A stretch of DNA of 64,000 nt from Neckera pumila (taxonomy: Eukaryota; Streptophyta; Bryopsida; Hypnales; Neckeraceae). Numbering within the stretch: the first letter of the stretch is position 1; each line of letters begins with the position of its first letter. The notes beneath the pieces were generated by a model. It was not told the DNA's origin, searched no databases, and was given only the letters and a program-made list of their open reading frames with translations. The position numbers and the translations under genes are program-made. The stretch lies in NCBI GenBank assembly GCA_963969595.1, contig OZ018418.1, positions 9,181,001-9,245,000 of the forward strand, written 5' to 3'. Shown here one piece after another: positions 1-64,000 of this stretch.

Positions 1-30
1 TATATGCTTAAAGAGAGAGCTAACAAAGTA

Positions 31-50
31 CCCCTCTCGATACCGAAAGG
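31..50. repeat. decayed copy of the GGTACC-centred palindrome
   Basis: A decayed match to the dispersed palindrome whose intact form is CTCTCGGTACCGAGAG; here the centre reads CTCGATACCGAAAG. It is the first of about ten copies in the window and matters only as a member of that family. Confidence 0.4.
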
Positions 51-284
51 ATCTTTCCAAGTACCAACGCCACGCATCAATTGATCATACCAAGTACTAT
101 AAAATTGAACCATTCAGTCAATAATGACAATGTTTCTAGCTATACAAGTAAAACTATACTCCACTTTTCATGCAAAAGACCCATGAAGGAACAAATAGAA
201 TGCCTCATTCATACACTATTGCTTACTGCAGAACACAGTTGTCTTCTTAGTGAAAGTAAAAAGTGCAAGAGCCCCAACGTCATT

Positions 285-312
285 AGACCTCTCTCGGTAC
301 TGAGAGGGGTCT
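285..312. repeat. 28-nt GGTACC-family palindrome
   Basis: The left arm reads AGACCTCTCTCGGTAC and the right arm is its reverse complement with two mismatches. The same core recurs near 4078, 4365, 4653, 5398, 8161, 38405 and 38660, in otherwise different surroundings. A small mobile or recombination-prone hairpin is one explanation. No coding role is visible. Confidence 0.65.
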
Positions 313-579
313 CCAGTGTCTTGATGTCATGCAACATTCATAGATCATGTCAATCCAATGCAAGCACACATGATACATATTTTAGTACATCGCCATAGAA
401 TATATTCTGCAAAGCATCCTTTGGTATGGAAAGGGATGAAATATGAATAGCTGGAATGGAGAGATTTATTACATCTAACTAGTAATAGAAGACAATCGGA
501 TAATGAGGATAGCAAAAATGAAGTTTCGATATAGAATACACAGATTTAGAGAAGTGACAAGGAGGAGGCATGAAGGCTT

Positions 580-2670
580 ATAATTTGCATGAATCCACCC
601 CATTGACAACACCAAAAATGCCAAAAAGAAAGTCAAAGCTCCAGGCGATGCAAACCGGATTCTGTGGTGACTCCAAATGATAACCACCATGCTCTAATGG
701 CCAGATAACGAGTCTCGGATTCTGTAGTAGTGGAGGCATTCTTATAGTTCTTATAGAATAGCCGATGCTGATCTTGTAAGTCCGCGCGAATAGACTCCTT
801 TGTATGTTTTCCCATGGATTGTGTCCAATGAAAGAGGCGTGTCCTTTCATGGTTTTCCATTGGTATGTTACTGTCTCTAGATCCGTAGACCTTCCACACA
901 GCATTCCAATTAGCCTGGGCACTATCTGCCATGAATCCCTTGAACTGTAGCTTGTCTACACCGTGTCGTGCAAGTATAGAGTTCAGATTCTTCCAAAAAA
1001 GAATTGAGCCTCTCCATCTTTGGATTGCATGTCACAAACAGCGATGGTCATTCTACAACAATATACAAAGTCATACACGTGACACACTATGGTCGTCCAC
1101 CCTTTGACGCATTTGACATGATCAAACATTATCCAAGCATTCTCTAGGTCATCTCCACTTTGCATCCGTTTGACGAGGTCGACTCCACTTCCAGGTCTTA
1201 CTTCAGACATCTTAAATACAAACACTTTATCCGTATCTGTTCCTTGACCTGGGAATTTACTTTCCTAAACAAATGCCCACGTGCTTGCTCCTCTCAACTT
1301 GGTAATACTGTCTATCACATCAAATCTCCTTAAATGCTTGAATGATGTTACCTTGTTTCGAATACTTGGAGAGTTGAAGTATTTGCATTTGTCCAGCATT
1401 GGGAGTAGTTCATTGAAGTCAAGAGTCTTGATCTGCTCTCCATCCAGGCACAGAATAAGCTCGCCCAATAGTTCCTTCGTTGCCTCCATGACAATTGAGG
1501 AATTCGTACCATTGGGTGTTCTCTCCATTTGCTTCCAAATTAGAGACCGAGTTTTGTCCTTCATGTTGCGTAGTTCACCATCTTTTACCAGATGATCATA
1601 AGTACCCAAATGTGTGAATGCACAAGTCCGCGTCTCCTTCCCAATGACATAGTAGACCTTCACACTACATCTGGCAATACATGAGGGAGGCTTCTTGCAT
1701 AATTTACAAACTAAAGATGACCCTGGAGGGTGTGTGTCACCCACAGCAAGTGGAGTAGGTGACGGCCCTTCCCATTTCATTTTGTTCAAGCCCTCTGTTC
1801 GATTGACACAACTAAAGAACTTACAGGAAGAATTAGTGCAATGAAGATGACCTAGACAGAAAGCTATGCAAAACAACAAGCCCATGGATTTGATATATTT
1901 GTGGTCACCATTTTTAACCAGACGTGACAATCACACCGCCTTTCCATACCAACCATATGCTTTGCTTCCTGTTGAGTAGGATAGGACTCAAGGGGCAGCA
2001 ACTCAAATATCACATCCCCATTAAACTTTGGAGGCAATGCCTCCACTCTCTCAATGGGAATAGTATTGGAATTCAGTTTTGATAACACATTTCTACATCC
2101 TTTCAATGTACAAAGTTCCCTCAAACTTTGAGTCACCGATGCACTTGATATTCTGATTGCTGGTATACTCATTTTGACTGACAGGGTCAATATAATTGGA
2201 GTTGGCAGTGTTGACTGAGAAGGAGAATCCGCGTTCATGTTGTCTTCAGGTGCATCAACATCGGAATCATCACTTAGAATAGTGACATGATCCGGAAGCG
2301 CTTCTATCTTAACACAAGTCAGGGGTGGAGTCCGATACAACAATGACAAGGATCTATGGGGCGTGAAAGCGTCTGTAAAAGCCATACGACTGGGTTGAAG
2401 TTCTCCATATGCCCTATACTTTCCAGGCTTCAATACCCAATACCTATCATCACCATCTGAGACAGAAACCTGTCCTACACTATGAGTTATCAACCCAGTC
2501 TTGCCATCGTATATGTCTTTGTCAACGTAAACCGACCGTACCATGAAATCAAACCTAACACTCAATCTAGAAGCTGAAACACAAGCCTGTCCATCTAGGC
2601 CTCTAGGAAACAAGATTGGTACATCATCTCCAATTACACTTATCACAATCATTTCTGTGAAGTCTACCAT
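580..2670 (-). pseudogene. MULE-like transposase, degenerate
   Basis: Read on the minus strand from an ATG at 2670. The N-terminal part contains DGDDRYWVLKPGKYRAYGE-type sequence. A Cys-rich segment follows (CTNSSCKFFSC and LVCKLCKKPPSCIARC, about 1690-1840) that looks zinc-binding. A conserved block then reads GDDLENAWIMFDHVK, TIAVCDMQSKDGEAQ and FMADSAQANWNAVWKVYG, which I recognise as the catalytic region of a Mutator-like transposase family abundant in seed-free plants; aspartates of the DDE core are in these blocks. The gene is broken. A reading-frame change lies near 1890-1930. A TAG at 1265-1267 stands where a Gln is expected before the SKFPGQGTDTDKVFVF stretch. A one-base slip lies in a T-run near 1010, and a TGA at 633-635 replaces a Trp in LELWLSFWHFW. 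Some frame changes could instead be short introns. Terminal inverted repeats were not identified. Confidence 0.7.
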
Positions 2671-2699
2671 GACGGATGAAAGGGATCTCGAAATCAAGA

Positions 2700-3590
2700 A
2701 ACAAAATAGTGATACAAAAGTAGGATTGCATGCAAAGATAGAGAATGTATAATAGTGGGGTGCAAACTCAACAGTAACAAGGAAGGGCTAATTCAGATAA
2801 GAATGGCAAGTATGCATCATTGTGAATGACACACAACTCTAAATTGGCATTCTGTCAGCAACAATAAAGATGTTTGCATGATGAGATGGAACTATATTAA
2901 GTAGAATTCACCCAATTCCATATTGAATTCATGTTGACGCCTGTGAAAATGGTACAAGTGCAGCAGAGTTCCTCACTGACATAATGGAGTTAAGCTCATG
3001 CCGTCACTGCCAGTTACAGAATTGGAATATCTAATATGGCAGGTGATCACCTATATTAAATGCGGTATTCCAGATAGTATGTTCAAAATAAGGTAAACAA
3101 AATTTGAAATGAATAATAGTTCAGAAGATACATTGGGCACCCATTTTAAATTCAAGAAGTGCTTTCTATTATAGTCCATTTCCTTGACACCTGAATGCAG
3201 ATGAAATTGGAGAGATTTCTTGAACAATGAGTTGTGTATTGTATTTAACATCATTAAATTTCCAATGTACACAACAATGTCATTTCCCTCAGCATACAAA
3301 TTTACATACCAACAAGCATAGGGCATTGTTCAATAGCAGTACACTTCAATAAATAAAATGACCTAAACCTAGCGACAGATGAAAAGAAATCCCCTCAATT
3401 AAAAAATGCATCCAAAGCAGCCCAGACATATTTCCAAACCAACGCAAGTCATGTTTTCGAAAAATCGCGAACCCGGTTTACGTATGAGCTGGCCAACTAG
3501 AATGTTCGAAACACCCAGCCAAGCCTAGTCAACAAAGCAGCCCACCGAGCCAAGGGATTGAACCTAATTTGCCAAAGAGGCGATACCAAA
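2700..3590. other. intergenic, nothing recognised
   Basis: This stretch is AT-rich with only short, unconvincing open frames. No repeats or RNA genes were recognised. It separates the decayed MULE-like gene from the tandem array region. Confidence 0.4.
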
Positions 3591-3591
3591 C

Positions 3592-3879
3592 CTAAAATAC
3601 CGGCTGCCGAATTGACGGACCAGGTCCGTCTTTCGAGTTTGACTGCCGGTGACCTAAGCATTCATTGTGAGTGGGAGTCTTTAGTGTCGGCAAAGGCTCG
3701 TCCTGTAGCATCCGTTCAAACAACTGGCAACGTACGTATCTTGCATCCATGAACTCTCTCTTGATTTGTCTTGTCAAATGCAATTGTTGTCTATGACGTA
3801 TTCCAAGATGTTTCATGTTCTCCTCTATTCTATCAAACTTCTTGAAACGTAGTGCCAGATTCAAAAGTGACATAATCAT
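3592..3879 (-). CDS. small hypothetical open frame, basic and helical
   Basis: An ATG-started 95-codon frame on the minus strand, rich in Lys, Arg, Gln and His (ALRFKKFDRIEENMKHLG, then LHLTRQIKREFMDARYV). The composition suggests a helix or short coiled coil, as in C-terminal segments of plant transposon proteins. I recognise no family. It may be an exon fragment of a decayed element or a chance frame; there is no ribosomal or promoter evidence. Confidence 0.2.
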   Translation of the reverse strand: MIMSLLNLALRFKKFDRIEENMKHLGIRHRQQLHLTRQIKREFMDARYVRCQLFERMLQDEPLPTLKTPTHNECLGHRQSNSKDGPGPSIRQPVF

Positions 3880-3989
3880 GAAGATGGATTTGAAGCCAAG
3901 GTGAGGACAACCTCCAGCGAGCGGCGGCGATGCTCCAGCCCAACAAGCTCCATCTCAAGCTGAGGAGGTTAGAAGCTACACTGGAGAAG

Positions 3990-5410
3990 ACCCCGTTTCT
4001 CCCTAGTTTTTTGTTTTATGAATTTCACGTCACTAATGTGTGTGTTGTCGCAAGACTCTTCCACTGAGTAGAGGGGTCTTGGTACCAAGAGGGGTCTTGG
4101 GTAGGGGAAGCTCTTGGCACAGAGGCATTCTCCTTCCATACTAGATTTTGTCGTGCCCAGGGAGGACCCCATCCCTCCCCATTTTTTTGATCATGCCTTC
4201 ATCAATCTAACCAAGGGGAGGACCTCAACCCTCCCCGATTTTGTTTCTCTATCAGGATTCAACTGACTCTGGGAAGACCCCATCTCTCCCCAGTTCTTTG
4301 TTTTATGAATTTCACGTCACTGTTGTGTGTGTTGTCGCAAGACTCTTCCACTGAGTAGAAGGGTCTCGGTACCAAGAGGGGTCTTGGGTAGGAGAAGCTC
4401 TTGGCACAGAGGCATTCTCCTTCCATACTGGATCCTATCGTGTCCGGGGAGGACCCCATCCCTCCTCATTTTTTTTATCATGCCTTCATCAATTTGTCCA
4501 GGGGGAGGACCCCATCCCTCCTCAATTTTATTTTTCTATCAGAATTCAACCTACAGTGGGGAAGACTCCATCTCTCCCCAGCTCTAAGTTTTATGAATTT
4601 CATGTCATCGTGGGTTGCGTTGTTGCAAGACTGCTCCACTAAATAGAAGGGTCTTGGTACCAAGAGGGGTCCAGGGTAGGGGAGGCTCTTGGCACAAAGG
4701 GTTCTCCTTTCATACTAGATCCTGTCATGTCCAAGGAGGACCCCATCGTTCCCTAATTTCATTTTTCTATCAAGATTCAACTCACACAGGGAGGACTACA
4801 TCTCTTCCTAGTTTTGAGTTTTATGAATTCCATGTCATTGTCGTGTGCGTTGTCGCAAGACTGCTCCACTGAGTAGAGGGGTCTTGGTATCAAGAGGGGT
4901 CCGAGGTAGGGGAGGCTCTTGGCACAGAGGGTTTCTCCTTTCATACTAGATCTTGTCATGTCCAAGGAGGACCCCATCCTTCCCCAATTTCATTTTTCTA
5001 TCAAGATTCAACTCACACAGGGAGGTCTACATCTCTTCCTAGTTTTGAGTTTTATGAATTTCATGTCATTGTCGTGTGCGTTGTTGCAAGACTGCTCCAC
5101 TGAGTAGAGGGGTCTTGGTATCAAGAGGGGTCCGGGGTAGGGGAGGCTCTTGGCGTAGTGGATTTCTCCTTTCATACTGGATTTTGTCATTTCCGGGGAG
5201 GACCCCATCCCTCTCCATTCTTTTATCATGCCTTCATCAATCTGTCCAAGGAGAGGACCCCATCCCTCCCCATTTTTATCTTTCATTCAGGATTCAACTT
5301 GCTCTGGGAAGGATCCCATCTCTCCCCTGTTCTTATTTTTTTGAATTTCACGTCAGTGTGGTGTGCGTGTTGCATGACTGCTCCACCTACTGGAAGGGTC
5401 ACGGTACCGA
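3990..5410 (+). repeat. tandem array, ~287-bp and ~230-bp units with GGTACC palindrome
   Basis: Six units are phased by the shared word CAAGACT(C/G), at 4051, 4338, 4626, 4856, 5087 and 5373 (CATGACT in the last). Spacings are 287, 288, 230, 231 and 286 bp. The short units lack a ~57-bp block containing TCATGCCTTCATCAATCTG. Every unit carries the palindrome (C/T)TTGGTACCAAGAGG or CTCGGTACCAAG, perfect in the first units and decayed to GGTATC in the ~230-bp units. Open frames through this array are by-products of the repeat and are not annotated. Gene A begins just downstream. Confidence 0.85.
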
Positions 5411-6479
5411 GAGGGATGTGGGTGAGGTCAGGCTCTTGACGTTGTCGATGATGACATCCAATGTTCTTATTTTTCTAGTTCAAGAAGAAAATGTCTCCCC
5501 TCGAAGTGACAAAGAGCCTACCAAAGAGGAAGAGGTTCACCGAAATCAACCCGAGCCTGAATCCACCATGTTGGCAGTGGTAAGACTAGAAGATTTTGAT
5601 CTAAGAGCGGCTAACGGGCACATCAATGGACTAGAATATAGTAATCCGGGTCACTCACAGTGTGCCTTGGTAGGGGAGAATTTTCAAGAGGAATTGAACT
5701 CGTCTACTTCTCGTAGTATAGAATATTATACCTGCAATCACAACAATGTCAAAGTCACATCCGTCTTGGCTACTGATGATGACATTTTGATCTACTATTG
5801 TGGTCAGTACAGACTTCTTACGAGGAGGTGCAAGACCTCATGTGGTCTTTGAGCAATACCCTTGAAAAATGGATTCCACTACTGTTTTGGATATATATCA
5901 CTTTTGTTATGGATATATTTAATCTGTAAATGGACCTACGTCCTCTTTACTGCATTTTCTAATCAAGAAGTATTCTTTTGGTGGTTATGAACTCTCATTC
6001 TAATAAGTATTTGGACTTGTATATTCTGCAACCGGAGGAAGTTGAACTTGGAAACACATCATCACCTCCTCCAATTTCGGCGGGTCAAGTAACAGAGACC
6101 CCCGTTGAGTTCGTTGATGTGCCCGAACATGACGACGAAAACATTCTTGGTGTTGGTAATGACATATTGGAGGATGACATTTGAAAGACTCAAAAGATGG
6201 ACATTGTGTCCACTATAGCTAGCTTGAAGCTCACGAGCTCCGACCTCTCCCGGATGCGCATTCCTTTATGCTGCATGATTCCCATGTCCATGGTCTGCCC
6301 GACACTAAAGTGTGACCTTGTGCAATTGGAGAACCAATTTGCCTGGGGATACAAGGAAGGTCCAAGGGTGTTTTATGTATCCATTGCAGATGAGTCCGGC
6401 CAAACTGCTGTCCTTTCAAAGGAAGAGAAGGAGGAATGGGGACCTCTATGGAACCAGGTGAATGAGAAGTTCAATGCCG

Positions 6480-6684
6480 AGCTTCTCTCTCAGACGGTAC
6501 TGAAACATTTAGTGGACCACAAGTTCTTTGTCTTCAATGGCAGTCACCGCCATTTCGCCTGGATGAATTGTATCAAGAGGAAGCACTCCGCTGACATTTA
6601 CTGGCACTATGCTCTAGACTCCATCATCCTCAATACAAGGAGTCGACTTAGCATTGCCATGCAGATTATGCATGACATCAATTT
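6480..6684 (+). other. ParB/DGQHR-like motif region in gene A
   Basis: The segment reads HKFFVFNGSHRHFAWMN, then WHYALDSIIL and IAMQIMHDIN. ParB/sulfiredoxin-fold and DGQHR (DndB-like) proteins carry a hydrophobic strand, a G-x-H-R-x-x-A motif and, further on, an Asn in an (F/I)xxIN context. All three are visible here. The match is a motif-level inference; a profile search against ParBc and DGQHR families would decide it. Confidence 0.5.
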
Positions 6685-8154
6685 GTAAGAAATTCCCAAC
6701 CCATACTCCCTTTGAATAATTTGATTCGTTGTTTGAATGAAATTGAAGCAATTTTGTTCTGAGATCTGATAATTTAGTGCACACTCATTTTCAGGCAAAC
6801 AAAGAATTCACATATGAAGACAAACCGGGTTCACACATTATATTGTGTCTAGAAGTATGGCGAAATGGACATCAGTAAGTCTCAAGAGCTTCTGACGCCT
6901 GAGGAGCTATTGATTTGCAAGCAGTATGCACGCCCCTCATGGTACTCCATGCCCCTAGAAGTATTCACGTCATTCATATTCAAGGTAATTCATCCTAGCC
7001 TGCGTGATAACTCTTTTTCTGTGTGTGCATTTGCACTATGTGTATTAGCCATACTAAATTTCGTTGTCATTTGTGCCACAACAGCAAAAGATAGCCGCAG
7101 CTGCTGATTTGGCTATTTATAAGTACCACAAAGATATGCCAAAGGCTGAGGTCACGCTAGATGGAGTTGCTGCTGCAATGAGGAGATCGATAAAGGATGC
7201 AAAGGCCTCAAACCGGCAGAAGCTATCTAAAATAGTCTCTGTGGCGGCTCCATCTCTCGGTCCGGAGTTCCTATCCGAGGTGCAAAAACATTCCACATGC
7301 TTTCATTGAAATGCCTCACCTTCTTATCTGCACCCTCCTTAATGAGTGATTTGTTTGACTCTAAAGATTGAGAGACACTGGAGCCTCTTTACAAAGCCAA
7401 AATTGACACTAGAGAAGTTGCAAATTATTACATCTACGAATGCCCCTCCAAATGACAAAGTGAAATGGCTGAAGTGGATGAACGCATTTGCTCCGACACA
7501 AGAGGCTACGCAATTTCCACCTTGTCCTGTTAATGAGGACAAACAAGTTCTCTTTCTTGTGAGGGCATGTTGGTATGCTGGGGTGAGTGCTCATATTCTA
7601 CCCAAATCAATATTGAATACATACAATTTGATTCAAGAGATTCCTTTGCTTTGCGGTTTTCCTGTTCAGTTGAATATAAATATTAACTTAGTGCGTAATT
7701 TTATTTTCATCGCAGTTGGAGGAGTCAGCCCTCTCTATCCTCAATTTTGTCTGCAAGGCAGACAACATTCCCATCAACATCGATGTTCTGGGGGAGCCTC
7801 AAACATTACTGAACTACTTGGAGGACTGGAGATTGAAGCTGTGGGATTTGGCATACACTGGCGTCTTTAAGGGGGTGGATTGCTTTAAAAAATTCGACAC
7901 ATTCAAGGATAGAACAAGAGCTTCCAAAGCATTGAAGCGGTTGCTCTATAGGTAACTTTCATTCATATATATTTTTTTTTTGGGTACATACATGACAATT
8001 TTCATAACGTAGGGATGTCAGATTTCTTTAATCAGACACACATTGTTTCTCATTGAGATGACCATTTTTCCAAAACACTCTTCCGGAATCTAGTTTATAA
8101 TATTTGAATTCCATGGTTCATGTGTCATTGTCTCAAGAGGAAGACAGTCCAGAA

Positions 8155-8178
8155 GGGTCTCTTGGTACCAAGAGGGTT
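8155..8178. repeat. GGTACC-family palindrome inside a gene A intron
   Basis: CTCTTGGTACCAAGAGGG forms a perfect 8-bp-arm inverted repeat without a loop. It sits in the intron between the exons ending at 7951 and starting at 8481, so the hairpin family enters transcribed sequence. Confidence 0.65.
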
Positions 8179-8970
8179 AGTTGGAGACACCGCCTCTTGT
8201 GCAATTTTGGTGAAGCGTCCTTCTCCAATCTATTTTCCTTGTTTGTGATTGGAAATCCCAATCCTATTGTTTACTGATGTTGATTTTCTTCAAGGCTCCA
8301 TACTTGGGGAAGGTAACCTCCTGGCCATCTTCCATGAAAATCCAAGTTCTCATCCCATTATGGAGTTTTGTGGTTGGTACCTTCAGGGATCCATTGCACA
8401 TGGTACCATATTGTAGATTTCTTTTTGTTGACCCAATCCTTTTCCATTTTTCATTTCTTGTCTGTCCCTCTTGATTACAGGTATTTCAAGTTTGAGTTAT
8501 ATGCCAAGAAAGCTATCCAGAAGGCGAATTTACCGCCACTCCTCACTACATGGCTAGACAGAGCGTCTCCTGACTGCATGTTTTTGTCATTGCAGCTGTG
8601 CTTGTGGACCACTCCACATTTGCAGGCTTGCCCCTGGTACTTGGAATGCAATTTTGGCACCACTTCGCCAGAAGAGAAGGCCTTCTTCAAGAGACTGAAA
8701 GAAACTGCCAAAACCAAGCCCGAGTTCAATGAATTTGCAAGGCTGGATCCCGAGGTTCAAAGCAAAGCCATAGCAAGAAGAGAGATGGCCGACAAGAGGA
8801 AGGAGGAGAAGTGGGAAGAGGCAAAGAAGAAGACCAAGGACACCAACCACAAAACTCCATGACATCACCCGTAGATCCATCTAAAATGGTAAAAGCTTGT
8901 GTACCAACATGTTTGCTTTGTTTTGAAGTGCATTCTTTGTGTATCACATTCTGACATCATGTTTTTATAG

Positions 8971-9554
8971 ACCAAGCGGTTCTCCATCTCTGTTCTGGTC
9001 AAGGACTCAGGCCTGAAGACAGAGAAGGAGTTCCCAATTCAATACGTTCCTTCCCATCACACCGTCAGGGTCACCGTGAGCAAGGACGACATCCTCACGA
9101 ACTTGTGTTTCCAAGAGGACATCACTATGAATGGGGCCGTACCTTGGTGAGGCCCTCGAGAGAAGGCAAGACAATTTATGCAGATGCTAGTGGAGGGTCT
9201 GACGGAACCAGGAGACGTTGTTGTTGACTGCACCGCAGCAACAGGATTTTCTAGTTCATATTCTTCTTTTCTTTACATTAAGCCACACCATAAACTGCTC
9301 GGATTCATGCTAAGTTCTCATATTTCTACCTTGTATTCTCAGGATCCACCATTCAAGCCTGTTGTGCCACGCGTTGTCATATATTAGCATTCGAGGAGGA
9401 CAAGGCTATCTTTAATGCCCTTATCACCCCAGGCATACAAACTACTGCGGTTGTTTGCACTCCACCACCACAACCAAAGGCGGACCTTGTTGACCCAGAC
9501 AAGGAGGACGTATTGGTGCAGCGTATCGTAAAGACATCTCAATTTAGTAAGTAG
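8971..9554 (+). other. methyltransferase-like C-terminal exons of gene A
   Basis: The first exon opens ACCAAGCGGTTCTCC after a TTTTATAG acceptor and runs in one frame to GAVPW, a TGA at 9148, then GPREKARQFMQMLVEGL. The order W..R.(K/P)..Q..(L)V..LT.PGD.V.D...TGS is what precedes and forms motif I in the beta class of N4/N6 DNA methyltransferases (motif IV ahead of motif I). The next exon continues in phase with IQACCATRCHILAFEEDKAIF. The C-terminus after PPPQPKADLVDPDKEDVL has no recognised domain, and TAG at 9552-9554 is the likely end. Confidence 0.5.
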
Positions 9555-10404
9555 ATTTTATGTTGATCAACTTATTTATTCTCAGTGGTTCAACTTCATA
9601 TTCATTAAAATGGGAGATTGGGACCCTCCCAAAATAACATTGTCCATTTGTAGGCCCGGAATTTGAAGTTGGCTTGAAGTACATTTTTGTTGAAGGGAAC
9701 TAAATTCTTCCATTGGAAGATAAAATTTCCATTAAAAGAGGAGTCTATGGTAGGGTTAATGCGTCCTAATATCTATTGGGCATTATTACTTAAGCAATAT
9801 TTATATATAAATACACTATGTTCTTTGTTGATTACTTAGTCATGAGTTGAACGGTTGATTGTATGAGGCTATTTACTTCATTCACGTGGTCCAAGTGCGA
9901 TTTCCATTGAATTTGTATGAGTGACTATGAGATATACATGACTTGGCGTTGCCTAGTGACCTTTGCAGGTTAGAAAGAAGTAACAATCAACCAGCCCCTA
10001 TCCAAAATTGCGACATATGTTAACAAAATTAAAAGTGGTCTTGTCCACTACCAATCTTTATACATGACATGATACTTTGAAAAGAAATTTATCGAGTCAA
10101 TGAATAAGAAAAACAATGCCATGTAGACAATGCATTGTATAACAACAAATATATTTGGAACTTTATAAAAAAGTAGGTGCTCCACAAGGTGCTTCATACA
10201 ATATAGAAAATAATATTATGTAAAAACTACAAAATCAAATCAAAACACTCCAATTAACAAGACACTTTCTAGAACACTAACTATATATAATCATAGAAAA
10301 TTCTTCAAGGTTATGCAAAGCATTACCAAGGAAAACAACCGCACACAAAACTAACAGAAATACCTTAAATACTATAAAGTTTTTCTATATTGCCTTAGAC
10401 ATGC
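9555..10404. other. 3' flank shared with the second DUF7869 copy
   Basis: No gene. Two short words, CATTAAAATGGGAG at 9603 and TTTCCATTAAAA at 9726, recur as a pair at 45969 and 46091 downstream of copy 2 with almost the same spacing (123 and 122 bp). This marks homologous element sequence beyond the stop codons of both DUF7869-like genes. Confidence 0.5.
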
Positions 10405-12880
10405 TCAATCGGAATAAGAGTCTAGAATTTTGTTGAGAACATCAATTTGAGCTGCGGGTATTTTTAGAACACATTTGACAGTGTCCTTCTTCACCCTCGA
10501 CTTCCAAGCTATGACCAACACATTTGTTTTGGCCAACACTGGATTCTGGGTCTTGTCCACTTTCCAACGCAATCCTTTGGCGGAGTCCCATCCAAAATAA
10601 CTCTCTTGAACATTTTGGTCGCAAGACGTGGGCTTAAAATATTGACTCAATACACAATTAGGAAGATCTGGGTTAGTGAAAGGGTTAGTCAAGGCTCTCG
10701 CAATCCATATAGGCTTTGCATTACCATCAGCTGGTCAAACAGCGACAAAATATCCTTTGAAAACATCACAAGCCACTCGGAAAGAGGGCAATGGGCGATT
10801 GCAAAGTTGCCCAATAAAGGCATCATCTTAGCAAACTCCTCACAAACCTCACCATCTTCACTAAGTTTGTCCTCCTCAATTGGATTGACGTGAGAAGAAG
10901 GCCTGAAGCTGTCCTTCAATGTTGCAGACGGTTCAATTGGCTCTCTCAAGGTTGCATTGACCGCTTGCCAATACAACACCAAATGTTCAAAGCGTCTCTT
11001 GTACTCTCCACTTCTGTCTTCCTCACACAATCCCTCCCAATGCTTGATAGACCCAGACAATCCCTTGTATATATCATCTACGTTTTGCATCGGGAGGTGA
11101 ACAACAGGCAATGGATCCCCACAAGGCCAAGTACTCCTTCTGAATTTTCTTGCCATAATTTGATCCCCCCACCTTCCTCTAGGAGCCAATCATTATCCGT
11201 GCAGTAATGTTTGTACTTCATGATTGGAAAATCCTCGGAATTCAAATAGAACTTGAATTGTTGGGCCTTTGTATGGCCAACAAGTGCCTTGTCCTCTTCC
11301 AGAAGCAAACCTTCTATGAAGGCTTTGAAATCAGGGACCTCTTCAATGAGGTGAGGAATTGTAGGTACTGAATCTACATCCATAAAGGACTTCATGAGAG
11401 ATGGGATGGTGAGGAAGTTATCTTTCTTCAATTGCATATTCCATCTCCCGAACAAAGCATCAATGTCATCATGTGTGTGACCAACCAACATGAAATTGAC
11501 ATAAACCTCACAGAAAATTCTCTTAGCCACTAGAAGGGACCAGAATGCAAATACATATCTATTCTTGTTATCGCCAGTTGCGTTATCCATCTGAACATTC
11601 AGAATTGGAAGAAGAGGCTTTACCGGAATTGGAACTTCAAGTGGGGGACGCAAAAATGATTTACATATGACTGTTCCTCGCAATATTGCGCTAAAGAGGG
11701 GAGCAGAGCCTGGTCAAACGAATAAATCCCGAGAGGTATACTTGGAGGATAGTTCTATGTCCCGCAGAAGCTTTGCTAGCAAACCAACCGTATAGTTTGA
11801 ATTGCGTAGGAAAATATCAAGCCTGTACTGAGCGTAACGCACATCTCCATGCCCATGAGCTATCATACCCGTCACTAAGATCAGGAGCTTCATGAGTCCA
11901 TCAAGTTGCTTACTCTTGTGTGAGAAGACAGGAGACGCAGTTTTAGCATGATCTATTCTGTCATGCATGATTGTCAAGCACTCGTGAGGGTAGGCACTTG
12001 ACCTGTAGCAATTTGCGTAATACTGATCTCGATGAGCTTGAGCTTGAGCCAAAAGCTTCTCCAAACAATGGGTCCATTTGCGTTTTAGGCCTGCACATGT
12101 AGTCTTCTTCAAATTGGTATATTTGTCACACTTAGAGCAACGCGCAAAATTGTCTCTTGGTTTCTTAGCTGTATACTCAGGAAAGTTCAATTTCCTGATC
12201 TTGCTAATACTGGAAGCTGAGACTTCTTTCAACCCAAAAAATGCATTTGCTGCATTGACCTTTGAAATTGTCTCCTTCCATTTAAAGGTGGCTAGCAAAA
12301 GCATAGACACTTTTTTCTTTCCAGAAGGAAGACTGTGTGTGCGATGTGGCATATGATCTGCCGACTTTTCAAGTACACATTTCAACATAGTCGTGGCTTA
12401 TGATGTATGCTTTCAAATCTTGTGCATGCCCAAGTTCCCGTGTGCTTGAGCTTGTTGACCAGTTGCAGCTGAAAGCAATGAAAGGTGATTTCCGATACAC
12501 CAGAGATATGCCGCCATGCCACCATGCAGACGTCAATCCCTTTGAGAGTGACCACCCTCTTCCGCTAAGTGTTCCAACGGACTTGTCGATGCACGTCCAG
12601 TTTCATGTGGTACCAAAATTCAAATGATGAATTGCGATACATATGTTCACGGAAGGCCCAAATCTTGTCTCTTGGAAATGGTTGCACGCAATTGTAAGAG
12701 CAACACGTCTTGCTCAAAACAGAATTAATCGACTCATCTGCCAAAAGTTCTTTGGACTTCACACAGGTTTCAGGAGGAGAAACTTTAACAGATGTTTCAT
12801 ACGGCTTTGCATTCAAAGATGATGCCTGTAACCAAAAAACTGCATGGCAGTTGAAGCCATGTCAAACCTCATGATCTCAA
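10405..12880 (-). pseudogene. DUF7869-like putative DDE transposase, copy 1
   Basis: Paralogue of the gene at 46434-49277 (colinear, by-eye alignment along nearly the whole length). Visible parts, N to C: ESINSVLSKTCCSYNCVQPF; CSKCDKYTNLKK with ECLTIMHDRIDH; VTGMIAHGHGDVRYAQY; then ILNVQMDNATGDNKNRYVF and VGHTHDDIDALFGRW. The last two blocks are the hallmark of the DUF7869 family; the Asp of QMDN and the acidic HTHDDID suggest an RNase H-like DDE active site (inference). The C-terminus ends LRWKVDKTQNPV..KIPAAQIDVL with TGA at 10405-10407. Damage: TAG at 12565-12567, frame disruption around 12390-12560, TGA at 11714-11716 where copy 2 has GGA, and a small deletion near 11140 that shifts frame. 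The catalytic core itself remains open. Confidence 0.7.
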
Positions 12881-13360
12881 AGACTAGTCCCTCTCAAGAA
12901 CACTCGATCAATGGGCCATGCTCAAAGAGAGTATTTCCAATCTTCTAGAACGACTGGAAAGTCAAGGGACTTTGAAATTTGGACCGCGACTACAGAATCC
13001 CCTAACGATCTATCGCAACCTAGAACAAGGTCAGACCTCAAGCTATGACAAATTCCATCTGCCACTGGTAGACCAATAGCATTCATGAGGACGACAACCT
13101 TCGTGCTTCATAAACATCATGGGATTCCTTCGCAGATCGAAATGCCAACATCCTCTTAGGGAGTATTTTCAATCTCTCCTTTGTCAAAGGTGTCAACCTC
13201 TAGTGGTTGTCTCAAGTCCATGGTACTTGGATAGAGGTTACAAACATTTGTTAAAAACCGTAGTAGTCATAATACATAAGGAGTTCATCTTGAATCAAGG
13301 TGAATACACATTCTCATGAAGTCAAGCTCACCGGTAATCACATTTGTTATCAATCATCTT
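12881..13360. other. 5' flank of copy 1, nothing recognised
   Basis: The sequence upstream of the DUF7869 copy 1 frame lacks the DUF8039-like N-terminal exon visible in copy 2, so copy 1 seems truncated or diverged here. No other feature was recognised. Confidence 0.35.
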
Positions 13361-13900
13361 TGGTTCATCTCAAACCGAGATAAACTGCTACTTTGGTGAT
13401 TCCGATAATATTTAGTAGTTCAGATATTCAATAGTCTGGATTTGTAGTAGTCTGGAATTCATCTCCATTCGAGATGAATTGCTGATCAGATGTTAGTCAA
13501 AGTACCTGAGAATTTTGATCAATAATGAGATCATATCACCCTTCGAGAACTAAACAGTAGTCTGGAATTAAGCAGTTTGGATTTATATTTGTCTGGAATT
13601 CATCTCCATTTGAGATGAAATTCTGATCAGCCGTAAATCAAAGTACCTGGGATTTTTTGATCAGCCATAAGATCATATCGACCTCCTAGAATTGAACAAT
13701 AGTCTGGATTTAAGCATTCTAAACTTCAGTAGTCTGGATTTATATTAGTCTAGAACTCATCTTGAATCGAGATGACTTGTTGATCCGTTGTTAGTCAAAA
13801 TACTTCAAAATTTTGATCAATAAGGAGATCATATCAACCTCAGAGAACTGAACATATTGATCTCCGAGAAGTTTGAGAACTGAACATAGAACCTCCAATA
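13361..13900. repeat. degenerate tandem repeat, ~140-157 bp, with hairpin core
   Basis: Three clear units begin GTCTGGAATTCATCTC or similar at 13450, 13591 and 13748, with a weaker one near 13363. Each carries a hairpin of AATTCATCTC and GAGATGAATT with a ~5-nt loop, followed by GATCAG, (T)AGTCAAAGTACCT and ATGAGATCATATC. Trailing degenerate pieces (GAGAACTGAAC repeats) run to about 14050. Confidence 0.7.
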
Positions 13901-14765
13901 TAGAACCTCCGAGAACTGAACAACAATCTCACCTAGTGGACTTTTGTGAGATTCCTGTTCAGTTCATTAATCAGAACCTATTTGTCTATTTATGATCTCA
14001 ACCCACTGAGATTCTTCTTCAGTTCTCAGAACTTTGAGAACTAAATATTTGAACCTCCAACAATTTCAAAGATCATCGATCAATATCAGTTCCCGAATTC
14101 AGTCTACGGTATTAGTCAACTCAATTCATGTTGGTTTCTATAGGTCTGGTTTGGTTACTCATCGCCCTTCTAATTGAGTGCCGAATTCTGAATTCTCACT
14201 CTCAATCACAATTGTTCTACATCATCAGGTCGAATCAAGCAAAACTACCCTAAACCCTATTGTCTGCAACTCCAAAAAGTTCTTTCTATTTGGAGCTCCC
14301 AAGCCAGGGAAGTGATCAATACTATACGCTGCAAGTGGAGCCAGAGGTGTTGCATATTTTAACGCGTTTAAGCTCTGGTCATCTTGTTGCCTAAGTACTA
14401 AGTGACAAATTCTAGAAATTTAGGAATTTACAACAATTTTAATGACCTTTTTACATGAGAGCAAAGATGTATCAAATCCCGAATTTGTCTGCTTTCCTTG
14501 GAATTCAAAGATTGCATGACAATGTCCAAAGATTCAAGAGAAACACAATCCTCAAGAAGAATCAACATCAATTACCCACTTCAACAACACATAGAAATCT
14601 AACATTGAAGAGCATTGACAATCACTAACTCTATCACAGCTACTTGCAGTTCAGATAACGCTGGACAGATAGGAACGCCTCGTGAATCCGCTTGAGATGA
14701 ACACCCGCATACCTTGGAATGGGAGACCTGCAATCTCCCGAAGTCAAACACAAAGCCGTAATCTG
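13901..14765. other. intergenic, degenerate repeat remnants only
   Basis: Scattered GAGAACTGAAC-type remnants of the preceding array reach about 14050. Beyond that I see no gene, RNA or clear repeat. Confidence 0.35.
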
Positions 14766-14945
14766 TACCAAGACGCAACCGAAGGAGCCTTGACACCACT
14801 GAAGAGAGCCGCTTGAACGCACCAACATGCAGTGTGTGCGCAAGCGGAGGGGCCTCAATTGCACTAAAGGGAGCCGTATTCTGTACCAACACGCAGTGTT
14901 TGAGTGTGCAAGGGGGGCTCGATTGCACTAAAGAGAGGCTCAAAA
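14766..14945 (+). repeat. short tandem duplication, ~65-bp units
   Basis: Three degenerate units begin near 14766, 14820 and 14885 (ACCAACA(T/C)GCAGTGT) and end with GCACTAAAG(G/A)GAG. The second and third units are most alike. The GC content is higher than in the surroundings. Frames on both strands across it are by-products of the duplication. Confidence 0.6.
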
Positions 14946-15199
14946 ACAACCAAAATGGCAGAATTGAAGAAGCTAAAGAGGGCAATGCTACAGTACAGCA
15001 AGCGGAAGTGAACACCAAACAAAGAATAAGGACTGGAGTGAGGACAAACAAAGGGAATGTGCGGGACAATTCTAGAGGAAAGATAGAGCGGCATTTTCAA
15101 AAGGTCCTGACAAAAGCACAATAATACTCGGTACGTGGATTTGTGGAGGCTTCTACGGACATAAAAATTTAATGCGTCATACTTTGAATCTTCTATGTC

Positions 15200-15899
15200 A
15201 ATCAAGTGCAGAATGAAATTAGATTCTTGTCAATTCCTGAGCTTCACGTCTGTCATCCTTCTGGAATGCAGGTGCTACAGGCTTAACTTAGGGCGGCTAA
15301 GTTAAGGCGGTGGGCTTGCAGACGACGATTTTTAGAAGTGCCTGTCATCTTTTAGGTGGAGGCTTCATGGGTTATGAATCATTCACTTACCGTTCACGAG
15401 TTATGAAAAAGCAGATTTGCTGCTCAGAAGGCAAACTTATTGTTCACACGTTTTGAGAATGCACTGTACCATTTTCAGAGTGATTTTTTAATGTGATTTG
15501 CAAAAATAATAAAACCTGTAGTATTGTAATTACGATATCAATAATATACCAATCTTTTAACAAACAATGAAAGGAGCCATATTCTAATAAACTATTAGAA
15601 GAGTGACAATATCCAATGTTAACTAATTAAGGTCAAGACTTGAGGGACAAGATCCAGGTTCAAGGTATAAGGGTTACAATTGAAAGTATAGGGTGTAGGA
15701 CTGAGGTCAAACTTCCACCAATACTTCTGAAAACTCTTGTAATTTAATTTATTCAAAGTTCAACAATAATTAATATTTCCCTTCTAGTTTCGTGTTTTCT
15801 AAGAAAATGATAATAAAAATTCCATATGCTCCTAATGTTTTGTATTATTACATTGGGATTCACATGTGATAAGTAAATGGAGAAAGAGTGGATAATACT
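15200..15899. other. AT-rich intergenic
   Basis: No gene or clear repeat seen. The sequence grades into the ~90-bp array that follows. Confidence 0.35.
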
Positions 15900-16560
15900 T
15901 ACAAAGTGATGGAGACTACTATTCTACAAATCATTGATTTTAGATTCAATTGTGATTTATTTTTACGTAAGGTGGGGGGGAGGCACCAAATACAAAGTGA
16001 TGGAGTCTACTTTTCTATCAACCATTGAGTGAGGATCCACTTGTAATTTTTTTTGAAAAAGGTGGGAGGAGGCACTAATTACAAAGTGATGGAGTTTACT
16101 TTTCTATCAGTCATTGACTTTGGATTAACTTGTGAATTTTTTTGAAAAGAGGGGGAGGCACCATAACAAAGTGATGGAGTCCAATTTCTTATCATTGAAT
16201 TGGGATTCACTTGTGATAAAAAAAAATGGATAGGCAGTGGAAACAATTACAAAGCTATGCAATCCAATTATTTTTTATTGAGTTTGGATTACTTTTGACA
16301 AAAAGCAAATGGGAAGGGAGTGGCACCAATTAGTAAGTAATAGACTCTAATTTTATTATCTTTGAGTTGAGATTCATTTCTAATTAAAAAAATGGTGAGG
16401 GAATGAACCAATTACAAAATGATGTTGGGATTCATTTCTATTAAAAAGAATGGGGTGGGAATGAACCAATTACAAAGTGATGCTAGGATTCATTTCTGTT
16501 AAAAAAATGGAGAGGGAATGAACCAATTTCAAAGTCATGGAGTTTAATGATGTATTAAAC
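15900..16560 (+). repeat. degenerate tandem array with shrinking period (92 to ~60 bp)
   Basis: The word TACAAAGTGATGGAG or variants occurs at 15900, 15991, 16080, 16165, 16248, about 16331, 16410, 16467 and 16528. Spacing falls from about 91 to about 60 bp. Units also share GGATTCA(C/T)TTGTGAT and a G-run/AGGCACCAA block. Two further units lie at about 18155-18240. Confidence 0.75.
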
Positions 16561-16773
16561 AAAATGGAATTATGACTCAATCTTATCCACTTCTAGATAT
16601 TTTTGTAGAACTACTCTCAATTTTCCATTTTGCAAAAAAAGCCCATATCAAATAGTTGGGCAAGTATGAATTTTGTTTTAGTCACACCACTAAATGGGAT
16701 CAATTAGTTAAACACTTACTCAAATCTTTTTTCCTTACTACTTGATGGTCTCAATTAGTAAGATATTTTGGGG

Positions 16774-17105
16774 ATCATGGACCATTTTCATATAAATTGA
16801 AAATTGGAGTCAAGGACACTTCACATTCCCATTTTTTTGAACAACACATACTCATGATTTATTCTAGTGTGTAATTTTAGGGATCATGGGCCATTTTCAT
16901 ATACAATGGAAATTGGAGCCAAAGATACTTCACATTCCTATTTTTTTTAACAATACCAATTCATGATTTATACTAGTGTCTAATTTCAATTATCATGGAC
17001 CATTTTCATATAAAATGGAAATTGGAGCCAAGGACACTTTACATTCCCATTTTTCTTAACAATAACAATTCATGGTTTATTCTAGTATGTAACTTCAATG
17101 ATTTT
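16774..17105 (+). repeat. 109-bp tandem repeat, three units
   Basis: ATCATGG(A/G)CCATTTTC begins units at 16774, 16883 and 16992, exactly 109 bp apart. Each unit contains the hairpin CCATTTTCATATAAAATGG (decayed in the first two) and ends ATTCATGATTTATACTAGTGT-like sequence. Confidence 0.8.
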
Positions 17106-18699
17106 GGACCGCAACCAAAATCAAACTAAAACTAAAACAAAAGAGGGGGTGGGGGTCCCGAAAACGAATACAAGCTTCACCCCATACTTGTAGAGCGTGA
17201 GAGGACGGTCCATTTGGTCTCTGGGGTTGTTTGACTATGACAAACAAGCCTTCTTATAGGAAGTCTGCCACTACTTACCAAACAATATGGAATAATTAGA
17301 AGGTCGCGTCCTTCTAATCACAGGCATGATCAATTGGTGCTGGCTGAATAATTTATTTTCTTGTAGTCAAGTTTAACTACCTCAGTTCATTTTGGATCTC
17401 TACCTAGGACTTTATTGGTCTTTTGAATTCAACTTAAACTAAATTAAGTTTCAAGTGAACATAGAAGCTTCTTCATGTCATTAACATAAAGTCTTTTCAA
17501 AAATTAGTTGATTTAGGACCTCTATCTACTTTGAGAGTGTTGTCAATTCTATAATTAAATTATATCTGAACATAGTATTTCTTCATGTCATTAAGAAGGC
17601 AATAAAATTGGTTGATTTAAGACCTCTACCTACTTTGATGGTCTTGTCAATTCAATACACAAAAAATGAAAATGAACAGGGATGCAAGAGCCTTGTTACT
17701 GTAAATAATGAATTAATAGGTTCTAAAAATGCCATTCTCATGAATTTCCAAAGAATAAAAAACAAATGAATTCCTAAGTGCAGTTGGCTACTTGGCTTGC
17801 ATTCTCATCCATTTTGCAGAATGGCACAAGCACAAAATGAAAATAATAATGAAAATAATAATATACAATTCATGCTCTTATACCTTATAATTCAAAGAAG
17901 TGAGCCAAATTATTTTAGAAATTCATTTAAAAAGCATTTTAGAATAGATTTTTTGTTGATTAACTTCCTTATTAAAACAATGCCACCATTAGGTATATTT
18001 GTATATTATCCCATTTTGGAGATATTAACGATTTAGTTTTTTTCTTGATCTTTGACGTACTTGTACTTTATAATTTTTTAATTTAATTTAATGAAGTGTG
18101 TTTCAGTAGAAGTTTTTGGGGATTCAATACTTTGCACCAAAAATGGACAGGGAATGAACCAATTACAAAGTGATGTTGGGATTCATTTCTAAGACAAAAA
18201 ATAGGAAGCAAATGAACAAATTACAAAGTGATGGAGTCCAATTCAAATGGGAATTTTGAAGTTTAAAATGCAAAAAGGATTTATGTGAACCAAAATTGGA
18301 TATGGTTAAGGAGATCCAAAGACTCCCCTTTTGATCACGCACTTTCTAAGTATTGTTGGAATTCTCATCACATTATAATGTAGCAAAAAATGGATATTCC
18401 ACTCATTACATCTTTTCATTAGAAGATATTGGTGTGTGTATCTTACGTTTTGTCATACCATATAATATAGTACAGAATATCTTCATGTTAATAAAATTTT
18501 GGTGTCATTCACTTTTAGAGATTGAATTAATAAATTGTTTTTATGTACATTTATGAACTTCACATTGCAATTCAAATTGAATGTTTGAAATTCTTTAGAA
18601 TTCCAAACAGGAATCCAAATTCAACCTTGTAAATAGATATTTTAGTAGTTTGGTTCAAATTAAACAACAACCATTTCTATGGCCAAATTTGAGATCCCA
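17106..18699. other. AT-rich intergenic
   Basis: No convincing gene. An Asn-rich frame near 17.8 kb comes from AATAAT-type simple sequence. Two stray units of the 15.9-kb array lie at 18155-18240. Confidence 0.4.
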
Positions 18700-19170
18700 A
18701 ACAGATAATTTACACCAATCCAAGTGCCCAACTCCCAAAAAATTAGGATGTGAAGAATAATGAAAAATTACACCTGAACAAAACAGTCCTACACCAAAAA
18801 AACTGGGTGTGAAAAAAATCGGACCTTTCACACCAACCCAAGTGTCAACCTCCAAAAAAAAGGATGTGAAAAAATATGAAAGTTTTTACCTAAACCAAAG
18901 AGCCCTCCACTCATATTCATACTTAGTCACCCCCCCCCAAAAAATAGGGTGTGAAAAATAATCAAAACTTTTGCATCGATTGTGTCATACATAAATATAT
19001 AGGATGTAAAAAAGAATAGAAAATTTCAAACCAAACCAAGTGTTTAATTGGGGATTTAATAAAAAAATAGGGTTTGAAATTTAATTTAATTTTTTCTTTT
19101 AATCAAAGTGTCTTACCCACAAAAAATAGTATATGGAAAAGAATGAAATTTTTTAGACCAAGTAAAAAGT
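18700..19170. repeat. degenerate ~60-85-bp tandem repeat
   Basis: Recurrent block of CCAA(C/T)CCAAGTG, an A-run, then (A/T)GG(A/G)TGTGAAAAA. Copies start near 18706, 18783, 18833, 18945 and 19000, with weaker ones to 19170. Period and order are irregular. No coding potential is associated. Confidence 0.6.
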
Positions 19171-21446
19171 ACAAGTCTTGGAATGCATAATCAAAGTTGT
19201 TTGAAATTGCATAGAAATAAGCTAAACTCTATGCACGTATTTATTGACTGTACTATTTTTTCAAATACTTTTGCTTCCGCTTTGCTTTTCAATTCACTTT
19301 TTTCCTTTACAAAGAAAGTTGCCTAAGAAACTGTATTCACATGGATATTAAAATGGACATAAAATAGGCCATTTTGTCAAATTTAGTAATTATAGGGTTC
19401 CTTTTATTTTTAGGTGGGAGGTAAATAGCCCCCTAACAAGTACCCCCTTGCTGCATGGGAGGTATACAATATATATAGAGTAATCCACTTGAGCGAACAT
19501 GTCTAACTACGAATTTTAGGAAAGAACAAATCATTGTTTTGGAAAAGTTATTGACATTCAGGTGCAGGTTGTTCCACTTTATTTTCTACCAACTTATAAT
19601 TCTAAGATGAAATTCTATATTCTTTGAAGGCCTTCCAATTTTGAAGTCAATAGTTGATGATATTAAATTAATATGATGTGGGATAAGAGAACAAAAGAAT
19701 ATTCATAGGTAATTCAAAATTATCATGACAAATGGGGAACCATAAAAAAGTATAAACAAACTAGAAATTATTTACTACTTTGTCAAGTGTATGGAAATTG
19801 GGATTGTAGAAGCCACCATCTGTAAAAACAATTATGTACCTGGTTTGAATGAACATTTCTATAACCAAATTAATTTTCTCTCTAACTCCTGCATGTATTA
19901 TGAAAATGATGCCTCTATCCTGCATGATGTTTAGACTTCTTTTTAATATTGAATACTATAATCATAGGAGATTTTTCTGGCATACACGTTATTTTTTTAA
20001 GGTACCAATAATTTTTTGTCCATATATTTTATGTATAGCTTCCAAATGTTAAGGTCTCTTCTATGGTGGGTCTTTTTTTTCACTTGGCAAGAGTAGAATT
20101 TGGAAATGAGATCATTTGTGTTGACATGAAGAGTCCAAATCCTAAAACTAATCCTTCACTTTTATTTGGAAAACTAAACAAAACCACATGTACATTGAAT
20201 AGAAGACTTGTATTAATTAATTCACATTTCACACCACGTGAATTTTTACCTCAGTGGTATATAAATATATATTCAATTGTCCCAGTATGTACATTTGACA
20301 TGTTTAAAACCTCATGTTATAGTTTTTTACAATAATTTGCTTCATCTTCTTTGTCCTTGTAATTTATGAAAGATGAGAGGGAGGATCTTTGAAATAATCC
20401 CTTTTCATCACCGTCAAAATTGTTGAATTTAGAAATAGCAAAAGCAATGATTCAAAAAAACAGTATGGTAAGAGTTCTATCCAACCCTTTTTTAGAATAA
20501 CATTTCAAGGACGCATAGTTGCACTTGTCTTTTACATAGGAATTTTTATGTTATTCATCAAATATAAAACATCCGCCTCAACATTTAAAGGTTATATCTC
20601 TACATTCCTTGTACCACTGTAGCTTTAGGCTACGAATTGGGATTCATGCGTAATAGGACTTTTTTGAACAATCTTTAAGAAGTGCCTTAATGGCGATATA
20701 AAATTTTGTAGCGGTGCTACAATATCAACATTCATCCATATTAGATATAAAATATCACATTGACACATATCACAAGTCTATAAATTGGTTTTCATCCTCG
20801 TTCTGGCAATTTCATCCTGTAATTTCTTTGACTTTGAATTTCTTTTTAAGATTTCATCTACGTTTTTTGTCCTTTTTTTTGGGTGCCATTTAGAGGCAAA
20901 TTCTTTTTTCTAGTGTTATTTGGCACTAGAAAGCCTCACCAAAAGCCTTCATGCGTACCATTCCTTGGTTCATAGTCATGGGCCTATCCAGGATCCACTG
21001 TTATAAATCATGCTCCACGGTTTTGGATCGGTCCTCTGCTCAAAATCCTAGCGCCACCAAAGATTGGGATCCTCCGACTCTCCTATCTATGAACCCTAAA
21101 CTCTGACGCTCCTGTCTTTCGCGGCGTAGGAATTGGAATCACAATGTGAAGAACCTGCATCTACTGAACCTCACTTTGAAAATGCTGTTCAATGCACTTT
21201 AGGGTTCCACAAATGCAAGTTCCATTCTCGCATTTGGTCTGGTGTTTAGGGTTTTGATTTGATCTTGTAGCTCGTCAGGAGAGATCTCGTGAGGTTCCTC
21301 CACTCCAAGAAACAAATTTACTTAGCTGGAAGTAGCGCAACATAGGAATTGGAAACGCAATGTGAAGAACCTACGTCTTTGAAGATGCTGTTCATTGCTT
21401 TAGGACTTAGGGTATGGAAGCTGCTTGAATGCATTTGGTGTGGTTG
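19171..21446. other. AT-rich intergenic with one short duplication
   Basis: No gene recognised. Near its end, a block reading TAGGAATTGGAA(T/A)(C)..CAATGTGAAGAACCT occurs at about 21127 and again at about 21342, a ~215-bp-spaced duplication with GC-richer, transcript-like composition. It abuts element X. Confidence 0.4.
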
Positions 21447-22562
21447 TCATACGCGCAGTCCAGGAATAAGTACCATTAACACAAAGATGTGCTAAGATAA
21501 CACGAAATATTGTCCCAGGGAATTCTAGGTGTTATTTGCAAACTAACGCTATCCAAATATCTCTCCAAAACAAAACTCCAAGCAATCCATAACTCAATTA
21601 CTTTACTCTTTCTCCTTCCAGATAACACGACCTTCCGGAATCCAATCCGGATCCGTCCTTATCTGGAATCCGGTAACTCTCAATTGTAATTCTGGTTTTC
21701 TGTACCCCTGTTTTACGCTCAAGGGTCCACTGTTGGTCTTTTAGAGGGGTAGGGACTCACCACTCATAGTTCAAACACTCACACATACACAAAGACACAA
21801 ACAATCTTCTTCCAAATTTGTAGCAGGGAAGAGGCAGACAGTAATCCTCACAACTCTCCGGATGATCTTTTTGGAAAAGAGGCCACTCAGAATCTACTTT
21901 CTACTCCTTCTCTACAACAACAAATCAAGCACCCGGAACCGGTACTGACACTTCTGTTCAAGACTCAGATTGATCCGGCAGTTGGCAGGCCTTCTGGTGG
22001 TAGGGAATATTCCACTGGAGATCGCTTATCTCCGCACGAAGTCCTTCCTATGTTCCGGACGCGCATCCACACCACTCTTTTGGATCACTATCCCAGCGAT
22101 TTAAAGACACGGTGCACTAATCTTCTTTCACAGATCCAGTACTCTCAGCATTGCCTTCTATTGATCTCACCCAGTTGACTCAGATCCAGACTCCTCCTCA
22201 CCCGTCTTCCTCACACCTCAATATTCTTGCAAACACTCTTAGTCATGCACATAGCCGGATCCAGAAATATCTACAAGTAGTCTCAAATTAAAGAAAGCAA
22301 AAGAACATAAGAACTAATGTATTCTAATAGGCTGGAATGGAATGAGAGGGCAACAAGCCTACCTTCCCTTTAATTTCCAACAACAAAGCCAAAAAAAGCA
22401 AAAAGGGCACACCTAGAAATCAGGGTGGCCAATCAAACTAACATCCGAGATAATCGGAAATCCAGGCCAGCGGCCTCCTAAGAATCTGGAACCAGATCCC
22501 ACCTTCAAAAAACTTGAGGCGGAACGAATTCAAAAATCAATCACAAAAAAATACCAAACTAA

Positions 22563-22702
22563 CTACTTCCTCCTCGATTTCTTCACGCTACTCCCTGCCT
22601 TAGTTAGTGGTGACTTCACTGGCGTGCTCTTGGTCTGCGCCCAGGTGATGATCGTGTGCCCCTGAGGTGAAGTGGCCTCTTCTTCTGACTCCCTTCCGGT
22701 CT
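22563..22702 (-). pseudogene. C-terminal end of the element X protein (beyond the insertion)
   Basis: Encodes TGRESEEEATSPQGHTII, then a Lys/Ser-rich tail ending VKKSRRK and a stop at 22563. Element Y encodes the uninterrupted equivalent (EEEECKTGRESEDKAIPPQG), so this piece was once contiguous with the frame that stops matching at 27952. The basic tail suggests nucleic-acid binding. Confidence 0.65.
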
Positions 22703-23074
22703 GTGAGTGTTTTGATCTCCACTCAAGAGACCAAACAAGCACAACCATGTTCTATAGTAATTTAGTGAATTCTACGGGTGATTGGCTATAGTAAACGAGC
22801 TCCCTTCCAAGCAATGGAGCTTTTTTACCACAAGTGTGAGTAGCTAAGTAGAAGTTGAAGGATGATTGATTTAATTCTAGGTTTTTTCCTAGTTTGAAGT
22901 ATTATCTTATCCTAAGTGTTCAATTGTTGTTTAATTAAGTCAATTCTATGTGAATTCTAATCTAGAATACGTTTTGCTGTACTTGTAACTTTATTTTTCT
23001 ATCAAATTTAAGTTTTTATTCTATCTTCCTTTGTTAATCAACCTCTATCAAGTTTCTATTATTACTATTCTAAT

Positions 23075-23600
23075 TTGATTTAAAGAATTAAGGATTAGTT
23101 CAAATTTGCAAAATCTTTGGTAAAATTTGACCGATTTAGCGGTCATCAAAATTTACCTTAAGTTTTATTCCTTTTGGTAAATTATTTTATCTCTTCTTCT
23201 AAAATCTTCTACCTTTGTTAAGAATTCAATTACTTAATAGTTAAAAAGTTTTAGTAAATTTTGACCAATTGACGGTTCTTCAAAATTTACTCTAACTTTT
23301 ACTTCTTCTTGTTAAATTATTCTAACTTTCTATTTTTCGCTAAAAGTTCTTTTACTTGATCTAAAGTTAAAAGTTCGTTGGTAAATTTTGACCGATTAAC
23401 GGTTCATCAAAATTTACCTTGAGGTTTTTACTCCTCTTGGTAAATTATTTTAATGCTTCTTCTAAATTTCTACCCTCAATAAAAGTTCAATTACTTAAAG
23501 TTAAAAGTTTTAGCAAATTTTGACCGATTCAGCAGTTCATCAAAATTACTCTAGGTTTTACCCCTTTTTGAGATAAATGTAAATTCCTAATTACTTTTGA
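23075..23600. repeat. ~130-bp tandem array with a 39-nt hairpin per unit
   Basis: Four hairpins lie at 23119-23157, 23253-23291, 23380-23418 and 23512-23550, about 127-134 bp apart. The best reads GGTAAATTTTGA, a 15-nt loop containing CCGATTAACGG, then TCAAAATTTACC, giving perfect 12-bp arms. Between hairpins each unit repeats TTACTCCT(C)TTGGTAAATTATTTTA and (A)AAGTTCAATTACTTAAAGTT. Within the nested insertion. Confidence 0.8.
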
Positions 23601-25284
23601 CTTTCTTCCTACTAATCCTTCCCGTTAATTTCTAAGGTAAATAATTGATCAATTTTACGACAAGTTGTGGTAAAATTCTGATAGTTAACTTCTTTTTTTG
23701 ACTTCTATTGGGTTGGTTAAATTAAAATGACGGGGTGGTTAATTTCTTTTATTGTGGAAATTAAAAACCAAAGTTAACTTTTTAAATCCAAAGTAAAGGT
23801 TGTTTAGGTGAAATTAGATTTCACCTAATTCTTATTTACTTCGGAAGAAAAAACTTAATTTGAGTTTAATCCTTTTGGGGATTCTACTTTAAATTTCTAA
23901 CGTTGTAATTTTCTTCTCAATCTCCTACTCTAATTTAGATCCTAAATTCCTTTAGAATATCCTTTGGATGATTTCCTAATTTTTCATTTGTTTCTTGCGA
24001 GGATTTCATTCTCTCACTACTTTTCCAATTTTTATTGGATTTTTATGTTTAATATCTTTTTGGAAAGCTACAAGAAATTCCTACTTGATTTTGAATTCTA
24101 ATACTACTAAATAAATTCTTCTAAGGTTTGATTCTAATTCCTATATTCGGCTCTAGATTTTAAAGCAAATCAAAATTAATTAAAAATCAAAACACAATTA
24201 GGGAGTGAGAATTAAGCACATACTTTGGAATCGTTGATGGTCTCATGCTCCATTTGGATTGTGAAATCCATCCCTTGTTGGTGTGCTCCCTCCATGTTTT
24301 GTATGTATTTGATTCTTGATATTGGAAAAAATGGTCGGTCAGTGGTTATTCCACATTTTCCTTTCCTTATTCCAATTGTAATTAGTTAATTCTCCTTGTT
24401 ATCTTGATGTTTTTTTTTTTCCGTACTAATTTAATTCCAAGATGCCCTAATTTTCTTCTCTTTTAAAAGTCTAAGGTAATGTTTTGGATTTGTTCTAATC
24501 TTTTTAATTTTAGTCTTCTATATTCTATCTTAATACTAAGTAAGTTGTATTTTTATGGTTTCCTATATTTTTTTTTCTAGGACTTTAAGTTTATTTAAGG
24601 CAAATCTCAAATGATTCCAATCTCTAAATGGTCTAAAATGTTTTATAAGTCAAATTTTAGCAAATTAACTTATTCTAAATTTTTCTATGGTTTAAATAAT
24701 TCTAGAAGTATTTTTAATGATCTAATATTTTTTCCTATGGTGATATCTTTTCTTTCCACTAAAGTCTTTAGTTTTTCAAAGGCAAATCTTTGAAAACATC
24801 TAAACTTTTGGAATATTGGTTAGACTATTAGGGAAGTCAAATTTTAGTCACTAAATGGTTTCTAAGTCTTTCCTAAATTTAACTAATTTCTAGAACCATT
24901 AGCAAGTCAATTGTTATTTTGTTTTTTATTTGTTGACTTTAATTCCCACCTTAAATTATGCCAAAGATTTGATTTTTTATTCAAAAGAGAACTTACCTTG
25001 ACTTTTTGGGACCTTCTCCTTCTTCTTCCACAAACATTGTATTAGTCTTCAATTTGTTTCCAATTTGCACTTCACTCTTTATACTTCACAAAAATTTGTA
25101 GCTGATGACTCAGTTTGATTTTCTTCCAAATGCTTGAAGGATGTAGTGCTGTGAGAGCCTGAAAGTATGAGAGAATTTGGAGGCAACCAGGTGCTGGAGG
25201 ACTAGGGATGAGTTATTATTCTTGTGCTTGGAAAGGTATTGCAAGTGAGTTGACTTCTGAATGAGATCACCCTCTCTAGCTTAC

Positions 25285-25500
25285 AAACCAAATTTCAGAC
25301 TTCTTCTGGCTCTAGGCAAAATTTCAGGCTTGTTTTGGCTCTAAGCAAAATTTCAGACTTCTTCTAGCTCTAAGCAAAATTTCAGGCTTCTTCTGGCTCT
25401 AAGCAAAATCTCAGGCTTCTTCCGGCTTCTAAGCAATTTTCAGATTTCTTTTGGCTCTAAGCAATTTTCAGGCTTCTTCTAGCTCTAAGCACTGAAATTT
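25285..25500. repeat. ~34-bp tandem repeat
   Basis: Six to seven units of (G/A)GCTTCTTCTGGCTCTAAGC followed by AAAATTTCAG, with small indels (AAAATCTCAG, AATTTTCAG). A second, shorter duplication of GGCTGGTTCTCTTGG lies at 25687-25750. Confidence 0.8.
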
Positions 25501-27955
25501 TTTAAAAGGTACCGATATCACTGAGAATTTATTATGCTGGGATATAGTTCAAAGAACTAAGCTCGGTGTTCACAATTTGCAAAAAATAAAACCAAAGGGG
25601 GCCCATAGGCATCCTCTCCGTATTTGGTTTTATGATACAAGATGATGGGTGACCAGTATGGCTTGGTCAAGGCAGGCTGACTGGCTGGTTCTCTTGGCTC
25701 TGGCTGGTTCACCAGTCCGGCTTCTGGCTGGTTCTCTTGGACTCTGGTTGGTTACCAGAGACCTGGTATTTTTCAGATTCAGAACCTCGACTGTTGCTTT
25801 GCCACTAATTGGGGTCCCTCAGGACCTTTTTAACCAAAAACTAACTTGGAAATTTCTAAGGCTTGAGGCCGTATTCTAAAGGAAAACCAATGCACTCTTT
25901 TTATGGTTTTTTGGGAACTTCTAAAATTTCTCTCAAGGGCGAAGCTTTTCCGTCTTGGAGGGTACTTCCTCCAAAGGCTGACAAAAACTACTTTAAATTT
26001 GAAATATTAGTGATTAAAAATTGTAACTACGGGCAAAGCTTCGCCGTATTGGGGGGTATGGCCCCAAATTTTGGACAAAATACCACTTAGCGGTTAGTAT
26101 GAGGGTTGGATCTCACCAACTCATTCTAAAATATTTTAACCGACTCTTGGACCACTTCTTCCAACGTCTAGGCTTCAGGGGGAATTTGCAACACTCAATA
26201 GGTGTGAAATTCCTCACCAAAAAAGCTTGGTAGGAAGCTGGTTAGTAGACAACGGACTCAAAACACAAATCCAAGGGTTCCAACTACCGGCTGCGTCGAG
26301 ATCCGGTTGGAATATCCCTGGCGTTAGTACAAAAACCAAAGCAAAGAAAGAAAACACAAAATATGCGTTAGTAGTGATTCAAAGGGACCCCAACATCCTT
26401 TGAATGGCACCAAAAATCAAACAAAGAATGGAATTCAAGACTCTAATGCAATAAAAGCAAGGTTTTTGGTTCCAGACCAAAAACTCAACAATTGCCAACG
26501 ATTTTGGCAAAATAACAAAGCGAGAACCCAGAGCCTCGTGTCGGCTCAATTAACATAAAATGAAGAAAAGGGGTGCAAAGGGAGTCGGTGGGAGCCCTTT
26601 TATACGTTTTTGGGGCTCCCAATTACCTCCTTTTACTCTAAATAATATCTACGTAAACTAAAATAATATCTAAGTAAATTAAAACTACCGATTACTACGC
26701 CTAATTCTACCCTACAGCTGAATGGGCTATATCTTTTGGAGAAAAGCTCCAAATGGAAAACGGTCTGCGGCGTTGGCTCCAGAAGACCCTTTTTAGTCTA
26801 GGAACCCCCTAACCCCTACTCCTAAGTCGATTTTCTTCATAAAAGATAGTATTTTCCAACCTAGTGAAAAAGGTGGAAAATCCAACTCTTGGAGTTTATA
26901 ACTTTTGCTGATTCTAACTAGCCAAGGTTGTCCGGAAGGTCCAAGAATGTCAAAAAAGAGTTGCTGTTGACTTAATTCAGACTTTGTTAGCTCGTTATTT
27001 GCCGGTCCATCCGCGGAATGTTTTGGAATTCCGTTAAATTCCGTTAAATTCCATTAGCGCTGTTGGTTTGGGTAGTTACTGATGTCGGAATGTTGTGAAA
27101 CTTGATTAGGCTCTTATTCAAACCAAAATACACTATCCTAATTTTCAGTGAGATTTTACCATTACCAGATTAATTTCTATGAATTTCTTAATTTGTGGTA
27201 ATTTTGGTTGACTTCCTAGGGAGTCATTTTCTGCAATTTGGAAAATTACGAAATAATTTGGGTAGCTTCTAGGAAGTTTCCAAACCCTTTTTGCAAAATT
27301 CCAACCCAAACTGGTACTTATTCAAGGAGAAATAAATTCCTATCTCCTGATTTCAATTCCTTTACAAAAAAATCTTCCTCATATGAGGGAATCTTGGCAA
27401 TCCGTCTTTGCCATTATGCTCCTGGCATGTTTCTAAGTCAGAAACACCTCTCTCCATGTCGCGGTCGCCTCCTCGTGATTTTCTATGAATTTTGGCTTAA
27501 AAAGTCCTGCGGGGCAACTATTTACCAATATTTTCTTTCAAGCTCGGTTTTCACCCAAACTCTTCTCGTGGGCTTTCTAAGTTATTGGTAAACTATAATG
27601 ACCTACATTTACTATTTTTAGCCAATTCACTATTTGTATGCATCTTCGTGGTAAAAACTCTTTGTAAATTCTATCAGTATTCTAATATTTGGGTGTAGGT
27701 TGGAATTAGAACTCTCCCAATTCCTATTTGGGCTCTCATTTATCCATTTCTACTACTAGAACTTAAGAAAGAGCACATATTCAAATGGTTTTGATGCTTT
27801 TTGGGTTTTCATCTCAACAGGTATCATCCTATCTCAATTTTTCACAAAGTAGTATAATTGGTCAATTTGATAACAATTTACCCATTAAAATGAGTAAAAA
27901 GCAAAACAATTTAGACTCTGAGTTCCAGGTGACAACCTTGGGGCTCACACAGTCT

Positions 27956-29719
27956 CACATTCTTCCTCTTCGTCATCCGAGATCTCCAACGAAAACTTAT
28001 TGGCTTTGGGCAGAGAAGTTTGCTGTATGTGAGTGAACTTCTCCGGATAGATCTAAGCCGGATTCTTGATGACCCCCGCAAGTCCAGCCAAGCTACGACA
28101 AACTACGGATTGCGGTGTAGCAAAGAGTGCAGCTCTAATTGACCGGGTCGGCTCACCTAGGAGAAAGGAGAGCCTTGATCTTGGAATCAAGTCTCTTGCC
28201 TTTTTCGATGTTGAAGCTTCCGCCACTATCACAACAGTTGTTCCCGTCCTCGCCAGAACAAACGTTCCGGTTCCCTCCTTTCCGGACATCAGGGGCATAC
28301 TGGTGTCATTGATCAGCATATCCTGTCCCCTTATCGTATTCTCTTCCGGTACTACTTCTTTGGTCGGAGTCTGCAAGTAATTTTGGACATCCGCGACCTC
28401 CGGGAAACCCTCAAAATCCATCTCCCTGCCCAGATCAAGTTGCTCCAGTAGATGCCGCATCTCCGCCAATACTTTTTCCATCCAGGCTTGGTAGTTGATG
28501 AGCACCCTCAACACATTCGGTCCAAAAGGGTGAGCTTTGTCAGTGAGCTTGTCGGTGAAGAGCCGAGCTCTTAACACTTGCTCCGCTGGAGCTGCCACCA
28601 AAGTCGACAGATTCCGGACGAGGTTGGAAGCGTCTGCCTCCTTCGTCCTCGCCACTTCTAGCTCGCTCTCTAGCTGGGCTACCCGGGATTTGAGATCCGT
28701 CTTGTCCTGCTGCACATTTCGGATGCGGAGCTCCTGCACCTTTAGTGTCTTCGGATCCGTCCTTTTTTGGATTGCATCAGCTATCTGCTTCGGGCAATTC
28801 ACTTCCAAGAGTGTCATGGTTCCGCTGATGTATTACGCCATTTCATTGTGGATCAACCGACACTTGTCGGCCCACTTATGTCCACGCCCCCAAAAATCCT
28901 TCATATACTCATTTTTTGGATATTCCAATTGTTGTTTGTCATCCGTAATCACTTGCTTGCCTCGTGCAACCTAATCCGTGGACTTCCGTCTCCTGATCTG
29001 TTTGTGCGCCAAGGTTTGCTACTCCGATTCCTCCTCTTTGGATTCTCCTTGGACGAGTTCATCCGATTGGACTTCTTTCGTAAACCCGTATTTTATGACC
29101 TCCTCTCCATGGATGTACGCATGCAGCTTCGGTTCAATAAAAAAACCTTGCTGATGGTAGTGGTGGAAAAGATATGGGCTGAGCGGGGTGGCTTTTCTGG
29201 AAGTTGAATGCGCGACTAACTTGGAGTTACGTCCGTAATAAGTCTACTCCAGTTCACTAATCTTCCTTGCATTGCTCCAAATATGGTGCTTACAACTGTG
29301 GCCGTAACTCGGGTGGGCTTCTTTGGATACAGAACTGGAATCAAAAACTCTAGAATCCGGCTATGCTTATCCTCGATATAGTATTGAATACTATCTGCCT
29401 CCTTGTTGTGCGCTGGACCCCGGAACTTAGTCTGCTCGCTTTTATCGTTACAAAGAGCTAATCCAAATCTAGCTTTCTGGAACAAATATACCTCCGCCCA
29501 TATATCCTCCGTCCAGAGCTTGGGTTGGCCTCTCACAGTCAACTGGTACTGATTCGGAACACCTTCTACAAGTTTTGCAATGATCTCATCATTCTTCAAA
29601 CTGTAGAGGCGCAGTAACAATCCGGCGCATCCTATCATTTCTAAGTCCTCTTCTAGGCGTTTCCGGGCTTTCGAATCCTTAGAAAATGCCGGAGACATCA
29701 TCCGGGCCGACCCTGCCAT
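27956..29719 (-). pseudogene. element X accessory/gag-like protein, N-terminal and coiled-coil parts
   Basis: Starts MAGSARMMSPAFSKDSKAR at 29719. The first ~165 codons (to 29216) form the conserved domain shared with Y and Z: RGQPKLWTEDIWAEVY, then EFLIPVLYPKKPTRVTATVV and IFGAMQGRLVNWSRL. After a TAG and a frame change near 29210 the protein continues, and the segment from 28817 holds a heptad-rich helix (LKSRVAQLESELEVARTKEA) and an acidic end (DDEEEECE), where the insertion interrupts it. In-frame stops: TAG at 28053 (Y has CAG), TAG near 28971 and 29010, TAA near 28832. Function unknown; the domain is, to my knowledge, restricted to plant transposable elements. Confidence 0.55.
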
Positions 29720-30190
29720 AGCTTACCGATTCGCAAATCCGATGCAACCGGCATCGACCTCACCGATCTCTCCCTAGCAGGGTCCTAACTCACCACTTTT
29801 TTACTCTCTAAGCACCCGCCACAAGTATAAGAAGAAAGAGAGAAAGAATGGGAGCTGAGCCCTTAAGTATTCGACATTTAGCCAATATTTCCCTAGGGGA
29901 ACGCATATGAGACCGTTCCCGTAACGGAGCCCTAGGGTCTTTAGGCCGGAAGGCTATCGGTCGTAGGCTTTCCAGATCTGTCTTCCGTCCTACGGCTTCT
30001 GTCTGTCACCGGAATATTTATCCAGTTTAGGATTTCTAGCAATCCAAGTATCAGCTATTTCTAATTGCTTTGTAGCTGACCCAAATTCTTAGATACTAAT
30101 AACAAATTCAAAAAAATTAGACTATTCTTACCCAATTTTATCCTATTTCCTATCTATTGGAGTTACTGTAATCCCACATGACCCCCTTTT

Positions 30191-30433
30191 TCAAATGTGA
30201 GAGTCCTCGCAAACATCCTCTTCCTCATCTTCAAATGCCAGATCTAGTTTGCAAACTTCCTCTTCCTCATTCAGAGGGTTTGCTGCTTGCTTTTGAGAGT
30301 AGCAGGCCCACCACTCCTTCTGTGACTTAAAGTGGCTAAAGACCCACTTTTCTATTCTCCAATCTCCTATACTAATCCGAATCCGGTTTGATCCCTCACA
30401 GCAATCCAAAGAATTTTCCGGATCACAAGTCAC
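30191..30433 (-). pseudogene. element Z short gag-like frame
   Basis: Encodes CDPENSLDCCEGSNRIRI, then IGDWRIEKWVFSHFKSQKEW and an acidic tail (EDEEEDVCEDSHI). The Cys pair and aromatic/basic segment could bind nucleic acid. The function is unknown. It is close to the junction with element X and may be an exon fragment. Confidence 0.35.
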
Positions 30434-31069
30434 ACAAAGACCCCCCGTACGATCCTCTTATACTACAACAACCTTGGCGCCAAGTTCCATCTGTACAAAG
30501 TTAGGTGGTTACAAGTGTACTCGTCCGTTCCAACATCAACTAAAGCTCTTCTGTTTATCAACTAGGGTAGCAAGACCTCTCAAGAGATCGGACACTCAAC
30601 CGGATTTCCCACCCAGGAGTTCTAGCGTGACTAAGGAATCCCTCCCTATCCGCCTAGCCTAACAACAACTATCTCGACCGGAAACTTAAACCTTAGAAAT
30701 GCTGAGGAACTGAAGTCCACTCCCAACTCTTTCACAACCTGCTTACTTGCACATAAGATCAAAACAAGAATACCAAAGGGAGAAATCACCCCCAAACCAA
30801 CGTGCGCCTTCCTAACTCCTCACCATACAGCCTTGCCACACACAGGAGAGACACACAACAAGAGGCCAATAAAAGACACCAGCAAAATTTGGGCGAAAAA
30901 GACTCGCAGCTCCCGAGTAGGGGCTGGCTTATATACAACTTGATTTTCAAAGGCAAAAAGGCCCTCCAAAATTCGCGCGAAACTTCCGGGTCCAATACTA
31001 ACTGGCCAGATTGGACCAACATCTGATCCGGTCTTAACTACCTTACAAAAAAAATACATTCCTACCTAC

Positions 31070-32611
31070 CTACCCTGCAACTCCTCCACCTAGTGTAGGA
31101 CGCTTGGGTTCCACAAGTAGTTGGTTGAAGACTTTTGTCAAATTCTTGCTCCGCTCCTCGGCAGCAGGATCCGAAACATTTGATCCTACCAATGAATTCA
31201 GATGAATTGGTTGTCTAGGCCTAGGCCTTTGTTGGCTCTTCTTTGACTCAAGAGTCCGATCCTTGGGCTCCCTCAGACTCGATCCTTCTACCACGAATGA
31301 TTCTGACAGTGAGAGGTCCGAAAGCTGGATTTCCCGGGAGTACATGGATCCGTTCAGCTTTTGGCTGCTGACGTCCATCTAGTTGGCTGCCTCCCTTGCC
31401 GCCACCATTGCCGCTTTCACCTGATCGTTAAAGTTAGTCAGGATCCAAACTATCGGGGAATCGGATACTTTCTTCTCCTCGTGTACTCTCTTGTCAAATA
31501 ACTCCTCCTTAACAGCGACAAATCCGGATGCTTCGAGGGTGGCCTTCACCATTTTGGCCACCTTCCGGGTTGCGTCCGCCATCTCCCCAATTGTGGCTTT
31601 ATCCTCTTTCAAGGCAACCATCTCCGCCTTCAAAGTGTCAACTTCCTCCTAAAGCCGACAAATCTCTCTCTCTTGCTGCCGGTGCTCTTCCGGATTGGTG
31701 ATGTGTTGTGCTACCTTAGCCGGTAGCCTACTGTGTCCCAATGTGCTCACCAACTCTCCGATACTAGCAAGGATCCTTCTCTTAATCTCCCAATCGGAAA
31801 GTATTCTACAGAGGATGGGGGTCAACTGATTGAAGGAATCACTCAGGTCTTCGGGATTCGACATCTCCACTTCCAGTCCTTGTTCAGGAGTTGACCAGTT
31901 GGTAGGAGGGATTCTTCTTTTATGAGGAGGCGTCGTCTTCATCCGCTTCCTCGTCGTAAGGTGCTCCTCCTCATCTTCTTCTTCCGTCTCGGGTTCAAAT
32001 CCGGATACATCCTCCGGTTCGCCATCCAAAACCAACTCTTCATACTTCAGGATGGATTCCTAAATATTCTATGTCTTCTCCTCCGTGTCGATGAGGGGTT
32101 GGTTGCACTGGTAGAGGTGAAAGAGATAGGGATTCAAAGGAGTGGCCCTACTCTTTCCAACTCTCGTTACAACCTAGGATACTAGATCGCAAAAGATTCG
32201 GGCCCAATTCACTTTCTGTTCTCCGCTCAGGGCCCCAAAAATGGTGTTGCCAAAAGTCATTGTCATCCTTATTGGCTTCTTCGGGTGGATGATTGGGATC
32301 AGGAACTGGAGAAGGCGGAGGTGCTGGTCGTTTATGCAATCCACGACCGTATATCCGTCCTTGCTGCTCAGCTCTCCGTGAAACTTGTCATGGATAAACT
32401 CAACCCTCTGTGCCACCATGCCAAAATTCCCTAACCGGAAGTTGTAGACCTCTCTCCACCTCTCTTCTTCCCACTTGGTTGGGCGCCCCCGGACAATATT
32501 ATCGAACTGATTCAACATTTTGCACTTCAAGTCTTTCACCATTTGCTTGTCTATAAACCTCCACGGTTTATTCATCAACCCCACACAGCCCATCGCATTG
32601 AGGTCATCCAT
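31070..32611 (-). pseudogene. element Z accessory protein, one frame with five premature TAGs
   Basis: A single minus-strand frame runs from MDDLNAMGCVGLMNKPW (32611) to a terminal TAG at 31070. It is interrupted only by TAG at 32174, 32069, 32060, 31649 and 31379, with no frameshift. The N-terminal part matches element X: RGRPTKWEEERWREVYNF, then LQFLIPIIHPKKPIRMTMTF and IFGALSGEQKVNWARIF. The middle is acidic (ETEEEDEEEHLTTRKRMK). The C-terminal part is helical (LKAEMVALKEDKATIGEMAD) and ends in a Pro/Arg-rich tail. Function unknown. Confidence 0.6.
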
Positions 32612-33285
32612 GAGCTCGGTCCTCGCCGATTCCTCGGAGGGGATGACCGGAACTACTTTCTGGAGCTTAATCTCAGAGGAGGAACTGGGGGCTCCCGGTC
32701 TGCTCTTGCAAAGCTAAGGCATGGACACAGACTTGCTAGCTGGATCCTTCCTAGTCGCTACCTCACTCTCTCCTAGCCGCACATCCCGTTCTTCACTTTC
32801 CCTCGTCCAATGTCAACCGGAAGTCAACACAAGACCTGCAGCCCTCACAATCTCAACCTCTTCCGCACTCTTCCGCACTTGCACTCAAGTTTCCATGCAC
32901 ACAACGGCTCTAATGCAGACGCAGGCATTAAAGCGCTCAAGGTCAGCTCCAAAACTCAAGGGAAGTAAAGGAGTGAAATGGGGACAACCAGCCTTTATAT
33001 AATCCCAGGACCCCTGACTGGTCATCATGACCTTTTCGGGTTCGGTCCATAGCAATTTGGTTCAACCCTAATCCAATCCGAGATAAGTTCCAAATATGAT
33101 TCCGCTCCTGAGTACTAATACTGTGATCCGATCAGATCCAGTTTACCCCTTACTACATTAGCTTTGTCTATCTTCAGTCTTCTTCTGCCTCCTAGTAGGA
33201 TCCAGATCCTAATTACTCGTTTTCGCTCCAACTTTTAGGTAAGCAAGGGAAAACCAAAATTTCTGGTTGCAACACCCCTTTTATT

Positions 33286-33836
33286 TTTTACTTGGGTTGC
33301 TGCCTGCGAGGTCGTCAATTTGGAGTTTACAGTTGATTATGACAATTTTTGCAACTTCAATTGTTTGTAGAGTGAGAGAGCACTCAATGAACTTCATAGC
33401 CTTGGCTCATCCTTCTTTCACTAGGTGCAATCCAAGCGTTAGATAGTTCTGAGTGGAGAGGTAGGTCTTTGCAACTTTCAACTCTAAACACCTTGATTGC
33501 ATGAATAGAAAGTCGCAAGGGCCTTGTTGAATTCAGAACCTGGGAATGTTGCACGTTTGAATGTAGGTAGCTTCAAAGGACGTTGAACAAAGTGCTGACC
33601 TTGTTCTTCAGTTTTTTTATAGAGCCATAAGTTGTTGAACAATTTGTTTCACAAAATCTGCAACCTTTTCAGTTTAGGGTTTTTTGAAAATATTTTGCAC
33701 TGATGGTGTTGAACCAACTTTTTTGTTTGGCTAATGTTGCTGTAATTCAAGTTTGTGAGCAGGGACAAGGCAGGCAACCAGCTAGGGAAAAAGCTAGTCC
33801 CGCTAGGTATTAGGCAGATTGAAGAGGGAATAACAG
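33286..33836. other. intergenic, nothing recognised
   Basis: GT-rich and T-rich sequence without a convincing open frame. It separates element Z from the first recognisable exon of gene C, whose acceptor is AATAACAG ending at 33836. Upstream exons homologous to the ParB-like half of gene B were not found here. Confidence 0.35.
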
Positions 33837-36800
33837 AGCTCCAATTTTCTGGATAGTGATGATTTTCTGGACTCAAAACACTTCATTGATGAAGTGTGTA
33901 TTGAGCAGAAGAACTCAAGAGGAGCTTTTTCCTCTCGGAAAGGCAAAGAGCATAGGCCCATCATTATCAATGACGGTGAGGCTTGCAGTGAAGATGACAC
34001 TGCTATAGATTTGATCAAAAATCTTGTTCCGTCGGAGAACGCGGAGCCTGTTGTATTCAAGTTGACCCCAACAAATGCTGCTGGGTCTGCTGGCTTTATA
34101 GAGACCAGCGACATGCGAGGTTCCTTCCATACCTCGGCACAATGTGGTTAGAGTCCCGTATCTGGAAGATGGCAGACTTAGAAGAAGAGAAAGGCAGCTT
34201 CGACTCCAAAGATGGGTCCAAACCATCAATGGGTAGTTGATTTGCTTTGGAAAAATCATGAGGCAGATAAGAGGCTTCATCTAGAGCAGCAAAAGGAAAA
34301 TAAGAGAGCCCGTTAGGAATTAGCTATGGAGACTAAAGAGATGATGAAGGATCTTGTGAAAGAGTTTTTCTTCCAAGCGCGGCCTATGCTCACACACGAC
34401 CCGACAGCGCAGTCTCTTTAGTTGCAGATTGACAGCCAGCCTCATAGAACAGCCACCAATGTGCGGCATGTCCATGCCGGGTCAAAAAACCATTTTGGAT
34501 TGAAGACCACATCAAATGTTGCTATTGCATAGCCGTCAACATCATCTCTTGTTCATGACCGTATGTTGCGGGATGACCGAGACCTTGAGGATTTGGAGGT
34601 GGAACAGTTACAGGGCCCTGAGATTGATATTTCCTGAGGTTGTTCCCTGTGATTCTCTGCCTCTCAATCAACTCGTTTCAAGTTCAATTTCTATTTGCAT
34701 GCGTCTTTTGGTTATGTCTAATTTTCATGCAAACATTTTGGCTAGTGGTTATCCGCTGAACATATTGTAGATGTACCTCTCTGTGAGAGTTTATGTAATA
34801 AATGTATTTCTTATCATTTGTTTCATGTCCACTGCCAACCTTGCAGGCCAAGTTTCTGGCTCCACTTGTATGCCACTTTTACCCTTGGATGCTGTTGGCT
34901 TTGCTCAAGTCCCTGTTTGTGAGGCTGTCTGCAATGACTTATTGCATCCAAATGATGACTCTTTGATAGACATAGTTGTGACTAGTTTTGAGTCAACCGA
35001 CTACGAGAAGGATCTTGTCAATGCTGCGGAGACATCAATGGGCCTAGGTGGAGACAATATACCAGATCATGAATTCATGAAGATTCACATTCTCGCTTCC
35101 AAAACGCTAGCGACAACAGTCGTATCTTCTCCAAATCATGTGGCATGGGACTTAGTGCGTATTCTTTCTACTATGCTCTTTTCCTTTTGTCTAATGAACT
35201 TGTATATGCTCAAAATTTTTACACTGCCATGCTTTAGTACTTGAAATGTTATAGACAGTTTACTCAATTAATTGTCTACAAATTTTGCTATAAATCTGGA
35301 ACAAGGTAGCAGTGAGACAATAGGCCAAGCGGAGAGCATGGAACATCCATTCAAGTCTGGGGTTGCACAAAAGTGGCTTAATGTCATCCTAGATCTGAAT
35401 GGGGTGCTCTGTATATGTGAGGATAAGAAAAATCTTGCAAGAGAGAAACAATACATCCAATCCGATGAGGCTGACTTTCAATTAGAACACTTCTTCTTTG
35501 ATTTGAAAAGAGTCACTCTTCGTCCCCATTACAAGACCTTTCTTTGGGAGTTGTCCTCCTTTGCAAACGTCTCAGTGTGGACCTCCATGAAGAGGTCCAC
35601 GGCCATATGCATTTCCAATCACTTGTTTAGTGGCATAGAACCCCCAACTTATGTCTTGGGACAAGAACAGTGCAACATTCTCAAGTGCAAGGGGAGGTCT
35701 GCAAAGTTTGTAAATTACAAGGTGAAGAAAACAAAGAAAGACTTGTTCATAAAATTGTTGAGCAAGTTGTACAAATCGCCAAACTTTATGTTCTCAAGGG
35801 ACAATACTATTAATGTGGATGATAGTCCAGCAAAGCACTTTACGAATGATCTTGTGAATGTTGTTTTGCTTGCCTAGTGGTCATATGAAGGATATGGAGC
35901 AATAAACAAGCTCTTAGTTGAAAATCTTATTCCTTGGATACGGCACTTGCATGTAGCAAAGCCCTTAGCATTGGATGTATTTTGGTTTAATAATATTATG
36001 GGGCGCTTGAACCATTCAAAAAATTTGGATAAAACCAAGTTCATGCAGCTTAGTGAGGTGCTTGACATCTCTAATGCGCTTTATAGTGAGTGGAGTGAGA
36101 GTTACCTTAGACAAAAATGGCAAGACTTAGAAGGTTTGGACAGAGCATAGCACACGGAGATCATGATGGATGGAAAACATAGCACCCATACATGTCCAAA
36201 TGCTGAAGTAGGTCCTTAATAGTTGATGTAGAGGTTTTACATAGTCATTAGTTTTTGACTTAATCAATTATATGTCACACAGTCAACATTAAATATATGA
36301 CTATTCTTAGTGGTTATCAAATGATTCCCTTGTTGTTGTGTATATGTATGTTTCTGAGTTGCTAAGGTTGATTGGTCACAGGCACCAGTTTTTAAAATTG
36401 GCTATGGGAGCAAGTGTGCTAAAATCGCTGATTCCTTCTCAGATTGTGGACAATTTGTCGTATCAAAAAGCAACTTACGGCACATCTTGTATTCTGTTGC
36501 CACTGGGCAATCAATAATGGATTTTTCAATGCTGCTCGTTGATGACGGTGTAGTGGACAGTCCGCCAAATGGTAGAAAGCCCCTTAACCTTGTTAGCTCT
36601 CCTTCGCCACTCAAATGTGGTTTCCAATCACTTTCACCATGGGATTGTAGTGAGGGTAATGCCGTGGCGCAACAAAAAATGTACAATGACGAATTCAACT
36701 ATCTAATTGCCACTGAGGTAAGTGAGTATTATTCTAAATTCCTGATTTGAAGTATATTTTAATGCTCGTTTGTCCTATGAAGTGCAAATGTTTGATTTCT

Positions 36801-38048
36801 ATTTGTCGATGTAGGAGGATGCGAAAGTACCAGAGCCAATTGTCATCAAAGGAAATGTGTCAGAGGAAGTGCCGCGAAATACTTGCAAGTACATGGAGAA
36901 AATTCATGCATCAGCGGTTGTGCGGCTTCCTTTGCCTCCATTCAAGAAACGGCTTGACTTAAGAGAAAGTGCATGACACATGATAGGCAACCTAGACTTC
37001 ACTGTGGTCCTCGTCCATGGGATGCTTGGGAGCAGAGATCCTTGAAAAAGCAAAGGCGAGAGACTGCCAATCAAAAGACAATACCAAATAATGGATATAA
37101 TCGAGGACCTGAGATATTGAAGGCACTTGAGATGTTGAAGATTAGGTCACACTTGTAGAACATAAGTTGTTAGTGGTGGGGTAGATACTGATCTTGTTCA
37201 GATTTTAGTGAGTGATATAGAGCTAATATTATGTAGGTAGGAAACAATCATATGTTGGATGATGCTCAAAATATACTAGGTACAATTGTGGATCAAAAAT
37301 ATTTGTTGCAATGTAGAAGTAGAAGAGTAGGAGAAACTTGTAGACTGTGTAGGATAGAGTTCTCTTCAGGAGAATAGAAAAGCATAAATGATTTTACTTT
37401 CAACTTGCAATGGTGGTAATGTCTCCAGCTCAGTTACCAAATAACTTGTACTTTGTTACAAATAATGTGAAAAGTTGTAAATTTTGGTGCTTCCACAAAG
37501 TCACATTTTGTAGTGATTGTGCATTCATTGATTCAATAAATCAACTTCTATAATTGTTTTTATTAAATATCTATACACTTTATTATTACTACAAGATATT
37601 TGGGAATTTTGGTACCACATGCGTGCTATGTGTGAAATTGTATTGCCTTATTATAATTTATAGAGATCAAATTCTCGTCAATTTATAATTTCTCTTCAAA
37701 TTTTTCTTCAATTTATCATTTGTAGTGCTTATTAAAACTCCCATTTTCCTATAAATCTCCCATTTTAATGAATATGATGTTGTTCATTTCATTGTTCTGT
37801 ATTCTAATTTCTCCTTTTTGTGTCTTTGTAGGAAAGCCAAGGAACTGAAGTCCTCTAAACGTGTTCCTTTTTTTGGCAATCTGGCCTTTTTTCGAAGCCC
37901 CTCCAATCCTTTTCAACTACCTATATATGCTGAGGCAATTTCTAGAGATTTAGTGCTTCGGAACCCTAGATCCACTTCTAGGGCCTCTACAATAGATCCT
38001 CGTATTCTTCACTTCATAGATGACTGTGCTGTGGAGTCAGACTCCTAG
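33837..38048 (+). pseudogene. gene C: coiled coil plus FCP1/NIF-type phosphatase-like gene, decayed
   Basis: Matches the 3' half of gene B. The first exon opens SSNFLDSDDFLDSKHFIDEV (gene B has ADFLDDAYSVDG at the matching place), then an acidic stretch and a helical region (LEQQKENKRAR, METKEMMKDLVKEFF). Next come an exon at 34847-35157 (GSTCMPLLPLDAVGFAQVPV), the phosphatase domain (35272-36150), an exon at 36382-36717 (donor GTAAGT), an exon from 36815, and a final exon at 37832-38048 ending in a basic/Pro-rich tail with TAG. In-frame stops: TAG at 34149, 34179, 34314, 34419, 34530 and 35875; TGA at 34635. Apart from the introns the frame is preserved. The ParB- and methyltransferase-like 5' half is absent, so this copy is 5'-truncated. 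Intergenic DNA follows to 38100. Confidence 0.6.
35371..36150 (+). other. FCP1/NIF-type HAD domain of gene C
   Basis: The four HAD motifs are recognisable in order. Motif I is VILDLNGVLC, with DLNG instead of the usual DxDGT. Motif II is VSVWTSMKRST. Motif III is a Lys in KKDLFIKLL. Motif IV is INVDDSPAKH. FCP1/SCP-type domains dephosphorylate Ser/Thr, classically of the RNA polymerase II C-terminal domain. Some plant members carry a DxNG motif I, so loss of the second Asp may reduce or alter catalysis (inference). One TAG (35875-35877) interrupts an otherwise open frame just after motif IV, followed by WSYEGYGAINKLLVENL. Confidence 0.7.
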
Positions 38049-38117
38049 ACATCAAATAGTGAGGGTAGTTTGACTTAAGAATTGAGACTATGCATGGGTG
38101 ATGTTATTTTCTAGTGG

Positions 38118-39060
38118 TTACTTGGATATTTTGTTTCTATTATATTTGTATATATGTTTTCCTTTGAGCTCTATATGAATGATTCTTGCAAAGAGACCCC
38201 TCTTGGCATCCCTTTGTAAACAATAAAAAAAATATGGAATGTGATGACTGTCACCGCTCAATAAAAGTATAGAGGGACTAACTGCTCCCTTTCCTAATTT
38301 ACTATCCACGATAAAATACATGGGGTGGGAGTGTCTCCTCTTGGTTTTGAATATGGCTAACCATGGTAGAAGAAATGTGTCAAGAAGAAGGCCCCAAGGA
38401 GAGACCTCTTGGTACCGAGAGGCCCCTAGTGCTGAACTTTGTCTTGTGACACAGAACCCTACCAATGCCAAACCCGCATCCATTTGTCAACTTTAATAAA
38501 AATTACAGAATGTGATCATTGTGTGGGTCCTTTGGTCCTCCCTGTACCGAGTTTCACCAACCAATAAACATAAAATGGAAAGGGAATGGGTCCCCGCGGA
38601 TTTGAATTTGACTAACCAAGATAGAAGAAATGTGTCAAGAGGAGGGCCCCGATGAGACCTTTCTCGGTACCGAGAGGGGCACAGTGCTGACCTTTGTCTT
38701 GCAAAATTCAACCCTACTTGTGACAATTAAGCATCCATTTGTGAACTTGAATAAAATTTATAGGTTGTGATCACGTTATGGATCCTTCGGATTTCAATAA
38801 CCAAACAAAAATATTGAGAGGGATGTGGTCCTACTAACTTTGATTTTGACTACCCTATTAAAATAAGGAGAGATGGGGTCTTCCCAATACCAAATTTAAC
38901 TAACCACAATAATATGAATGGAGTGGGATGGGGTCTAACCCTTGTGAGATTTTGGAATCCCTTTACTGGACTTCAATCCAGAGGATCAAAACAAGGCCCC
39001 CAAGGGGACCCTTCTTAGTACTATTCACGCCCCCACTGTTGACCTTGGTATTGCAACAAT
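38118..39060. repeat. two to three tandem duplications with GGTACC palindromes
   Basis: Segments 38118-38483 and 38493-38726 are diverged direct repeats (AGAAGAAATGTGTCAAGA, then GGCCCC and GAGACC, occurs in both). Each carries the palindrome: CCTCTTGGTACCGAGAGG at 38405-38422, and CTCGGTACCGAG at 38663-38674 within a longer inverted repeat. A third, badly decayed unit ends near 39010 with CTTAGTACTATTC at the corresponding place. Confidence 0.7.
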
Positions 39061-39986
39061 CAACCCGACTGGTGAAACATACAAAGGGACCCAATATTGA
39101 AACCAACCTTTGTATGTCCAATCCTCATACCAAATGAGTCAGATGCAGACCTCTAGCCATTCCCCCCTACCTAAGGTGGAGTCCCATTACACCCCATTTC
39201 CAATGCTCAACAAGCCGAGAAGTGGGACCCCTAAACCAACAATTTCAAATGCAAAGTGGACTTTCATAAGATAGGGAGGTATAGAAGCGACCATCTCCCC
39301 CTCCCTTAGTGTTTTTTTCTATCACCCTAATTATCGCATGAGTTCTTCTAAAACGGGAACCAAATGCGGTCCAAGCAATCCAAACAACATAGTTCATTGG
39401 TCCGATATTTGAAAGGCGTTTTTAGGGCATCCACTCATATTTATGGTTCAGCAATATGGAATTTATTTCAATGAAACATGCATAGTTTTTGAAACAGAAG
39501 TGTCACCTACTACCTTTTCATGTGTAATGACGACATCCAATTTAGAAAAGCCCCAAATTTTACAACAACACTATGTTACAAAGTGCGTGTAATGGATCTT
39601 AGGATGTTAGATTGCGGATACTAAATTTGCTTTTACAAAATCGCGGACACTAAGCCCTCAAAGACGATCTTTAGAATCACTGCTTGGACAATGCCTGAAC
39701 TGCTTCAATCTCAAGAAGTTTCCATTAAGGTTTCTAGTGAACCACTCCAATCACTATTGAGATCATCAATATAGATAGTATTAATATATTATACTAGTAG
39801 GTATTCTAAATTTGCCTAAAGCAATTAAACTTGATCAGACAGCATTCATTCAGGCCAATCCGGACCTTCTATATAAGTTACCTCCTCGAAAATGATGTCA
39901 ATGCTAGTGTCAATGTAATATCCCCCTTCCTTGAGCCAACTGTCGTTGTCATTTTCATAGCAATCACGTGACGGATTGGCCTAGAG
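39061..39986. other. intergenic, nothing recognised
   Basis: No gene or clear repeat recognised between the palindrome duplications and element Y. Confidence 0.35.
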
Positions 39987-42340
39987 TGTCGTATGCACAA
40001 TCCAAATGTAAGCATCCTCAATACAAAGATGTGCTAAAATAACACAAAATATCGTCCCAGGGAATTCTAGGTGTTATTGCAAACTAAGGTTATCCACATA
40101 TTTCTCCAAAACAAACCCCAAGCAATCCGTAATTCAATCTTTATATCCTTTCTCATTCAGGATAATACTATCTTCCGGAATCTAATCCGGATCTGTCCTT
40201 ATCCAGAATCCGATAACTCTCAATCGAAACTTTGGTTTTCTGTAACCTTGTTTTACCTTCACGGGGTCCACTGTTGGTCTTTTAGAGGGGTAGGGACTCA
40301 CCACTTGTAGTTCAAAACACACAAACACACACACAAAGACACACAACTCTCTTCCGGTATTGCTGCAGGGAAGAGGCAGATAATGATCCTCACAGCTCTC
40401 CAAATGATCCTTCCGGAAAATAGGTCACTCAAAATCGACTTTCTACTCCTTCACTACAACGATAGATCAAGTACCCGGAATCGGTAGCAACATTGTTCGA
40501 GACTCTCAGAATAATCCGGAAGTTGGTAGGCCTTCCAGTACAGCAACGACTTCCTCTTGGCGGGCGCTTACCTCCGCACGGGTTGACAGCTAGACTCGCT
40601 TCCGCTACCCAATCAACCGGATTACTACCCCAGCAGTTTAAAGACACAGCGCACTAATCCTCCTTCACAAATATAGAGTTCTCTCAAATGCCGACTACTG
40701 ATAAAATCCAGTTCACTTAGATCCGGACTTCTTCTCACCCGTCTTCCTCACACTTCAACACTCTTGCAAATACTCTTACTCATGCACATAGCCGGGTCCA
40801 AAAATATCCACAAGGGGGTCTTCAATTAAAGAAAGCAAAAGAACACAATCAAACTGCACTCTACTGAGCTAAAATGGAATGAGAGGGCAACAAGCCTGCC
40901 CTCCCTTTAAAACCCAAACTAAAAAGCAAAAAAGCAAAAAGGGCACATCCGAAAATCCAGGCAACCAATCAAACTAACACCCGAGATACCCGGGAAATCC
41001 AGGCCGTGCGGCCTCCTAAGAATCTGGAACTAGGTTCCACTTCCAAAAAACCCGAGAGGGAACGAATTCAAAACAACCAGACGAAAACCTATCAAGCTAA
41101 CTACTTCCTCCGCAATTTCTTCACGCTGCTCCCTCCCTTGGACAGTGACGACTTCATCGGCGTGCTCTTGGTTTGTGCCCGGGTGATGATTGTGCACCCT
41201 TGAGGCGGAATGGCCTTGTCTTCCGACTCCCTTCCGGTTTTGCATTCTTCTTCTTCATTGTTCGAAATCTCCAATGGAATTTTGTTGCTTTTGGGCGGAG
41301 AAGCTTGCTGCATGTCGGTGAAACTCTCCGGATAACTCTGAGCCGGATTCTTGATGGCTCCCAATGGTCCGACCAAGTTACAACAAACTACAGACTGGGT
41401 GTAGCAAAGATTGCAACTCTAGTTGGTCGAGCCAGCTCACCTGTAAGAAAGGTGAGTCTCGTTCCCGGAATCAGGTCTTTCGCCTTTTCCGGTGTTGAAG
41501 CTTCCGGAACTGTCACCACAGCTCTTGCCATCCTCACCGGAACAAATGTTCTGGTTCCCTCCTTTCTATGCGTCGGACCCCAGAACTTACTCTGCCCGGT
41601 ACTATCATTCCAGGCACCTAAATTGAATCTGGTTTTTTGAAACGAGTACATTTCCGCCCAGATGTCCTCCGTCCAGAGTTTGGGCTGGCCTTTCACAATC
41701 AATTGGTATTGATTTGGAACTCCTACTCCAAGTTCCGTGATGATCTCACCATTCTTCAAACTCCAAGGGCGTTGCAACAATCCGGTGCATCCTATCGTCT
41801 CTAAGTCCTCCTCTAAGTGCTTCCGGACTTCCGGATCCTTAGGAATCGCCGGAGACATCATCCGGGTCGATCCTGCCATAGTTTACTAACTAGCTAATCT
41901 AGTGCAATCGGCACCAACCTCACTGAGCTCTTCCTAGCGCGGTCCTAACTCACTACACTTTCACTCTCTAAGCGCACACCACAAGCAAAGAAGAAAGAGA
42001 TAGAAGAAATGAAAACTGTGCCCTTAAGTACTCGACGTTCGGTTGACAGTTCCCTAGGAGAATGGCTATGAGACCGTTCCCATAACGGTGCCCTAGGGGA
42101 TCTAGGCCGGAAGGCTACCGGTCGTAGGCTTTCTGGATACGGCTTCCGTCCTACGGCTTCCGTCTTAACCGGAATATTTATCCGGTTTAGGAATTATAAC
42201 AATCCAGGTATCAGCTATTTCTAATTTCCTTCTAGCTGACCCGGATTCTTGGACACTAATAACAAATTCAAAAAAATTAGACTATACTAACCCAGTTTTC
42301 TCCTATTTTCTATCTATTGGAGTTTTTGTATTCCCACACA
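39987..42340 (-). mobile_element. element Y: compact deletion derivative of element X
   Basis: Colinear with X at both ends and through the coding region, but without the 5.25-kb insertion and with an internal deletion. The minus strand begins GTGTGGGAATAC and the left end shares CAAAGATGTGCTAAAATAACAC with X. The 5'-like region retains TCCGGA-rich sequence and the motif GAGACCGTTCC(C)ATAACGG. It encodes only the accessory protein, no mobility enzyme. It is about 2.35 kb and probably non-autonomous. Confidence 0.65.
41101..41879 (-). pseudogene. element Y accessory protein with internal deletion
   Basis: Starts MAGSTRMMSPAIPKDPEVRK at 41879 and follows X through KGQPKLWTEDIWAEMY to GPTHRKEG, where it jumps to the C-terminal part (TRTFVPVRMARAVVTVPE). 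In X these two points are 1.1 kb apart. The join lies in the word AAGGAGG (minus strand; 41558-41564 on plus), which is present at both X breakpoints. The frame breaks near 41390 and resumes as AIKNPAQSYPESFTDMQQ, then EEEECKTGRESEDKA and a basic tail ending at 41101. It preserves the CAG codon that is TAG in X. Confidence 0.6.
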
Positions 42341-42349
42341 GAGCTCCAC

Positions 42350-42640
42350 TCCCCTGTTGTCCACCACATTGGCTCCCGCACCCACTCCTCCAAATCGCCT
42401 TTGTACTCGATGCTCATGCAATACACCGTGTGGCGGAATTGGTATTTGCAAGCTTTGTCCAACTCAAGTTCTCACCATCTCCTCGGCATAGAAGAGCTCT
42501 CACTTCATCTAATTCAAAAAAAAGGAGCTTCCCTTTCCTCCTCTTGACTTCCTCATCTACTTTTGCAAGATATTCACACAAATCAGACTTTGACTTTGGA
42601 AGGAAAGACATCTCAACCAAACTGGGTCCACCAGCAATTG
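42350..42640 (-). pseudogene. gene remnant, unrecognised family
   Basis: A minus-strand frame encodes EMSFLPKSKSDLCEYLAKVD, then EEVKRRKGKLLFFELDEVRA and LLCRGDGENLSWTKLA. Another frame continues the same composition (YQFRHTVYCMSIEYKGDLEE, then WVREPMWWTTGEW), so a frameshift or a very short intron separates them. The codon content looks coding. I do not recognise the family. It abuts the right end of element Y, which may have inserted into it. Confidence 0.4.
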
Positions 42641-44490
42641 ACTATGTAAGAAAATAAGGTAAAATACAATGAAACAACACTAGAAACAAAAAATGGAGGC
42701 CAAACATAAAAATGAGCTCCCCATTTTGAACCATTATCCTTCATCAATGAAAAATGAGCAGCAGTGAGTGGGATTAGACATCTTGAACACCTCCTCTCTT
42801 AATGAGGTGTCCTCCACCCCAAAACATCAAACCCAAACATCATGAAGAAAATTAAATCATTACGACATGTGTCATGAAGTAATTCAATGAGTAGACTTCA
42901 AGTGCATGACTGTAATAAGCAAAAATTTGCCCATAATCCGGGATAATGGGAACTTTTAGTGAATGAGGGTAACTATTGTGTATGAAACTAAAATTGAAAC
43001 TCGACGTCTACAAGGCTTGATGGGAATTCTACCTTGCTTAGTTTATTGTACTTTACTCTTCCCAACACTATACTGCTGAAAATACATGTTCTCCCTAAAC
43101 CTCAATGTCCCCACTATTTGCCCCCTAGACCCAAAACCCGTCTTACTGTTCAATGTGGCTCATGTCACTGGTTGTAGTACTTAGTTTTGAATATTCGATA
43201 TTCAGGTGCACCCCTGCACTCCCTGTATTCTTGTCCTTACCGCTTCAGATTCTTAGATGAATCCATTGATGAATTTATACTATACAATGTCATGGCGTTG
43301 TGCACTTCAAAGAAAAAATGCATATCTCCCATGTCCTCTTATTATTTGATGACATGGATTATACAATTTGTCCATTTCAGTCGGATAAGGTGATATGGCA
43401 AACTTATTGCTTTGTACCATGCGCCACCCTGTGTGGTTATATCCAAAGAGTTTGAGGTCCTCTAGTTTGCCCTTATGAACTCCCGCTCCAATGTAGTGAT
43501 GATAAGGTGAGTATTGTAGAACTTAAGTTTCAAACATCAGTTAGGAAGAGTACTGTTGCCTGAACAACAAGTAGTATTCCATGACGTTACACACTAGTAG
43601 TTTCAGTGCATGTAGTGGACAACGCAATACAAGATTTCCGTTTTTGTTCAAATTTAGAGTCTCTTCAATGAACTTGGATTGTTTAATGTCATTGTCTTGG
43701 AGGCAGTAATACTATTGATCTGTACTTCCATCATTATCCAACAAGCTTGACATCTTTGTGACAGTCATCATACATTTTTCTCAACCAGATGACATACTCC
43801 TCAATTAGCACTCTTGGATTTTTGATTTGCTTGGCCTTGCTACCACAAAATCACGCTTATGTGAGATTGCGGTCAATTGAACAAGCATTTTTTTAGTTCT
43901 AGGGTATTCTTTGATGAGTGCGTCGTCTGTTGTAGGAGGGGCATGATGAATGTCACAAGGATGGTGAGCTAGTTGGCATGTAATGCTAATAAGTGGAAGT
44001 TGATGCTTTCCAGGCTAAACCGAACCTTGACCCTAGAATCGCGGTTTAGGAAGTCTAATTGAGATCCTAAACTGCTGAATTAAACAATGATGCTCCACAT
44101 GTTCATTTGACCATGAAGGCAAAATCAAATAGAAGCACCTAAACAGCAAAGTTCGGGGTTGCCAATCTTAGACGACTTCAACCCAAAACTGAAATAGCAG
44201 GGTAATTCGTCAAACCAGAACTCCAAGACGGCAACCACAATATTTATACATTTTCAAGAAAAGATCAGATGTTCTTAATGTATTGATGCAGTTTAATTTT
44301 GTTGCTTGTCCCCATCTCTCCTGGATGAAGTTCGTAGGATGAACCTCTTACATCTAAACCTCTTTTTATCCTTTTTGTTACACAAGTAAAAGTAGCCTCA
44401 TACAGTTTCTTGCAAACTAGAAAGCTGCAGATGAAAGGTCCAGCAACTCTAATGGCAAAACTTGCCTTGAAGATCACTACAATATAATTC
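42641..44490. other. intergenic, nothing recognised
   Basis: Mixed-composition DNA without a convincing gene or repeat. Confidence 0.35.
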
Positions 44491-44835
44491 ATCCGTATTT
44501 TACATCCACTTTCATCCATATTTTTCATCCACTGTCATCCATATTTTTCATTCACTTTCATCCATTTTTCATCCACTTTCATCCAAATTTACATCCACTG
44601 TCATCCATATTTTTCATCCACTTTCATCCAAATTTTACATCCACTGTCATCCATATTTTACATCCACTTTCATCCACTTCCATCTCATTTTTCATCTAAT
44701 TCTTCCAATCCCTTTCATCCATTTATTCTAACTACTTTCTTTCATTCCTTCCATTTTTCTCACCCAATTTCAGCAATTTTCCGTAAAACTTCATCCATTT
44801 TTTGCTGAACTTTCATCCACTTTTCAATCCCATTT
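44491..44835. repeat. pyrimidine-rich minisatellite (TTTCATCCACTTTCATCC)n
   Basis: Irregular tandem repeats of TTTTCATCCACT(T/G)TCATCCA(T/A)AT(T), unit about 20-28 bp, with strong strand asymmetry (the plus strand lacks G). The most regular part is 44500-44680; copies degrade towards 44835. Open frames through it are composition artefacts. Confidence 0.8.
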
Positions 44836-45968
44836 TTTCAAATTTTTTTTCTTTTCCTTCCAATATTTATGCTCCACACTCACCAATCCCCGCTTCCTGC
44901 TCGCTACTCCCTGCTTGCTCCCCAGCATTCCCCCATTTTTAGCCTAAAGATTATCCTACCCCCTAATTTGGCATTTGAAAACCATTAAAACATAGAGCTC
45001 ATTGAACACCCAAAAGGGGTAAAATCCAATTCTTGGATTTTGACTTTTCTAAGAAAAGTAACAAGCCTATGCTCTTTAGTAGGTATGAAGGGAGTAAGAA
45101 AAGACATAATTTTGACCTCATTCCAAATTCGTATGCTCACGAGATGTTGGTCAATTCCATTGTAATCTTTAATTTTGCCTGTACAAAGAGAATTCCGTTA
45201 GTTTGGGCACTTCTGGCCATCTAAATGTCTTCAAACTTGTAGGAGTGTCTTATTAACATAAAAGAAGCTAATCTAATTTTTAGTGAGCGTTTATCGCAAC
45301 CTAGGTAATTTCTAGAAATTTCCCGTTGTAGGTTAAGGCGGTTGACTATTTGGAAAGGCATCTTTTGAAGATCAGAAAATTCCAAATTCTTTTGTAGAAT
45401 CTCTCATTGAATTCTACAAAAGGTGTGCAAGCCCATCTCTTGACTTTATATGATGGTCAAGGGAGTTTCTTCAATTTGCAAGCTAACAATTGGGATTTCT
45501 ACGAAAAGATAAAATTGATTGGAAATTTGAAATCTATCCGTGAACTGGCTTCTAAGGTTCTTACCAAGTTCTCTAAGACCAATTTTAGCTAAGTTTTTTC
45601 ACATGCATGGTAGCCTTAGGTAAGTTGGGCCTTTTACTAAATATCTGTAATTTGTATAATTTACGGATTTCTATCCTATTTATACGTGGAAATTGATTTT
45701 ATATCAGAAAAATATTCTATTTAGCACCAAATGTCTATAATGGCACATGACATACCTATTTAGATTTTATACCCTTTTGGGGGATTTTTATATATAAAAC
45801 TATGCTCAAAATAATTAAAAAAAAAACTAAAAAACTGTGAGTCCCAAGTGACAAATTGGGAATTCACAATCGTGTACATTTGATAGTTAGATTTGTGGTT
45901 GAATCTGGGTTTCTGAATAGCAAGAACATTCTATCAAAAAATGAGGATGCTTACATGAACATCATATT
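44836..45968. other. intergenic, nothing recognised
   Basis: No gene recognised. The frames near 45.0 and 45.4 kb are short and lack recognisable features. Confidence 0.35.
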
Positions 45969-46433
45969 CATTAAAATGGGAGGGTGGAGCCCTCTCAAAA
46001 AAATATTGCACTTTAGAACACATATTGATTGAATAAAAATGGGCTCTTATTATCTCCATAGTTACTTATTTAATTACTTCAATCTATCAATTTCCATTAA
46101 AATGAGAGTCTTGCAAAGAAATAAAAGTCTCCAAACAAATATTGCATCATTCAATATAAAAAACTCCATGTATTCCGCAACCAAATAACAATGAAAATAA
46201 TATCAAATACATTAATTACTTGTACATATTCTGCACCAGAAATGTACAACTCTAATTATAAACACTTAAAAACTTAGACCTAAAACCTCACATCTATGAG
46301 AACATAAAATATTACCCTTCTCCCACAGTCATGTAAAAAGCATACTCTAGACATCTAAAAAATAAATAGAACTCTAAAACATATAACTATCAACGTAGTC
46401 AGAACTTTATAAAATACCGGTCCATTCTTGCGT
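45969..46433. other. 3' flank of DUF7869 copy 2
   Basis: Contains CATTAAAATGGGAG at 45969 and TTTCCATTAAAATGAGAG at 46091, the same pair and spacing as in the 3' flank of copy 1 (9603 and 9726). The two flanks differ in length from the stop codon (about 466 and 802 bp). This supports an element boundary near or beyond these words. Confidence 0.5.
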
Positions 46434-49277
46434 TCAAGACGAAGGAATTGAAGCCAAACTCTCTTTGATGACATCAATTTGAGCAGCCGGAATCTTGATC
46501 ATGTATTCCCTAGTATCTTTCTGGATCCTAGATTTCCACGCTGTTATAAGAGCGTCTGTGTGCTGCCAAAGTGGTGGTTTGTTTTCATCAACCTTCCAAC
46601 GTAGACCTCTTTCGCTGTCCCATCCAATATAGGAATTCTGAACATCCTCATCTCTACTGGTTGGACAGAAATACTAAATGCGAACACAATCCGGTTCTTC
46701 AGGATTACAATTTGGATCAGATAATGCCCTTGCAATTTGGACTGGATGACTGTCACCGTCTGCTGGATTAATTGCAACGAAGTAGCCTTCAAAGACATCT
46801 TGACCCACCCTAAAAGATGGTTGGGGGCGACCCCGTAAAGGTCCAACATAGGCGTCATCCTGCCCGAACTCTTCACGGTCTTCGCCATCTTCGTTCAGTT
46901 GATCTTCTTGAGTTGCTTCAACTCGAGTTGTCGGCCAGAATCCGTCCTTCAAAACAGTAGATGAAGATATTGGTTCTTGCAAAGCTGCCTTCACATCACG
47001 CCAATAGTGCACCACATGCTCGTAACGCCTCCGACATTCCCCAGTGGCATCTGCATTGCACAAATTCTCCCAATACTTTATAAATCCAGATACACCTTTC
47101 ACAATGTCTTCCACACCTCTCATTGCCTTCTGTGTGACTGGCAAGGATTCTCCACGTGGCTACATGCTTCGTCCTTCTGCATCTTCCTTCCACAACTTAA
47201 TGCCCCTACCATCTTCTCCTAACCAGTCCACATCTGTACACAATAATTTGTACTTCATGACTGGACTTCCGGTTGAATCTAGATAGAACTTCACTTGTTG
47301 TGGTTTTGTGTGTCCAACGAGGATGTCATCACCATCCACCAATGAATCTGCAATGAAATCTTTAAAATCAGGCACCTCTTCCACAAGGTGAGGGACAGTG
47401 GGAATGGACTCCACATCCATGAACGACTTCTTAAGCATAGGAACGGTAGGGAAGTTCTCTTTTTTCAATTGCATGCTCCATCTTCCGAAGAGTGCATCAA
47501 TGTCGTCGTGCGTGTAACCCACAATCATAAAGTTCACATACACTTCACGGAAGATCTTTCTTGCAACAAGTAGAGACCAAAAACAGAAAACATATCTATT
47601 CTTATTGTCCCCAATGGCATTGTCCATCTACACATTGAGAATGGGTGGCAATGGTGTCGCTGGAATTAAGTTCATCGGCGGTGGAGGAAGAGACGCTTCG
47701 CGCATCTCTGGGCCCTTCAGAACCACCTTGAACAAATTCGTTGACCTTGATCCAACAAACAACTGCCGAGAAGAAGCCTTTGGTGGAAACTCAAGATCTC
47801 GCAATAACTTCGCCATAGAACCAATGGTATAGTTTGAATCGTGCGGAAAGAGATCCAAACCATAATGCGCATAACGCACATCTCCATGACCGTGTGCAAT
47901 CATGCCAGTGACAGACACGGGAAATTTCACTAGGCCATCCGTGTCTTTGCTCTTATGAGAAAAGACTGGACAAGCAGTCTTGGAATGATCCATCTTGTCA
48001 TGCATGATTGTAAGACATTCGTGGGGAAAAGTGTGCGACCGGTACCGGTTCGCATAGTACAACTCTTGGTGAGCTCGAGCAACAGCAAGATGTTTGTCCA
48101 ACTTCCGCGACCACATGAGAGCCGTGTTTGACCCAGCAAGAGCACCCTTACTGAGCTCTTGTAATTTGTCACAAGTAGCACACCGAGCAAAATTGTCTCC
48201 AGGCTTTTTCACCTCGAACTCCGAGAACTTGGAAGATCTGATCTTGCTTAAATTTGAAATTGAAATTTCAGGTAATCCAAAGGCAGCATTGACATCATTG
48301 ATTTCTTTCATTTTTCCCTTCCATTGAAACTTAGCGGGAAGACACATGGAGACGACCTTCTCTCCTGACTTCATAGTCCGAGTACAATGCGGCATGTGAT
48401 TGGCCTCTTTGTCAAGGATGCACTTCAAGGTAGCAATAGCTTGCTGAGTGTGCTTCCTTGGCTTCAAAAATCTCGTGTTGCCGTGGTCCGTTGCTTCTCG
48501 ACGGCTCATCATAATCTTCTGATAGCGGAAGAACGTGGACTCAGGGACCCCTGAAATATGCATCCATGTACGCATGCACACAGGGATCTTTTCAACTGCC
48601 ACCATCTGTCTTCCACGAGAGTCGGGAAGAACTTGTCTATGGACATCAAGCTTCATGAAGGACCTATGCTTGAAGGTCGAGTTATGGTACATGCGCTCAC
48701 GGAAAGCTTGAATCTTCTCCCTTGGAAATGGCTGAACACAATTCTGAACGCAGCAAACTTTGCTAGAGACTGCGTTGATTGACTCCTGGGTGAGCAGATA
48801 TTTGGATTTGAGAGAAGTCACACGAGAGGGATTCCTAAGGATACTTGTATATGGCCTAGCAGATGTCAAAGAAGGTGGATTCAAAAGACTTGCTTGGAGG
48901 CAATTCAATTTATTCCGCGCTTCATGATCATGAAGGCTTGCCCCATGGTATTGGACAAGCTTAATAGGTCAAGCGATCAATGAGTAAATTTGCTCAGGGG
49001 AGATGTCGACTTCCAAATGAGTCCTTGAAATAAATACTGCAACATGAGTGTCTCTGAGAGGACCATTGGCACTGAGAACCAAGTCTGAATTGACACTATG
49101 ACAAGTGCCTTCACCAACAAGTACTCCATCCGCATTGTACAAGGTAACGCATTTCGTATTCCAAAGACTACGTGGAAGACCTTCGCACTCAGGAACGTCT
49201 GCATTCACTTCTTCATGAATCTCAATCTCCTCGTCTGACTCGAACATACCATCAAACAAGTTTGATGAAGAAGCCAT
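46434..49277 (-). pseudogene. DUF7869-like putative DDE transposase, copy 2: one frame, four stops
   Basis: An ATG at 49277 (MASSSNLFDGMFESDEEIE) opens a frame that stays in register to TGA at 46434, about 947 codons, with four premature stops: TGA at 48969-48971, TAG at 47628-47630, TAG at 47160-47162 and TAG at 46674-46676. There are no frameshifts. The N-terminal part is acidic, then resembles the DUF8039 domain of plant transposon proteins (GVLVGEGTCHSVNSDLVL, HVAVFISRTHLEVDI). Cys-rich zinc-ribbon-like parts follow (CCVQNCVQPF; CATCDKLQELSKG; ECLTIMHDKMDHSKTACP). Then come MIAHGHGDVRYAHY and the catalytic-type blocks MDNAIGDNKNRYVF and YTHDDIDALFGRWSMQL (GHTHDDID in copy 1). The C-terminus is KIPAAQIDV. 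Copy 1 supports Gln at two of the stops. Function as a transposase is inferred from the family's distribution and acidic residues. Confidence 0.75.
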
Positions 49278-49425
49278 GTCTCCTACACAGCAGAAGGTGC
49301 AAATACGGAATAAGAACATTTGAATAAAACTTTTTTACCCAGTACAGTACTAACGCAAAACAAGTCAGCACCACCCACGCTGACATGCTATATGAATTTG
49401 TTTCAGCCTAAGGCATCAAGATAGA

Positions 49426-49830
49426 ACTTCAACGCAACTAGCGCTGAAGTGTAGCTCACATTCACTCAAAGCAAATGAGACAGCAACGCAGATCAGCACG
49501 ACTAGCGCTCAAGTGTAAGGCATCCCAATCCAATAGCAATAGCAATTTAATTTCATTATAGTCAAATCCGATATTCATGCAGTTCAGCGCGACTAGCGCT
49601 GAACTGCACTTCACATCCGCTAAGGTCAAATGTGCTAGGACCACAGTTTAGCACGACTCCTTATGAAGAGCAATACACGTTCAATATCGTCAAATATGAC
49701 AGCATTACACTTCAGCGTGGGCCGCGCTGAACTGAAGTTCCCCTAGTACAACATCTCTGCACTTCAACATGACCCGCGCTAAAATGCAATCTACATGCAC
49801 TTTAATGTAAGTCTAAACTGAACGACCAAC
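49426..49830. repeat. cluster of TTCAGCGC-type hairpins, degenerate members
   Basis: At least five hairpins within 400 bp. The best is 49579-49607, with perfect 12-bp arms GCAGTTCAGCGC and loop GACTA. Others are at 49426-49450, 49493-49514, 49708-49733 and 49760-49788, with decayed traces near 49645 and 49802. All share the scheme (A)CTTCAGCGC, 3-7 nt, GCGCTGAAG(T). The cluster lies 150-550 bp upstream of the copy 2 start codon. Confidence 0.8.
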
Positions 49831-49978
49831 GGAATTGCACTTCAGCGCGGCTCGCGCTGAAGTGCACTCCTACTGTAGTGCATGTACTTACACTTCAGCG
49901 CGACTGACGCTGAAGTGTAAGATACATACACTGCAGTAGGAGTGCTCTTCAGCGCAAGCTGCGCTGAAGTGTAATTCC
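49831..49978. repeat. 148-bp nested palindrome containing three hairpins
   Basis: The segment 49831-49900 is an inverted repeat of 49908-49978, differing by about six substitutions (mostly transitions) and one indel. Each arm contains its own hairpin: 49836-49866 (perfect 14-bp arms, loop GCT) and about 49943-49971. The centre is a third hairpin, 49888-49920 (13-bp arms, 7-nt loop). Folded, it gives a cloverleaf-like cruciform. It could be a MITE-like element or a foldback transcript source. Confidence 0.8.
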
Positions 49979-51205
49979 CTGGCTTCTACAAACGAGATCA
50001 TTAAATATTTTTATTTCATTTCATCCGGACTTGAGTAAGTAGTTCCATGATTTCCGGAATCATATTATTGATGTCTCAAACCCTGTCAATATACTATTCT
50101 TAGTAGTCCAAAATTCACGGCGGTTCAATCGGAGGCTATCAAGGACTGGGCAACCACAGGCCCGTCATGTCGTATCAACGCGAAGATGGACAGAAAGGTG
50201 AGCGACAAGAGGAATGGCAGCATGAAATACATAGACAACAAGTAAATAACGAAGCATAGCAATTCAGAAGCAATTGACGTGTATGCCTACAATCTGGAAA
50301 ATGAAAATTGCTTGACAATACAAAGAAGGCGTAAGCTTACTCGCAACCATTTGCTACACAGTGCTTCCTCCAATAGTGCGACGAGCAATAACAACGACAA
50401 TAGAATCATAGCACAATCACAGATAGAAACTCCGGGAACTCGCAACAGTACTCAACATAACAAATCTAATTCTCAAACAATGACAGCATCGCATACAGAG
50501 GTCGATACAGTGGAAGAGAAAGGTGGGAGAGAATGTTGTGAACTGTGTTGACAACTCGCACCTTACTCAAAGGCGGGAACAAAAGAGCGCCAACCGACTA
50601 CGAGGTTTTGAACGTCTACATCCTATTGTCAAATGCCTCAGGGATTGTGATGGGCTTCACAGCTGTACAGCAAAAAGCGTCATTCAACGCTGCAATAAAG
50701 GAGTGCCCTTGCGGAAATTATTGAGTTAGCAGTATTTCGAGGATTCCCCTCATAAAGTCTGTTGACTTCTATACCTTATCATGTCAGGTCTCCATTAGCA
50801 ACAAAGTATCATTGCAAGACAGTCTTTTGAACTTGCATTTCGCGCACTTTTATAAGTATGATCAGTGGTTATTTTTGAATAGTCTAGGATCAGTTCTGTA
50901 CTAAAAGCAAGTTGCCACTTTTGCATTGACGGTCACGGAATATTTTAGTAGTATAGAGTAGGGATCTATCAATATTTGGAGAAAATTGCAGCTTTATTGA
51001 AATAGCTTTCCGATGTTGCCGCTGTGGAAATTTCCTTTTCCATTCAAAGTGAATATATTTGTAAGTTTAGTTTTTTTTTTAATAATAATTACATAATGTA
51101 CGTTACAAAATAGCATTCCGTAATTAATGAATGGAATGTTCCCAGAATTTCAATTTTGGGGAGGAAATTTTGCGTTTGCGGTTCAGAGATTTTAGGATAA
51201 AACAT
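49979..51205. other. intergenic, nothing recognised
   Basis: No gene recognised; the small frames at 50.28-50.73 kb have no domain features or splice context. Confidence 0.35.
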
Positions 51206-51258
51206 TATAGGGTTTAGGGTTTAGGGTTCAGAGCGGTTTAGGGTTTAGGATTTAGGAT
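51206..51258. repeat. interstitial TTTAGGG telomere-type repeats
   Basis: GGGTTTAGGGTTTAGGG, a short interruption (TTCAGAGCGG), then TTTAGGGTTTAGGATTTAGG. TTTAGGG is the standard land-plant telomere repeat; such internal patches arise from repair or old rearrangement. It supports a plant source and does not mark a chromosome end here. Confidence 0.75.
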
Positions 51259-51899
51259 TTACAATTCAAAATTCATGAACCATGATTTCCTATTTGTTCA
51301 AATGAATGAACCTATTCGGTCAACAAGCCTGTTTTATGATATTCGATAAGTAAATAGCATCTACTTATTTCATAATTGGGAGTTTGAGATGTTGTACATG
51401 CATTTTGAATTTGTATATGATAATTCTCATTGGGAAACTTTTCAACTTTTTTCTATTTCAATGTGAAATTGGGAAGCAGTTCAGGATATTATTTTAAGAA
51501 AAATTCTTTCATATAATGAAGATTTGTTGTCTACATTCTACTCATACCATAGTTTTTTTAGCCAATAAAGTTCAAAATTGATTGTACATCATAGATTCAT
51601 ATTTCGAATTTACTAAGAACCTTTGAACAAATGATTTTTCAAGTAATGAAAAAAAATGTTTTAAGTATGTGTTTTGTATGTGTATTCTCATTTTATTTAA
51701 TTTCAATCAATGGATCATGTAAGTAGATAATGCATATGAAAATTTCTTATGTTATATATTCTCAAAATTTTAAAATAAAAATAAAGTGCACTATTTAAAC
51801 TTTATACCAAAAAATCTATGCCCATTACCTATTTTCTATAGGAATGAAAAATACAAAAAAATACTAATAATTATTATTACTATTATTATAATACATGAA

Positions 51900-54760
51900 A
51901 CACCCTAATAATCCAAAATCGTATAGCTCATGTGTGAGTGGCTTCCCAAAAGAATATAGAAGTTCCAAATATTGTCTACTTTACGAATTCATCAAAAATG
52001 TGAAATGATAATAACTTTTTTATGAACCCGTATGTGTTTCAAAAACAATCAAAATAAATGTGATCATGTACAGTAATGACCTCATGTACAGTAATGACCT
52101 CGTGTACCTAAAATCAAAGGCTGTGGATGTGAAAACTCTTACAACCAAAATGTAGAAGTTGTAACGAATCTAAACATTACAAATCCATGAAAACATTCTA
52201 TTAGAAGTTGTCTTTTTCATTATTCATTTGCCATATTTTAGTGAACCAAAATCCATGAATCATCAAAGGAGTGTACGTGCATGTTCCCCCAGAAATGAAG
52301 AAGTTGGAATTTATCCAAAGCCTAGTTTGAAATCCATGGGCACATTGAATTCATCTCCAATTTTTTTTTATTTGCCACGTAACCCAAACGAAAGCATTAA
52401 ATTGCTGTATTTTAGTGAACCAAAAATCCATGAGTCCTGAAAGAAGTGCACGTGCATGTTCCCAAAAAAATGAAGAAGTTGGAATTCATCCAAACCCTAG
52501 TTTTAAATCCATGGGCGCATTGAATTCATCTCCCATTTTTATTTATTTGGCACATAACCCAAACAAAAGCATGAAATTGTTGTATTTTAGTGAACCAAAA
52601 ATCCATGAACTGTGAAAGAATTCCACGTGGATGTTCAAAAGAAAAATGAAGAAGTTGGAATTCATCCAAACCATGGTTTCAAATCCATGGGCGCATTGAA
52701 TTCATCTCCCATTTTTTTTTAATTGGCACGTAACCCAAACGAAAGCATTAAATTGTTGTATTTTAGTGAACCAAAAATCCATGAATCATAAATAAAGTCC
52801 ACGTGGATGTTTAAAAAGATAATGTAGAAGATGGAATTCATCCAAACCTTGGTTTCAATCTACCCATTTCTAATCAATCCTTACGTGAATTACAATATAT
52901 ACATAGAAATTTTACGTTGTGCTTAATCACCACAAATATCCAAAGTCATGGAATTATGATGTGGAAGTCTGAACTACAAAGTTATAGAAGTTGAAAACAT
53001 TTTGGAGATTATAATTCCATGATAGTATTCCATTAAATTTATTTACAAATTGTTGAATCCGAAGTTTGTGCTATTTTGAAATTATTTCAGGAAGTTCAAC
53101 AAAATGGAAAATAATACTAATTAATGGCCTAATAGGAATTCAATTTGTTGTGCATTATATCTCTTTTGAACATTATAAACTCGGTGGAGCATATCATTTT
53201 GTAAATTGACATATAAATGACGTGCCAATTATCATGAACCCAAACATGATTAAATAAAAAATAAATGGAAATCAATTGGTAGAAGCCTTAATCCAAAAAA
53301 AGGTAGAAGTTTTATAATAATCTCACGGTACCTAATTCATGACAATATGATATTTGTGCCCATTTCTAATGAACCCTTTTAGTAAAAATAAATGGGAATA
53401 AGTTAAGTCCTGCATTTTAATGACCACAAAATGGATAAGTCATTAAATATGTATATGCAAGGCCTAACAAGAGAAAATAGGACTTCTGAGTATTTTAAAC
53501 TATTTTATTGCATGCACATGTTTAATTTCTATGCATTTGTAAGGAACTGTGACATGGAAAAAAAAGGGGGGGAATCAAGTGGGCCCTGCATGTTAATGAC
53601 CACAATTAACAATAGTCACATAAATCGTACGTGCAACGCATAAGCAAATAAATGTAGGAGTTGCAAATTTTATACAGATTCAGAATCCATGAAAATATTT
53701 GATGTGTGACCATTTGTAATCAACCACTACTTACATTAAATATATATACGCATTTTCCATGTCATGCACTTTATTGACCATTGACATTCGAAATTATGGA
53801 TTTCTTACATGAAAGTCTTAACAAAAAATTTGTAGAAGTTGTAAGTATTCAAAAGGTTCAAAATCTATTAGGTTATTCAATTATTGTTCATTTTTAATAA
53901 AACCCAACTTTTAGTTGATATGGGAATTACTTGGGAATTGTAGTTCAATGTTTACAATTTCCATGATTCTTAGAAGTCGCTTGTGGAAGGCCTACTACCA
54001 AAGTTGTAGAAGTTGTACATATTGTCAAAACTTGAAATCCATTACAATATTCAATTGGTGGTCATTTTTTATGAAACCATACATGAGTAAAAAAGTTATA
54101 AAGAAATCGCATCGAGAACTTTTATGACCCGGAACACCAATACTTTTGGAATTCATGTACAAGTTTAACTCTAGAAATTCTAAGAATTCTACATATTTTC
54201 AACATTTACAATTTTAGACAATATTGAATTTGACTTTGCCAACAACAAAACTCATAAAACAAATATAATGGAATGAGTCTATAATAAAAGATACATTCAA
54301 TATAATTTGAATTGAACTGTAAGATTCCAATTTATGAACCAAAAGTTTGTGCTTTTTCTTTGAAGTTGTACGCTATTTAAGAAATTGGAAATACATTGGG
54401 CCCTTTAGTTCAGTATTCACGAATATACAAAATCATGGTAGTCATGCATGAAAGACCAAACGAAAAAAATGTAGAATTTCTAAATGTGGTCACTATATTA
54501 TATGCATGACAATTTCAGATCTGTGCTCATTTGTAATGAAGTTCAATATAAACAAGAACTTCATCTCATAAATCAAGCTCTGTATTTTATTCACCACTAA
54601 TACTCGAAGTTCTGGTATGTAGACTAATGTGAAATGCTTAACCAAATATATTGTAGAAGTTGTAAACATTAAAAAACTTTTACATCCATGAGAATATATT
54701 CTTGAATTCCATGATTTTTTGAAGTGCGTTTCTATAAAGCACATGAATTATTTTATTCAT
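51900..54760. repeat. degenerate ~175-bp satellite-like region
   Basis: Two interleaved blocks recur. One is TAGAAGTTGTA(A), then (A)AATCCATGA(A)AATATTC, at about 52147, 52980, 53299, 53652, 53832, 54003, 54465 and 54651. Several spacings are near 171-186 bp or multiples of it. The other is the clean sub-array at 52236-52870. The period resembles that of plant centromeric satellites, but copy number here is low and divergence high. Confidence 0.55.
52236..52870 (+). repeat. 175-bp tandem repeat, about 3.6 units
   Basis: TTTTAGTGAACCAAA begins units at 52236, 52410, 52585 and 52761, spaced 174, 175 and 176 bp. Each unit continues with AATCCATGA, CACGTG(C/G)ATGTTC, GAAGTTGGAATTCATCC and ATTGAATTCATCTCC. 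The last unit loses identity near 52860. Small frames in each unit arise from the repeat and are not genes. Confidence 0.85.
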
Positions 54761-55847
54761 GTGCTGGATTTAAAGTAGGTAGTGTTCACATAAAATCCTC
54801 ATGATTACAACAAAATAATGACTTTCATTCAATTCAATTCATGATTTGAATTAGGCAATAAGGTGTTAGTAATTCTAAAGTTGATAGAAGTAATAAAAGT
54901 GAAATACTTCATTCATAATTTCTTTTCCTTTACAAGGTTTACAAATATTTGATTTCTTCTAGAAGAAAATTTGAATAAATACAAATACCAACATTAATGC
55001 CTTTCAAAATTAGAAAAATAATTCTCAATCCACGTAGTAAAGACTTTGAAAAATATTCTTATTTTTTGAAGACCTACTTTTCATCTTACTACTCGAAACC
55101 AACACATTTGGTTTTTATTTGAAAATAAATATTTTCAGAATAGGTTGAACAGGCTTTTTATCTTGTGTGGCATATTTGACCACAACTACCACTGAATGAT
55201 AAACAATTTTTCTCAATACGCCAGAGACCCCAAAATCTTCAATCTTCACAATTTTATGATAGACGGCAAAACATGAAAAAAATATTAATTGAGAAAGTGT
55301 AATTACAAATCAATAGAAATAGTTATGTGATGTCACCTATTATCAGGAGGGATGATTTACATGACAGCACCTACGTGTTTCACTTGAAGAAGATGGATTA
55401 TTTTTGAACTCATGAATCATCCATTCTGAGATTCTATGAATTGTGCATCTCAAAAAATATGGAAGTCCTTAACGGTCGAAAAGTTTTAATAGTACAGTGA
55501 ACTTCTGCTTTTGATACAGAAATTTCCAAAAAGATAGTTGTGCTCATTTAACACACAGATGGATGAAAATATGCAATCGACAATAATTTGCAGGAACAAG
55601 AGTACCAATATCAAGTAAAGGATTACTTTAAACAGCCAAAAACACTGCTACCACATGGCATTAACTATGGAAGAAGGTTACTTGAAATATGAACTAGATA
55701 TGAAGGCTTTCCGGTTTAGAAGTTTGGTTTCGGAAGTGAAATGCATGGTTTGCGACAGGAAGGATATCGACTGCAAGGTTTGGATACGGGATCAAATATG
55801 AGACTGATTATTAAATTAGGGTATGTACCACGTATCTGGTCATGAAA
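54761..55847. other. AT-rich intergenic
   Basis: No gene or clear repeat recognised. Confidence 0.35.
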
Positions 55848-56000
55848 GTACGGGTATGTAAGCACGGGTACTGTACCTATGTGTTGGACAGGTATGTAAA
55901 CACGAGTATTGTACCTATGTATTGGACGGGTATGTAAGCACGAGTACTATACCTATGTACTGGACGAGTATGTAAGCACAGGTATAGGAGGATTGGTTAT
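55848..56000. repeat. 38-bp tandem repeat, four units
   Basis: GTATGTAA(G/A)CACG(G/A)GTA begins units at 55854, 55892, 55930 and 55968, exactly 38 bp apart. Each contains GTACTGTACCTATGT or a close variant. The minus strand reads as a Tyr/Pro-rich frame that is a repeat artefact. Confidence 0.85.
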
Positions 56001-56099
56001 TGAATGGGTATGGAAGGGCGAGGTATTGAATGGGCATGGGAGGGCAGGGTATTGAACGGGTATAGCACGGATACAAGCACGGGGTAAGGGGTATCAACG

Positions 56100-56420
56100 T
56101 ACCGCATTAGGGTTTAGGGTCCTCCCTGTAGGGTTTGGCACCCTTAGTTTTTCTTGCTTTCTCGACTTCTTGTTTCGGCGCAATTGCTGTCTGTCGCAAT
56201 CTCCTTTTTCTCACTTTCGGAGAATTCAGGGTTCCTTCTCCTGCTGTCCGCTGAGTTCTACTTGCTGTTTGCTTGAGTTCTACTTGCTTGTCCGCTGAGT
56301 TTGACTGCGCTAGGTTATCGCTGCTGTGCGAGGTGAGATTGAGGTGCTCTTCTTAATTTCGGGTCGACTGCACTAGGTTATTGCTGCTGTGCGAGGTGGT
56401 ATCTATTGCGGGAGGTGATC
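56100..56420 (+). promoter_or_regulatory. telo-box-bearing, transcript-leader-like region
   Basis: TAGGGTTTAGGG and TAGGGTTT lie at 56107-56136, the reverse of the AAACCCTA telo-box found in promoters of plant translation-related genes. A T/C-rich leader-like stretch follows, then a duplicated block GACTGC(G/A)CTAGGTTAT(C/T)G at about 56303 and 56367. It looks like a plant promoter plus 5' leader, but I cannot attach a confident gene. A Lys-rich stretch (VGKKLTKKTLKVVKKG) at about 56460-56507 with a following GT could be an exon, which is very uncertain. Confidence 0.3.
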
Positions 56421-58140
56421 ATTGAGTACACTTTTGCGGTTTGTTGGAACGGACGGGAGAGTCGGCAAAAAGCTCACCAAGAAGACTCTCAAGGTCGTCA
56501 AGAAAGGTGTGTAGTCCTTCTCGCCCCCCTGCTCATTGTCCGCTTCATCCAACAGCTTTTTGTATTCCTTACAATTGTGTGTTTCAGAATTCACGCTCCA
56601 TAGCTTATCTTCTCTCTGTGAGTCGGCATGGATATTTTTGTTTCCTAGGCATGAATCCTCTCCAACTTCCCGACTCTGTCCTTCGGAATTGCCATGTAAC
56701 CCATTGGTTGCTCTGCAAGTTGAAGACTCGTTTTGTTTAAGCCTTCCTAGCGATTCTCCAAGAGAGTGCTTCTGGTATTGTGTTAATTTTCTTTGTTTGA
56801 CTTCATGCAGCTGCTTCATCAAAGTAGTTGAAACGGGGAGTTAAGGAAGTTTTGAAGGCAACAAGTTGGGGGAGTTCAGTCAACAGAGGGTTATAGTGCA
56901 GGTTCAATCTACGTACTGTATTGATGCCATTTCAGGAGGGAAACCAGAAGTCATTCTCATGTATAAACGACTCTCTCTGTTTTTGCAAAGCATACAACCC
57001 TAGCTTGTCAATCCAACATAGCAAACAAAGGACAACCGAAGAAAAAACGTTCTTCCCAGTAGGAAACCCTGCCGATGGTAATACCCTTTTAGTGGATTTC
57101 TAAGCTTGCAATGCACGGACTTTGTTCTATTGAGATTAATATTCTCAAGAGGTGAATTATACTGAGAGTACAGTACAGGCTGCGAGTTTCTACTATCAAG
57201 CGAGTGAAGAAGGTTCGAGTAGGACAAAGGTGTCGGGGTTTTGGTTCAGGGTCGCGATGTGGCTCTCCGTGTGTGGATTCAGTTTTGGATGTTGGTGCAT
57301 CTCAATTTTGTACAGTAACTATTGAATTTTTTTGGTGGTGGATGAGAGAGAAGTGCCGTGTAGTTGCAAATACTTTAGTAGGTCCCTGTACTGGTCCTAT
57401 TTAGCATTCTGGTCTGCAGGTGCATTCTAGGGTTTCCGGGTGTGGTATTTGCTGTTCACTTCTGTTTGATTCTTGTTGTGGAACGGTTTGGATTGCTTGT
57501 CCTTTTTCTTTGGTGTGATCCAAATTCTTTCCTTCTTTCCTTGTTCTTTCCTTGTCACTGTTGTTTTTTATTGTGTTAATATGGATTTGCTGTTCAAAGT
57601 TTTTGTTCCACAGTTGTGAAAGAATTTAGGGTGCAATTTTTGTTTTCGTTAGGAGATCCAATTTGGACATTTCTTTATGTTGTTGTTGTTGTTCTTACTG
57701 TCACTGTTTGTAATTTAGGATTGTTATTGCTCTTCTGATTTCAATGCAAGTAATGTTCGTTATGCCTTTAGTGTTTTAGGATACTTGCGGCTGTTCTTCA
57801 TAAATTGTTTGTGTCTTCCTTTATTTCAGTTTGATCTAAATATGTTTCCTCAGATTAGTTGCTGTTTCTGACCCAATGGAATATTAGTCGTTTGATGTGC
57901 AACACGCAATTTGTTTTCAAGGTTGCACATTCAAACCGTAAACCAGGCAAGTAGGGGTCCAGAAAGGAATTGGTGTGCGATTCAACTGCAAATTCCCCCA
58001 ACAACATACTGGTACGCAATCGAAGCCTCAGTAGTTCTCCGTGTATTTCGTTATTTTGAAACCTAATTATGAATGCCCAAATCTGTCAAGGAACTCTAGC
58101 AATGTAGTGGAAGCCGTGCTTAATTGGCTAATGTACACCT
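56421..58140. other. T-rich, intron/UTR-like sequence, no recognised gene
   Basis: Long T- and TTG-rich runs resemble plant introns or leaders. Open frames are short and overlap on both strands. No product is recognised. Confidence 0.35.
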
Positions 58141-58146
58141 GTCCAG

Positions 58147-58203
58147 CAGTGTCATCTATGTCATTTCAGCGCGACTCGCGCTGAAATGACATGAGTGACA
58201 CTG
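58147..58203. repeat. 57-nt TTCAGCGCG hairpin
   Basis: Perfect 16-bp arms (ATGTCATTTCAGCGCG) flank the loop ACT. Beyond a 3x3 internal mismatch an 8-bp outer stem follows (CAGTGTCA/TGACACTG). It is the best member of the family that also clusters at 49.43-49.98 kb. It lies about 500 bp upstream of the first recognisable codon of gene B. Confidence 0.85.
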
Positions 58204-58324
58204 CCGAACCTCATGAACAAGTCCCCTAAACTAAACTATCCAAACCCACGTATAACCTCTGAAATAAGAACTAGAAATCAAATCCATGCCACGCGCTTAA
58301 ACATATAAGACCATCTATCTGTCG

Positions 58325-58580
58325 CACACTTGCCACATCAGTGCGACCCGCGTTGAATCGACAAAAGTGCTAATGCCCATTACGGATATCATTCAACTAA
58401 AGGCAGAGCAAGACTACCAGATATAAAGTCAGAACACCTCGACGGTTCAACGCGACTTGCGCTGAAATAGCAATATAGTAAATTGAATGTCTATGCAGAA
58501 TTCAAGTTTATGTCGCTTCATTAAGTATAGAACTAGGAAATGACTAATTAGCTCGAGTCGCGCTAAAATAACATGCTCGT
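58325..58580. repeat. three decayed hairpins of the TTCAGCGC family
   Basis: Traces at about 58337 (CAGTGCGACCCGCGTTGAA), 58445 (GTTCAACGCGACTTGCGC followed by TGAA) and 58551 (AGCTCGAGTCGCGCTAAAA). Arms are imperfect, but the CGCGA(C/G)T(C/T)GCGC core is kept. They sit in the 5' flank of gene B. Confidence 0.65.
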
Positions 58581-59559
58581 CTTATTCTGCTGCACAAATC
58601 CTAAAGCATATTGTACCCCTGAAGAGAATACAAAGTCATGCTCGATCAGCTCCTCAAAAAAAGCATCAATAGACTAAATGAAGACAATGTACTATTTGCA
58701 GAATGGAGAACCAAATGGAAGCCCTCAAAATGTACTTCAAGAAATGCGAAATGCAAATCACAGAGGAGGACGCCGGAGGGGACGACTCTCTTATTGAAGG
58801 GGTCTATTGGGAATTCAAGGATCCAGATAGAGTGGAGGCTTGGGGTTTTATCATGCTACCATTCACCAATCAATTTTGCTTTTCGTACAGATTCAAGAGC
58901 GCCCAAATCTTTTTACAGCTTTCGTTTGATGAGAGAGTGAAAGATGTGGAAGCAGATATCCATCCCATCATAAAAATCAAATGTGTTACAACAATTCCTG
59001 GAGTCCCAAAGAATGACCAATACCACTTCACAATCTGCCTGGACTCGGTGTTCATTCCGTTTCACATGACCCCTTTGCTAAGCAGCCTTGAAACAAAGCC
59101 CTTCAGCATGGAAATCAAGGAGCTTGAGAGAAAATTAGACAATAACAAGTGGTTGAATGCAAACGAGATGCCGCTGGCCTAGAGGCGCCTCTGCAGTAAA
59201 ATACGAGTATTGTTCGGAGACTTCAATATTCTAAAGGGGAAGATTGAACATCAGAGCATGCAGAATCGACCCCGCTCCGTGTCAATGGACCTTCAGAAGC
59301 AGGGCATTTGCCAGAGCTCACGGCAGACCGTGGCCAAGGAGACGGGAGGAATCCGCGGACAAAAAACTCGGGAGCAACCCCCCCAGAAAACACCTCCAAA
59401 GAAGGGGAAGAAAGTTGCTGCCACCACGTCCAGAGCTGTAGCACCGCCAAGGGCGTCGGAGCAATCTGAAATCGCAGAGGGCAGTTACGTGGACGAGATG
59501 AAGAACGTCCCACACTCGCAGGCGACTGAGAAGAAGCTCGACTATGAGCATATTAACAA

Positions 59560-60154
59560 AGTTTACCAGAAGTTCTGGGTGACATGTGCTGATGCCTACA
59601 TCCTCGCAGTTGATGAGAAGAAGGAGATAGACATCTCGCAGCTCATTATGCCCCCCGCGACATACAATATTTGTTCCAGGCAGGAAGACATCGTCGACGG
59701 CATGGTGAAGTACCTCTTGAATATCCCAGACAAGAGCACTAAACAAACACTGTGCGTCATGCCAGTAGGGTACACGACTAAACCTAAGAAGTGGGAGGAC
59801 ATTGTGGGAGGGAAGTTCTACATCATCAACGGTCAGCACAGTGTCTTGGCCAGCAATTTCATGTTCGACGACGCCAACAACGTGAATAAGAAAGAGAGGG
59901 AGCATTTTTGAAAATGGAATTGCTTCCTCATGTGGTCAAACGATGCGGAGAAGCTGCGAAGCATTTCGGCATATTATAACCGCACAAACCACTTTGTAGC
60001 AGTTCAGCCTTCCTGGGCAACAAATATACTGGGAGCGCGATCGGTATGGGAGGACATGGGCAGGCCAAGGAATCCAACCCAAGCGCACTCAGTGGGAACC
60101 GTGTCAATAACAAGACGGACGGTAGAGAATCAGCGCAACAAAGACAAGTTTCAG
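59560..60154 (+). other. ParB/DGQHR-like region of gene B
   Basis: KFYIINGQHSVLASNF supplies the hydrophobic strand and the N-G-Q-H motif close to the DGQHR signature; Arg is replaced by Ser. The later segment LRSISAYYNRTN provides the downstream Asn region. A TGA at 59909 separates the two, where CGA (Arg) is a likely ancestor. The region corresponds in order, though weakly in sequence, to KFFVFNGSHRHFAW and MHDIN of gene A. Confidence 0.5.
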
Positions 60155-60157
60155 GTA

Positions 60158-60190
60158 TGCAATTCAGCGCAAGTCGAGCTGAACTGTTGG
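60158..60190. repeat. TTCAGCGC-family hairpin in gene B intron 1
   Basis: ATTCAGCGCAAGTCGAGCTGAACTG: imperfect arms TTCAGC(G)C and G(A)GCTGAA. It occupies the start of the 114-nt intron, close to the donor site. Confidence 0.6.
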
Positions 60191-61396
60191 ACTGGTCCTT
60201 TAATCCATGCCATGATGTTCTCTGTATTTGATTATATTTCTGATTCAACTGTCATATGCTTGTCACAGGAATTTGAAAAGGCTATCTACGTTCGCTTCTC
60301 CATGATTGATGTGAATAAGAATCTGAAGATTGCCCAGACGAGTAAGAAGGAGGAGAAGTTGAAGCTCACGAACGAACTGAAGCTCATCAGTGCCCCCGAC
60401 AATGTGTACAAGCTATGGAGCGAGGTGATCTCTTCCGCCGCGCATGGCGAGCTCGTGAACCCCAATACGAAGAATAAGTTTAACCACAGAAAGGGCTGGA
60501 ACCCCGATAATTGCAATCTCACCTGCGAGTTCTTCAAGTATTTGGGCAATTTGAGCTACGATGAACTAGCCAAACTTGCCAAGCACCTGCTTAACCAAAG
60601 GGGTCTCAAGCGCCCATTCTCTTACCTGAAAGTTACGATTAGAGCAATATCATCCGTGCTCAAAAGTTGCTACACAACAAAAGAATGGGTAGAGAGGCGG
60701 AAGCGGAAGCACTTGGTGAAAAAAGAGCTGCACCATATAGACCCAGAGCTGGGGTTGTTGAACTCGGGGAACGAGGTAATTTCCAAAAATTGGAAAGCGT
60801 TCAAGAATGAGAAGTTATTATCTAGAGCCACCATAGACGTCCTCCTTGACAGACCTGGAGAGGCGTACTTTGGGAAGGCAAAGCAGGTCAAGTCAAAAAA
60901 CAAGACCTGTGCTGAGCTTTCAGAAGAGGCATATCAGTTCTTCAAGGCCTTCCTTGAGCATAAATCGAAATTTGTGAAGGCCACCGCAACAGGTCATTAT
61001 CGGCCCTACGACTTGGTTCGGAACTATCATAACGACTGGCTAGCAAATTCCTGGACCGAGGAGACCACAAAAAGGCTATCGCTCGGGGTGATTGACTTCA
61101 GGGTTTTGCCCGGGATTGAGAAGAAAGACAGCTCCACTATCGAGAGCCCCTATTTTGTGGAGGTCATGACATTGCTGCGCAAAAAGAAGAATCCAACACT
61201 TGAAAAAGTTCCTTCATGACTTTTTATTTGTGGAGACGAGAAGGAGCTAATGCAGGTTCTGAAACTCGTTGAGTCCAATGAGGTTCTATCCTCCTACGCC
61301 ATTGACTTCTCTACCTACTTTGCGGGGAAGAACAATCGCCTTGGAGATCAAGCAGCATTGAAGACTCCGAAGAAGGTGTCGTTGATGTTTCTCTAG

Positions 61397-61990
61397 AGCA
61401 CTCAGAACAGTGTGAAGGTAGAAATTCCTCCCGAATTCCATTGCCCAGAAACGGCAAGGTACATGAAGGCCCGCGCGTACAATGAGCTTGAGTACCGGAT
61501 ATACAACACTGAATTGCGGATGGAATCCTACTTGTGGCTTGTCAAGAACTTCTGCAATCCCGGGAAGTGTGTCTTCTCCGGATTCGCTGGAGGAAAACTG
61601 ACGTGCGCTGCCATGGTGAGTACTGTTGATGCAGATTAGCTCGAGTCGCGCTGATATGCTCTGCTCCAGCCAGATCAGTTTAATGATAACAAATTCACCC
61701 ATCTCTTGCTGTGGAAATAGTTGTAGGTGATTGTAGTGGTCGGTTTAGCTCGACCCACGCTGAAGTGTACTAGTACTAATCAGTAATGAAAGTCCCTCTT
61801 GTTGTTTTAGCATGGGTCGCTCTGAAGTGCGGAATAGCATTAGGTACTTTGAAGCAATCCTCTTGTTGTATTAGTGCGGGTCGCGCTGATCTGCCATTAC
61901 TTGTTTCTGATGTCTCTTATCTATCTCCTGCAGATGAGTTGCGTGGATGTCTATGCAAGCGGTTTGTCGGACCATTCCTTCTGGTGGGAG
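61397..61990 (+). other. methyltransferase-like motif I region of gene B
   Basis: The exon ending at 61615 reads RMESYLWLVKNF, then CNPGKCVFSGFAGGKLTCAA; the next exon opens MSCVDVYASGLSDHSFWW. The pattern LV..(F/L)..PG..V...FAGG...AA matches the strand-loop of motif I in N4/N6 DNA methyltransferases and lines up with LVEGLTEPGDVVVDCTAATG in gene A. No catalytic (D/N/S)PP(Y/F/W) is visible upstream; EIPPEF and ESPYF are the nearest strings, so catalysis is doubtful. Confidence 0.45.
61636..61895. repeat. four TTCAGCGC-family hairpin relics in one intron of gene B
   Basis: Relics lie at about 61638 (AGCTCGAGTCGCGCTGAT), 61746 (AGCTCGACCCACGCTGAAG), 61809 (AGCATGGGTCGCTCTGAAG) and 61871 (AGTGCGGGTCGCGCTGATC). 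Each keeps a decayed CGCG(A/G)(G/C)TCGCGCTGA core. A density of four in a 318-nt intron suggests local accumulation. Another relic at 63008-63032 lies in the next intron. Confidence 0.65.
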
Positions 61991-62159
61991 GAAATCTGCA
62001 CAAAGGCCATGACACTCGACAAGGCGGATTTCCTTGACGATGCGTACTCCGTGGATGGAGCTGCAGGTCCAAGATCAACCCCCTCCTTGTCGAAGAGAAA
62101 ACTGAGGTCCAGTCAGGATTCTCCAGCCAGCCACCGCTCAAGACAGCCACCTCCCATCG

Positions 62160-62640
62160 TTGACGATGAAGATGATCTGACCGAAGAGGAGGAGGACGAG
62201 GAGGAGGAGGAGGATGTTGACCCCATTGAGCTCGGTGGGTTGGATGAGTTCCCAACGCCGACCAGTCGTCCATCAGGAGATGTTCCGGGGTCCTCCGCAA
62301 GCTCTATGCTACCGCCGTTGTCCTAGATGCCAAGGACTCCTACTCCGGCTGCCCGACCTCAAAAAAAGAGGAAACAGGACACGATCGCAAGTGTGGTCAA
62401 ACAGTTGGCAGATATTCAAAAGCAAAATGCAGAGTCGTTGGCGAATATGGCAAGGCAGAACGAGTTGGCGCAGAAGCAACAAGAGCTTGCGTTGATGCAG
62501 CTGAGGATAGACATGGAACGGGAAAGGCTGCAGAACCAGGAAATGGTGAGGCTAAACCAAGAGTGGATGAAGGAGGAGTCCAAGCATAGCAGAGAAATGA
62601 TGCAGCTCATGATGAACAGAGTGGGAACTAAACCAATGGC
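62160..62640 (+). other. acidic tract and Gln/Met-rich coiled coil of gene B
   Basis: An Asp/Glu run (about 62163-62220) is followed, after an in-frame TAG at 62324, by a basic KKRKQD patch that could be a nuclear localisation signal. A long amphipathic helix follows (LADIQKQNAESLANMARQ, then QQELALMQLRIDMERERL and MKEESKHSREMMQLMM). Heptad spacing suggests dimerisation. Gene C has a shorter, similar helix at the same place ahead of its phosphatase domain. Confidence 0.55.
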
Positions 62641-63538
62641 AGCTCTGCCACTTGCATCTCACTCTCCGCCATTGCTACTGCAAGGCCAGCCTTCTGGTTT
62701 GAACATCAGCAATGTGTCGTCAGAGGCAATGAGAGGGCCGCCTCCTCTTCCCTCCGTGGAACCAGTCCATGACCCTCTTCCTCCGACAGACGACATCCCC
62801 GCCCAACCTGCTTCAGCTGCAGTGCAACAAGAAGGACCTCTGCAGCACAAAGTTGTTGGCGTCGTAACAGCATTGACAGAGACAGTAGAGATTATGGTTG
62901 GGCACAACCTGTCTCTGAATGCCTCTGAGGTGGAACCTGGAAGTGATGACCTGCCCACCGGAGATCCACCAGCAAGTTGTGCCCAATAATCATTCGATGT
63001 TGTTGTGTAGTTTTAGCTCAACTCGAGCTAAAGTGTTTGCTAGAGTTTTCCTGCCCATGTCATTGTATATAGAATAGTCTTAGTATTTGAACTTGGAAAA
63101 CGCAATTTTGTAATCTGGGAACTCAAATTTGTAATATCTGGATCTCTCACAGAGAATGTTTTGCTCAATCATGAATTGCAGGCTCTGTAAATCTCCAAAT
63201 GTTGCCCGAAGTATGTCAATTTCCTTCCGCTGAATCTGATCCGCTATTGACGACGAGCACTTCCGACAAGGATGACACTCGGCCAGGTTCGGTCCAATCC
63301 ATAGAGGTAGGTGAGGATGTGTCAGTCCCGAATGAGGCACCATCAACTCATGAGGATGATGATCAACTTTCAGGACGTACTCGAGCAAAGGTACAATACA
63401 CTCTTATGTTGTGAGATTTCTGCTGAATTTGCACGTTGCACGTTTGACATTGATTTCATATGATTTTGCATGATTGGTGTCCGCATTCAACCAGTTTCAC
63501 GATTGTAACTAGCAACACATTCATCCGTTTCATAGCAG

Positions 63539-64000
63539 GAATCAAATCCTCCAGTAGATCTTGAGGGATCGTCCGAAGGCGTGCATCGGACATTGAGGTC
63601 CAGGGTGGCAAAGAAGTGGATCAATGTTGTCCTGGACCTCAATGGCATTCTTTGTGTCTGCAAGGACTGGAAGTCCAAGGGGTCCTCAAGAGAATTCAAC
63701 CGGCAGTCGAAGCCACACTCTGCCACGACTGGCGCGATCGTGGGGCCTAAGGCTGTGTATATCCGGCCCAATTGCTCCACGTTTCTGATAGAGTTAAAAA
63801 AATAGCCATTGTTTCAGTGTGGAGCTCCATGAAGAAGTCCTCTACGGAGGACATTTGCGCTTACCTGTTTCGGGAAGGTGAATTGCCTTTCTTGGTCCTT
63901 GGACAAGACTCCTGCAGAACCATTAAGTGCACGGATAGAGCTAGCAAGTTAAGCTCATATAAAGAGCCCGGAACTAATAAAGAGTTGTTTCTTCAGGACT
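63539..64000 (+). other. FCP1/NIF-type domain of gene B, truncated by the window edge
   Basis: After an ATAGCAG acceptor, the exon encodes WINVVLDLNGILCVCKDW (HAD motif I as DLNG, as in gene C), YIRPNCSTFLIEL, then in another frame VSVWSSMKKSSTEDICAYLF (motif II) and FLVLGQDSCRTIKC. The change of frame is in an A-run near 63793-63799 and looks like a one-base indel. Motifs III and IV lie beyond the window end. Confidence 0.65.

Follow-up and report, generated by a model that had tools for sequence, protein, structure and literature searches.

Gene B is an accessory gene of a giant Sola-like moss transposon bounded by terminal inverted repeats (TIRs), and its copy in the window (the whole 64,000-nucleotide stretch of Neckera pumila DNA analysed here) is a pseudogene, a broken copy of that accessory gene. 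On balance, the gene B protein is probably a sequence-specific self-recognition protein of its element that would control the element's transcription. We infer the binding, the roles of the domains and the direction of control from the anatomy of the gene, the predicted folds of a relative, the structure of the element, and the placement and conservation of a repeated palindrome.

Gene B belongs to a giant transposon

The left TIR of the element (AACATCATATTCATTAAAATGGGAG) lies at 45958..45982 on the forward strand. A transposase-like gene A occupies 46674..49334 on the reverse strand, as consecutive same-frame ORFs divided by stops. Pfam recognizes DUF7869 (PF25273) at 47160-47627 (E 8e-30) and, just under the cutoff, a second time at 47628-48968 (E 1.4e-5), with no other match in gene A at E<=1; no literature on DUF7869 was found. 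The right end was located in the C1 copy at C1:50157268, where 20 of the 25 TIR positions agree; the region directly 3' of gene B in that copy (c3 29.3-31.5 kb) holds no TIR-like site. Target duplications are 4 bp long, which is the Sola length: TTCC in one copy of the gene A/gene B element, GTTC in a second, related element, and 4-bp duplications also in four of five MITE-size elements. Two complete elements were measured, one of 28 kb and one of 39 kb with nested inserts. The element is Sola-like by its TIRs and 4-bp duplication, gene A being a DUF7869 gene. The TIR, the duplications and the several copies bear out the mobile element suspected in the first-pass annotation.

It is highly improbable that gene B represents a normal host gene family that happens to sit near transposons. 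Its long conserved protein with annotated models would suit such a family, but the TIR and target duplications speak against it, as do the collinearity of the window from 47.7 to 64 kb, at 93-97%, with a copy on another chromosome, and the six loci that pair palindrome clusters of the gene A type and the gene B type.

Anatomy of the broken copy

All parts of gene B lie on the forward strand. Exon 1 (58703..60154) encodes an N-terminal domain and a ParB-like domain (about 59630-60050), with the NGQHS motif at 59828-59842 and, 3' of it, the YNRTNH (Asn) segment at 59975-59992. Exon 2 (60269..61615) encodes a helical region and most of a methyltransferase-like domain (about 61010-61960), which spans intron 2 and ends in exon 3 (61934..62989), where it is followed by an acidic stretch, a coiled-coil-like stretch (about 62380-62620, judged by eye) and a TAA at 62987-62989. 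Introns 1 (60155..60268, 114 nt) and 2 (61616..61933, 318 nt) are both GT..AG, and a single frame is kept from 58703 to the TAA. The "one spliced reading frame" proposed earlier thus stands across both introns, but it is interrupted by five in-frame stops (59180 and 59909 in exon 1, 61217 and 61394 in exon 2, 62324 in exon 3). The motifs named with it are all present (NGQHS, the downstream YNRTNH, PG..VFSGFAGG, the coiled-coil-like stretch and VLDLNG). The FCP1 part, placed inside that frame by the same annotation, lies instead past the TAA, in one or more later exons: an FCP1/NIF-like exon (63536..64000), with VLDLNG at 63629-63646 and a frame change near 63750-63800, continues past the window edge.

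Relatives define the domains

Seven homologues of gene B (E 3e-274 to 4e-114), six from Physcomitrium patens and one from Ceratodon purpureus, argue that its segments are together by more than chance. In both mosses the FCP1/NIF domain sits within the same annotated protein model as the rest of gene B, which supports the claimed joining of the two, and the NIF profile scores above the cutoff in four of the seven (E 2.9e-11 to 1.6e-14). For the window sequence itself, the Pfam check proposed for the spliced exons, run on nine window pieces, gave a sub-threshold NIF match for the broken FCP1 piece (E 0.017), otherwise weak unrelated matches, and no ParB or methyltransferase family above the cutoff. 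Across Pfam, NCBIfam and PHROGs, these pieces yielded a single faint indication of a methyltransferase (NF010253, E 0.087); the remaining matches were taken for chance. None of 209 pattern stretches in viral contigs is related to gene B.

The basis for the domain calls is the set of relatives, one of which was modelled structurally. No ParB family is among the 25 Pfam families listed for 62 relatives at E<=10, N6_N4_Mtase appears there once (E 0.029), and a PDB sequence profile search with alignment A2 gave no match. An early structure model from seven sequences (pLDDT 34) was too poor for use. The model of a 1042-aa relative (mean pLDDT 68.7, pTM 0.40) is predicted to contain a ParB N-terminal fold, seen by structure comparison, and a beta-class DNA amino-methyltransferase fold; the structure search gave only three PDB matches at E 0.001 or better, with E 6e-3 for the top-scoring ParB entry. 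The two domain calls of the first-pass annotation hold as predicted folds in a relative, at this model quality.

We used a 73-row alignment (A7) built from part of 116 proteins; a 118-row alignment (A6), which aligned exon 1 with exon 2, was discarded. Partition ParB carries GERR as its CTP motif. GERR is absent from the relatives' alignment, and a DGQHR-like NGQH stands at its position (N 26/26, G 26/26, Q 25/26, H 27/27). In beta-class DNA amino-methyltransferases a DPPY-type motif is catalytic and FxGxG is the SAM motif. By alignment position, motif IV of the relatives reads D-F/L-R (D 51/52, R 51/52), with no PP in any of the 52 rows and the DPPY-type motif missing, and motif I reads FxGxK (K 46/47) in place of FxGxG. 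FCP1/NIF phosphatases have the catalytic motif DXDX(T/V); it is absent here, and DLNG is read instead in the window, in L002 and in those annotated relatives whose sequence extends into the FCP1-like part.

It is unlikely that the gene B protein marks its own element by methylating N6 of adenine or N4 of cytosine. The beta-class fold predicted in a relative would fit this activity, as would algal ParB-methyltransferase transposon genes, alike in concept as far as the available account goes (PMC12477816). Against it, the residues of the known enzymes are gone and their replacements conserved. The suggested "modification" role is weakened because almost every relative has other residues in place of both motifs.

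Palindrome arrays accompany both genes

The gene A/gene B element carries a repeated palindrome of ~21 bp (TTCAGCTCGACTCGAGCTGAA). Four copies lie 5' of gene B (58165..58567; starts 58165, 58337, 58446 and 58547), one in intron 1 (60163), four in intron 2 (61635, 61744, 61806 and 61870), one between exon 3 and the FCP1 part (63012..63032), and eight 5' of gene A (49428..49968), about 150-690 bp upstream of its likely start codon. Non-coding sequence around and within the element's genes is thus dense in the motif. Partition ParB has palindromic sites near its own gene; so does gene B, whose ParB-type domain would be their putative binder. Palindromes occur in the same introns of relatives that are about 36% identical. 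Palindrome-type peptides were found in 30 of 60 fragments with widened peptide patterns, compared with 9 of 55 with the earlier, narrower pattern. The exact palindrome has no match in viral contigs.

The second element (9592..37781; 28,190 bp) has 28-nt TIRs that are 96% complementary and GTTC on both flanks. Its gene A' (11135..12915, reverse strand) is 47-72% identical to gene A and is preceded on its 5' side by five palindromes of another sequence (TTCATCTCSAWTCGAGATGAA; 13284..13776; 0, 1, 3, 3 and 3 mismatches). As a control, the reversed motif has two chance-level matches in the window, at five mismatches; the motif itself also matches two first-element sites at five mismatches. An FCP1-like remnant (35056..36084, forward strand) is present, and no ParB or methyltransferase part is detectable in this element; its gene B may have been cut down to the remnant.

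Because palindromes stand 5' of gene A' in an element where neither part is detectable, the sites might serve the transposase. That the palindromes bind the gene A product or a host factor, gene B having another task, is rather unlikely overall: clusters do lie 5' of the gene A-type gene in both window elements, but the sites are about 3.5 kb or more inward from the element end, the terminal repeats differ from them in sequence, and gene B too has palindromes, in its 3' part and its introns, the same introns carrying them in relatives of about 36% identity. Still less do we expect them to act as RNA hairpins (in splicing or small RNAs) instead of duplex DNA sites, a reading we consider very unlikely. 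Several are in introns or near gene ends, and the arms pair at 8 to 10 of 10 positions in L001 and L002. However, C and G both occur at the centre, without fixed orientation to the gene (5 + 5 in the window, 4 + 4 in L001; 4 C, 3 G and 1 A in L002), and the palindromes of the gene A cluster all precede the likely start codon.

Proposed function

As a self-recognition protein, the gene B product would bind the palindromes through its ParB-type domain and the helices after it, by analogy with bacterial ParB at parS, and would load onto non-coding DNA of both genes of the element. Having lost its canonical catalytic motifs, the methyltransferase-like domain could read DNA or SAM, serve for dimerisation, or have a changed chemistry; the FCP1-like domain may act on, or dock to, the transcription machinery. 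The element's own transcription would thereby be controlled, most likely freed from host silencing as with VANC, or else autoregulated as with DndB. The palindrome arrays in non-coding DNA lend indirect support to the "silencing-evasion protein" of the first-pass annotation. More tentatively, and with doubt, a bacterial-type ParB clamp captured by the transposon might load at parS-like palindromes in its introns and flanks and, with the catalytically altered methyltransferase fold and FCP1-type domain, hold the element open against silencing; related elements, each with its own matched palindrome, would form an evolving lock and key independent of VANC. Should the palindromes be gene B sites, Physcomitrium, with its annotated relatives, would offer a direct test of self-recognition.

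Comparison with known systems

Searches on ParB with Physcomitrella transposons returned nothing relevant in the excerpts available, and those on the Physcomitrium FCP1 homology domain with transposons returned nothing; for moss transposons with palindromic sites in introns, nothing relevant was among the literature matches listed. ParB with EnSpm transposons led only to the Ectocarpus paper.

Among bacterial and phage proteins, Bce_0392 likewise fuses a ParB domain to a methylase, according to the portion of the report available (PMC5512222). The best BFVD match of the relative's model is phage A0A6J5MMM5 (named ParB/Sulfiredoxin; E 3.5e-6), whose 666 alignment columns mean that it presumably covers both the ParB and the methylase parts. 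Compared with the moss relative, such fusions show about 10% identity and poor whole-length superposition (rmsd 26.6), are shorter and have no FCP1 part reported. DndB/DGQHR regulators, as excerpted, share with gene B a DGQHR-like motif and palindromic sites by their own gene, but are bacterial, use the site TACGN10CGTA and have no methyltransferase or FCP1 part (PMC4507180).

Algal ParB-methyltransferase transposon genes, including the accessory gene of Sola1-1_Ec32 (Ectocarpus), have been proposed to mark their own element (PMC12477816). Likened by description, from the sections available, gene B differs in its moss host, its extra FCP1-like domain and its replaced methyltransferase motifs; those sections make no mention of palindrome arrays, which belong to the moss element (PMC12477816). 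ParB-methyltransferase accessory proteins of eukaryotic transposons are published for algae; the moss gene extends them to land plants and supplies a specific candidate for their DNA target.

VANDAL transposons are MULE-type elements, and VANC is not known to have a ParB or methyltransferase fold. A MULE-type transposase partner was not found in gene A, with DUF7869 its sole Pfam family at E<=1. As far as the published excerpts describe it, VANDAL21/VANC21 of Arabidopsis resembles the moss elements in being a multi-gene transposon with one gene for a sequence-specific binder (putative in moss), in having a short motif dense in intron, intergenic and upstream non-coding DNA, and in targets that vary between related elements; the motif of VANC, YAGTATTAY, differs from that of the moss in not being a long palindrome (PMC5735166, PMC10398659). 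If the palindromes are gene B sites, the moss element would represent a second, unrelated way for a transposon to recognise itself and resist or tune silencing.

Gene B and its relatives

Gene B is made of three exons on the + strand (58703-60154, 60269-61615 and 61934-62989), which two GT..AG introns link with a single frame kept; exon 1 joins exon 2 and exon 2 joins exon 3 in frame, and exon 3 ends with TAA. The first-pass annotation had described one spliced reading frame. The exon joins through the two introns hold, but the frame is not open: five in-frame stops interrupt it, and the FCP1-like part (63536-64000) lies beyond the TAA of exon 3, with a frame change. The copy of gene B in the window is broken.

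A protein search with the gene B read-through as query (X at stops) returned seven proteins, six from Physcomitrium patens and one from Ceratodon purpureus (M758_UG327900, a locus tag in U-chromosome style). NIF/FCP1 scored above the Pfam cutoff within the same gene model in four of the seven (P0002, P0003, P0004 and P0007); hence the fusion is present in gene models of two species. The protein of gene B relatives carries ParB, methyltransferase-like and FCP1-like parts. A profile search and a second one with an exon-1 profile gave overlapping sets of 55 and 66 proteins, mostly exon fragments, which together with the seven relatives constitute P0001-P0116. Relatives are also encoded by L001 and L002 (CADCWO010000269.1 and CADCWO010000243.1), two DNA stretches filed as 'uncultured Synechococcales' MAG, at 36% identity to gene B in the best segment. 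Stops are absent from exons 1-3 of both and from the FCP1 exon of L002, so open copies exist. The organism-named matches belong to Physcomitrium, Ceratodon or two cyanobacterial MAGs and to nothing else. Because the gene B-type genes of these MAGs are spliced, we take both as contaminated, and the moss-type genes in the L001 and L002 contigs are probably eukaryotic contamination. No bacterial relative was recognised among the organism-named matches, a minority of the total, in a search that detects only relatives sharing short exact words. A 'Leptolyngbya' MAG protein, P0068, resembles the L001/L002 case.

The ParB, methyltransferase and FCP1 families each have their usual motifs, which for the methyltransferase are DPPY and FxGxG. 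In our 73-row alignment, the DPPY position reads D-(F/L)-R (D 51/52, R 51/52), with PP in none of the 52, and the FxGxG position reads FxGxK (G 47/48, K 46/47). The replacement residues are conserved, so the motifs have not simply decayed. Canonical methyl transfer by a gene B-type protein is doubtful. The ParB-like domain carries NGQH and a YNR.NH segment, and by our reading resembles DGQHR proteins more closely than it does partition ParB. The motif of the FCP1-like domain is DLNG.

Palindromes at genes A and B

An imperfect 21-bp palindrome (best TTCAGCGCGACTCGCGCTGAA) occurs at 18 places in the window at up to five mismatches, compared with none in each of five random Markov sequences. Its dyad is of odd length, and the centre has no preferred orientation. 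Eight sites lie 5' of gene A (46674-49334, - strand) and ten at gene B: four in the 5' flank, one in intron 1, four in intron 2 and one 3' of exon 3. Near-perfect TTCAGCTCGASTCGAGCTGAA sites are found in introns and flanks of L001 and L002. The gene B sites are non-coding without exception (window 10/10, L001 8/8, L002 8/8), at a coding share of 65-80% per stretch and with exon bounds that we set from ORFs and tblastn. By length alone the chance of this placement is ~7e-16, a figure to be read with the possible non-independence of sites within one copy.

Palindrome-encoded peptides were sought in 106 homologous fragments (P0022, P0077 and P0114 excluded); in 60 of them the exon end could be recognised and was followed by a tail of at least 8 residues. 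Half of these tailed fragments contain them (30/60; exon 2 17/28, exon 1 13/32), with 34 matches in 1995 tail residues versus 0 in 22,919 body residues. As the patterns were picked after the tails had been inspected, and the end-of-ORF pattern was scored only in tails, this result speaks for consistency but does not amount to an independent test. The palindromes are restricted to the non-coding DNA of genes A and B and are kept in distant relatives.

The first element across the genome

Across the genome from which the window comes (339.5 Mb in 18 contigs), the palindrome at up to three mismatches gave 86 forward and 95 reverse matches, for the most part single sites matched on both strands; the reversed pattern, as control, gave 0 and 1. 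Among the matches listed, paired clusters mark six loci (two on C1, one each on C5 and C7, two on C11, one of these being the window), C6:873k has a gene-A cluster without partner, and single sites fall at five places. A diverged gene B (about 68% DNA identity) is located at C2:30.36 Mb (L040, C2:30358001-30368000), with two palindromes of the first kind among the matches listed. The similarity of L040 extends to sections of the DNA that separates genes A and B.

Gene A, which matches DUF7869 (E 8e-30), was recognised by sequence in the window, at C1:50.12 Mb and on C6. For the four remaining loci, the distance of the cluster to the element end points to its presence. The C1:50.12 Mb copy is collinear with window 47726-64000 (93-97% in large blocks), save for a ~13 kb insertion between the genes and a short stretch near 56.4-56.9 kb without match. 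Of its 22 palindromes, 9 lie at gene A and the other 13 are spread along gene B, with 3 of these beyond the FCP1 part. A 176-bp tandem repeat between genes A and B (window 52234-52858) recurs in this copy. The C6 copy matches the window from 45955 onward, which fixes the left end of the element. The terminal 25-mer gave 104 and 107 matches in the genome versus 0 in the control and, at up to two mismatches, is present once per gene-A end at all seven loci. The C1 copy spans 50118239-50157292 (39,054 bp including inserts), with a right TIR agreeing at 20/25 positions and the target duplication TTCC. MITE-size elements of 269-455 bp on C1, C4 and C7 (L046-L050) have the same ends; exact 4-bp duplications at four of the five (none in L048) indicate that small non-autonomous relatives exist. 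The first element is a two-gene TIR transposon.

Among the matches listed, 19 of 31 exact TIR matches fall on C11 (12.3 Mb, 3.6% of the genome). Possibly this contig is a sex chromosome, or one that is rich in transposons for another reason.

Putative role of the gene B protein

We infer that the gene B protein binds the palindromes of its element, on the basis of the predicted ParB fold, the odd-length dyad without preferred centre orientation and two precedents. DndB is described as a palindrome binder that regulates its own operon (PMC4507180). VANC21 is reported to occupy the non-coding DNA of VANDAL21 in introns, between genes and at the termini, by way of a short motif for which density is important (PMC5735166, PMC10398659). 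ParB-type domains, that of DndB included, may also be nucleases or NTPases according to other accounts (PMC10853773, PMC5512222), and the domain in gene B may be one of these.

The second element (window 9592-37781; 28,190 bp; 28-nt TIRs 96% complementary; flanks GTTC/GTTC) bears on palindrome binding in two ways. Its gene A' is 47-72% identical to gene A and is preceded 5' by five palindromes TTCATCTCSAWTCGAGATGAA with 0, 1, 3, 3 and 3 mismatches. Aligned with the first motif, TTCATCTCSAWTCGAGATGAA retains the outer TTCA..TGAA and differs at inner bases in both arms; in this one element, the pattern fits the expectation for family-specific sites. On the other side, the element has an FCP1-like remnant (35056-36084) and no detectable ParB or methyltransferase exons (best E 0.93, FCP1 part aside), which counts against binding of the palindromes by the gene B protein. 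The remnant would reflect either a deletion or a gene with an inheritance of its own.

Comparison with known systems

A prior record of ParB-methyltransferase transposon genes, in algae, is given in an account of Ectocarpus transposable elements (PMC12477816). In the literature searched, largely open-access and mostly by title, no mention was found of palindrome arrays in ParB-methyltransferase transposons. The moss element departs from the algal precedent as described there in its host, in the FCP1 fusion, in having other residues at the catalytic motifs, and in its palindrome arrays.
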